A stretch of 35,713 bases of DNA from a virus: IMG/VR virus record IMGVR_UViG_3300007508_000022, positions 1 through 35,713 of that record; one strand, 5' to 3'. This document shows, one piece after another, positions 1-35,713 of the stretch. A model generated the notes under the pieces. That model saw only the letters and a list, made by a program, of their open reading frames with translations, was not told where the DNA came from and made no database searches. Numbering within the stretch: the first letter of the stretch is position 1; every line of letters starts with the position of its first letter. The translations under genes were made by a program, and so were the position numbers.

Positions 1-696
1 TGTGCCAATAGTTCCTGATGCTGACTCAACAGTACAGTCAAAATCACTTGAGCTGTCTCTGTCAATAGTTGCATTTGCTGCCCATGGATCGTATGAACCA
101 GTAGTTGATGCACCTAATGCAGTTTCTTCTGCGTTGGATGAAACAATTCGGTCTAATGACTCCCAATCTGTGGTGCCAGCATTTGTTCCAGAACCAGATA
201 TGGTTCCTTCAACATCGGCTAAGAGCATTCTATTTAGGAATTCTTTGTGTTGTACTGCCATATACAATCGAAGTGAACCAAGTCCACCCCAAATGTCGTC
301 TTTGCTGTGTGTAGCCAACCACTCCATAACTTCTGATGCTGAGAAAGGCAGTTGTGCTGTCTTTGGTCTAACATCAATTTCTTGTAGTGTTGGTTTTACT
401 GTCTCAGCAATGAGTCCACCTTCTGCTGTACCACCAAGAGTAGTATTACCATTGGTTGTATTTAGCACTGGTTTTGCAGTAATAACCCTCCATCCTGATT
501 TATCCCAAGGGTACTTTGGTAAGATACCAAAGGCATTGGCTTCAAGGTTGAGCTGTGCCCATGCATATGCTCCATAGATTGCGTTAAAAACGCCTGCTGT
601 GGAAGTAGTTGCTGGTGCATCTGCTTTTCGTAGGAGGTTTCTATTGTATCCGTAATAGAGTGCTTCTAATTCATCAATAGTCTTTATCTGAACCAT
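1..696 (-). CDS. Major capsid protein (HK97-fold type), 3' end outside window
   Basis: The minus strand is open from an ATG at 696 to the window edge, giving the first 232 residues. The protein starts MVQIKTIDELEALYYG and continues into a segment rich in Gly, Thr and Ala that reads like a phage capsid N-arm and P-domain (for example GGLIAETVKPTLQEIDVRP). Gene order supports the call: on this strand it follows portal, protease and scaffold, which is the usual head-gene order in tailed viruses. The start lies 2 nt beyond the scaffold stop, so the two are probably co-transcribed. Expected role: the structural shell subunit, matured by the upstream protease. The fold is inferred from context and sequence texture, not from an alignment. 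Confidence 0.75.
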   Translation of the reverse strand, partial: MVQIKTIDELEALYYGYNRNLLRKADAPATTSTAGVFNAIYGAYAWAQLNLEANAFGILPKYPWDKSGWRVITAKPVLNTTNGNTTLGGTAEGGLIAETVKPTLQEIDVRPKTAQLPFSASEVMEWLATHSKDDIWGGLGSLRLYMAVQHKEFLNRMLLADVEGTISGSGTNAGTTDWESLDRIVSSNAEETALGASTTGSYDPWAANATIDRDSSSDFDCTVESASGTIGT

Positions 697-698
697 AT

Positions 699-1349
699 CT
701 ACCACTGTCCGACCTCTTCAGGTGTTGGTTTGTAGTATTTTCCGTTCAAGATATCTCGTGCAACATTGCTCAAACCTTCGAATCCATTACTTCGTGCATC
801 TTTAAGAATTGGTGAGAAATCCCCCATGGATTTGTCAACGTTCTCTAGTGCTGCACTTGGTCTTGGTGTCTCGGTTGAGAAAGTATGCTCAGACTTTTGA
901 ATTGAAGTTAATTCTTCGGACTTTTCTTGCATGGAAAGTTTTCCTTGATCTGCTTGAGGTTTCTTTGCACCATCTACTTCTTTTCGGTCAGAGTCAAGAC
1001 CAACTTGTCTTGAGTTTGACTGATAGGTATCTGGTACTTTGACATCAGCACCTACATCATTATCTGAACCTGCACTTCCTGCTGGTTTCAGTGGTAAATC
1101 TGTTGGTTTTTCTAATGCCTTTAGTCTCGAGTCAAATTTTCCGATTGTTTCGCTTACACCCTTTTGGGTTTCAGCAAGTGATTGAACAACGTCAGTAAGA
1201 GTATCAATACTGGATTTTACTTTCGAAAATGCTTTTGAAGCATCTTGGCGTAATTCCTCAGTAGTTTCCTCTCCATGACTTTCTTCTTTTTCGTCTTCAG
1301 AATCTTCTTTTTTCTCTTCGGCTTGTTTAGAATTTTCTTCTTCGGTCAT
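699..1349 (-). CDS. Capsid scaffold-like coiled-coil protein
   Basis: This 216-residue acidic protein begins MTEEENSKQAEEKK. Its first 45 residues are Glu/Lys-rich, and residues of about 45-85 form a predicted coiled coil (SSIDTLTDVVQSLAETQKG). The rest is Ser/Pro/Gly-rich and looks disordered. Size, composition and position between prohead protease and major capsid protein match phage scaffolding proteins, which fill the procapsid and are cleaved out on maturation. The ATG at 1349 was chosen over an upstream in-frame ATG because a TATA-like element (minus strand, 1365-1371) sits just upstream of it, though its 22-nt spacing is shorter than elsewhere in the window. The family assignment is inferred from context. 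Confidence 0.6.
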   Translation of the reverse strand: MTEEENSKQAEEKKEDSEDEKEESHGEETTEELRQDASKAFSKVKSSIDTLTDVVQSLAETQKGVSETIGKFDSRLKALEKPTDLPLKPAGSAGSDNDVGADVKVPDTYQSNSRQVGLDSDRKEVDGAKKPQADQGKLSMQEKSEELTSIQKSEHTFSTETPRPSAALENVDKSMGDFSPILKDARSNGFEGLSNVARDILNGKYYKPTPEEVGQW

Positions 1350-1362
1350 GTTATTACCTAAT

Positions 1363-1374
1363 CTATATAAATGG
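1363..1374 (-). promoter_or_regulatory. TATA-like promoter of scaffold-capsid genes
   Basis: The minus strand carries CATTTATATAGATTAGG, close to the ATTTATATTAGG element found before other genes here. It lies 22 nt upstream of the scaffold ATG. It may give the abundant scaffold and capsid proteins their own transcript. Confidence 0.5.
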
Positions 1375-1377
1375 GGT

Positions 1378-4300
1378 TTATATATATTTCGGACTAAGCA
1401 AAGAATCATCATCATCAATTGCTCTTGAGGGATCTCCTCTCTTACTGTTGCCTGCTTCAGTAGTATAACCTTCCTTTTTAGATTCTTTTATATCATTAAC
1501 ATCATGCACAATTATCTCCATTTCAGGTGGTATTTCTGTTATTGTGTGGTTTTGACCACTTCCTTGAACGTTAGTATAACCCTCATTACCGTATCCTAAG
1601 CCCCTTTGACCTGCTCCAAATTGACCTTCTGTTACCTTGCTTATTATTGATTCTAATGATTTACGCATTGCATCTTTTCTGGGGGGCTTTAATCCTTCCT
1701 TTTCTGGAAATTTTTCATAAAGCCAATCACCATAATCTGGTATGTCATCTGATTTAACACCTCTATCTGCCCAATGTTCTCTATTTTTTGATTCAAATGA
1801 TTGATAGTCACCTTGATCGAACATTCCTCTCTGTCTTTCATCCCATTCTTCCCATGCTCTATCTGTAGGGCGTTTACTATATGACATCCTTTCAGGGTCA
1901 TAACCAGTACCTTCATGAGAAATATCTAAATCCATGATTTTTTGTTCTGGAGTCGGTTCTGGTTTTGGTTTGTCACTACCTTTTCCATCCATAGAATCTT
2001 TACTTACTATTGATTCTAATGATTTAGTCTTTCCACAATGTGGACATGGTTCCTCTTCATATACATCAGATGTTTCTAATAATAAATCTTCCCATGATTT
2101 AACAGGCTTCTTTTTTTTCTTACCCATTTTCTTAAATATTGATTTAAATGATTTATCTAATTGTGGATGCTTCACTTCATGCCTTTCTTTAATCTGTCCA
2201 CTCCTTTTATCATCAAATGTTTGTGGAAGTAATCCTAAATTTGCAGCAGAACCAAGTTCATCCATGTCAAGATAATTATCTTCATTACTACTACCTTCTC
2301 CCATTCTTGCTTCTGTTGATTGTCTTTGGAACTCATTATCTAATGGTTTTGGAGTTTGAAATTCACTAAAATCCCTACCCATAAATTTTACACCTTCAGG
2401 CATATTCTCATATTCATAATCTGTTGGTTTGTTACTTTCTCCATGTAATTGAGCTTGTGTTGGTTTAACTGCATCTTTAAATAATGATTCAAATGATTTA
2501 CCTACCATACCTTCTCTATCTCCTTTACCTTCAGCAAATTCTATAATTTTTCTATTACAATTTTCGCACACTTTAATATCTCCTTCATCCCCAGTATCTA
2601 ATCTAACACGCATAGGTATTGTTCCTTCCTCTTTACAACCCACACCACTACACTCTCCTTTAACTATTGATACAAATGATTGATTTACCATTGATCCTAT
2701 TTCAGCATCAACTATTTCTTGCTTTCTTCTTTTTCTATTTCTTGCTGTTCGTCCTTTGTTAGTTTGCTTTTCATCTTCAAAAAAGTCTGGTGATCGTTTA
2801 AGATCTTCTTCTACTTTTCTCTGTTGTTTTCTTTGTTGTGCTACAACATTGGCTGGTGTTCCTGCACTACCAAGTGCATCAATTTTCTTATCCTTATCAG
2901 GGTCATCACCCTGAGATAAACTCTGAAATTCATTTTCCATATCATTGTAATAATGTTCTGATTCTCCCTCAGCCATCCAGTCTTGATAATCTTCATCAGC
3001 ATCTAATTCTGCTCTGGTAGTTGATGCAGGCATTAATGGTTTCTTTTTCTTGGGTGGTTTTTTTCCCATTTTTTTATATTGATATTCATCTGTCTTAGGT
3101 TCCCACTTATCATCTTCCTTAAATATTGATGTTAATGTCTTCTTAACTTTTTTTTTACCACTATTCTGTCTAGCATCACCATTGATAGTTAGACCTCTCT
3201 CTGCTGGATGGTCATCCTTACCTTCAACGGTAGGCTGTGGTAATCCTTGACCTACCCATGTCTCTCTTCCAGTATTTTGATTATACATAGAGTGTTGGTC
3301 TCCCATAGAATTAGAGTGATCATATTTAACAATACCATGCTCTGCCAGTGTTTTACCACAACCAGAACATACTTTGTTTAATTCCTCTTTAGTCAAAAAT
3401 ATTTCTAATCCATCTTTTGCAACTTGTTGTATCATACCTGCTTCTATTGCCTTTTCTAATTTATGTTGAATAGCACCACAGAACGCAGCAGGATCATTCT
3501 TATCCTGATTCTTTTCTTCACAATGGTCAAAGTCTCCTTTACCACCCTTGCCATCAGGTATTGGTTTTGTAATATTATCTGCTTTACCTACATCATCTTT
3601 TGGAGATTTACCACCATATCGTTTTGGATCCATTTGTGACAGTTCTCGTTCAACTTTAGCTCTATTGCAAGTTGGACATATATCTATTCTTTTTCCATCA
3701 ACCACATCTGTTTCTGCATAACTATGCCATTTTCCATCCTTTCCTTGTCCTTCAACAATCTGATCTTTTGCTCCACAATTTTCACATGGTTTTATTCTTC
3801 TAGTTTTATTACCAACCTCTTTTAAATATCTCTCTGTGTTATCTGCTGGCACCGATGACCAGCTTGCAACAGCTCTGCCTATTTTCTTATTTTGTGAAAC
3901 GTCATCATCTTTCTGATCTATACTTACCTTTGAAACATAACAACCAAACTTATCGCATTTGATAATCATCTTACCGTCTTCTCTTACCTCTGCGTTGGTA
4001 GCAGATTTTGCAACTGGATTGTAGTCAGTAATTAATGCTAGTGGAACTGCTGGGTCAGCACATACTGCAACCTCATAGTGTTCCAAATCTTTTAATGAAT
4101 AAGCAATGGAGCCATCTTTCATCCTGACAGGGTCTCTGTCAGACTTCGTGGCTCCTCCGAATGATAATCCCTTATACTCTCCTGATTTAATCTTCTTCCA
4201 TATCTCATTATCTAATTCATAATCCTTGTGTATCTTACCTGTTATCTTAATTGCTGGGTATTCTTCTCCATCCTTATCTTTGTATGTATCTTTTGAATAA

Positions 4301-4521
4301 TTTATTCCCTTACCTATAATTCTATTACTATGAGTATCTGAAATTGGTGCTCCCCTGTCCATCCATATAGGAAGAACTTTATAGAGTTCATCAACAACTG
4401 TAATTTCACCCTGCTTGTCTTTTATCTGAACTGTTAGATATCCCTCAAAGAATCTTTCATCTCCATGAATAGGCTGCATATTCTTCGTTACCAGTCTATT
4501 GAAAAACAGATCATTTACCAT
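1378..4521 (-). CDS. XkdF-like prohead protease with long repeat- and zinc-rich tail
   Basis: 1,047 residues. The first 170 residues resemble the XkdF-type prohead serine protease: a strand opening with EGYLTVQIKDKQG, a candidate catalytic His64 (ISDTHSN) and Ser120 (GLSFGGA). The remaining 870 residues are largely polar and disordered. They hold several zinc-ribbon pairs (CENCG with CPTCN, CSGCG, CENCN, CPHCG). They also hold six copies of a short motif close to K-S-F-x-S-I-F-x-K, at about 460-468, 613-621, 674-682, 789-797, 832-841 and 953-962. Such proteases normally have 150-250 residues, so the tail is unusual; it may act as a fused scaffold or internal head protein. The ATG at 4521 is preferred over one at 4530 because a TATA box (4544-4550) lies 29 nt upstream of it. 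The protease call is family-level; the catalytic residues are candidates. Confidence 0.7.
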   Translation of the reverse strand: MVNDLFFNRLVTKNMQPIHGDERFFEGYLTVQIKDKQGEITVVDELYKVLPIWMDRGAPISDTHSNRIIGKGINYSKDTYKDKDGEEYPAIKITGKIHKDYELDNEIWKKIKSGEYKGLSFGGATKSDRDPVRMKDGSIAYSLKDLEHYEVAVCADPAVPLALITDYNPVAKSATNAEVREDGKMIIKCDKFGCYVSKVSIDQKDDDVSQNKKIGRAVASWSSVPADNTERYLKEVGNKTRRIKPCENCGAKDQIVEGQGKDGKWHSYAETDVVDGKRIDICPTCNRAKVERELSQMDPKRYGGKSPKDDVGKADNITKPIPDGKGGKGDFDHCEEKNQDKNDPAAFCGAIQHKLEKAIEAGMIQQVAKDGLEIFLTKEELNKVCSGCGKTLAEHGIVKYDHSNSMGDQHSMYNQNTGRETWVGQGLPQPTVEGKDDHPAERGLTINGDARQNSGKKKVKKTLTSIFKEDDKWEPKTDEYQYKKMGKKPPKKKKPLMPASTTRAELDADEDYQDWMAEGESEHYYNDMENEFQSLSQGDDPDKDKKIDALGSAGTPANVVAQQRKQQRKVEEDLKRSPDFFEDEKQTNKGRTARNRKRRKQEIVDAEIGSMVNQSFVSIVKGECSGVGCKEEGTIPMRVRLDTGDEGDIKVCENCNRKIIEFAEGKGDREGMVGKSFESLFKDAVKPTQAQLHGESNKPTDYEYENMPEGVKFMGRDFSEFQTPKPLDNEFQRQSTEARMGEGSSNEDNYLDMDELGSAANLGLLPQTFDDKRSGQIKERHEVKHPQLDKSFKSIFKKMGKKKKKPVKSWEDLLLETSDVYEEEPCPHCGKTKSLESIVSKDSMDGKGSDKPKPEPTPEQKIMDLDISHEGTGYDPERMSYSKRPTDRAWEEWDERQRGMFDQGDYQSFESKNREHWADRGVKSDDIPDYGDWLYEKFPEKEGLKPPRKDAMRKSLESIISKVTEGQFGAGQRGLGYGNEGYTNVQGSGQNHTITEIPPEMEIIVHDVNDIKESKKEGYTTEAGNSKRGDPSRAIDDDDSLLSPKYI

Positions 4522-4543
4522 GTTAATCATTAACCATTACTAT

Positions 4544-4550
4544 ATATAAA
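4544..4550 (-). promoter_or_regulatory. TATA box of the protease gene
   Basis: TTTATAT on the minus strand, 29 nt before the ATG at 4521, the same spacing as at most single-gene promoters in this window. It decides the start codon against the upstream ATG at 4530. Confidence 0.6.
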
Positions 4551-4554
4551 TATT

Positions 4555-4563
4555 AAAAAAAAA
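4555..4563 (-). terminator. Poly-T terminator after the 4575-4829 gene
   Basis: A run of nine T on the minus strand begins 12 nt past the stop codon of the membrane protein and lies just upstream of the protease TATA box. Archaeal RNA polymerase terminates at T-runs without needing a hairpin, so this is a plausible boundary between the two transcripts. Confidence 0.45.
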
Positions 4564-4574
4564 GAGGGGTTAAC

Positions 4575-4829
4575 CTATTTCTTTGCTTTTGTTATAGCGA
4601 AGTCTGCTGCGAATCCTGTTACTAGACCTATAAGAACTACCCCAGATTCAGTCAGACCTTCGACAATTATGTTTTGAGATAATGCCAAAGCTGCAAATGT
4701 TGCTATGATAACTGATCCTGCTAGTTTCTTTGCACTATAAGGTTCTTTACTGTGTAAATAACCCCTTAGCGTATTTAGCCCAGCTCCAATAATTGAAGCG
4801 ACTGCTACTAATACTAATGCTTCTACCAT
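4575..4829 (-). CDS. Small membrane protein, holin-like
   Basis: 84 residues with three hydrophobic segments: about 3-23 (LVLVAVASIIGAGL), 35-52 (AGSVIIATFAALALS) and 60-78 (SGVVLIGLVTGFAADFA). It ends in a basic tail, ITKAKK. Size, number of membrane segments and position among head genes resemble phage holins, which open the membrane at lysis, but no specific family was recognised. A TATA-like TTAAATA lies 28 nt before the ATG, giving it its own promoter. Confidence 0.5.
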   Translation of the reverse strand: MVEALVLVAVASIIGAGLNTLRGYLHSKEPYSAKKLAGSVIIATFAALALSQNIIVEGLTESGVVLIGLVTGFAADFAITKAKK

Positions 4830-4916
4830 AACAAGACCACTCTAATCCTGTATTTAAGTATTTATGTCAATAATAGGAATGAGTCTGTCAGTTCTTTTAC
4901 CCAATCACATTTTTTC

Positions 4917-5135
4917 TTATTTTTTGCTTTTACCATTTTTACCCCACTCTGATACTTCCTTAGATATAGATAGACCTGTTACAAATATAGCAGAGATAAA
5001 AGCAATAACAATAGACATATCAAAAGTTAATCCTATATCATAAATTGATTCAGCAACATTACCACCTACTAAAGGAGAGAAAAACGATATACCGAAATTT
5101 CCACCTATCCTAGCAGTGGGTTTTAGCATTGTCAT
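4917..5135 (-). CDS. Small membrane protein, unknown
   Basis: 72 residues. One clear membrane segment (FDMSIVIAFISAIFVTGLSI, about 38-57) follows a moderately hydrophobic N-terminal half (GISFFSPLVGG). The tail KEVSEWGKNGKSKK is positively charged and probably cytoplasmic. A TTTATAT box 29 nt upstream supports the ATG at 5135. Together with the next gene downstream it could form a holin/antiholin pair, but that is only a guess from size and adjacency. Confidence 0.5.
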   Translation of the reverse strand: MTMLKPTARIGGNFGISFFSPLVGGNVAESIYDIGLTFDMSIVIAFISAIFVTGLSISKEVSEWGKNGKSKK

Positions 5136-5165
5136 ATAATTAAATTATATGGAACGTATATAAAT

Positions 5166-5357
5166 TTACTTGTGTGGTCTAAGGAATTTTTCCTTAATCA
5201 TGCCTAATATTGAGTGGGGGTTCATTAAGACCATCGCTGCAAACTCTGCATCTCCATTTGCGTGACCTACAAACTTACCACAGCTATAACAGACATATAC
5301 TTCATGCCTACCATCACTATAACCGTATAACTTCTTACCACACTTACATTTCCTCAT
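5166..5357 (-). CDS. Small zinc-ribbon protein
   Basis: 63 residues. It opens with a four-cysteine zinc ribbon, CKCGKKLYGYSD followed by CYSCGKFVGH, then a 35-residue helical tail ending in FLRPHK. The function is not recognisable; such ribbons usually bind nucleic acid or protein. A weak TATA-like element lies 29 nt upstream. The gene is divergent from the one starting at 5404, with 46 bp between their starts. Confidence 0.6.
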   Translation of the reverse strand: MRKCKCGKKLYGYSDGRHEVYVCYSCGKFVGHANGDAEFAAMVLMNPHSILGMIKEKFLRPHK

Positions 5358-5403
5358 AAACTGAATTAGAAACGTTAATTAATAAGTATTTTGTATACCA
5401 TAT

Positions 5404-5835
5404 ATGGCTACATCATTTTATGTGTATGACACATTAAAGGAGTACAAGCTGAGATATGGCGATAAAGCAAAATTAGAGATGTTTCAGACAAAAATAAAAG
5501 ATATGTATGTTACTGAAGATAAAAAATTATGGGTTGTGACAAATTTTACAGAAGAAGCAGCAAAACCACAATTAAACAGGTCTATAGTTCATTTTTATGC
5601 AGGAGAAGTTGCATACTATAAAAAAGGTGATGAACAACTAATAGTAGATGGTAAAATAGCATATAACGCTAATGATGAAATAATAGAAATATTTCCAAGA
5701 AAATTAAGAAAACCAGTTTTATTCTTTAGGGTTGGAAGATTTTATGGTGATAAGCCAAATAAGACAGCAAAAATAAATTACAAGTACAGATATTACGATT
5801 TTACATCAAATAGGATAAATTTAATCTTAAAGTAA
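5404..5835 (+). CDS. Hypothetical basic protein
   Basis: 143 residues, no recognised family. It is rich in Lys and aromatic residues, with alternating strand-like segments (KLWVVTNFTEEA, VHFYAGEVAYYKKG, PVLFFRVGRFYG), suggesting a compact beta-rich fold. There is no signal peptide, membrane segment or cysteine pair. It is the only plus-strand gene inside the structural block, so it is probably expressed separately. Its stop is directly adjacent to the stop of the convergent gene at 5836, with no spacer. Confidence 0.6.
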   Translation: MATSFYVYDTLKEYKLRYGDKAKLEMFQTKIKDMYVTEDKKLWVVTNFTEEAAKPQLNRSIVHFYAGEVAYYKKGDEQLIVDGKIAYNANDEIIEIFPRKLRKPVLFFRVGRFYGDKPNKTAKINYKYRYYDFTSNRINLILK

Positions 5836-6279
5836 CTATCTTCTAGTACTTGATGGATTTGACATTAATGCTTTCCAATCTTTACCTAATTTCTTCTTCA
5901 TACTAAGCCAAAATGGATCAACATTAAACATACCACCCTTTTTGTTATATTCCTTTGTTACGTTAGCTATTCTTCTGTGGCATCCCCTACAAAATCTTGC
6001 ATTAATCTGTTCTATGCCAAATTTATGTTTACCACAAAAAAAACATAATCCATACATCTTATCAGCTATTTTAACCAGTAAAGGTTCTCTACCACGTTTT
6101 CCAGCACATTCTCCACAAATATCAGCGATAGTTGCAGCAGCAGCATCTTTTTTGAAGCAATTAAGACAAATTGCTTCTTTATAGTTATCTACGTGCGTAT
6201 ATTCGTTATCTTGATGAGTTTTCCAGAGCTTTTTACCAATAGCAAGCCCACCATCATCAACATTGAGTTTTGTAGCCAT
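5836..6279 (-). CDS. Multi-zinc-ribbon protein
   Basis: 147 residues with four CxxC pairs (CLNC, CGEC, CFFC, CRGC) between about residues 38 and 106, enough for two zinc ribbons. A basic helical tail follows (FWLSMKKKLGKDWKALM). The first pair of ribbons is separated by a linker with KRGREP. The start codon overlaps the stop of the upstream gene (TAATG), so the two are translationally coupled within the portal operon. This could be a DNA- or capsid-associated factor; the family was not recognised. Confidence 0.6.
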   Translation of the reverse strand: MATKLNVDDGGLAIGKKLWKTHQDNEYTHVDNYKEAICLNCFKKDAAAATIADICGECAGKRGREPLLVKIADKMYGLCFFCGKHKFGIEQINARFCRGCHRRIANVTKEYNKKGGMFNVDPFWLSMKKKLGKDWKALMSNPSSTRR

Positions 6280-6596
6280 TACTTATGTGCCAACAACATT
6301 TTCTTTAATGCGTTTTCTAATATGATATACATATTATTTAAAGTGTATTTATCATGTGAATTTTCATGTACAACAACTCCTATCCTATTCCAAGTCTCTA
6401 TAAGTGTTTTTGCTAGTTCAATACGCTCGGAATCTATCTTTTCAACAACTCTAGGCTTTGATTCCTTAACTACCTTAGGTTCTGCTGCCTTGTATACATC
6501 TACTTCCTTTACGTTAATCTTTATAGTAGCCTTTTCTTTCGGTTTCGTTTCCTCTTTTTTAATAATAAACTTTTTGGGCTCATTCTTCTTTACCAT
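6279..6596 (-). CDS. Small Lys/Glu-rich protein of the portal operon
   Basis: 105 residues. The first 50 are highly charged and disordered (KKNEPKKFIIKKEETKPKEK). The second half forms helices (ELAKTLIETWNRIGVVV, MYIILENALKKMLLAHK). It overlaps the end of the portal gene by 17 nt and the next gene by 1 nt, so it is translated from the portal transcript. Role unknown; possibly a head-neck or head-assembly accessory protein. Confidence 0.55.
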   Translation of the reverse strand: MVKKNEPKKFIIKKEETKPKEKATIKINVKEVDVYKAAEPKVVKESKPRVVEKIDSERIELAKTLIETWNRIGVVVHENSHDKYTLNNMYIILENALKKMLLAHK

Positions 6597-8532
6597 CTTC
6601 CCACCTCCTTACACTATCAAACTCATTCTTAACTAATTCTCTGGCACTTCTTACTGTCATCGCTGCATTCTTACGCAGTTCGCTTACAGTCTTTGATTTT
6701 GTCCAGCCAAAATCAACTGCCGTTTGCAGAGTATTTTTGACAATTTCGTAGTTCTTGGGATTAATACCGTCAGGAAATGACTTCCTACTAAGAGAAGTTC
6801 CACTTCCACTTGAAGGATGTCCTTGTCCAATTCCACCCACATCTGTAGGCAGTCTACTGCTTGGTTCCCCTTCGAAATCCTGTGTGTCTTCCTCAGGTGC
6901 TGCTGTTCCCCTACCTCTACCTTGTTTTTGCTCTGCACCCATCTGCAACATATCTTTTGCATTAAATGCCGTATCTTTCGATACCTTGAATTCGCCAGTA
7001 TGAGTTCGTGTAATATCAAATCCCATCGCTTGTAATGCTTGCATATTCTGGATTTCAACTCCTTGTATTTGCAAGTCTCTAAGGTGATCAGTTTCCTCAC
7101 CAGTCTTCAATCTTAATTCCCAATCATCTATGTTCAATAATGCTGCTATCTTTCTAAAGAATGACTTCATGAGGATGTCTTGACCCCATTTGATTGCTCT
7201 ATTCGTTATAGTAACTTGCAAACCCTCCTGTGACCAACCAGAAGGAAGTTCACCGTAATAGAGGGGTAAAACACCATATATAGCACCAATGATCATCCTT
7301 AATTCCTTTCTTATTGCAATAAATTCTAATTCCTTCAATGAACCAGTAAAGTCTAGCCATTGTGCCATATTCTTGCTTCCCTTGTCACTTTCAACCAATA
7401 ACGGATGAATCATGTAGGGGTCTTCTTGTGCTTTCTGCTCAAGAACGTCCATTGACTTTCTAAACGTTTCGTAGTTCCTTGATGCTATTACTAGTAATCC
7501 TCGTGGTGGTCTCATCTTGTCAAAGTACTTTCTTATGTATTCGTCCATGTGTGATAAGGACATTGCCTTAGACCATATTGAATAGATTGGTGAATAGCCG
7601 TATATAAGACTTGGTTTGTACTTTCCTGCTTTCCAGATAAGTTCACCCTCACCATATATAACTCTCTTAGGCTGTGGTATTCCTATGGAGTATACAGAGT
7701 TAACTTCTGCTACTGCTTTAAGGGCTTCTGCTCCACATCTTTCACATACAGGTTCTGATAGTCTTCTGTCTCTGTGTTCAAACTTTGGGCATACAAATAT
7801 TGGGTTTCTTTTATCATCATATCCTATTCTTCCATCAGAGTCAGCAATCATTGCTACCTGTGGTGGATCTACTCTAAGGAACTCTTTTATTTCTGTCCTG
7901 TCAGGATCTATCCTATTACTTGCATCGTCTATATAATAATTTTTTAATACTAAAAGATAAGCGTTGTCGGCAATCTCGAGATCTCTTTCCAACTGCCTTG
8001 CTACATCTTCTAGGTTTTGATCGTTACCATTAACTGGTGTATTTAATAATTCTTCTAATTTTGACCTATGTTCTGGAATAGGTCTTTTAAGGTCATTAGA
8101 ACCACAAGTATCACATTGTAATTCTGCCTGTTTTGCTTGTTTCTTAATATCACCTTTCTTTTTGGGTAATGCATTAAATGGCTCTGCATCATCATTACTT
8201 TCAAATGGCTGATCATCAGGTTTATCTCCTACTGCTGGTTCGTATTGAAACTCCTTTGAGCAGTTGGCACATTTATACTTCCATTTCTCCACTACTTCAA
8301 ATCCATTCTTAAACATCTCTCTGTTTAGTGTTTCTATTGGTATTCTTAATGCATCTATGTTATCTGCCAACTCATAAATCATTATAAGTGGGAATGGGAA
8401 TATTGGAAGTTTGGCACCAGTATCAGTGCTCATATAAGGTTGTGCTATGCTTGGTCTTGTTGTGGTTTCAGTATATGCTTTATTTGCAGTTCCTAACCTG
8501 AAAACACCTTTAATTGTATCTACAAATCCCAT
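6580..8532 (-). CDS. Portal protein with inserted zinc ribbons
   Basis: 650 residues, a typical length for an HK97/SPP1-type portal, the dodecameric ring through which DNA enters the capsid. The portal-like N-terminus starts around residue 45 (PFPLIMIYELADNIDALRIP) with NREMFKNGFEVVEKW. The core contains conserved-looking segments (YIRKYFDKMRPPRGLLVI; LRMIIGAIYGVLPLYYGE). Two zinc-binding insertions stand out: CANC paired with CDTC near residues 85-145, and CPKFEHRD paired with CERC near 245-270. The C-terminus has a charged helical segment after a Gly/Ser/Pro-rich linker. A TTTATAA box 28 nt upstream supports the start. The two downstream genes overlap in series. Confidence 0.75.
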   Translation of the reverse strand: MGFVDTIKGVFRLGTANKAYTETTTRPSIAQPYMSTDTGAKLPIFPFPLIMIYELADNIDALRIPIETLNREMFKNGFEVVEKWKYKCANCSKEFQYEPAVGDKPDDQPFESNDDAEPFNALPKKKGDIKKQAKQAELQCDTCGSNDLKRPIPEHRSKLEELLNTPVNGNDQNLEDVARQLERDLEIADNAYLLVLKNYYIDDASNRIDPDRTEIKEFLRVDPPQVAMIADSDGRIGYDDKRNPIFVCPKFEHRDRRLSEPVCERCGAEALKAVAEVNSVYSIGIPQPKRVIYGEGELIWKAGKYKPSLIYGYSPIYSIWSKAMSLSHMDEYIRKYFDKMRPPRGLLVIASRNYETFRKSMDVLEQKAQEDPYMIHPLLVESDKGSKNMAQWLDFTGSLKELEFIAIRKELRMIIGAIYGVLPLYYGELPSGWSQEGLQVTITNRAIKWGQDILMKSFFRKIAALLNIDDWELRLKTGEETDHLRDLQIQGVEIQNMQALQAMGFDITRTHTGEFKVSKDTAFNAKDMLQMGAEQKQGRGRGTAAPEEDTQDFEGEPSSRLPTDVGGIGQGHPSSGSGTSLSRKSFPDGINPKNYEIVKNTLQTAVDFGWTKSKTVSELRKNAAMTVRSARELVKNEFDSVRRWEDGKEE

Positions 8533-8536
8533 ATTT

Positions 8537-8809
8537 TCAGTTAATTTGGTACTTTATAAACTTTGTCAGGTTCTGTAACGATTTTGTTACGTTTTTGTTT
8601 ACGAACCACCGTCTAGTGAGGTATTTTCTTATCACGCTAGCACCAACATACCAGAATGATATAGTAAGCATTCCTAATGGTTCACCACTCTCTATGGTAT
8701 CAATGTAATGGGGTAGTATGGTATAATTTAAGCAAGTTGCCACTCCACAGGCTATTGATGTGTCAACTACTACCTCCACGATTGTTTTTTTCCTTGAATC
8801 TTTCTTCAT
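8537..8809 (-). CDS. Small phage-type membrane protein
   Basis: 90 residues. A charged N-terminus (MKKDSRKK) is followed by a membrane segment (VDTSIACGVATCLNYTIL). A second segment (LGMLTISFWYVGASVIRKYL) leads into the sequence TRRWFVNK. This layout, with a late arginine-rich RKYLTRRWF, resembles a widespread phage family of about 80-90-residue membrane proteins (DUF7220-like). Function unknown. It is read from a TTTATAT box 29-30 nt upstream that is shared, on the opposite strand, with the candidate RNA at 8858. Confidence 0.55.
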   Translation of the reverse strand: MKKDSRKKTIVEVVVDTSIACGVATCLNYTILPHYIDTIESGEPLGMLTISFWYVGASVIRKYLTRRWFVNKNVTKSLQNLTKFIKYQIN

Positions 8810-8826
8810 ATTAAAAATATAGACAT

Positions 8827-8840
8827 ACTTAATATAAACC
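8827..8840. promoter_or_regulatory. Bidirectional TATA element
   Basis: CTTAATATAAACC reads as GGTTTATATTAAG on the minus strand, 29-30 nt before the ATG at 8809. On the plus strand the same near-symmetric box would place a transcript start near 8858, the first base of the paired RNA element. Confidence 0.5.
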
Positions 8841-8857
8841 TTACCCTTTTAGTAATT

Positions 8858-8935
8858 AAGCCTAATGGTGTGAGCTTGCATACCTGAGTAGATTCATACG
8901 AAAGGGAGGACTGAAGTTGCGACTCAGTTAGGCTT
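8858..8935 (+). ncRNA. Candidate structured RNA or 5' leader element
   Basis: The 78-nt element is closed by a perfect 8-bp stem, AAGCCTAA (8858-8865) with TTAGGCTT (8928-8935). Inside it, GGTGTG pairs with CATACC around a 6-nt loop (8867-8884). Either CTGAGT pairs with ACTCAG (8884-8889 with 8922-8927), or ACTGA(A)GT pairs with ACTCAGT around a TGCG loop (8910-8928). The middle carries the unpaired purine-rich CGAAAGGGAGGA. It lies upstream of the gene at 8952 and just past a TATA element. No known ribozyme, riboswitch or tRNA matched. Confidence 0.45.
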
Positions 8936-8951
8936 TTATAAACATTATATA

Positions 8952-9239
8952 ATGGTAGATGCATCAATAATCATGATGGAAGAACAAAAAGATGAAGATG
9001 CAGCAGGAGAAGCCTGTGAATTTGCTTTATTAAGTATTAGAAATAAGATTGTGCCACCGATTAGTGCTATTAACTCCCAAGATACTTTAGAGGTCTTTTT
9101 AGGTACCCTTTCAGGTATTATAGCAGGATGGGGTATGGTGTTAGAAAAGAAGGATAAAAAACTATACAAAAAACTTTTAACTGCGTTGGAGCAAATGTCA
9201 CTTAGATATGGTGGAGTTAGAGGTAGAGGATTACAATGA
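8952..9239 (+). CDS. Hypothetical small protein
   Basis: Up to 95 residues. A possible internal start (MMEEQKDEDAAG, 8973) is favoured if the TATA-like TTTATAA at 8935-8941 is used, because 8952 would then lie upstream of the transcript start. The protein is helical: an acidic N-terminus, ACEFALLSIRNKI, then a moderately hydrophobic LEVFLGTLSGIIAGWGMVL and a basic KKDKKLYKKLL. The end, RYGGVRGRGLQ, is Gly/Arg-rich. No family recognised. It overlaps the next gene by 32 nt. Confidence 0.5.
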   Translation: MVDASIIMMEEQKDEDAAGEACEFALLSIRNKIVPPISAINSQDTLEVFLGTLSGIIAGWGMVLEKKDKKLYKKLLTALEQMSLRYGGVRGRGLQ

Positions 9240-9387
9240 GCTTTTCGACTGGTTTACCCTTATTATGGGAAGAAACCCCCAAAATATCACATCACAGGCA
9301 AAGAGTACATTCTGGAAGTTAAAATTCCTTTCTGACGATAAGATAAAAGAAGAGGGATATGATGAAGATGAGGATGAATCAACATGA
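9208..9387 (+). CDS. Small acidic protein, unknown
   Basis: 59 residues starting MVELEVEDYNELFDWF and ending in an acidic tail, EGYDEDEDEST. It overlaps the gene before it by 32 nt and the zinc finger after it by 4 nt (ATGA). This chain of overlaps is the main support for its being real. Function unknown. Confidence 0.5.
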   Translation: MVELEVEDYNELFDWFTLIMGRNPQNITSQAKSTFWKLKFLSDDKIKEEGYDEDEDEST

Positions 9388-9533
9388 CTAGGTTTTACTG
9401 CACTACCTGTTGTAAGATATTTGAAGATAAGGATATAAAGTGGTGGAATAACTCCCAAGTCTGCGAAAGATGTTACCAGAAGTATCTTAAATACCAAAAA
9501 AACGATACAGGATACCCTAAAAATAGGGGATAA
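9384..9533 (+). CDS. Mini zinc-finger protein
   Basis: 49 residues: MTRFYCTTCCKIFED, then CERCYQKYLKYQ. Two CxxC knuckles 19 residues apart form a single treble-clef-like or ribbon zinc site. It starts by ATGA overlap with the preceding gene. Probably a nucleic-acid- or protein-binding accessory protein. Confidence 0.55.
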   Translation: MTRFYCTTCCKIFEDKDIKWWNNSQVCERCYQKYLKYQKNDTGYPKNRG

Positions 9534-9572
9534 GACCACAACTTTTATAAATGACTATATTGTAGGTGTTTT

Positions 9573-9770
9573 ATGGATTACGAAAAATTTGGCATTTGCA
9601 TAACAGTGATCATAGTTGGATGTCTAATGGGTGCTGCTGGAATAGCATCAGGAGAATTTGGCATAGAACTAGCACAAGGAGATCATAAAATTCCATTTCC
9701 AACATCATCAACAAAGACAGATAACGCTTACTTTGAATGGTGTTATAAAATGAAAATAGACTGTAGTTAG
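9573..9770 (+). CDS. Small membrane-anchored protein
   Basis: 65 residues. One membrane segment (ICITVIIVGCLMGAAGIA, about 8-25) is followed by a polar domain with two Cys (WCYKMKIDCS). The segment may be an uncleaved signal anchor, placing the tail outside the cell. A TTTATAA box lies 29 nt before the ATG, so it has its own leaderless promoter. Confidence 0.55.
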   Translation: MDYEKFGICITVIIVGCLMGAAGIASGEFGIELAQGDHKIPFPTSSTKTDNAYFEWCYKMKIDCS

Positions 9771-9972
9771 TTTAAGTGTCATGAATATTACTTGTATCAG
9801 AAACGCCCCTGACTTGTATTTATAAAAGGTTTAAAAATTGCTTTTTGGCTATAAGCACTTGAACGTCTAAAATTGATTTCTGAATACTGTGGAAATGTTC
9901 CCTAATATATATGTTTGTATTGAATATCATGTAAAAAAATAGGGAGAATTTAAGCGATCTGTTATTGATCGG

Positions 9973-10290
9973 TTAAATATCCTTTTTGGTAGGATCGTAG
10001 TCTATGAAGCCTATTTTACCTAGATAGTTAGCTTCAATTCTATGATCGCTTTTTAGCTCTTCAAGTGCCTTATTGCTTAACCTTACGAATAAAGGTAAGT
10101 TTAAGACAGTTTTATCGGTAATTAAGCCTGTTTTCTTATCTGCATTTTTTACATAGTGGCTATTACCAAATAGAGCTTTTACAGCGAATTTCATAAAAGG
10201 TATCATTATACTAATACCTTGATCCTCGTTTTCAGCTTGCTCTATTGCTTCTTGAGCTATTTTGTCTTTTTGTTCTTTTGTTAAAGTCAT
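9973..10290 (-). CDS. Hypothetical protein
   Basis: 105 residues from the ATG at 10290 (MTLTKEQKDKIAQEAIEQ). This start is preferred over one at 10341 because a TATA-like element, TATGTATAATA, lies about 25 nt upstream. It has a helical N-terminus, then FMKFAVKALFGNSHYVKN, and a final segment with strand-like LGKIGFIDYDPTKKD. No family recognised. It reads away from the GATC/TATA array and could encode a regulator of it, but nothing in the sequence shows this. Confidence 0.55.
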   Translation of the reverse strand: MTLTKEQKDKIAQEAIEQAENEDQGISIMIPFMKFAVKALFGNSHYVKNADKKTGLITDKTVLNLPLFVRLSNKALEELKSDHRIEANYLGKIGFIDYDPTKKDI

Positions 10291-10341
10291 GTTCTTATTT
10301 GCCTTCAAACGTATTATACATATATGTGTTTGCATTTGCAT

Positions 10342-10831
10342 ACATTTATATTAGGTATTCACACACTATAAGCTGACGTATCAATCCCAGCGATCCAAAC
10401 AGTTATATTACCGAAAGGCTTATAAGCATTTGTGCACGGATCGGAACGTTTATATTAGGTATAATACATACCCATTCGGAACGTTTATATTAGGGTAGGC
10501 TATTTCAGGTGGTAATATATATGTTGCGATCAGGATAACATTTATATTAGGGCTTAATGTTTCGTTCATGTTGTATCAAAAAAATGTTATACAAAGGTTT
10601 ATATTAGGTAGCAAACCACTTAATAAGCTTAGTTCTATTAAACAAACAATAAGATTATATACCAATTACTTAAACAATACTGTTATTTATAGTGTTAGTT
10701 ATGCTTATATTATAGTAGTAAATGAACAGCGATCAAGTGCGATCACGGAAACATTTAAATTACGGAAAAAAACACAAAAAAGTTTTGAACGAATCACGAA
10801 AAATGCGATCAGCGATACATTTAAATTAGGG
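10342..10831 (+). promoter_or_regulatory. Array of eight TATA-like elements with GATC sites
   Basis: Eight copies of a block close to AACATTTATATTAGGG start near 10342, 10398, 10445, 10480, 10537, 10594, 10749 and 10817. Five of them have a GATC (10392, 10439, 10528, 10741, 10807) about 9-12 nt before the TATA core, often as GCGATC. The copy at 10537 is 27 nt before the ATG at 10568, and the copy at 10817 is 30 nt before the in-frame ATG at 10850. The other copies face no start codon at the expected distance. The array could be tandem promoters of the downstream operon, sites for small transcripts, or iterons of a replication origin. Confidence 0.6.
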
Positions 10832-11401
10832 ATTTGTGATTTTTTGCCCATGATGTCCGAAAATACTGATCAGAATTACGCCTTTATTGGTATTAATAAT
10901 ACTAATGATGGTTATCTCTATCAAGTTAAAAGTAAATCTGATAATGACATAGTATATACTATTGTTGTCAAGATAGTAGATGATGACCATATCAATACAG
11001 ATACTAGTATAGATATTGAATGTGAATGTTTGGGCTATAAACATAGAGAAAGGTGTTGGCATATAGATAAGATAAGGGGAGTGATAGAGCATAATTCTTA
11101 TTGTATAATGTGCCTAACACCTTTTCTCGATATAGTATTAAAGAACGCTGATTATACAGATAATACTATTGAATCAGTTAATGCTTATGATCAAGATGGT
11201 AAGAAGATATTAATTAATAAGGCAGGTAGTATGATGATACATAATGACTGTGTTATATATCTAGGGGAATTTGAATCATTAGGAGAAGATATTAGTAATA
11301 AAATCCAAGAGATTTATAAATCATTCTATAATAAAGACATAGAAAATTCCAAAGATTTATATGTGGATAACAAAAAAAGCGTGAGTGAGAAAAATGAATG
11401 A
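10568..11401 (+). CDS. SWIM-type zinc-finger protein
   Basis: 277 residues from ATG 10568, or 183 residues from the in-frame ATG at 10850; each has a TATA-like box about 27-30 nt upstream. The diagnostic motif is the SWIM signature CxCx7CxH (ECECLGYKHRERCWHI), followed by CIMC. SWIM domains bind zinc and act in DNA- or protein-binding contexts. A strand-rich segment (YLYQVKSKSDNDIVYTIVV) precedes it. The first 94 residues of the long form partly translate the repeated promoter elements (FILG, FKLR, FKLG), so they may not be a functional domain. It is the first gene of the long plus-strand operon and overlaps the next by 8 nt. Confidence 0.6.
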   Translation: MLYQKNVIQRFILGSKPLNKLSSIKQTIRLYTNYLNNTVIYSVSYAYIIVVNEQRSSAITETFKLRKKTQKSFERITKNAISDTFKLGICDFLPMMSENTDQNYAFIGINNTNDGYLYQVKSKSDNDIVYTIVVKIVDDDHINTDTSIDIECECLGYKHRERCWHIDKIRGVIEHNSYCIMCLTPFLDIVLKNADYTDNTIESVNAYDQDGKKILINKAGSMMIHNDCVIYLGEFESLGEDISNKIQEIYKSFYNKDIENSKDLYVDNKKSVSEKNE

Positions 11402-11699
11402 CAAAATTAGAGTAATGAATCAAACAGCAACATTACAAATACCCAATACCATAACAGGTAGTAAGGACATGAAGATAGAAATAAAGGTTGATGATAAATC
11501 AACAGTTCAATCTATCCTAGAACAAATAGATGATAAGGCATTACGCACTAAACTATTTGATAGTCGTGGTGATCCTAACAAGTTCCTATCTGTTATGCTG
11601 AATGGTAAGAGTATAGCTTTCCAAAATGGTATGGAAACTGTCGTTAAGGGTAGCGATCAGCTATACGTTTTACCTGTTGTAAGTGGGGGATCAATATGA
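11394..11699 (+). CDS. SAMP/MoaD-type ubiquitin-like protein with GG-SI tail
   Basis: 101 residues from ATG 11394; a GTG three codons upstream is less likely. The beta-grasp pattern of MoaD, Urm1 and archaeal SAMPs is visible: a helix after TVQSILEQIDD, then LSVMLNGKSIAFQNG, then KGSDQLYVLPVVSGGSI. In that family the C-terminal VSGG is adenylated by an E1-like enzyme, for sulfur transfer or for attachment to lysines. Here Ser-Ile follows the GG, so the tail would need trimming, as pro-ubiquitins do. No E1, E2 or JAMM peptidase was seen in the window, so host enzymes would be needed. It overlaps the next gene by ATGA. Confidence 0.65.
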   Translation: MNDKIRVMNQTATLQIPNTITGSKDMKIEIKVDDKSTVQSILEQIDDKALRTKLFDSRGDPNKFLSVMLNGKSIAFQNGMETVVKGSDQLYVLPVVSGGSI

Positions 11700-11893
11700 T
11701 CCCTTACATTTTTTCTATGACTAATGTAATGGCGAAGCCATTAAAGAGATGGATATGGAATAATATTATTGATACTAAATTAGGTTGGCATAATGATATA
11801 CAATGTGTGATAGATGAGATAGATATTGATGAGTTAATGAATGAAAGAGCTGAAGAATATAATACAGGATTACAGGAGTGTTATGACTTATGA
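11696..11893 (+). CDS. Small hypothetical protein
   Basis: 65 residues with aromatic-rich helices (PLKRWIWNNIIDTKLGWHND) and an acidic second half (IDEIDIDELMNERAEE). It is linked by ATGA overlaps both to the ubiquitin-like gene before it and to the GHKL ATPase after it, so it is co-translated with both. No family recognised. Its position makes it a candidate adaptor between the two. Confidence 0.55.
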   Translation: MIPYIFSMTNVMAKPLKRWIWNNIIDTKLGWHNDIQCVIDEIDIDELMNERAEEYNTGLQECYDL

Positions 11894-14364
11894 CAGATGA
11901 TTATTATATACCTGATGTAAAGAAGCCTAAGGATATATCTAATGATGTTGGTAAATATACAGGAGCTTTGAAAGAGTTTATTGATAGTGAAGATGGATCA
12001 ATCAAGGTTAAGTTAGAGCATGATGTTATAGTAGAAAGGGTAGCTAATACTATCTATACTTCATGGTTGTCAGGCATAAGAGAATTATTAACTAATGAAT
12101 TAAAGGCTTGTAAATTAGCTAGGGATAACTTCAATGCTAATCCTTACATGGTAATAACAATCAATCCTGTTGAAAGAAAATTAATTATACAAGGCTATGA
12201 TTCATTAGGTATAACTGCTGAACGATTCGGTAAGATAGTAGCATGGCTAGGTCGATCACATAATAAAGATAGGAATAGTATTGGTATGTTTGGCATGGGT
12301 ATTGAAGCTTATACTACATTAAGTAGCACGTTAAAGATAGAATCTAATCCAAGAGAATCGCCTGAAAACTTTACAGTATTAGGTAGAGATGGTAAGACAT
12401 GGCTACCATTAGAAGAAGCAACTAACATACCTTATGGTTGTAAATTAACTATGGTATTGAATAAAGATTTAGGCGATACTAAATTCTATAAACAATTAAT
12501 AGAAAGAGTTAAAGATGTAGTATCATTACATGGTATTCCTACTACCATACATTTAGAAGATGAAGTTGATGATGATGATGATTATAGTATTGGCAACCAT
12601 GAAGTAGAGTTATTAGATAAAGAAAGATATATGTTAAGACTAATAGATAGGGCTAATGAAAGAGAAAGATATTCTTATACTAATATAGATCATTCAACAA
12701 CTAAGACATTACATATAGATAATGATACTTATGATATTACTATTCTGTTTGCTAACAATAGTAATAGTAATGCTGATGTTAATGATGATTGTCATTTCTT
12801 TACTACGTTAATAGATGTTCCAATTAACAATGAATATAATAAGGGTAGCACTATTTCTAGTAAGATAAATGATCTTGAGCTTAATGGATTACTGTCTAGG
12901 TTTCCTAACTTCACAGGTATGTTAATCAACCTTAAAGATGAATCAATCTATCCACCTGTTGCTAGTAGAGATAGTCTTAAAGATGGTTGGCTAACTGATG
13001 AGATGTTAAGAGATAGTTATGATTTAGTTTGTGAATGGTATGATGAGAATAGAATTAATAAGTTAGATGAGTTATTTAATATGACTTCACAGGATATTAA
13101 TACATGGCATTGGTTGTATCAATATTCAGAAGATAGGAATGATGATGATGATGAAGATAAAAAACAATTAAAAGAATGTATTGATTTAAGATTTAATATC
13201 TATAAGGATAACAGAAAGAAGTATGATCACATAACATTCTTAGAGTTATTAACTCAATCATCTAGTCATGCTATTAATTATGATCATGTATTTTATATGT
13301 CTAACTTTTATAGGGATAAGATAGTTGGTATTGATGAGGAGCTAGGGGAAACCTGCACTTATATAAGATTAGCCTATAAAGATACTGATAAATATGTTGA
13401 TACATTAAACTATCTAGTTGAGAAGATGAATAAGTTATGTGATAAAGATGATATGTATTTCTATGATACTGTTAGTTGGTTAAAGAATAGAAAGGTTAAG
13501 ATAAAGATAAGACGAGTAGCTAGACCGAAAGGTAGTATAGTATGGCATTACAATAAGCTTAGCAACTATTCTTATGATGAAACACAGGTCAGCTCTAGTA
13601 TATATTATGATAAGAATAGACATGATGATTATAGTATGAAGGATATAATAGCAAAAAAAAAGATCAGGCTACAGCTTACAGAAAAGAGATGGGGGAAACA
13701 CAGATTGTCTATTGCTGATATAGTAGGTTTGTTAAATCAAATACCAACAGATATAATGTTTTGTAAAGCAGATACAGATTTAAATGCTAACTCGGTTGAT
13801 GATTATATTAAAGGTGTGATGAATAGGAATGTCTTTACAAGTCAGGGTAATTATAAGATGAATGAATTGTTAGATAAGTTTAGAGATACAGATGAGCTTG
13901 AAGTTAAGTTAGTTTATTATCCTTATTCTGATGTGATTAATGAGAAATGTTTTGGCACTAACAAGAAACAATTATACATATGTGCTAAGAATAATGATGA
14001 GTTAATTGGATTAGGATTAGCATTTATAACTGATGGATATATACATGACAAGGATTGGACTATTAACTATAATGATAAGGACATAATAGAGATAGATAGA
14101 TATGGTAGTGATTCTGTTAATATAGATGAGAAGATGAAAGTATTAATACCTGATGAAGTGATAGAGTTATTAAGTAGTAATAGGTTTATATCAAGATGGA
14201 AAAATGCTGAGCATAAAGGTTGTATGATATTAGCATTGGTTGATCTACATAGATCAATACCAAGTAAATTCTTTAATGATGTAGCTAGGTCATTAACTTA
14301 TGCTAATACATTCAAGGAGTTAAGTGATGAAGTTAAAAGAGTAAAGGAGTTATACCATGCCTAA
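11890..14364 (+). CDS. rIIA-like GHKL (Hsp90-type) ATPase
   Basis: 824 residues. The N-terminal Bergerat ATP-binding fold is complete: N box with Glu65 and Asn69 (RELLTNELKA), G1 box around Asp104 (YDSLGIT) and G2 box at 132-137 (GMFGMG). Near 355-365 the motif PPVASRDSLKD resembles the transducer-side segment of T4 rIIA-like proteins. The length is close to rIIA (about 725 residues). rIIA-type proteins are early phage proteins linked to blocking host exclusion systems; their chemistry is unsettled. The C-terminal half (about 400-824) is charged, has Asp-rich stretches and no recognised domain. The gene overlaps its neighbours at both ends (ATGA before, 8 nt after). Confidence 0.7.
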   Translation: MTDDYYIPDVKKPKDISNDVGKYTGALKEFIDSEDGSIKVKLEHDVIVERVANTIYTSWLSGIRELLTNELKACKLARDNFNANPYMVITINPVERKLIIQGYDSLGITAERFGKIVAWLGRSHNKDRNSIGMFGMGIEAYTTLSSTLKIESNPRESPENFTVLGRDGKTWLPLEEATNIPYGCKLTMVLNKDLGDTKFYKQLIERVKDVVSLHGIPTTIHLEDEVDDDDDYSIGNHEVELLDKERYMLRLIDRANERERYSYTNIDHSTTKTLHIDNDTYDITILFANNSNSNADVNDDCHFFTTLIDVPINNEYNKGSTISSKINDLELNGLLSRFPNFTGMLINLKDESIYPPVASRDSLKDGWLTDEMLRDSYDLVCEWYDENRINKLDELFNMTSQDINTWHWLYQYSEDRNDDDDEDKKQLKECIDLRFNIYKDNRKKYDHITFLELLTQSSSHAINYDHVFYMSNFYRDKIVGIDEELGETCTYIRLAYKDTDKYVDTLNYLVEKMNKLCDKDDMYFYDTVSWLKNRKVKIKIRRVARPKGSIVWHYNKLSNYSYDETQVSSSIYYDKNRHDDYSMKDIIAKKKIRLQLTEKRWGKHRLSIADIVGLLNQIPTDIMFCKADTDLNANSVDDYIKGVMNRNVFTSQGNYKMNELLDKFRDTDELEVKLVYYPYSDVINEKCFGTNKKQLYICAKNNDELIGLGLAFITDGYIHDKDWTINYNDKDIIEIDRYGSDSVNIDEKMKVLIPDEVIELLSSNRFISRWKNAEHKGCMILALVDLHRSIPSKFFNDVARSLTYANTFKELSDEVKRVKELYHA

Positions 14365-15109
14365 GATATTAGATTGTAATGATAATCATCTAACTATAAT
14401 GAATGATGATGGTAAGATTGAGATGGTATCTAATGATGAATACTATCATCTTAAATATGATCCTGCTAACATAGATAAAAGAGATAATGATAATAGAATC
14501 TTTCACTTCTATACTAGGACACAAAAGATACAGGAAACATACAATGATAAAATATTTAATCTTATGTTTAGTGGTGTGATACTACAAACAAGACAAGAAG
14601 AAGCTAATAAGATATGTCAGTTCATAAACAATGATGATTGTGCTTCCTTTATGAAATACTGTGGGGATAAGTATCAAGTTATTAACTGTAAAGAATTACT
14701 AATGAAACTGTTGTTTGCTTATGCAGATAGATTAAAGTTTAGGAAACGTGGCATAGTAATTGATGATAACTTTATGGTAGGCTATGATGGTGGAGCTCAT
14801 TATAAGAAAGGTAAAGGTTGGCATAGCTTATGTCTTGTAGTTGATGGCTACATAAGAGATAAGTTAATTGATACTGCTGTTGGAGCTATAAGAATGTCAA
14901 GACTACTACAAACTATCATGGTTAAGATAGGTTTCTGTCTTAAACCTAACATAAAAGATAGAGTATTCATGAATCAATTACCTGCTGATTTAAAGAGATG
15001 TATAACAGATGAAGTTAAACAAAAGGATAGAGAATTAAGAAAGAAACAGAAAGAAGCAGAAGCATTACTTAAACAATCAAGATTAGATGATGAGATGTAT
15101 GGTGTATAG
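14357..15109 (+). CDS. Hypothetical protein
   Basis: 250 residues, no recognised family. It has a polar N-terminus with short strands (LTIMNDDGKIEMVSND), a central mixed segment (LKFRKRGIVIDDNFMVGYDGG) and a hydrophobic helix (LIDTAVGAIRMSRLLQTIMV). A charged coiled-coil-like tail ends it (KQKDRELRKKQKEAEALL). The start overlaps the end of the GHKL ATPase by 8 nt, so the two are probably made together in fixed proportion. This recalls the rIIA-rIIB pairing in T4, although no similarity to rIIB could be seen. Confidence 0.55.
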   Translation: MPKILDCNDNHLTIMNDDGKIEMVSNDEYYHLKYDPANIDKRDNDNRIFHFYTRTQKIQETYNDKIFNLMFSGVILQTRQEEANKICQFINNDDCASFMKYCGDKYQVINCKELLMKLLFAYADRLKFRKRGIVIDDNFMVGYDGGAHYKKGKGWHSLCLVVDGYIRDKLIDTAVGAIRMSRLLQTIMVKIGFCLKPNIKDRVFMNQLPADLKRCITDEVKQKDRELRKKQKEAEALLKQSRLDDEMYGV

Positions 15110-15111
15110 AT

Positions 15112-15315
15112 ATGTATGTTAAATCAAAAGATGTTCAAAGAATAAGATATAATAACATAGGTGTGATTGAAATACTTAGAACATTCTTACCTAAATCTTT
15201 ACCAACAGATTATGATATAGGATATAATAAATTTGTTATAATGATTAAGAAACTAGAAGAATCTGATAATATATTATTATATGGTCTTGATAGAAAAGAT
15301 GATTGGAGTAAATGA
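15112..15315 (+). CDS. Small hypothetical protein
   Basis: 67 residues, basic N-terminus (MYVKSKDVQRIRYNN), then helices (VIEILRTFL, FVIMIKKLEESDNILLYGL). It starts 2 nt after the previous stop and ends 1 nt before the next start. No function recognised. Confidence 0.5.
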   Translation: MYVKSKDVQRIRYNNIGVIEILRTFLPKSLPTDYDIGYNKFVIMIKKLEESDNILLYGLDRKDDWSK

Positions 15316-15316
15316 T

Positions 15317-15787
15317 ATGAATAAACAAGAGAAGATTATATTTGAAAACAAAAAGAAAAAATTAATTGAGCTTGGATTCTTTCTTGATCCTAATTTAAAT
15401 AAAGAAGATTGGCATATATATAATTGGAAAGCAGGTGGTTGGAATAATAAAGATAACAAATGGGTTAATCCTGCTAGACTATTAAATAAAATTTATCCTG
15501 TTGTTAATGATAGGCTAGAATATATGTGGCTACACATGAATTATTATATTGCTACCAAGACAGATGTAGATAGACAATGCCATGCTTGTCATGGAACATT
15601 AAGTCGTAAGCGTATTGAAGTTAATGATTTAATAGTAAGGAATGGTAAGGGAGCTAACTTCAATAGTTATCATGTGCCATGTGCTATTAATATAATAGTA
15701 GAGATGATAGATACATTAATAACTATACCAAAAAGAAATGCTTTACTTGATGACATACTAAAGGAACAAGAGATGAGAAAACAATGA
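15317..15787 (+). CDS. Putative zinc-binding protein
   Basis: 156 residues from ATG 15317, chosen because it follows the previous stop directly. An N-terminal Trp- and Asn-rich region (WHIYNWKAGGWNNKDN) precedes a zinc site: CHACHGTLSRKRIE, then HVPCAINI about 30 residues on, giving a C-x2-C...H-x2-C arrangement as in HNH-like or treble-clef folds. No HNH catalytic pattern is evident, so a structural zinc finger is more likely. Role unknown. Its stop overlaps the next small gene. Confidence 0.55.
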   Translation: MNKQEKIIFENKKKKLIELGFFLDPNLNKEDWHIYNWKAGGWNNKDNKWVNPARLLNKIYPVVNDRLEYMWLHMNYYIATKTDVDRQCHACHGTLSRKRIEVNDLIVRNGKGANFNSYHVPCAINIIVEMIDTLITIPKRNALLDDILKEQEMRKQ

Positions 15788-15900
15788 CAGATATAATAAT
15801 AATAGGAGATGAGAATAATAAAATTAAAAAGAAAATAAATAAATTATTAAAAGAAAAACAATTAGACAAACACTTTAAGGTTAAGGATAATGATAGATAA
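15784..15900 (+). CDS. Mini protein, 38 residues
   Basis: MTDIIIIGDENNKIKKK..., a short strand then a basic helix. It overlaps the previous gene by ATGA and the next by 11 nt, continuing the chain of coupled genes. Function unknown. Confidence 0.4.
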   Translation: MTDIIIIGDENNKIKKKINKLLKEKQLDKHFKVKDNDR

Positions 15901-16015
15901 GATAGGGTTTAAACTATGGTGGTGGGAACAACAAGCTAAAGAAGAATTAGAAAAAATAAAAAGCGATCGGCGAAAGATTTATATTCCGAAAAAAAAATGT
16001 GAGGAAAATGAATAA
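15890..16015 (+). CDS. Mini protein, 41 residues
   Basis: It starts MIDKIGFKLWWWEQQ and ends KKKCEENE. It overlaps the mini gene before it and the gp88-like gene after it (8 nt). Its second half carries a promoter element on the same strand, so this stretch could be mainly regulatory rather than coding. Confidence 0.35.
   Translation: MIDKIGFKLWWWEQQAKEELEKIKSDRRKIYIPKKKCEENE
15964..15987 (+). promoter_or_regulatory. Internal promoter before the gp88-like gene
   Basis: GATC at 15964 is followed by GATTTATATTCCG with its TTTATAT at 15978-15984. The box is 30 nt before the ATG at 16008 and matches the GATC-plus-TATA layout of the 10.3-10.8 kb array. It would allow separate expression of the second half of the operon. 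Confidence 0.55.
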
Positions 16016-16889
16016 AAATTTAATTGAAACAATCATTCGATCTTATTATGATAATGATAAAGATAAATTAAATTTCTTTATACCATTAGTTCAGAATAAA
16101 ATAAAAACATTAAAGGAAGCTAATACAATAGCAGGAACATTAAGTAAGACAAGTAAAATGCCATGCCGATCATATGGTATAACAGCTAAGGCTTGTCAAA
16201 CAGGAGAAGTAATGAAGCAATTAAATAAACAGAAATTAAATATTACTTGTCAGCATGATGTTGAAGTGGCATTGTTAGATGGTAAGCTCATACCTACCTG
16301 TGCCTTATGCTATTGTGATGACAATGGTAATTATAATTATCCTAGTGTTAAGAGTGCATTGAATAGAAGATTGATATCTATTACTGATCCATTATGGATA
16401 GAAGCATTAGTATATATGATTAACAATGAACAGAAGAAAGGCTATGATTATTTTAGGTGGCATGATAGTGGAGATATACAAAGCTTACAACATTTAGAAC
16501 AGATAGTGGTAGCCTGTATTTGTACACCATTTGTTCGCCATTGGTTGCCTACGCTAGAAGCAGGTAGTCATATAGCTACATTCGTTCAGAAATATGGTAG
16601 TATAGATAAGATATCTAATCTTGTTGTAAGGGCTTCAACGCCATTCATTAATGCTAGACCAATGCCAAATAAAAATGTTGGTGTTAGGTCTAGTGTAGTT
16701 ATTGCAGATGAAAGAACATTAAGAAAAGAGATGGTAGAGTTTATGAATGATAATATATGTCCAGCTAAGTTAGGAGATGGTACGTGTGGAGATTGTAGAA
16801 AGTGTTGGGATAAAGATATAGATGTAATAAGTTATCCATTGAAATTAAGTGGATATATGTTAGGGGTTAAGGGGTTGGTATTACAATGA
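16008..16889 (+). CDS. Gp88-family phage protein
   Basis: 293 residues. Features seen in the phage 'gene product 88' family are present: an early KMPCRSYGITAKACQTG, then CALCYCDDNGNYNYPSVK, then FRWHDSGDIQSLQH, and a late cysteine cluster CPAKLGDGTCGDCRKCW. The eight or more conserved Cys suggest a metal site. The family occurs in many tailed phages and its biochemical role is not known to me. The ATG at 16008 is chosen over a GTG at 15999 because the internal TATA box lies 30 nt upstream of it. The end overlaps the next gene by ATGA. Confidence 0.65.
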   Translation: MNKNLIETIIRSYYDNDKDKLNFFIPLVQNKIKTLKEANTIAGTLSKTSKMPCRSYGITAKACQTGEVMKQLNKQKLNITCQHDVEVALLDGKLIPTCALCYCDDNGNYNYPSVKSALNRRLISITDPLWIEALVYMINNEQKKGYDYFRWHDSGDIQSLQHLEQIVVACICTPFVRHWLPTLEAGSHIATFVQKYGSIDKISNLVVRASTPFINARPMPNKNVGVRSSVVIADERTLRKEMVEFMNDNICPAKLGDGTCGDCRKCWDKDIDVISYPLKLSGYMLGVKGLVLQ

Positions 16890-17368
16890 TGACAGTAGAT
16901 GAAGCTTATGAGAAAGATGAGAAACAACCTAGACCAAAAGGATCACCTACATGGTATGATATTAGAGAACAACAAGAAGAACAAGTTAAGAATGGATTAG
17001 CTAGTATATTATTGTCTAGGGGTATGACAGGAGAACAAAGGTTAAAATCATTAGAAGGATTGGCTATGATATACATTAACATACCTGATGATGATGATGT
17101 AAAGAGTGTTATTGATGGGTTTGCTAATCATATATGTCATGAGTGTGGAGAAATATGCACAGAAAGTGTAGATGAAGAACATGATGATACATATATTATC
17201 TGTGGTGGTGGTAGTAGATTAGTGTTTAAAGATGAATCTAAAGGAGTTGGTAATAGTATAGATGAATTTCATAATAATCTAACATACACAAAATCTAACA
17301 ACTGTAAGAATAAAGGCGAAGAAAGTATGGGTATCACATTAATAGTGGAGAAGTTAAAGAATGGCTAA
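16886..17368 (+). CDS. Zinc-finger protein, unknown
   Basis: 160 residues. A helical N-terminal half (EQVKNGLASILLSRGMTG, SLEGLAMIYINI) precedes a zinc site HICHECGEICTE paired with IICGGGSRLV near residues 85-115. The rest is polar. It starts by ATGA overlap with the gp88-like gene and overlaps a mini zinc ribbon at its end. No family recognised. Confidence 0.55.
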   Translation: MMTVDEAYEKDEKQPRPKGSPTWYDIREQQEEQVKNGLASILLSRGMTGEQRLKSLEGLAMIYINIPDDDDVKSVIDGFANHICHECGEICTESVDEEHDDTYIICGGGSRLVFKDESKGVGNSIDEFHNNLTYTKSNNCKNKGEESMGITLIVEKLKNG

Positions 17369-17471
17369 TCGTGTTAAGGATTATCATTGGGTTAATTGTG
17401 GTGGTTGTGGTAGATTTGTTAGTTGGATTAACCCTGATGAATGTAAGAAGTGTGAGGATTGGGGAGTATAA
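17361..17471 (+). CDS. Mini zinc ribbon, 36 residues
   Basis: MANRVKDYHWVNCGGCGRFVSW, then CKKCEDWGV: a four-Cys ribbon and almost nothing else. It overlaps the previous gene by 8 nt and the next by 1 nt (TAATG). The conserved spacing of cysteines supports its being translated. Confidence 0.5.
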   Translation: MANRVKDYHWVNCGGCGRFVSWINPDECKKCEDWGV

Positions 17472-17614
17472 TGCCTAGTATATATTGTAATGATTGTGGT
17501 GGAGAAATTAATGTGAATATAGATTATGGTTTAAATCCTATTGATGATATGATTAATAAATTAAAACAAATGGGTTATGTTGTATTCAAGAAAAAGGTGG
17601 TAAAAAATGCTTAA
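17471..17614 (+). CDS. Mini protein with half zinc knuckle, 47 residues
   Basis: MPSIYCNDCGGEINVNID followed by a helix and a basic end, KQMGYVVFKKKVV. Only one CxxC is present, so zinc binding would need a dimer or a partner. It is coupled by overlap to the MoxR gene (8 nt). Confidence 0.5.
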   Translation: MPSIYCNDCGGEINVNIDYGLNPIDDMINKLKQMGYVVFKKKVVKNA

Positions 17615-18494
17615 AGGACAGATTAAGGAAAAGAGTATTCCATTTGCATACATGGATTATGAGCAAGTTAATCCTGCTAACATTGTAAATTGGGGAGATT
17701 ATATCGATAACAGGGGGGAGAAAAAAGAAATAACAGATTTGATATTAACAGGTAAGCATAATGTTTTATTAGAGGGAGAAAAAGGAACAGGTAAAACATT
17801 ATTAGTATATGATATATGCAGAAAAAATAACATACCTTTATTTGAAATGAGTTGTGGAGCTGGTATGAATAAGGGAGATATAATAGGTCGCCCACAAATA
17901 GACAATGATGGATCATATTTTGAGATGGGATTTCTTCCTAAAGCATTTGAGTTAGCAAACCATTGGAAGAATTTAGTATTCTATCTTGATGAGTTTAATG
18001 TATTACCACATGATGAGCAGATAAGGTTTAATAAACCACTAGATAAAAGACGTTCAGTATATGCAAATGGTAGAGAATTTAGATTAGATGATGGTGTAAA
18101 GATAACATTCGTAGCAACAATCAATCCTATTAATTATGGTGGTGTTAATACTCTAACAGAATCAATTAGGTCTAGGTTTATAGGAAAGGTATTACCATAT
18201 CCCTCGACAACTGAATTGCTTAAGTTAATAGATTGGTCAGATATACCTGATGAAACTAGGGATTGCCTACTAACACTATGTCAGCAGATAGTTGGGTTAA
18301 GGAATAAAGGTCAGGTTGATTATATATTCTCTCCAAGAGATATAGACCAATTTTGTGATGTATATAGAACATATATATCTACATGGAAGTTAGAAGATGT
18401 GTTAAACAATGTGATACTAATCAAGTATAGTGATTCACAGGAAAGAGAACAGGTAAGGATAAGAATAAATGAAACGTTTGGAGTGAATATATGA
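17607..18494 (+). CDS. MoxR-type AAA+ ATPase
   Basis: 295 residues. The AAA+ core is complete: Walker A at 57-64 (GEKGTGKT), Walker B at 127-131 (LDEFN), sensor 1 ATINP and an arginine finger region SIRSRFIGK. The MoxR hallmark GDIIGRP follows the Walker A helix. MoxR ATPases act as chaperones that remodel a target together with a VWA-domain partner. That partner is almost certainly the zincin-VWA protein encoded 0.6 kb downstream in the same operon. It ends by ATGA overlap with the next gene. Confidence 0.8.
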   Translation: MLKGQIKEKSIPFAYMDYEQVNPANIVNWGDYIDNRGEKKEITDLILTGKHNVLLEGEKGTGKTLLVYDICRKNNIPLFEMSCGAGMNKGDIIGRPQIDNDGSYFEMGFLPKAFELANHWKNLVFYLDEFNVLPHDEQIRFNKPLDKRRSVYANGREFRLDDGVKITFVATINPINYGGVNTLTESIRSRFIGKVLPYPSTTELLKLIDWSDIPDETRDCLLTLCQQIVGLRNKGQVDYIFSPRDIDQFCDVYRTYISTWKLEDVLNNVILIKYSDSQEREQVRIRINETFGVNI

Positions 18495-18730
18495 TGAGAT
18501 GTAAAGAATGTGGGAATGTATTTAAAAAACCAAATCAAAACCCTAATACTAGAAGATGTTGGAGTGAATTTAATATGTGTGTTACGTGTGCGACTATTAA
18601 ATACCCTGAAAAGTTTGCTAAAAGGGATAGATTATCAACACTAGCTAAAGCAGGTGTATATAAATCCCCAAAAAAGAAAATCAGAAAAGATGGTAGACAT
18701 ATAGTTCATAGGGTGGGTGGTGTAGAATAA
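18491..18730 (+). CDS. Small basic zinc-finger protein
   Basis: 79 residues: MRCKECGNVFKKPNQNP, then CVTCATIKYPEK. A four-Cys ribbon is followed by a strongly basic tail (KSPKKKIRKDGRHIVHRVGG), which suggests nucleic-acid binding. ATGA overlap with MoxR and TAATG overlap with the following gene. Confidence 0.55.
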   Translation: MMRCKECGNVFKKPNQNPNTRRCWSEFNMCVTCATIKYPEKFAKRDRLSTLAKAGVYKSPKKKIRKDGRHIVHRVGGVE

Positions 18731-19020
18731 TGCAACTACAACAAAGCAGTAATTGGAATATAGATGAGTTTGAATTAGTGAACAGTTGGCATTACTGTAA
18801 AGCTGATATGCTAGAGGGTGTGCCTATGCACCTATGTGAGTATGATGGAAAGAAAAGGATTCATTCCAAAGCAAAGGGATTTAGATTTGAATTGTTTGAT
18901 GTTAAGAACAATCCTCTTATCATGGAATGTTGGTTTGAGAATACGACAGGTAAGGCTAAGGCTTCAGGAGCTAAGGCTATGTTAAAGATATACATGAGGA
19001 AAGATAGAAATGAAGTGTAA
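18730..19020 (+). CDS. Hypothetical protein
   Basis: 96 residues lying between MoxR and its probable VWA partner. Strand-rich central part (KGFRFELFDVKNNPLIMECWF) and a basic end (AMLKIYMRKDRNEV). No family recognised; placement suggests it may belong to the MoxR-VWA complex. Confidence 0.55.
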   Translation: MQLQQSSNWNIDEFELVNSWHYCKADMLEGVPMHLCEYDGKKRIHSKAKGFRFELFDVKNNPLIMECWFENTTGKAKASGAKAMLKIYMRKDRNEV

Positions 19021-19132
19021 GAGATGTGGATCAAAAGATGTGGTGTCAGGAGAAACCAAAGGATTTAGAACATATATCTGTGATGATTGTGATTATGAAT
19101 GGTATGTAAAAAAACGAGGAAGTAATGACTAG
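19010..19132 (+). CDS. Mini zinc ribbon, 40 residues
   Basis: MKCKRCGSKDVVSGET, then CDDCDYEWYVKKR. The spacing and the final CxxCxxxW resemble the TFIIS/RPB9-type zinc ribbon found in archaeal transcription factors, but the catalytic acidic hairpin of TFIIS is not seen. It overlaps both neighbours, by 11 nt upstream and 8 nt downstream. Confidence 0.55.
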   Translation: MKCKRCGSKDVVSGETKGFRTYICDDCDYEWYVKKRGSND

Positions 19133-20795
19133 GGATAGAGAATTAGTATCTGACACAGAAAGGAATAGGGCATTAATTGATATAATAGAAAATATAAAAA
19201 ACTGTAATATAAAATTAACAACAGGACAAGATAGTTCTGTTAAGGAAACAGGTAAAATAGATAACATAGTTAGTCAATATATTATAAAATTAGCTAGCCC
19301 TGCAATAAAAGGAATTGAATCATTTACAGCATTAAACCATGAGTGTTGGCATATATTATTTGATAGTCAATTTAGAATAATACATAATATTCTTGGGAGT
19401 TGGACTGACAATAGAAATGAAAGAAATAAATTTACTTATTATAAATTTACTCTTAACCTATTAGAAGATACAAGGATAGAATCATTGGGTGGAAAGATAT
19501 GGTTAGGAACAGGTAAAAGATTTTTAAAGATGAGGAAAAAACGAGGAGAATATATATTTGTAGATGAGAAAATACATAAAGAAAAATGGGAGTGGAAACC
19601 AACTAAAGATTCTCCACCTAATGTAATGCTTATGATAAGATTTATGCAAGGAGATAAATGGAAGAAAAATAAATACTACAATGCAATGAAACAAGCATTA
19701 GAAGATGTTGAACTAACAGGTAAGTTTGGTAGCATTAAAGTAATGCTAAAAATAAAACCATTGTTAGATGAATGGTGGGAAGATAATATTCTTGATGACC
19801 ATAAAAATATACCTCGACAGATGTTTGTTACTGACCAAACTAAAGATTGGATGGGAGATGAAGCCACCCCAGAAAATGTAAATGACTTACAGGATAACAT
19901 ATCTGATGATTTAGAAGAAGAAATTAAGAAAGAAAAGGAAAATGGTAAAGATATCATTAAAGAAATAAATGATAAGTTAAGTGATTCCAACCGAACAGAT
20001 GATAATGATGATGTTAGTTATGTTAGATATGTAGATAGACCTGAAGCTGAAGCAACATATAATGAAAGAATATCTAATTCAATGAGAAAATTATTTAGAA
20101 AACTCTCCATGATACCAAGAGAAAGAATAAACGATCAGGGTAATGAGATAGATATAGAATCATTTATTATGAATAAAATAGAGATGAAGAATTTAAACGA
20201 GTGTTTGATAGACAAAAAATTAGAAAGGGGTATTTGTTTGTTACTAAGTGTAGATGTATCAGCTTCAATGCAGGGAAGAAAAATAAGTACAGCAAGGAAT
20301 CTTGTTGGAACATTATTTAAATCGGTTGAGGGGTTAAATAATGTTGATATAAAGGCTCAAACTTGGTCATCAAATAGTGAGGGAAAAATAACAATAGAAG
20401 AGATAGAAGATTATGATGATGTTAAGAGTGTGAATTGTGGATATGGTGGGGAAACGCCTACACATTTAGCAATAGACTATGCAGTAAGAACAGCTAAAAG
20501 AATGAGGGGAGAAAAGAAATTAATAATCATATTAACAGATGGACACCCACAATATCATAAAAACAACTATAGATTCTATCTTAAACAACTGATAACAATG
20601 ACACAGAAATCATTACAGAGGGCATTAAAACACACACCTAATATAATGTGTATTCATATAGGAGAAAAGAGTGAGATACCACTAATGCGAGAGATATTTG
20701 GCTCAAGATTCATACATACAAATGGTGTTAATGAAGCTTCCGAAAGAATTATAAAGGAGTTCAAATCATTGGTAATAAGGACGATGTTAAAATGA
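19125..20795 (+). CDS. Zincin-like metallopeptidase plus VWA protein
   Basis: 556 residues. The N-terminal part has a zincin signature: HECWH at 72-76 with a downstream LLEDTRIE (113-119) that supplies the usual glutamate. An acidic linker (about 240-300) leads to a von Willebrand A domain with an intact metal-ion site: DVSAS (377-381), Thr446 (GETPTHLA) and Asp472 (ILTDGHPQ). This architecture matches the metallopeptidase-VWA proteins that pair with MoxR ATPases (DUF2201/CobT-like). The motor would unfold or remodel substrates; whether the zinc site cleaves them is not established for the family. Its likely motor is the MoxR gene at 17607. The last 4 nt overlap the next gene. Confidence 0.75.
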   Translation: MTRDRELVSDTERNRALIDIIENIKNCNIKLTTGQDSSVKETGKIDNIVSQYIIKLASPAIKGIESFTALNHECWHILFDSQFRIIHNILGSWTDNRNERNKFTYYKFTLNLLEDTRIESLGGKIWLGTGKRFLKMRKKRGEYIFVDEKIHKEKWEWKPTKDSPPNVMLMIRFMQGDKWKKNKYYNAMKQALEDVELTGKFGSIKVMLKIKPLLDEWWEDNILDDHKNIPRQMFVTDQTKDWMGDEATPENVNDLQDNISDDLEEEIKKEKENGKDIIKEINDKLSDSNRTDDNDDVSYVRYVDRPEAEATYNERISNSMRKLFRKLSMIPRERINDQGNEIDIESFIMNKIEMKNLNECLIDKKLERGICLLLSVDVSASMQGRKISTARNLVGTLFKSVEGLNNVDIKAQTWSSNSEGKITIEEIEDYDDVKSVNCGYGGETPTHLAIDYAVRTAKRMRGEKKLIIILTDGHPQYHKNNYRFYLKQLITMTQKSLQRALKHTPNIMCIHIGEKSEIPLMREIFGSRFIHTNGVNEASERIIKEFKSLVIRTMLK

Positions 20796-21040
20796 CATTA
20801 AATGATAGAGAGAAATTTATATTACATTTGGTAGCCCTAATGACAATGCAACATTTTGGTATGTTTGAAGATGCTAAGGGATTACATGAATTGGTTAGAA
20901 AAAATAGGTGTAGACAACTAACCAGAGATGATATTAAAAAATTATTTGATGAGATACAAGAAGAAATGTTAGTAGGTAAGACTATTTATGAGATTGTTGA
21001 TTTTGGTATCTCTGGATTTGATAAAGAAGATGGTAGATAA
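20792..21040 (+). CDS. Small helical protein, unknown
   Basis: 82 residues, all-helical in appearance (EKFILHLVALMTMQHFGMF, DIKKLFDEIQEEMLVG). It is coupled by ATGA overlap to the zincin-VWA gene. No family recognised; possibly an accessory subunit. Confidence 0.55.
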   Translation: MTLNDREKFILHLVALMTMQHFGMFEDAKGLHELVRKNRCRQLTRDDIKKLFDEIQEEMLVGKTIYEIVDFGISGFDKEDGR

Positions 21041-21252
21041 TGGTATTCTGTCATATTTGTTTAAAATTTCAAAATGGAAACCTAGCTAGTAGGGAAAAAG
21101 AAAAATTAAATGCTAGGTCAGTAAGTAAGTTAGAACAACCAAACTTTCTTAATTTCGATAGACTTATATTATGTACAGATTGCTGGAAGAATGTTAAGAA
21201 GATGGAAGTTCATAAGGCTAAAGCTGAGAGTTGTAGAGGGAAATTTTTTTAA
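21040..21252 (+). CDS. Small zinc-binding protein
   Basis: 70 residues: CHICLKFQNG near the start, and LCTDCWKNVKK about 45 residues later, forming a long-loop four-Cys site. Basic overall. TAATG overlaps at both ends. Confidence 0.5.
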   Translation: MVFCHICLKFQNGNLASREKEKLNARSVSKLEQPNFLNFDRLILCTDCWKNVKKMEVHKAKAESCRGKFF

Positions 21253-21458
21253 TGTGTAATGGACATTGCCCTACGTTTGAAAGAATGTTTGAAGCACACC
21301 ACTACTGTCAAGCTTGTAGAAGGTTTATAGGAGAAACAAATCTTTACAGGGAAGAAAGAACTGATGGTAGATTGCGTTGCTCATGCTGTCATGGTTTGGT
21401 AAGAAACAAAGTAAGATTCTATACTAAGCAATCGACCACTCTGCCCACTGTAGATTAA
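21252..21458 (+). CDS. Small zinc-binding protein, last gene of operon
   Basis: 68 residues: CQACRRFIGETN, then CSCCHGLVRNK, with an additional MCNGHC at the N-terminus. A basic, ribbon-like protein. It ends the run of overlapping plus-strand genes and overlaps the convergent zincin gene tail-to-tail by 35 nt. Confidence 0.5.
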   Translation: MCNGHCPTFERMFEAHHYCQACRRFIGETNLYREERTDGRLRCSCCHGLVRNKVRFYTKQSTTLPTVD

Positions 21459-21681
21459 ATATCACGTCTTCTTCCATTTGTTCATCCATATTATCTGATT
21501 CGTCTATTACAGTGAAACAATGATGGAATACTTCATGGTTTATTGTCTTAATAACGTCTTCCATAGTTTCATGCATGGGTAGGAATATTAAACACCTATT
21601 AGTTTCCTCAAAATATATGCCCCTATTATCAGCGTGTTGGACTTTAAAATCCACCGATAGATTACCACCTTTTAAACTCAT
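21424..21681 (-). CDS. Small zincin-like protein
   Basis: 85 residues containing HEVFHHCF (HExxH) preceded by a helix (METMEDVIKTIN-like), with a later acidic helix EQMEEDVIFNLQWAEW that can provide the third ligand. This layout is that of minimal phage zincins related to SprT/IrrE-type domains. No signal peptide, so it acts inside the cell or in the virion. A TTTAAAT box lies 32 nt upstream. It stands beside the operon that also encodes the larger zincin-VWA protein. Confidence 0.55.
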   Translation of the reverse strand: MSLKGGNLSVDFKVQHADNRGIYFEETNRCLIFLPMHETMEDVIKTINHEVFHHCFTVIDESDNMDEQMEEDVIFNLQWAEWSIA

Positions 21682-21704
21682 ACTATATATAGGTAATTAT
21701 TAAC

Positions 21705-21740
21705 CGATTTAAATTTTTCCAAAGAAACACTTAAATTAGG
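21705..21740. promoter_or_regulatory. Divergent promoter pair
   Basis: TTTAAAT on the minus strand (21707-21713) serves the zincin gene, and CACTTAAATTAGGG on the plus strand (21729-21742) is 28 nt before the ATG at 21759. Confidence 0.5.
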
Positions 21741-21749
21741 GTATTATAT

Positions 21750-21926
21750 ATGATTATTATGCCTGACAAAAAGAAGCCTGAAGTGCCTATGATACCCTTA
21801 GATTTGTACACCAAATTAGAACAAAAATACAATTTTTTGCTAGAGCAGTTTACGACTTTAGGTGCCGATTTAATAACTTTTGCTAAGACAAATAGGATAG
21901 TGAGGGAAAATGTCGGAAAAAAATGA
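21750..21926 (+). CDS. Small hypothetical protein
   Basis: Up to 58 residues; the second Met (21759, MPDKKKPEVP) is favoured because the TATA box lies 28 nt upstream of it. It has a helical body (YTKLEQKYNFLLEQF) and a basic end. It overlaps the next gene by 17 nt. Confidence 0.5.
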   Translation: MIIMPDKKKPEVPMIPLDLYTKLEQKYNFLLEQFTTLGADLITFAKTNRIVRENVGKK

Positions 21927-22167
21927 TAAAGAAGAAGAGAAAAAAGACGATGTTCCTGAACCACGATGGAATGTCATAAATGAGTTGTATAATGGGTTTG
22001 ATAAGGTATTAGGGGAAAGAGATGAAGATGAAAAATTAACATTTTTTGAAATACAGGCTTCAATCATGATGTTAAGCGAAAAAGTTAATCAAGAGAAAAT
22101 GAATTTGTATATGCAGTATATGAAAGACGAACATAGCCCAAAATTACCTGAAAGTATGTATAGATAA
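21910..22167 (+). CDS. Small acidic protein
   Basis: 85 residues. Charged N-terminus (SEKNDKEEEKKDD) and a helical remainder (FEIQASIMMLSEKVNQEKMN). No family recognised. It is read with the two small genes around it. Confidence 0.5.
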   Translation: MSEKNDKEEEKKDDVPEPRWNVINELYNGFDKVLGERDEDEKLTFFEIQASIMMLSEKVNQEKMNLYMQYMKDEHSPKLPESMYR

Positions 22168-22170
22168 GTT

Positions 22171-22302
22171 ATGTCATTAGAAGAAAGAATTGAAGCTCTT
22201 GAAAGTGAAGTATTTGGGAGTAAGAATGGCGACTGTTCTGAATGTGGTAGAGAATTAGATGATAATGGTTATTGTTCTTATCCATGCCCAAACTGCGATT
22301 GA
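22171..22302 (+). CDS. Mini zinc ribbon, 43 residues
   Basis: MSLEERIEALESEVFGS forms a short coiled-coil helix, followed by CSECGRELDDNGYCSYPCPNC. A helix plus ribbon suggests a small dimeric binding protein. The 3' end overlaps the convergent nuclease gene by 25 nt. Confidence 0.5.
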   Translation: MSLEERIEALESEVFGSKNGDCSECGRELDDNGYCSYPCPNCD

Positions 22303-22721
22303 TCCAATCCAGCATCAAGAAAAGCAACCCTAATCTCTTCTTCACTTGTTTTATTCACTTTTTCTTTCCATAGCGTAGGACACTCATAAAACCACAAATC
22401 AACGACTTTACAATCATTCCATTCAAGCATTTTCTTCTGAACTGTATCTCTGACTTGTTTCATCGTTCCTACATGGGTTTTGTCTTGAACTCTAATGACT
22501 ATTGTGGGATTTGCGTATTGAAAGACAACAATGTCCAAAGTCTCCTTTTTCTGCCTATCCGATAATGAGCCAAAAAACTCCTCATTCATTAAATTCTTAA
22601 AGGGGAATTGTATCTGTATATCTGCTGAGGGAAATATTTTTTTTAGAATGGCTAAAGCCGATTTCTCTCCCTTACCAATAAACCTATCATCAATCTGTCT
22701 CATAATCTCTAACCATAACAT
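22278..22721 (-). CDS. Putative PD-(D/E)XK-type nuclease
   Basis: 147 residues. The segment TLDIVVFQYANPTIVIRVQDK shows the core of this nuclease fold: an Asp at the end of one strand, then a strand carrying Q-D-K (the E/Q-x-K position). A preceding helix (ALAILKKIFPSADIQI) fits the fold. Expected role: a virus-coded endonuclease or a relative of Hjc-like resolvases. It overlaps the end of a second nuclease-like gene by 32 nt; the second Met (22703) is an alternative start. Fold assignment is by motif only. Confidence 0.5.
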   Translation of the reverse strand: MLWLEIMRQIDDRFIGKGEKSALAILKKIFPSADIQIQFPFKNLMNEEFFGSLSDRQKKETLDIVVFQYANPTIVIRVQDKTHVGTMKQVRDTVQKKMLEWNDCKVVDLWFYECPTLWKEKVNKTSEEEIRVAFLDAGLDQSQFGHG

Positions 22722-23037
22722 TCCATATTCGGTTCTTGCCTTTTACATTGATTGATAGAACTTTTAAATGTTTCTTATTTAATAGGAAGTCCTTTATACC
22801 ATTCTCATCAGCCCAACTGTTAGTTTTTATCTGTATTAATACTATATTGCCATCATCATCGAAGCAAATTCCATCAAATAAATTCCATAAATCTATAACT
22901 CTATACCATTCTCCCTGCGTGTATGTTAAATCTGTTCTTTTAGTGTGAGGTTTTAACCAAACGTCATCATAGCCATTTTTTAAGAGCCAGAGAACTGCCT
23001 TACGATTACTGAATCGCATACGCTGTCGGTTATGCAT
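22690..23037 (-). CDS. Putative PD-(D/E)XK-type nuclease
   Basis: 115 residues. The basic N-terminal helix RMRFSNRKAVLWLLKNG and the core LFDGICFDDDGNIVLIQIK give the D-(x)n-Q-x-K pattern, followed by a helix and the strand HLKVLSINVKG, as in small Holliday-junction or VRR-NUC-type nucleases. It lies 1 nt downstream of RadA, pointing to a recombination or repair role. Assignment rests on motif spacing and context. Confidence 0.55.
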   Translation of the reverse strand: MHNRQRMRFSNRKAVLWLLKNGYDDVWLKPHTKRTDLTYTQGEWYRVIDLWNLFDGICFDDDGNIVLIQIKTNSWADENGIKDFLLNKKHLKVLSINVKGKNRIWNVMVRDYETD

Positions 23038-23038
23038 A

Positions 23039-24082
23039 TCATTCTAGATTATCCACGCCCTTGTTGTTCAAGAGAAACTCTGCATCAGCCATTGGATGTT
23101 CAGGACTATCTACCATTCTAGCGATTCTCTTCTTACCTGACTTCTTAAAGTAAATCCTATATGTACTAGCATGACCTACTATATTCCCACCAATAGGTTT
23201 GATAGGATCGCCAAACATTACTGCTGGATCAGATTGAACTTGGTTTGTAAATATAATAGTTGTTCTGAAATAAAATGATATATTTTTGAGATGTGTCATC
23301 ATTCTTGCTATCTGATTCTGTCTTGCAGCTAGTGTACCACGACCTAAGAACTCTTCCCTGAACTGTCCTACAGCTCCGTCAAGAATAATAACTCTTGGTT
23401 TCTTTTCTGCTAGTATAGAAGAAAGACTATTGATTGTTCCCATTAATTGTTCTGTATTAGGGGTATAATAATATGATATTCTTTCCAAGTATTGTAATGC
23501 TTCCTCTCTGTCCTCGACATACTCTCTTGCCTTTAGTATTTCTATTATTCTTTGAGGTCTAAATGTATCCTCACAATCTATCCAAATTACATTTTTTTCA
23601 GCGTTGATTGCTTCAACTGTTAACGAGTTACAGAATTGTGTCTTTCCAGAGCCGAACTCTCCATAGACTTCATATATTGCTTCAGGTTTAACACCACCAC
23701 TAATTAATTTATCAATGTCATCACACTTACAAGGTAGTGTGTCATAATTCTCTTGATATTCCAACAACTCTACTGTTCCCATATCTGTTCTTCTGATTAA
23801 CCCTGCTTCTTCAAGAATCTTTTGTGATTTAAACACCCAATTATCTGCCTTTGATTTTGGAACACCTGTTATTTCTGCAACTTCAGCAGCTCCTCTGATA
23901 CATATATCTATGATTGATGACACACCAAACTCAGTGAGTTTCTTCTCCGTCATCGCACCAACGCCCTCTAGTTGTGTAACCGAGTAGTCTATTTCAGGAG
24001 TCATTAAATGTCTATCATCTCTACCATCATCTTCTGCTAGTTGTGCTTGTGCTTCTATAATTATTTCTGTTTCATCTGCCAT
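23039..24082 (-). CDS. radA: RadA/Rad51-family recombinase
   Basis: 347 residues, the normal archaeal RadA length. An N-terminal helix-hairpin-helix domain (LEGVGAMTEKKLTEFGV; EITGVPKSKADNWV) is followed by the RecA core with Walker A at 141-148 (GEFGSGKT), the strand IWIDCEDTF and Walker B RVIILDG. Loop regions GRGTLAARQNQ and FTNQVQ are conserved, as is the C-terminal DSPEHP. It drives strand exchange in recombination-dependent replication and repair. A TTAATAT box 29 nt upstream gives it its own promoter although MCM lies directly upstream. Confidence 0.9.
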   Translation of the reverse strand: MADETEIIIEAQAQLAEDDGRDDRHLMTPEIDYSVTQLEGVGAMTEKKLTEFGVSSIIDICIRGAAEVAEITGVPKSKADNWVFKSQKILEEAGLIRRTDMGTVELLEYQENYDTLPCKCDDIDKLISGGVKPEAIYEVYGEFGSGKTQFCNSLTVEAINAEKNVIWIDCEDTFRPQRIIEILKAREYVEDREEALQYLERISYYYTPNTEQLMGTINSLSSILAEKKPRVIILDGAVGQFREEFLGRGTLAARQNQIARMMTHLKNISFYFRTTIIFTNQVQSDPAVMFGDPIKPIGGNIVGHASTYRIYFKKSGKKRIARMVDSPEHPMADAEFLLNNKGVDNLE

Positions 24083-24113
24083 GTATTATATAAAGACTAC
24101 TATAATATTAATG

Positions 24114-26072
24114 TTATGTTCTGGATCTCATATAAGTGCCATCATCATTAAGTTTTATAATACAATTCGTTTCCCATTGTGAGAAGATTCTCTTCGCATC
24201 ACGTTGGTCGAAGTTTACTTTGTCCATCTCTCTAAAGAATTTAACCAAGTTTACATGACCATCATTATCCTCACACTCTTCCCACACTTTAAATGCTAAC
24301 TGTTCTTTGCTTAACTTACTTGGAACACCCTGTAGTTGTGCTTGATAACCTGATGAACCAAAGTCAGGGTTGATTCTTGTGTAAGCATCATCTAACATAA
24401 CCTTTACAGAATCAACACATTCATCGTCCACCATATCTTTTAAAGAGAGTTTTGCATAAGCAGTTGACAATCTAACCAATGCTTCTAACTGTCTTATGCC
24501 AACAACAACATCATCTTTTCTTGCTAAATCTCTTAACTTCTCATAGATTGATATGATTTTCTTTCTTATTGTAGGAGATAACTTAGGCTTTAATGTCTTA
24601 ACATAATTAAGATATTCTGTTAGTTCTTCCTTTGTATATTTTCTAATGATTTCCTTATTGTTATTCTCAAATGTATCTAACACATGGTTTGCCTTTGCCA
24701 AGTCTTCTGCTAGATTAATCTCATCTTTTATTACCCATATCAAATCAAATCTAGACAATAAAGGTGGGGGTATATCTATATTATCTGTAAGTGTTTGTGA
24801 AGAATCGAACCTACCATATTTTGGATTAGCTGCAGCTAGAATTGCTGTCTTTGCAGGGAGAGTTAACGTTGTTCCTGCTTTTGCTATAGTAACCTTTTGT
24901 TGTTCCATTGCAGGGTGTATTGCTGAACGGTCATCTCTATTCATCTTATCAAACTCATCTATGAATGCTATACCACCACTCATTAATGGTAGTACCCCTG
25001 CCATTGCTAGCATCCTACCATCGGATGTTTTAATCATACCTATCGTCAAGCCTGCAGCAGAAGCTCCTCTTCCAGAGGTATACATTGACTTATGTGTTAC
25101 CTTATCTGCTTCTACTAATAATACTGACTTTGCCATACTAGGATCGCCTGCTAGTAATATGTTAATGTCTGCCCTCTTCTGACCTTCAACACCCCCTGCC
25201 ATCATGCATAGTATTGATAGTTTGATATTCTTATTACCATATACTTGAGGTACAAATGAATCTACTATACTCTTAATAAAGTCAGGGTTTTTAGCATCGT
25301 CTTTTAATTTTTCAAGTTGCTCTGGAGAGGGTAACCTCGGTGATACGTCCTCAAGGTCTTCGAGGGTTAGTATTTCTATTACTATATCATGCTCATTTTT
25401 CTTATCATCTACAATAGTTTTGAATATACCTGTTATCCTTTTCTTCTGTCCTACTGCTGAATCTCTCACATTCTTATTGACTAATTTACCTGTCAATATT
25501 ATCTGATTATTATTCTTAGCATTCTCCATGAGTTCCTGAAGTAGTACTGTCTGCACGTCTCCTGTTTCCATGTTTGAGGTGTCCACCTTTAGTTTTTGTC
25601 TTTTACATTTGTAGTTTGTACAAAACATTATGGGTAATTCTCTATTATAATCGCAGGTTAAATGGTCTTCACTGTAACAAGATGGACAGAATACCCTAGC
25701 CTTTTTGATGAAAGTCTTAGCAGAATCAGTTGCTATCACTACACAATCAAACTTAACTACAGTGTTCTCATACTTGGAAGATAACTCATGCATTTTAAAC
25801 ATATTATCTACAAGTAGTTTTATCTGCAAGTCCTTAAATGCTTCATCCACATCTATATCACTATGCTTCTCTTTCAATATTCTTAAAACACCACACTTAA
25901 CATGATCAATAAACTCTTTCACATTATCACACTCCACAAATACATCTGTTAATAGTCCTGCTGGTATAGTGTATGTACTTGTAGGTCTTAGTTGGACTAT
26001 AACATCTGCGTGTTTTCTCTCACATAATACATCATAGATACTATCTTCCTTTGCTGAAACTGTCATAGTCAT
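24114..26072 (-). CDS. mcm: MCM replicative helicase
   Basis: 652 residues, full length for an archaeal MCM. The N-terminal domain carries a zinc finger (CPSC at 129-132 and CTNYKC at 151-156). The AAA+ core has Walker A GDPSMAKS (309-316), Walker B IDEFDK (371-376), sensor 1 AAANP and the arginine finger LLSRFDL (Arg441). A C-terminal winged helix follows (WEECEDNDGHVNLVKFFREM). It should unwind the viral DNA and makes the virus less dependent on the host helicase. The start overlaps the preceding gene by 4 nt (ATGA). Confidence 0.93.
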   Translation of the reverse strand: MTMTVSAKEDSIYDVLCERKHADVIVQLRPTSTYTIPAGLLTDVFVECDNVKEFIDHVKCGVLRILKEKHSDIDVDEAFKDLQIKLLVDNMFKMHELSSKYENTVVKFDCVVIATDSAKTFIKKARVFCPSCYSEDHLTCDYNRELPIMFCTNYKCKRQKLKVDTSNMETGDVQTVLLQELMENAKNNNQIILTGKLVNKNVRDSAVGQKKRITGIFKTIVDDKKNEHDIVIEILTLEDLEDVSPRLPSPEQLEKLKDDAKNPDFIKSIVDSFVPQVYGNKNIKLSILCMMAGGVEGQKRADINILLAGDPSMAKSVLLVEADKVTHKSMYTSGRGASAAGLTIGMIKTSDGRMLAMAGVLPLMSGGIAFIDEFDKMNRDDRSAIHPAMEQQKVTIAKAGTTLTLPAKTAILAAANPKYGRFDSSQTLTDNIDIPPPLLSRFDLIWVIKDEINLAEDLAKANHVLDTFENNNKEIIRKYTKEELTEYLNYVKTLKPKLSPTIRKKIISIYEKLRDLARKDDVVVGIRQLEALVRLSTAYAKLSLKDMVDDECVDSVKVMLDDAYTRINPDFGSSGYQAQLQGVPSKLSKEQLAFKVWEECEDNDGHVNLVKFFREMDKVNFDQRDAKRIFSQWETNCIIKLNDDGTYMRSRT

Positions 26073-26404
26073 ATCCTTTGCTCAACCTCTTTCCTAATGA
26101 TTGTTGAAATCTGTGAGAGTCTTAGTTGTAGTTTCTTAAACTCCTTTGAATTTAATTTTTTTATTTTTTCTCTCCACTTCTGAATATCAGCATAGAATAA
26201 TGGTAAGGAAGTGTCAACACCCTTTGAAGTAAAACTATCTATACAGCTATTAAAATCATTATGATTTTTAATATACTCTTCAGCAGCTATTGCTACCATT
26301 AGACTAAATGAAATATCATTTGGTCTAATCTTATCAAGAGTTTCAAATACTGGTTTAGCGTTTGTTCCAACTGAAATTGTTTTTGTTGATGAATAAAACT
26401 TCAT
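26069..26404 (-). CDS. Possible ribbon-helix-helix protein upstream of MCM
   Basis: 111 residues. The N-terminus has a strand (TISVGT), a helix (AKPVFETLDKI) and a second helix (FSLMVAIAAEEYIKNH), the layout of ribbon-helix-helix DNA-binding proteins. A basic helical C-terminus follows (EFKKLQLRLSQISTIIRKE). It is co-translated with MCM through a 4-nt overlap. It could be a regulator or a helicase loader; neither is shown. A TTTATAT box lies 29 nt before the ATG. Confidence 0.5.
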   Translation of the reverse strand: MKFYSSTKTISVGTNAKPVFETLDKIRPNDISFSLMVAIAAEEYIKNHNDFNSCIDSFTSKGVDTSLPLFYADIQKWREKIKKLNSKEFKKLQLRLSQISTIIRKEVEQRI

Positions 26405-26479
26405 GAGATATATTATCTTAAGGATAATATAAACCTACCTGAAAGATGAAAGTTAGTTAAGTTTATTAACGTAACTTAG

Positions 26480-26668
26480 TTAACTTTGCTTTATTGTTAG
26501 AGGTTCTTTGTCAGGAACAGAATGTGAATCATCATTATTTGGTAATATTAATGTTGGTTGTGTGTTTCTTTCAAGGAATTGATTAACAAAAATTTGAACT
26601 TTATCTGATGGAACTAATGCTTTCTTCTCATCGCCCTTTGTATTTTTCCATGTAATTTCTATGAACAT
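26480..26668 (-). CDS. Small hypothetical protein
   Basis: 62 residues, starting FIEITWKNTKGDEKKALVPS, strand-like, then a helix and a disordered end. No family. A TTTATAT box exactly 29 nt upstream supports the start. Confidence 0.5.
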   Translation of the reverse strand: MFIEITWKNTKGDEKKALVPSDKVQIFVNQFLERNTQPTLILPNNDDSHSVPDKEPLTIKQS

Positions 26669-26722
26669 AGGGTGTATTAAACTACTCTCTATATAAATTA
26701 TCCTGATTATATATCTATTATA

Positions 26723-26986
26723 TTAAATTCTTTTAAATATTCTAGTCTTTGCCCTAGCCCCACTCTTAAATCTAATAATACCCATTTCTGATTCAAGTAG
26801 TCCAGATTCCTCAAGACTTGTAAGATATTCTAATGCTTTTCTTCTTCCTATTTTAAACGTAGTTGCTACCTTACTAGATATAGTTGTCTTGCCTTTTGGT
26901 ATACTTTCATATATTAATTCTCTAGCTGGCTTTGTTCTGTAGATGTCTTTATCATCTTCTAATGTTATTGTATATTTTTTCTTCAT
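26723..26986 (-). CDS. Winged-helix DNA-binding protein
   Basis: 87 residues. The segment from about 35 to 70 (ISSKVATTFKIGRRKALEYL, then SLEESGLLESE) has the helix-turn-helix and wing layout of small winged-helix proteins, similar to the ribosomal S25-like fold. A basic tail follows (FKSGARAKTRIFKRI). It is a probable transcription regulator or DNA-binding accessory. It overlaps the phosphoesterase gene by 4 nt. Confidence 0.6.
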   Translation of the reverse strand: MKKKYTITLEDDKDIYRTKPARELIYESIPKGKTTISSKVATTFKIGRRKALEYLTSLEESGLLESEMGIIRFKSGARAKTRIFKRI

Positions 26987-27798
26987 AGGTGTCGCACCTG
27001 TGCTTTCATATCTATCTTTGCAATGTGAGGATAAACTATTGTTTCTCCATCAGGTTCTATTATTATTTCAACTAGTCCTATGTCAGGTGTTGTTCCTGCT
27101 AAGCCACCCCTAAACAAATGATGGTCAGGATATTTCCAAGCTGGTGTAAGTATGCCATGTGTATTTACAAATTCAATATGAACAAAGTAATGTACATGGC
27201 TTCTAATTATAAAGTCAGCTCTTCCAAGTTTGTCATGTTCGAAGTGCATCCCTGCCATTTCCCTAGCAAGTGCAGTTGTTCTGTAAGCAGGACTTTTATT
27301 AAATCCTATATGATGTGCAAAGTTAAATATCTTACCATACATTTCTATAAATGCAAAGTCATCAGTCGAACCATGTCCACCATATGCTCTATACTTTACA
27401 GCGTTTAATCTATTTGCTAATACTTCTTCGAAGTTAGTAGCATCTAATGTAGTATGATAACCAGAACCTCTTACAAACATTATATCTTTATGAGGTATTT
27501 CTTTAGTTAATCTAATAAAGTCATTCATTTGGTCTTCCAAATTAGTTGACCATGTTTGCTGTCCTACTTGCTTTTTATTTGCACCGTCAATAGGCTCTCC
27601 ATTTACTACAACCAAATCTGGTTTTTGTACTAAGTCATCTATTGAATCAAACCATGCATTCCGTAATGTTTTTTGAGTTCTATTTAATTTAATTATTGTG
27701 TCCAGTTCAGAGTTATAAGGCTCGGCTGAACATAATGCTGTAGTAGCACCATCATGAACATCTGTCCACGCAACAATACTCTTTGAACTTTTTGCCAT
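26983..27798 (-). CDS. Calcineurin-like metallophosphoesterase
   Basis: 271 residues from ATG 27798; an upstream in-frame ATG at 27852 is rejected because a TTTATAT box lies 29 nt before 27798 and an AAGGAG ribosome site sits between them. The phosphoesterase metal motifs appear in order: DVH (WTDVHDG), NGEPID in place of GDxxD, GSGYH in place of GNHE, HHIGF and SHVHYF in place of GHxH. The altered second and third blocks suggest a divergent family. Members include nucleases such as Mre11/SbcD and phosphodiesterases. Context (MCM, RadA, nucleases) favours nucleic-acid processing. Confidence 0.65.
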   Translation of the reverse strand: MAKSSKSIVAWTDVHDGATTALCSAEPYNSELDTIIKLNRTQKTLRNAWFDSIDDLVQKPDLVVVNGEPIDGANKKQVGQQTWSTNLEDQMNDFIRLTKEIPHKDIMFVRGSGYHTTLDATNFEEVLANRLNAVKYRAYGGHGSTDDFAFIEMYGKIFNFAHHIGFNKSPAYRTTALAREMAGMHFEHDKLGRADFIIRSHVHYFVHIEFVNTHGILTPAWKYPDHHLFRGGLAGTTPDIGLVEIIIEPDGETIVYPHIAKIDMKAQVRHL

Positions 27799-27799
27799 A

Positions 27800-28045
27800 T
27801 CAGTTAATATCTCCTTGATAATATAAATCTTTCTGGGTATTTGTAGCCACAACTTCCTTTGATTTTCTTTGTTTTTTCAGAAGTTCTTTATACCTTATTC
27901 TATGTTCTGGTGAGTCACTACAGTGGTGAATGCAGGGTTCGCCCAGAGTGTAATCTTTCTTGCAATCATTACAAAATAATTTATTTGTTCTTAGCATACG
28001 TTCTGTTCTTTTTTTATACTCCCAACTATTAGGATCTAGTTTCAT
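27800..28045 (-). CDS. Small zinc-finger protein
   Basis: 81 residues with FCNDCKKDYTLGEPCIHHC, a Cys/His cluster, flanked by basic helices (WEYKKRTERMLRTNK; YKELLKKQRKSKE). A GAGG ribosome-binding sequence lies upstream. Probably nucleic-acid-binding. It ends 1 nt before the phosphoesterase ATG. Confidence 0.55.
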   Translation of the reverse strand: MKLDPNSWEYKKRTERMLRTNKLFCNDCKKDYTLGEPCIHHCSDSPEHRIRYKELLKKQRKSKEVVATNTQKDLYYQGDIN

Positions 28046-28074
28046 ATCATACCTCTTAAAAAAAATAGATAGGG

Positions 28075-28410
28075 TTATTGTCCTCTTGGTGGAAACATAG
28101 ATAGAGCCAACATCATTCTGCCAGTTCCCTCTGCTTCACGTTCGATGACATAACAATCAAGTCCATCTGAAGCATCCTTATCAACACACTTTTCTACTAT
28201 GTCATTCCAATAATCTGACTTTGCTTGTCCGATGATTGCTTTTCCGAATGAGTGACGTAAACCCTCAGTGGTTTTTATTTCTGCAACTTGTGAACCGACT
28301 GACTCAGCATCCTTGACACTGAATCCCTGTATGACGATTTTCTCTCCAGCAGTTAGTGCTTTTGATTGCTCAAAACTGCCTTGTATGTCCGTTACTTTTG
28401 ATACGTGCAT
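28075..28410 (-). CDS. Hypothetical protein
   Basis: 111 residues, no recognised family. Strand-rich: KIVIQGFSVKDAE, SQVAEIKTTEG, then LDCYVIEREAEG and a hydrophobic end, MMLALSMFPPRG. It has no cysteine knuckle and no signal peptide. It has its own TATA-like box (TATATAT, about 28 nt upstream), and a run of eight T follows the gene as a possible terminator. Small soluble size and position near replication genes would fit a single-strand DNA or replication accessory protein, but this is not shown. Confidence 0.5.
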   Translation of the reverse strand: MHVSKVTDIQGSFEQSKALTAGEKIVIQGFSVKDAESVGSQVAEIKTTEGLRHSFGKAIIGQAKSDYWNDIVEKCVDKDASDGLDCYVIEREAEGTGRMMLALSMFPPRGQ

Positions 28411-28444
28411 GATAGGTATTATATTAGGGAATATATATAGGTTT

Positions 28445-29104
28445 TTATCCGAACAGAATACTGAAAATTGATTCGAGGACTTTGAGAATTTGTAATCTTA
28501 AATCTAAAGTTTGGTTTTGTTCAGACATTCTATCTCCAACAAAATTATCTGTTGGGTTTTCAATAATATATGAAGCCACTTCTTCTCCACACCTGTAGGC
28601 TACATTTCTATTTCCCTCTTGTTGCCAGCCTGTAAATCCACAAGTATTTTCAGGTGGGTTTTCTACTGTAGGTGTCTCCTCTACTATGGGTGTTTCTTCC
28701 TCTACTATAATAATCTCAGTTGAAGTTGAGTTTGTAGGTATTACCTCTACCACTTCTGGTTGTGGTTCTTTTATTTCTAGAGTGAATGGAGTTAGACCAA
28801 GATCATCTCCATAATTTTTATGTAGTGTGACAGTATAATTACCAGAATTAAATCCAAGCCATGTGGTTCCTTCACTGCGTATAACGTGTTGTCCACCAAG
28901 GAGTGGTTCACTATTTATAATCCAATCAGAAGTACTATTAGACACAAACCTTAGGTGGTCAGTGTGGTAAATTGTAGAGTTAGTTGGATGAAAACCTGTA
29001 TCAGTTATCTCCACTGTATACTCTTCTGCGAAAGCAAAGCTAACAAAACTAAAAAATACTAGGCTGGTAATAAATATTAAAATAGAAAATGATAGTCTAT
29101 TCAT
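28445..29104 (-). CDS. Secreted cupredoxin-like protein
   Basis: 219 residues. A signal peptide (MNRLSFSILIFITSLVFF..., cleavage likely after AFA at about 26) leads to a beta domain resembling plastocyanin-type cupredoxins: VEITDTGFHPTNSTIYHTDH, then RFVSNSTSDW and SGNYTVTLHKNYG. The copper-ligand Cys expected after the NYTV-like strand is not seen, so copper binding is doubtful. A Glu/Thr/Pro-rich linker and a domain with two Cys follow. Many N-x-S/T sequons suggest glycosylation at the cell surface or on the virion. TTTATATTAGG lies 30 nt before the ATG. Confidence 0.6.
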   Translation of the reverse strand: MNRLSFSILIFITSLVFFSFVSFAFAEEYTVEITDTGFHPTNSTIYHTDHLRFVSNSTSDWIINSEPLLGGQHVIRSEGTTWLGFNSGNYTVTLHKNYGDDLGLTPFTLEIKEPQPEVVEVIPTNSTSTEIIIVEEETPIVEETPTVENPPENTCGFTGWQQEGNRNVAYRCGEEVASYIIENPTDNFVGDRMSEQNQTLDLRLQILKVLESIFSILFG

Positions 29105-29137
29105 AGAACATTATTAGTTATTGCCTAATATAAATGT

Positions 29138-29542
29138 TTATTTTTCTTTCAGAATCTGTGTTATAAATAACAACTGATCAATTATTTTGGATCTGATTTG
29201 ACCGAATACGTGTGTGTTTACATCTTGTTCAGGATATAAATCCTTTGTTCTATGATGTGCAGTTACCATATACTCATCCCAAACATCAGCCACTTTCTTT
29301 ACGTTGTCACTCGCTGTGGCTTCAGGAACTTTTGTTACGATAACTTGATCCCTGAATGATGTGAATGAATTTTTTGTTTGTGGTCTTATTGTGTCAAGAG
29401 TTCCATTTTGTTTTTGGAAGCAATCATAGTCACTACATATAGCTTTCGGCTGTTTCTGATAGTAAATCTCATCGCTTACTCTCCACTCTTCTCCACACAG
29501 TTTACACATTCCGTCATACTTTGCAGATATTTTTGTACCCAT
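29138..29542 (-). CDS. Zinc-ribbon protein divergent from the methylase
   Basis: 134 residues from ATG 29542, chosen because a TTTATAT box lies 30 nt upstream; an in-frame ATG at 29587 would lie upstream of that box. An N-terminal zinc ribbon (CKLCGEEWRVSD, then CSDYDC) is followed by a helical body (VKKVADVWDEYMVTAHH; RSKIIDQLLFITQILKE). It shares a 36-bp divergent promoter with the adenine methyltransferase and may be its regulator or partner; that is inference. Confidence 0.55.
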   Translation of the reverse strand: MGTKISAKYDGMCKLCGEEWRVSDEIYYQKQPKAICSDYDCFQKQNGTLDTIRPQTKNSFTSFRDQVIVTKVPEATASDNVKKVADVWDEYMVTAHHRTKDLYPEQDVNTHVFGQIRSKIIDQLLFITQILKEK

Positions 29543-29578
29543 GAAAGTCTTATATATTATGCCATATATAAACCTTTC
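29543..29578. promoter_or_regulatory. 36-bp divergent promoter with interleaved TATA boxes
   Basis: On the plus strand CTTATATATTA (about 29549-29559) lies 28-29 nt before the ATG at 29579. On the minus strand TTTATATATGG (about 29562-29572) lies 30 nt before the ATG at 29542. The boxes are so close that the two promoters may exclude each other. Confidence 0.6.
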
Positions 29579-30043
29579 ATGTTGCACCGAAAGAAAAGGA
29601 GTGAAGCCAGTTTATCTGATGATTATAAAACACCACAGGGTTTGTATGTACGTCTTTGTTTAGAGTATAATATTGAGCCAGAACTTGATGTGTGTGCCAA
29701 TCCAAATAACACACAATGTGATAGACATATTGGAGAGTCTAGAAATGCTCTTGCCATTGACTGGTCATGGGATGCATGGTGCAATCCACCACATAGTAAA
29801 ACAGGTGCGTTTGTCAAGAAAGCTTATGAGCAATGGAGAAAAAATAATATAAATATAATGATGATTATTCCTGCCAACGCAGTTTCATCTAACTATTGGC
29901 ATGAGTTCATAGAAGGTAATGCAGAGTACCACCCCATTCATGGTAGGATAAGATTCCTCATTCCCAATGATGAAGACGTTTATATATCTTCAAATTTCAT
30001 GAGTAGGAATGCATATATCTGTGTGATTTTTCGTCAAATATAA
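29579..30043 (+). CDS. Dam-type DNA N6-adenine methyltransferase
   Basis: 154 residues from ATG 29579. It matches the short phage Dam family: an early DDYKTPQGLYVRL, a core ELDVCANPNNTQC, the catalytic NPPHS (the NPPY/F position), then FVKKAYEQWRK and MMIIPANAVSSNYWHEF, ending FMSRNAYICVIFR. Family members usually methylate adenine in GATC. Possible roles are protection from host restriction and marking of GATC sites, which are dense near the 10.3-10.8 kb promoter array. Target specificity cannot be read from the sequence alone. Confidence 0.8.
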   Translation: MLHRKKRSEASLSDDYKTPQGLYVRLCLEYNIEPELDVCANPNNTQCDRHIGESRNALAIDWSWDAWCNPPHSKTGAFVKKAYEQWRKNNINIMMIIPANAVSSNYWHEFIEGNAEYHPIHGRIRFLIPNDEDVYISSNFMSRNAYICVIFRQI

Positions 30044-30067
30044 TAAGCATTAATATGAAAAGTATAT

Positions 30068-30898
30068 ATGGTATCAATAGTATCAATAGTATCAATAGTA
30101 TTAATGGTATCAATAGTATGCACAAGTGGGATACTGTTTGCTGAAGCAGATGTATATAAGACCTTAGGAATTAGACACGCAGATAATCCAGTAGTATGTG
30201 TATTTGAACCAGACCCACTATATTCAGATAATGGAAAAGAGATAATTGATGCAATTTATACTTCGATAAGTTTATGGAGTGAGGGATTATTAGAATATTC
30301 GCCTGATGGTAATTGGGATTTTCTTGTAACAACAATATCAATAGAAGACCATAAGTATAAACAGGCATCACAATTTCCTGTGTGTAGTATATTGGTTTCA
30401 TTTGAATATGTAAACGAGGAAAGTAGTAGTCTTGGATTTACATATATAGATTTCTCAAAGTCATACCATAAATATACACATATAATATTATTTACACATG
30501 ACTTGAAAGTAACTCATCATTACGATGTTAGTAATGGTGGTGGAGAACAGGCTTATGTTACTAGTTCTATTCAAATAAAACCATTTAAGACTGTGGCATT
30601 GCAGAATATTATGACTCATGAATTTGGTCATGCTTTAGGATTAGGGCATTATAAGATAACAGATTATCCTATTTATGCTAAGGACAAGCCTTGGATTAAT
30701 GCATCTGTCATGTATTATTCTATTAACCCAGCAGATGATGAGGTAGCCAAGCCGAATTATGTGGACATAAAAATGTTGGAAAAAATCTATAAAGAAGATG
30801 GGTTCGGTGGAAGTGTATCTCCACCTGTCAAAGTGGGATATTATACTGTTGGAGATTTAGAAATCTGTACCCATAAATGCAATATTTTCAGACAGTAA
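30068..30898 (+). CDS. Secreted matrixin-like zinc metalloprotease
   Basis: 276 residues. The signal peptide is built from a repeated Val-Ser-Ile unit and ends near residue 26 (GILFAEA). The catalytic motif HEFGHALGLGH (184-194) and the Met-turn SVMYY (213-217) are complete, so this is a metzincin of the matrixin/archaeal type. It should act outside the cell or on the virion, for example on S-layer or surface glycoproteins during entry or exit. Similar secreted matrixin-like proteases are common in Nitrososphaerota as far as I recall. A TATA-like TATAATA lies about 29 nt upstream. Confidence 0.75.
   Translation: MVSIVSIVSIVLMVSIVCTSGILFAEADVYKTLGIRHADNPVVCVFEPDPLYSDNGKEIIDAIYTSISLWSEGLLEYSPDGNWDFLVTTISIEDHKYKQASQFPVCSILVSFEYVNEESSSLGFTYIDFSKSYHKYTHIILFTHDLKVTHHYDVSNGGGEQAYVTSSIQIKPFKTVALQNIMTHEFGHALGLGHYKITDYPIYAKDKPWINASVMYYSINPADDEVAKPNYVDIKMLEKIYKEDGFGGSVSPPVKVGYYTVGDLEICTHKCNIFRQ
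30071..30115 (+). repeat. Tandem 9-bp repeat encoding the signal peptide
   Basis: Five units of GTATCAATA (one varied to GTATTAATG) in a row. Each adds Val-Ser-Ile to the signal peptide. Being 9 bp long, gain or loss of a unit keeps the reading frame. Confidence 0.85.
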
Positions 30899-30930
30899 AC
30901 ATTTATATATGACAGTCTCTAGAGTATCTT

Positions 30931-31146
30931 ATGGCTCGAAGAAAACAATCCAATACCCACACTACTATTTGTATAACGTGGGAAGATAAGGAAGAATTTA
31001 GAAAGTTTGCAAAGTTTGTAAAGAAAACTAAGACAGGAGAATTATATGAAAGCGATACAGTTCTATTCCATAAATTATTAGAAGCGTATAAGGCTAGCAA
31101 TCAGGCTAGTGATAAACCAAATTCAACATACCCAACAAAATGTTAA
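30931..31146 (+). CDS. Small ribbon-helix-helix-like protein
   Basis: 71 residues. The strand-helix-helix layout (TTICITWEDKEEFRKFAKF; SDTVLFHKLLEAYK) and basic N-terminus (MARRKQ) fit a ribbon-helix-helix DNA-binding protein, probably a repressor. ATTTATATATG lies 29 nt before the ATG, so the mRNA is leaderless. Its stop codon overlaps the stop of the convergent zinc-ribbon gene. Confidence 0.5.
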   Translation: MARRKQSNTHTTICITWEDKEEFRKFAKFVKKTKTGELYESDTVLFHKLLEAYKASNQASDKPNSTYPTKC

Positions 31147-31271
31147 TCTTTTTTCTTTTCTGTGTACTTTTTGCGACAATTTTGAGAACAGTAAATCCTC
31201 TGCCTACCCTTGTATCTCCACGGTAGTGTGGCACCACACTCTACGCAGTAAAATGTGTCGTCTTTCCTCAT
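31143..31271 (-). CDS. Mini zinc finger, 42 residues
   Basis: MRKDDTFYCVECGATLPW, then RIYCSQNCRKKYTEKKKD, a treble-clef-like ribbon with basic ends. TTAAATA lies 29 nt before the ATG. The short length makes it easy to miss; the promoter spacing and cysteine pattern support it. Confidence 0.6.
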   Translation of the reverse strand: MRKDDTFYCVECGATLPWRYKGRQRIYCSQNCRKKYTEKKKD

Positions 31272-31296
31272 ATAAGTGTTTCGATCGTTTTAGTAT

Positions 31297-31548
31297 TTAA
31301 GTGTTTAGATCTTCAAGTTCACTTAATGTGTTTTTTGTCATAGCTTTTATTTTTCTCTCTTTAATCTGCTCCTGAACATCCATGAATGCATCTCCATATA
31401 TCAATCTTTGTAGTTCATTCAGATTTAAACCATATATGTAGTTGTCAGCCCAATAAAGAATAGCTCTTCTAGAATAAGCATAACCATGCTCATCCTCTAT
31501 TCCTTTTAATCTATCCCTTATCACTTTTTCCTTTTCAGTATAGGTCAT
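31297..31548 (-). CDS. Small helical protein downstream of the effector gene
   Basis: 83 residues from ATG 31548, preceded by a GGAGG ribosome site, a clear Shine-Dalgarno in a window where most genes look leaderless. It overlaps the end of the large gene upstream by 14 nt and is translationally coupled to it. All-helical and charged (EKEKVIRDRLKGIEDEHG; QEQIKERKIKAM). No family recognised; possibly a chaperone or immunity-type partner of the upstream protein, which is inference. Confidence 0.55.
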   Translation of the reverse strand: MTYTEKEKVIRDRLKGIEDEHGYAYSRRAILYWADNYIYGLNLNELQRLIYGDAFMDVQEQIKERKIKAMTKNTLSELEDLNT

Positions 31549-34500
31549 TTTTATTCCTCCTATACTTAGACCATAGATCATTAAAAGTTTTGTATTCGAC
31601 TTCTTCTGATCCATCTTCCATTGAACCTCTAACTGCATTACCAACTGGAGATGAATATCTACCGAGCTTGTATCTTATGGGAATTGGAAATGATTTATCA
31701 GGATGTGTCTCTTTTCTCATGGCTTTACCTAAATTCAAATATCTTCCTATAATTTCATCCAGTGCTTTCCACAAAGAAACTTTATTAGATTCTCCTCTAG
31801 TATGTCCGTATTGAGGATCACCCATAAAAGGGTCAACTACTTTTGTTTCAAACAAAAACTTTTTTAATGCTTCTTCATCGATATAACCGTTAAGTTGTTT
31901 CTCAGCCTTAAGAAGATTTAACTCCTTATCAAAGCCAGCAGGATTAGCATATGGTTCCCAATGTTCTTTCACACCAGTTTTTGGATTGTAATGTCCTACT
32001 AGACGTTTTAGCCACCTACTTCTTGGCTTTCTTCCTATGGGGAGTACTTTCCTATTCTCCCAATCACTAATTTCCTGTTCAGTCATAGTTTCTTCCTGTC
32101 CACTTAAACGAAAGTGCTGTCTTCTATAATTTTTCTTCTGCCATTTTCCAAGAACTGTAAGAAGTTCCTTAAGATTTCCTATTGCACCGAGATTAATTAT
32201 AACACCCTCCACTGCATTTTTAGCAGACATTCCTATTGGAAGCCTTACTTCCATCTCCTTAGCCATATTGGCAGGCATATCTGTATCTATTTTTTCCATG
32301 CCCCAAAGCTTTTCTTCAGGATTTTCTCCCAACATGGGTGTGGGGTATACAGTATATCTCACTGGTCTTAATGATCCACCTTTATACTTTTTTCTTGATG
32401 GTTTTGTAGCTCTATCTCTTTCGCCTATATGTGGGAACATTTTACGCTCAAGATCAAGTTGAAGACCGAAAGGCATCTCCATTTTTCCACTTCCTCTTTC
32501 TTCAAGTTTGTCAGGATTCTTTTTCTCCCACTCCTTTATTGCTTGTTTCACTTCTTCCTTTTGTTTATTGTATAATTTGTCATCCCATATTCCTGTATGC
32601 TCTCTCCTCGCATTTTGTTGTAGTTGGTCTACTCCAAATTCAAAGCAGACAAGACCATCAAATGGCATATGATCATTCATAGCTATATCAGGAGATATAG
32701 TTGTGGATATATAATCAAATACTGCTCTTCCTCCTCTCCCTGCTTTAATTGTTTTTCTGATTCGTGGCTCATCTCCATATTCTCCACCCTCATCTCCCAT
32801 AATATTTGCCCCATCTTGCAGGGTTGTTCCTCTATGAAGCTTCCTTATACCACCATGGTAAAGTTGACTGTGAGTACGATTATGCTGATCTTCAAAAACC
32901 CTATCTGCTTTCTCAAATTCTTCTTTTAGTGTAGGATTTAGATTTAACATCTTGTAAAATTTATCAAGTGCTCTGTCAAACTCTCCTTTATGCTCTACTG
33001 AATTAAACTTCTCCATTAATACATTCACATCTTCCTCTGTAAATGTGTTTTTTTTAGTTTTTCTTTTTCGTTGATCCATTACTATTCCATCTTGTGGAAA
33101 TTTACTTCCACCATTATCCCAAATAGACATTACACTTGCAATCTGAAAACCACCATGTTCAAGTGCAATAGAATGTGCGTATCCTGCTGCTTTCTGTGTA
33201 CTTTTAAGAAAAAATATCTCCTTTGCGTTTTCCTCTTCTTTCTCACTCATTCTAGATCTATCATCATTAGCTCTCCAAAACTTCTCTCCTCCTACTTTAT
33301 CTCTTTGTTCTTTAGTTCCTTCCTGCCAGCCTTTACCCATAAATTGTTGGTATACTTCTGGATAGTAGGCAACATCATCTGTGTCATATGGTAATCCCTT
33401 TCTATTTTGAGTCCAGCCTTCAGGGTGATTTCTATCTTCAACAAACTGTCTTTGTCCATAATCGGAAGTTGTTTGTTGATATTGAACAACAACTGGTACA
33501 TTCTCAATTCCCATTTCAATAGCTGCTATTGCCATTTCTACTTTATCAAAGTATGAATGTTGAACTTGATTTGTTATTGGATCATATTGCATAGACAATA
33601 ATGGCATATATGATTGTCCATCTGCTATCTTTTTTTTCCAATGATTAATCATTTTTTCATCTAGGTATTTTCTATCTACGCCAGCTAAAGTCACAAATCT
33701 CTCTGCATTCATATTAACAAATCTTACTTTATGATCATGTAGATCTTTTTCTAGAAATCCACCAATATTTCCTCTGCCAGAAATAAGTTTATTACCACCA
33801 TAATCTCGTTCTCGTGGTTTTGGAGATCTAAATGTAGGAAAAGGTTTGTTAGGGTCAAGTGTTCTTTCATCATCCTTTCTATCAAGTGACCCTCCTAAAC
33901 TAATTATGGTTGCTCTAGATGTAGTACCTACTTTATGAGGTTTGTTTTCTTCTGCTACTTCTTCTTCTGTTCTTCTTGGCTTCTCTTTTGCTTCTATTGA
34001 TTCTCCCTCAACCTTATAATAAGGTAGTATTGGTATGTCTATAGCCCAAGTATATCTACCCATCATATCCTTACCTTCTGGTGGATGTAAGAATGGTTTT
34101 AATTCTTGGTAGTCTCTTCCAAGCACACCATAAATATTTCTTATTAATTTGGTTGATTCCCAAGGCTCAAAATAATTATAAGTTTCAAAACCAATAAGAT
34201 ATTCTCCCTCTGAAACTTTTCCACTGTTTGTTAAATCCCCCATGGTTATAGGTTCATTTCTATCCATTAATCCCTTTCCTATTTGTTCATGTGGTGTTAG
34301 TGGTAAGTTTTGGTAATATTTAATATGTGAATCTGATCCTATTGAATCAGGCGTTGCACCATGCAGTGCTGAAAAAACAACTTCATGTTTTGGTATATTA
34401 TCAAAACCAAGAAACTTTGTTATATCATCTGGTAAATATCCCTCGTGAAGTTTTGTTCCCTGCATCGACATATAGTTAGTAACTTGTGATTCAAGATGCA

Positions 34501-35040
34501 TTATGAAATAATCATTTGATGGTCTATCTGATGGTATAGACTGTATATGTTGTAAGAATTCTTCTGGATTAACTGCTTGAAAGTTTACAGGTCTACCCTC
34601 TTCTTTTGCATTGTCTATCTCTTCATCATATAAAGCCTTAAAGTCCATACCTGTTCCCAAAATTTCTTCCATTTTTTCTTCAGGTACTTCTGCAATATCC
34701 TTAGGTTCCTCATATCCCTCAGGTTTTGTAGGTGGAACAACTTCTGACGTTGGTTTAGTATTTATTATTTTACCTTGTTCATTTAATTGAGGTGTTGCTC
34801 TTGAGGGTTTACCAGTACTTTCATCAATACGAGGTGTTTCTGGTGGTGTTTCTAATCCTGTCTTTGGTAATTGCTTTGGATTTAGTTTAGGTTCATTCCT
34901 ACCTGAATCCCATGTCCTAAGTCTTCTTATAGCATCTTGTATTTTTTTATCTTTTATAGGTTCAGGTTTTTCTTCCTTAGGTTTTTCTTCCTTTTCTTTT
35001 ACAGGTTCTTTTTTTTTGATAACAGAGACATCTTACTCAT
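31535..35040 (-). CDS. Large virion-type protein with ParB-like and ADP-ribosyltransferase regions, joined by -1 frameshift
   Basis: The main open frame (first ATG 34672) encodes 1,045 residues, but the same frame is open for a further 120 codons upstream without any ATG, GTG or TTG. An ATG at 35040 reads MSKMSLLSKKKNL-stop and enters the long frame by a -1 shift at A AAA AAG, giving about 1,168 residues. Positions below count from 34672. Residues 320-400 resemble a ParB/Srx-like fold (DGQSYMPLLSMQYD; NVPVVVQY). Residues 610-825 carry the R-S-E signature of mono-ADP-ribosyltransferases: HRG (613-615), ISTT (655-658) and EME (806-808) in KEMEVRLPIGMSA. The Pro/Glu/Lys-rich N-terminus is disordered. 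Such domains occur in phage head proteins injected into the host. Confidence 0.6.
35008..35017 (-). promoter_or_regulatory. Slippery A9-G site for -1 frameshift
   Basis: The minus strand reads TCA AAA AAA AAG in the frame of the ATG at 35040. The heptamer A AAA AAG is the same as the bacterial dnaX slippery site. A -1 slip gives GAA CCT and enters the long open frame; without it, translation stops at 34999-35001. Confidence 0.55.
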
Positions 35041-35713
35041 CTTTCTTTTCATCTTCTTTAGTAACATATCTTATACCCCAACTATTAACATTGTATATTG
35101 GTATTCCTTTCTTAATTTGATCTCTGCCTGCTATCTTTCTACCTGTCTTGGTTTCTTCTGGTGTTATTGGTGTATCATAAGCATTGTAAACTGGGTTGAA
35201 AGCACCCCCCTCACTTGTATTTATGGCACCTGTTTGACCACCTTCTCCTCCTTTCTTTTTATCTTGTTTAACTTCATGTGGTTCTATCTTTTGTTTCTTA
35301 CCTGTTTCTTTTACTTCGTTAGCATGATGTTCTTTTGCATCTGCTCTTGGTAGTTGACCTACTTCTTCTAATGATATATGTGGTCTTTCTTCATAGCCTG
35401 ATTCTTCTGAGACATCTAATGGTGTATCAGTACTTACTCCTACCTCTGCTGTGTTACCTACGTTACCATACTTGCCAGCTTCTACATCTGACTTTAATTG
35501 TAATATTGCTTTTAATGTTCCATCTATACTTTTCCTTTTTGCAGGAGACCTGTCTTTTTCATAATCTCCATCACTACCTCTAAATCTTGCATCTTCCAGT
35601 TTTGGTCGTGCATTAAGTGTGTCAGGTGTTCCACCTCCCCAACTAGTTGCTTGATTGTATTTACTACCTCCTTCATCTAGATCCTCATAAGGTATTCTTA
35701 CATCATGAGATTG
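35033..35713 (-). CDS. Head-region protein, 5' end outside window
   Basis: The minus strand is open from the window edge to a TAA at 35033-35035, 226 residues, with no start codon inside. The sequence is polar and largely disordered (VKETGKKQKIEPHEV; KQDKKKGGEGGQTGAIN), with one segment, KRKSIDGTLKAILQLKSD, that recalls the K-S-F-x-S-I-F-x-K motif repeated in the protease tail. It is probably an internal head or scaffold-like protein. Its stop overlaps the ATG at 35040 in the arrangement ATGAGTAA, so the next gene is translationally coupled. It would be missed by any search that requires a start codon. Confidence 0.6.
   Translation of the reverse strand, partial: QSHDVRIPYEDLDEGGSKYNQATSWGGGTPDTLNARPKLEDARFRGSDGDYEKDRSPAKRKSIDGTLKAILQLKSDVEAGKYGNVGNTAEVGVSTDTPLDVSEESGYEERPHISLEEVGQLPRADAKEHHANEVKETGKKQKIEPHEVKQDKKKGGEGGQTGAINTSEGGAFNPVYNAYDTPITPEETKTGRKIAGRDQIKKGIPIYNVNSWGIRYVTKEDEKKDE

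Follow-up and report, generated by a model that had tools for sequence, protein, structure and literature searches.

The window, the whole stretch of 35,713 nucleotides that we analysed, is a record of an archaeal tailed virus (caudovirus), and the locus described here lies in an early-type region that has the portal gene on one side and the replication genes (RadA/MCM) on the other (Table 1). The MCM and RadA genes point firmly to an archaeal host, RadA itself being not host-specific (38-45% identity in 13 of 14 genomes). The virus probably infects marine ammonia-oxidising archaea; a Thaumarchaeota host is suggested because, of 400 Nitrososphaerales genomes, two encode portal homologues that are nearly full-length, and most of the 17 further genomes with a match share a portal-tail module of roughly 50 residues.

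Table 1. Features of the locus, with positions in the window. Modules A and B are the two gene sets distinguished in the text; L and G numbers are our labels for related loci and records.
Feature	Position	Strand	Basis or remark
Promoter-like array	10345..10830	+	Upstream of and overlapping ORF 10568-11401
SWIM-type zinc-finger protein (gene 1), 183 aa from revised start	10850..11401	+	CxC..CxH; homologues L181, L188, L210, L241, G403, G414
Module A: ThiS/SAMP-type ubiquitin-like protein, ends VVSGGSI	11385..11699	+	Pfam PF02597; GG-tail motif
g3, 65 aa	11696..11893	+	Homologue in L181
Module A: Hsp90-type GHKL ATPase, 824 aa	11890..14364	+	Profile against PDB; sequence boxes; homologues
Module A: g5 (250 aa), conserved partner, immediately 3' of the GHKL gene	14357..15109	+	Alignment A10
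g6, 67 aa	15112..15315	+	Present only in near-identical contigs
g7, 168 aa, one CxxC	15281..15787	+	
Internal promoter-like motif copy, exact GCGATC-N9-TTTAWATT	15963..15985	+	TATA-like first T 30 nt before GP88 ATG
GP88-family protein	16008..16889	+	PF17338, 2.4e-22, 80.4 bits, cut-off 24.4; ORF also open from GTG 15999
g9, g9b, g10, three small CxxC proteins	16886..17614	+	
Module B: MoxR-type AAA+ ATPase	17607..18494	+	PF07728, 4.3e-17; PHROG 249, 1.8e-15; Walker A in the rows listed
g12, g13, g13b (19010-19132), three small proteins, CxxC pairs in two of them	18491..19132	+	g12 homologues in relatives
Module B: zincin-VWA protein, 556 aa	19125..20795	+	PF00092, 3.2e-9; HExxH, LEDxRxES, MIDAS
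g15	20792..21040	+	3' of the VWA gene in several relatives
g16 and g17, small CxxC proteins	21040..21458	+	g17-type proteins widespread in the virus group

A preliminary description, made from the sequence alone, had reported about 20 overlapping genes running in one direction, which agrees with our analysis of 10.85-21.46 kb, where the genes are consecutive and nearly all junctions measure -35 to +2 nt. The start that it gave for the operon, 10568, has to be moved: gene 1 starts near 10850, and the ORF 10568-11401 reaches back through a promoter-like array. ATG 10850 is the likely start because the homologues in L181 and L188, judged by eye, are shorter. The SWIM finger, SAMP-like protein, gp88-family protein, MoxR ATPase and zincin-VWA protein that it named are all recovered, the first by the CxC..CxH of gene 1 and the others by family matches (the SAMP-like assignment applying to the window protein). 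Where about nine zinc-ribbon proteins had been counted, we find eight small proteins with CxxC pairs (g7, g9, g9b, g10, g12, g13b, g16 and g17), of which g13b was read from its translation. GP88 and these small zinc proteins are add-ons to the two modules discussed below.

The upstream array contains five exact sites of TTTATATTAGG, at 10345, 10449, 10484, 10541 and 10598 (span 10345-10608), and allowing up to one mismatch this motif has 13 sites against 2.46 expected. It also holds three exact sites of GCGATC-N9-TTTAWATT (10526, 10739 and 10805), a motif with 4 exact sites in the window against 0.04 expected. We take these sites to be putative promoters. Because a 220-nt gap separates g7 from the GP88 ATG (16008) and the second motif recurs exactly there, more than one transcript is likely, and the sequence suggests that the locus probably has at least two promoters.

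The GHKL ATPase of Module A has, as a single sequence, no Pfam match at E<=0.1; a profile of 14 rows, however, finds the N-domains of PDB Hsp90 structures (4e-9), the match spanning only profile positions 57-224 of 744. Its RELLTNELKAC, DSLGI and GMFGMG boxes correspond to the N, G1 and G2 boxes of a Bergerat-fold N-domain. Module A shares with phage T4 rIIA/rIIB and phage rIIA orthologues a GHKL ATPase whose C-terminal part varies and, next to it, a partner gene. The protein had been called an rIIA-like GHKL ATPase; the GHKL part of that name stands, and the link to rIIA appears weak, since PHROG RIIA models match 1 and 2 of the 14 GHKL members, marginally (0.012-0.017). Even with a threshold of E<=10, the GHKL profile misses the protein annotated as rIIA in phage Seuss, and no rIIB family is among the PHROG matches of g5.

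The preliminary description had not singled out g5, the conserved partner of the ATPase. Its AlphaFold2 model (pLDDT 76.7) gives Foldseek matches to viral proteins at 8e-8 to 1e-5 with low TM-scores (0.27-0.43), two of which were equated with genes 167 and 207 of Halogranum tailed virus 1 (HGTV-1) by length only. Fold searches of the PDB with this model return no match at E<=0.001, the best VIA-align Z of 5.2 lying within the chance range, and the fold of T4 y05I-like N-terminal domains is matched weakly, with E values of 0.03-0.05. Pfam and PHROGs give weak matches only, each from a single member; a Pfam match to Rpn13 Pru (0.011) had raised the idea that g5 is a ubiquitin receptor, which we abandoned since a single member of 13 shows this match. 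A search of 398 genomes of the phylum yields only two g5 matches, both in genomes already found, and most forks of the g5 tree lack resolution. In the GHKL tree, the five viral rows cluster (100/99) on very long branches, so that no recent transfer between virus and chromosome is shown.

An Hsp90 chaperone is listed for HSTV-2 and HGTV-1 (PMC8651126). The HGTV-1 "HSP90 chaperone", gene 172, matches our GHKL profile at 9e-20, and at a distance of about 1.5 kb gene 167 encodes a protein similar to g5 (2e-5), so HGTV-1, like Module A, has a GHKL protein with a g5-like protein nearby. The HGTV-1 GHKL protein is shorter than that of the window (529 aa), and no GG-tailed protein of the Module A type was seen in HGTV-1.

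The third component of Module A, the GG-tailed protein, matches ThiS in Pfam (PF02597, 3.4e-8, 34.4 bits, cut-off 22.5), which identifies a ThiS-type beta-grasp domain, and it aligns with chromosomal SAMP/MoaD-like proteins. Its GG is followed by SI, and trimming would therefore be needed, whereas GG is terminal in L181, L217, L222, L233, L164, L165, L167 and L168. The GG-tail motif occurs in 10 of 6,409 distinct ORFs of at least 60 aa, and each of the 10 is followed on its own strand, no more than 3 kb downstream, by a GHKL gene; 186 ORFs fall into this upstream zone (p 3e-16, a value to be read knowing that the motif was picked after viewing the data and that the rows are related). In L210, an ORF with the variant tail GVSAVGGG precedes the GHKL gene by 40 nt, and L188 encodes a fusion of a GG-tailed ubiquitin-like protein with a HAD-like domain, which has the look of a precursor.

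The window protein is thus ThiS/SAMP-type and ubiquitin-like by sequence; most of its relatives share its tail alone, and the ubiquitin-like fold is unproven in them. In this respect the earlier claim that the ubiquitin-like protein and the GHKL ATPase belong together is supported by the conserved linkage. A reading that we lean against makes the GG proteins of the relatives something other than ubiquitin-like: their tail would serve as a recognition or cleavage signal, and the window virus would have swapped in a true ubiquitin-like protein. In keeping with this, the six viral records with such proteins that were searched give no match to PF02597, the 12-residue tail is all that aligns when profiles of the relatives' proteins and of ThiS are compared, and the AlphaFold2 model of the L232-type protein is unusable (pLDDT 43.6). 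Against it, the relatives share with the window protein both the position and the [FL]PxVxGG tail, and the L232-type model has a helix and then strands in the predicted order, although at a useless level of confidence.

We consider it improbable that the ubiquitin-like protein is a sulfur carrier of the ThiS/MoaD/Urm1 kind, acting in tRNA thiolation or cofactor synthesis, with its adjacency to GHKL-g5 being incidental. ThiS is its best Pfam match, the chromosomal alignments include MoaD/SAMP-like proteins, and we know of no need for a ubiquitin-like protein in Hsp90 and rIIA systems. Such a housekeeping carrier, however, would not need the linkage of GG-tailed protein, GHKL and g5 that is seen in distant viruses and chromosomal loci, and family scans of the window recognised no partner enzyme beside it. 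Like archaeal SAMP/MoaD/ThiS proteins, the window protein keeps a PxVxGG tail; unlike them, it is viral, has two residues after GG, and is linked to a GHKL ATPase, not to E1 or molybdopterin genes.

Scans of viral contigs with single proteins (GHKL, VWA, MoxR and GP88) found only near-identical contigs, and alignments, then a portal alignment, were therefore needed to find relatives; 80 of 176 loci were kept in the portal scan. Module A recurs in seven other viral records, six with the GG tail and four with g5, the remaining contigs ending too early. Among eight chromosomal GHKL loci, four have no GG-tailed ORF (L169, L170 and L171, and L166, which spans just 3.2 kb), and in four Nitrososphaerales chromosomal loci Module A stands without the MoxR pair nearby. 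In L164, L167 and L168 it lies downstream of ATPases of 813-900 aa and small membrane proteins, which by eye look like conjugation genes; thaumarchaeal integrative-conjugative elements are known (PMC6563490).

Module B pairs the MoxR ATPase with the zincin-VWA protein, the two genes being neighbours with three small genes in between. The window VWA protein has HECWH, LEDTRIES and a DVSASM MIDAS; among the long rows of its alignment, HExxH is present in 14 of 19 (12 of 12 in the viral group) and DxSxSM in all 19. Scanning the operon against Pfam brought up no VMAP, iSTAND or FtsH-type family, the kinds of third component that mark MoxR-vWA ternary conflict systems, and a search of plasmids with MoxR returned only distant generic MoxR proteins. 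Group 2.2 jumbo phages have MoxR next to a metallopeptidase-vWA protein, for which Iyer et al. (2021, PMC7824862) propose a role in virion assembly. The window resembles them in being from a tailed virus with a MoxR ATPase neighbouring a vWA protein with an N-terminal metallopeptidase. It differs in that its pair belongs to an archaeal virus group and lies between the portal and RadA/MCM genes together with g15/g17, and in that tblastn against a phage collection found nothing for the VWA protein, nor for the GHKL protein. With Module B, a group of archaeal viruses joins those known to have the MoxR-peptidase-VWA pair, and in this group the pair comes near to being a core gene.

The locus had been proposed to form one integrated, undescribed system. 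The relatives speak instead for two modules inherited apart, which is largely the pattern, genes scattered or in independent pairs only, that had been named as grounds for abandoning the proposal. Among 13 large related records, 10 carry MoxR and zincin-VWA, 2 carry GHKL and g5, and 1 (G409) carries both; in 400 genomes, chromosomal GHKL loci occur in 8 and VWA loci in 8, and no genome is on both lists. The predicted conservation of gene order holds when both modules are present (the window and G409), but both are present in just that 1 of the 13. Modules A and B are thus, from their distribution, separately inherited cassettes placed side by side in the window. As to novelty, MoxR with zincin-VWA is already described in jumbo phages, but the linkage of GG protein, GHKL and g5 is a new part of the locus, and we did not find it in the published literature.

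In an integrated system, the ubiquitin-like protein would tag targets, the GHKL ATPase would open them, and MoxR-zincin-VWA would extract and cut them. We regard this as distinctly unlikely. The window and G409 have the modules in the same order, and L181 does in part (GG protein-GHKL-g5-x-MoxR up to the contig end); the MIDAS domain of the eukaryotic AAA protein Mdn1 is established to bind ubiquitin-like domains (PMC8837202), a precedent for such a handover; and the precursor-like fusion of L188 would fit as well. Yet the GHKL module accompanies only one of the 10 large MoxR-VWA records, ThiS was not found in the nine others searched (among 14 records, only that of L188 matches), the GG-GHKL-g5 cassette stands without MoxR-VWA in chromosomal loci, and G412 has GHKL, g5 and GP88 without MoxR-VWA between these and radA.

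Our preferred reading, to which we give a probability of about 0.5, is that an Hsp90-type clamp cassette (Module A) and a MoxR-zincin-VWA pair (Module B) are merely neighbours. The GHKL protein would dimerise on ATP around client proteins, with g5 serving it as adaptor; a UbaA-like E1 of the host would activate the GG-tailed protein, which may tag or adapt clients. The aim of Module A might be host takeover or counter-defence, the latter having been proposed for rIIA (PMC7824862); the takeover suggested earlier remains plausible as an inference. Module B would act as other MoxR-VWA pairs do: the VWA MIDAS would pick the substrate, MoxR would remodel it and the zincin would cut it, most simply during virion assembly. 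The locus is thus likely to combine, as neighbours, a cassette for takeover or counter-defence built on an Hsp90-like protein and a chaperone-peptidase for virion assembly.

A wider idea, which seems to us unlikely, is that archaeal viruses and mobile elements practise ubiquitin-like modification: a GG modifier acting through host E1, with the GHKL clamp and g5, would mark and disarm host defence or takeover targets, and some viruses would pass marked proteins to MoxR-zincin-VWA, the MIDAS reading the ubiquitin-like fold. Borgs, mobile genomes of archaea that encode JAMM deSAMPylases and one SAMP, likewise interfere with SAMP modification, although the Borg SAMP, in the relevant passages of that report, is described without an Hsp90/GHKL partner (PMC12660748). 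If the GG tail serves conjugation, archaeal mobile elements would use protein modification, beyond removing it. Viral Hsp90/rIIA-type ATPases have, to our knowledge, long been without known clients or co-factors, and the linkage of GG protein, GHKL and g5 in viruses and mobile-element-like loci of ammonia-oxidising archaea offers a concrete, testable partner set.

GP88 changes its place. Both the window and G409 have it before MoxR, in G405 and G415 it comes after the VWA gene, and in bacterial phages it is separate from these genes. The g15 gene is found after the VWA gene in G403, G405, G408, G409, G410 and G414, and also in G412 and L182.

The operon of the window is, as the preliminary description held, a one-direction run of overlapping genes, and almost all of its junctions overlap or lie at most 2 nt apart. 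The families named there are also present: ThiS, GP88, the MoxR-type AAA and VWA were recognized by Pfam, the SWIM finger by pattern, and the zincin-VWA protein by the HExxH and MIDAS motifs, likewise found by pattern. The proposal that these genes constitute a single integrated machine was not borne out, since relatives carry separately what we call module A (a GG-tailed small protein, a GHKL ATPase and its partner g5) and module B (the MoxR-type ATPase and the zincin-VWA protein). Among 13 large related viral records, module B is found in ten (G403, G404, G405, G407, G408, G409, G410, G411, G414 and G415), GHKL with g5 in two (G409 and G412), and both modules in G409 alone. G406 and G413 have neither, and both records end a few kb past the portal; G412 has GHKL, g5 and GP88 and no MoxR-VWA ahead of radA. 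The viral contig L181 shows the order GG protein, zinc protein, GHKL, g5, small ORF and MoxR, and ends 1.3 kb further on. MoxR and VWA are present in the viral loci L182, whose contig lacks upstream sequence, and L183, in which no GHKL was found from portal to MoxR. The SWIM-type gene of L183 lies downstream of the VWA gene, and that of the window upstream of MoxR; the order of genes flanking the modules is thus not constant. A search of 15 records confirmed GP88 in 5 of them, at differing positions; bacterial phages have a GP88 relative in 16 records, and none of the ten such neighbourhoods examined contains the gene set. The operon is an ordinary, known pair beside an under-described pair, not one new machine.

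Single-protein scans gave no matches beyond near-identical contigs, three of which cover the operon piecewise in IMG/VR. The divergent viral loci were reached through alignments that included chromosomal homologues, and then through a portal alignment, from which 80 of 176 loci were taken (at least three of the 80 from near-identical viruses). The GHKL profile matches 9 of 40 viral records, of which seven remain once two near-identical to the window are set aside. The 13 large records were fetched whole and scanned with iteratively built profiles. In 400 Nitrososphaerales genomes, GHKL homologues occur in eight and VWA homologues in eight, with no genome in common.

The start of the operon as first described needs revision: the gene run is real, and the first ORF as drawn begins within a promoter-like array. 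A fourth exact copy of one of the upstream motifs lies within the gene run, ahead of GP88 (0.04 sites expected), and an ATG follows 30 nt after the first T of the TATA-like stretch, both at the last upstream site and at this internal one. The simplest reading of these sites would be leaderless starts at both ATGs and at least two transcripts.

Coordinates of the features in the window and in related loci
Sequence	Position	Strand	Feature
Window	6580-8532	minus	Portal gene
Window	10345-10608		Five exact TTTATATTAGG sites
Window	10526, 10739, 10805		Exact GCGATC-N9-TTTAWATT sites
Window	from 10568		First ORF as originally drawn
Window	10.85-21.46 kb		One-direction gene run
Window	10850		ATG after last upstream site
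Window	15963		Fourth exact GCGATC-N9-TTTAWATT site
Window	16008		ATG after internal site
Window	21424-21681	minus	85-aa HEVFH protein
Window	29378-30898	plus	Dam-type methyltransferase, then matrixin-like metallopeptidase
L182	60-551		Stand-alone HAD-like ORF
L183	13665-13981		SWIM-type protein
L188	46-982	minus	Ubiquitin-like/HAD fusion
L222			Stand-alone HAD-like ORF
HGTV-1 (L313)	96766-99378		Gene 203, second, larger GHKL-like gene
HGTV-1 (L313)	100513-101529		Gene 207, possible g5-like

The part worth pursuing is the linkage of the GG protein, GHKL and g5. The small protein upstream of the GHKL gene ends in [FL]PxVxGG, to which SI is sometimes added. Written as [FL]P.[VI][SVA]GG(..)?, this motif occurs in 10 of the 6,409 distinct ORFs with 60 aa or more, and every one of the ten is on the strand of a GHKL gene and no more than 3 kb upstream of it; zones so defined hold 186 ORFs. 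The hypergeometric p of 3e-16 overstates the linkage, because the sequences had already been seen when the motif was chosen, and the rows are related. The GG protein is present in six of the seven other viral GHKL records, with a variant tail in L210; G412, which opens inside the GHKL gene, has no GG-tailed ORF in its last 2.3 kb. Four of the eight chromosomal GHKL loci have it; of the rest, L166 is too short, and none was found in L169, L170 or L171. The window protein and its relative in the viral locus L188 match ThiS, which matches no other GG protein in the six viral records searched; in profile comparison with ThiS only the tail of the others aligns, and an AlphaFold2 model of one of them was unusable (pLDDT 43.6). 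GG proteins other than those of the window and L188 may or may not be ubiquitin-like. By eye, the LPAISGG tail in L188 runs on (SDVPP...) into a HAD-phosphatase-like domain within one ORF, which could be a precursor for cutting after GG.

The g5 gene follows GHKL in the window, L181, L217/G409, L232 and G412, and on chromosomes in L164, L165, L167 and L168 and after one of the copies in L171; more distant g5-like proteins lie near GHKL in L166, L169 and L170. L170 and L171, each from a single Nitrososphaerales-order genome, have three GHKL copies apiece within 20 kb, with neighbour genes repeated in L171. Upstream of the cassette in L164, L167 and L168 lie a large ATPase ORF (900, 813 and 847 aa, respectively) and small membrane proteins, which by eye look like conjugation genes; PMC6563490 describes integrative-conjugative elements of Thaumarchaeota that carry VirB4/VirD4 ATPases.

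In Halogranum tailed virus 1 (HGTV-1), the GHKL profile matches the HSP90-annotated gene 172 (9e-20) and, more weakly and over a short stretch, gene 203 (6e-6), and the g5 profile matches gene 167 (2e-5), about 1.5 kb from gene 172. Against viral models, the g5 model (pLDDT 76.7) has three matches, at 8e-8 to 1e-5 and with low TM-scores; two are to HGTV-1 models. By these profile and fold matches, a cultured archaeal virus has a GHKL/g5-like neighbourhood, in which no GG-tailed protein of this kind was seen. Gene 207, three genes past 203, is equated with a fold match by length only. Hsp90 is listed for HSTV-2 and HGTV-1 in PMC8651126. The ATPase had been called rIIA-like: its GHKL assignment stands (profile against Hsp90 structures, 4e-9), and the rIIA link is weak, with marginal PHROG RIIA matches. 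"Hsp90-type" is the safer name, because the GHKL profile gave no match at E<=10 to the annotated rIIA of Caulobacter phage Seuss, whose rIIA and rIIB genes lie a few kb from a GP88 relative.

Module B is a known kind of system, because a MoxR and metallopeptidase-vWA pair, with a proposed role in virion assembly, has been described in jumbo phages, and a MoxR-vWA system without the peptidase, tied to tail development, in an Acidianus virus (PMC7824862). Of the 19 long VWA rows, 14 have HExxH, among them all 12 of the viral group. The motif is missing from L177, cut at the contig end, and from the MoxR-VWA pairs L174, L175, L176 and L179, whose VWA proteins have lost it and whose AAA proteins have LEEVG as Walker B. 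Module B would most likely remodel and trim virion proteins. A bridge between the modules, with the MIDAS reading a ubiquitin-like fold, is imaginable because the Mdn1 MIDAS domain binds ubiquitin-like domains (PMC8837202); however, the GG protein travels with GHKL and not with MoxR-VWA, and among the ten large MoxR-VWA records ThiS is found in none (nine searched together, G409 separately) and the GG tail in G409 only. For module A, the most likely action, which we infer from the observed parts and their linkage, would be that of a dedicated Hsp90-like clamp, with g5 as its adaptor and the GG-tailed protein as tag or adaptor, directed at host proteins early in infection. In the available portions of the open-licence literature we found no description of a viral GHKL/Hsp90 ATPase to which a ubiquitin-like or GG-tailed protein is linked; Borg elements have one SAMP and many deSAMPylases (PMC12660748).

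The window, a virus record of 35,713 nt, encodes a caudovirus portal (PHROG 18178, 6e-35) and, by family scans, a prohead-protease domain, MCM and RadA; the best matches of the MCM are archaeal tailed viruses. It is probably part of a longer genome, because related records from the portal-alignment search reach 65 kb. Many Nitrososphaerales genomes encode proteins with short stretches, some of them repeated, that match the final ~50 residues of the portal, apparently a C-terminal module common to virus and possible host. The Dam-type adenine methyltransferase (Pfam 2.4e-25) is followed by a matrixin-like metallopeptidase below the Pfam cut-off. Directly past the operon end, on the opposite strand, lies a conserved, very small zincin-like protein with weak Pfam similarity (DUF3920) and, by profile scan, homologues in most large records.
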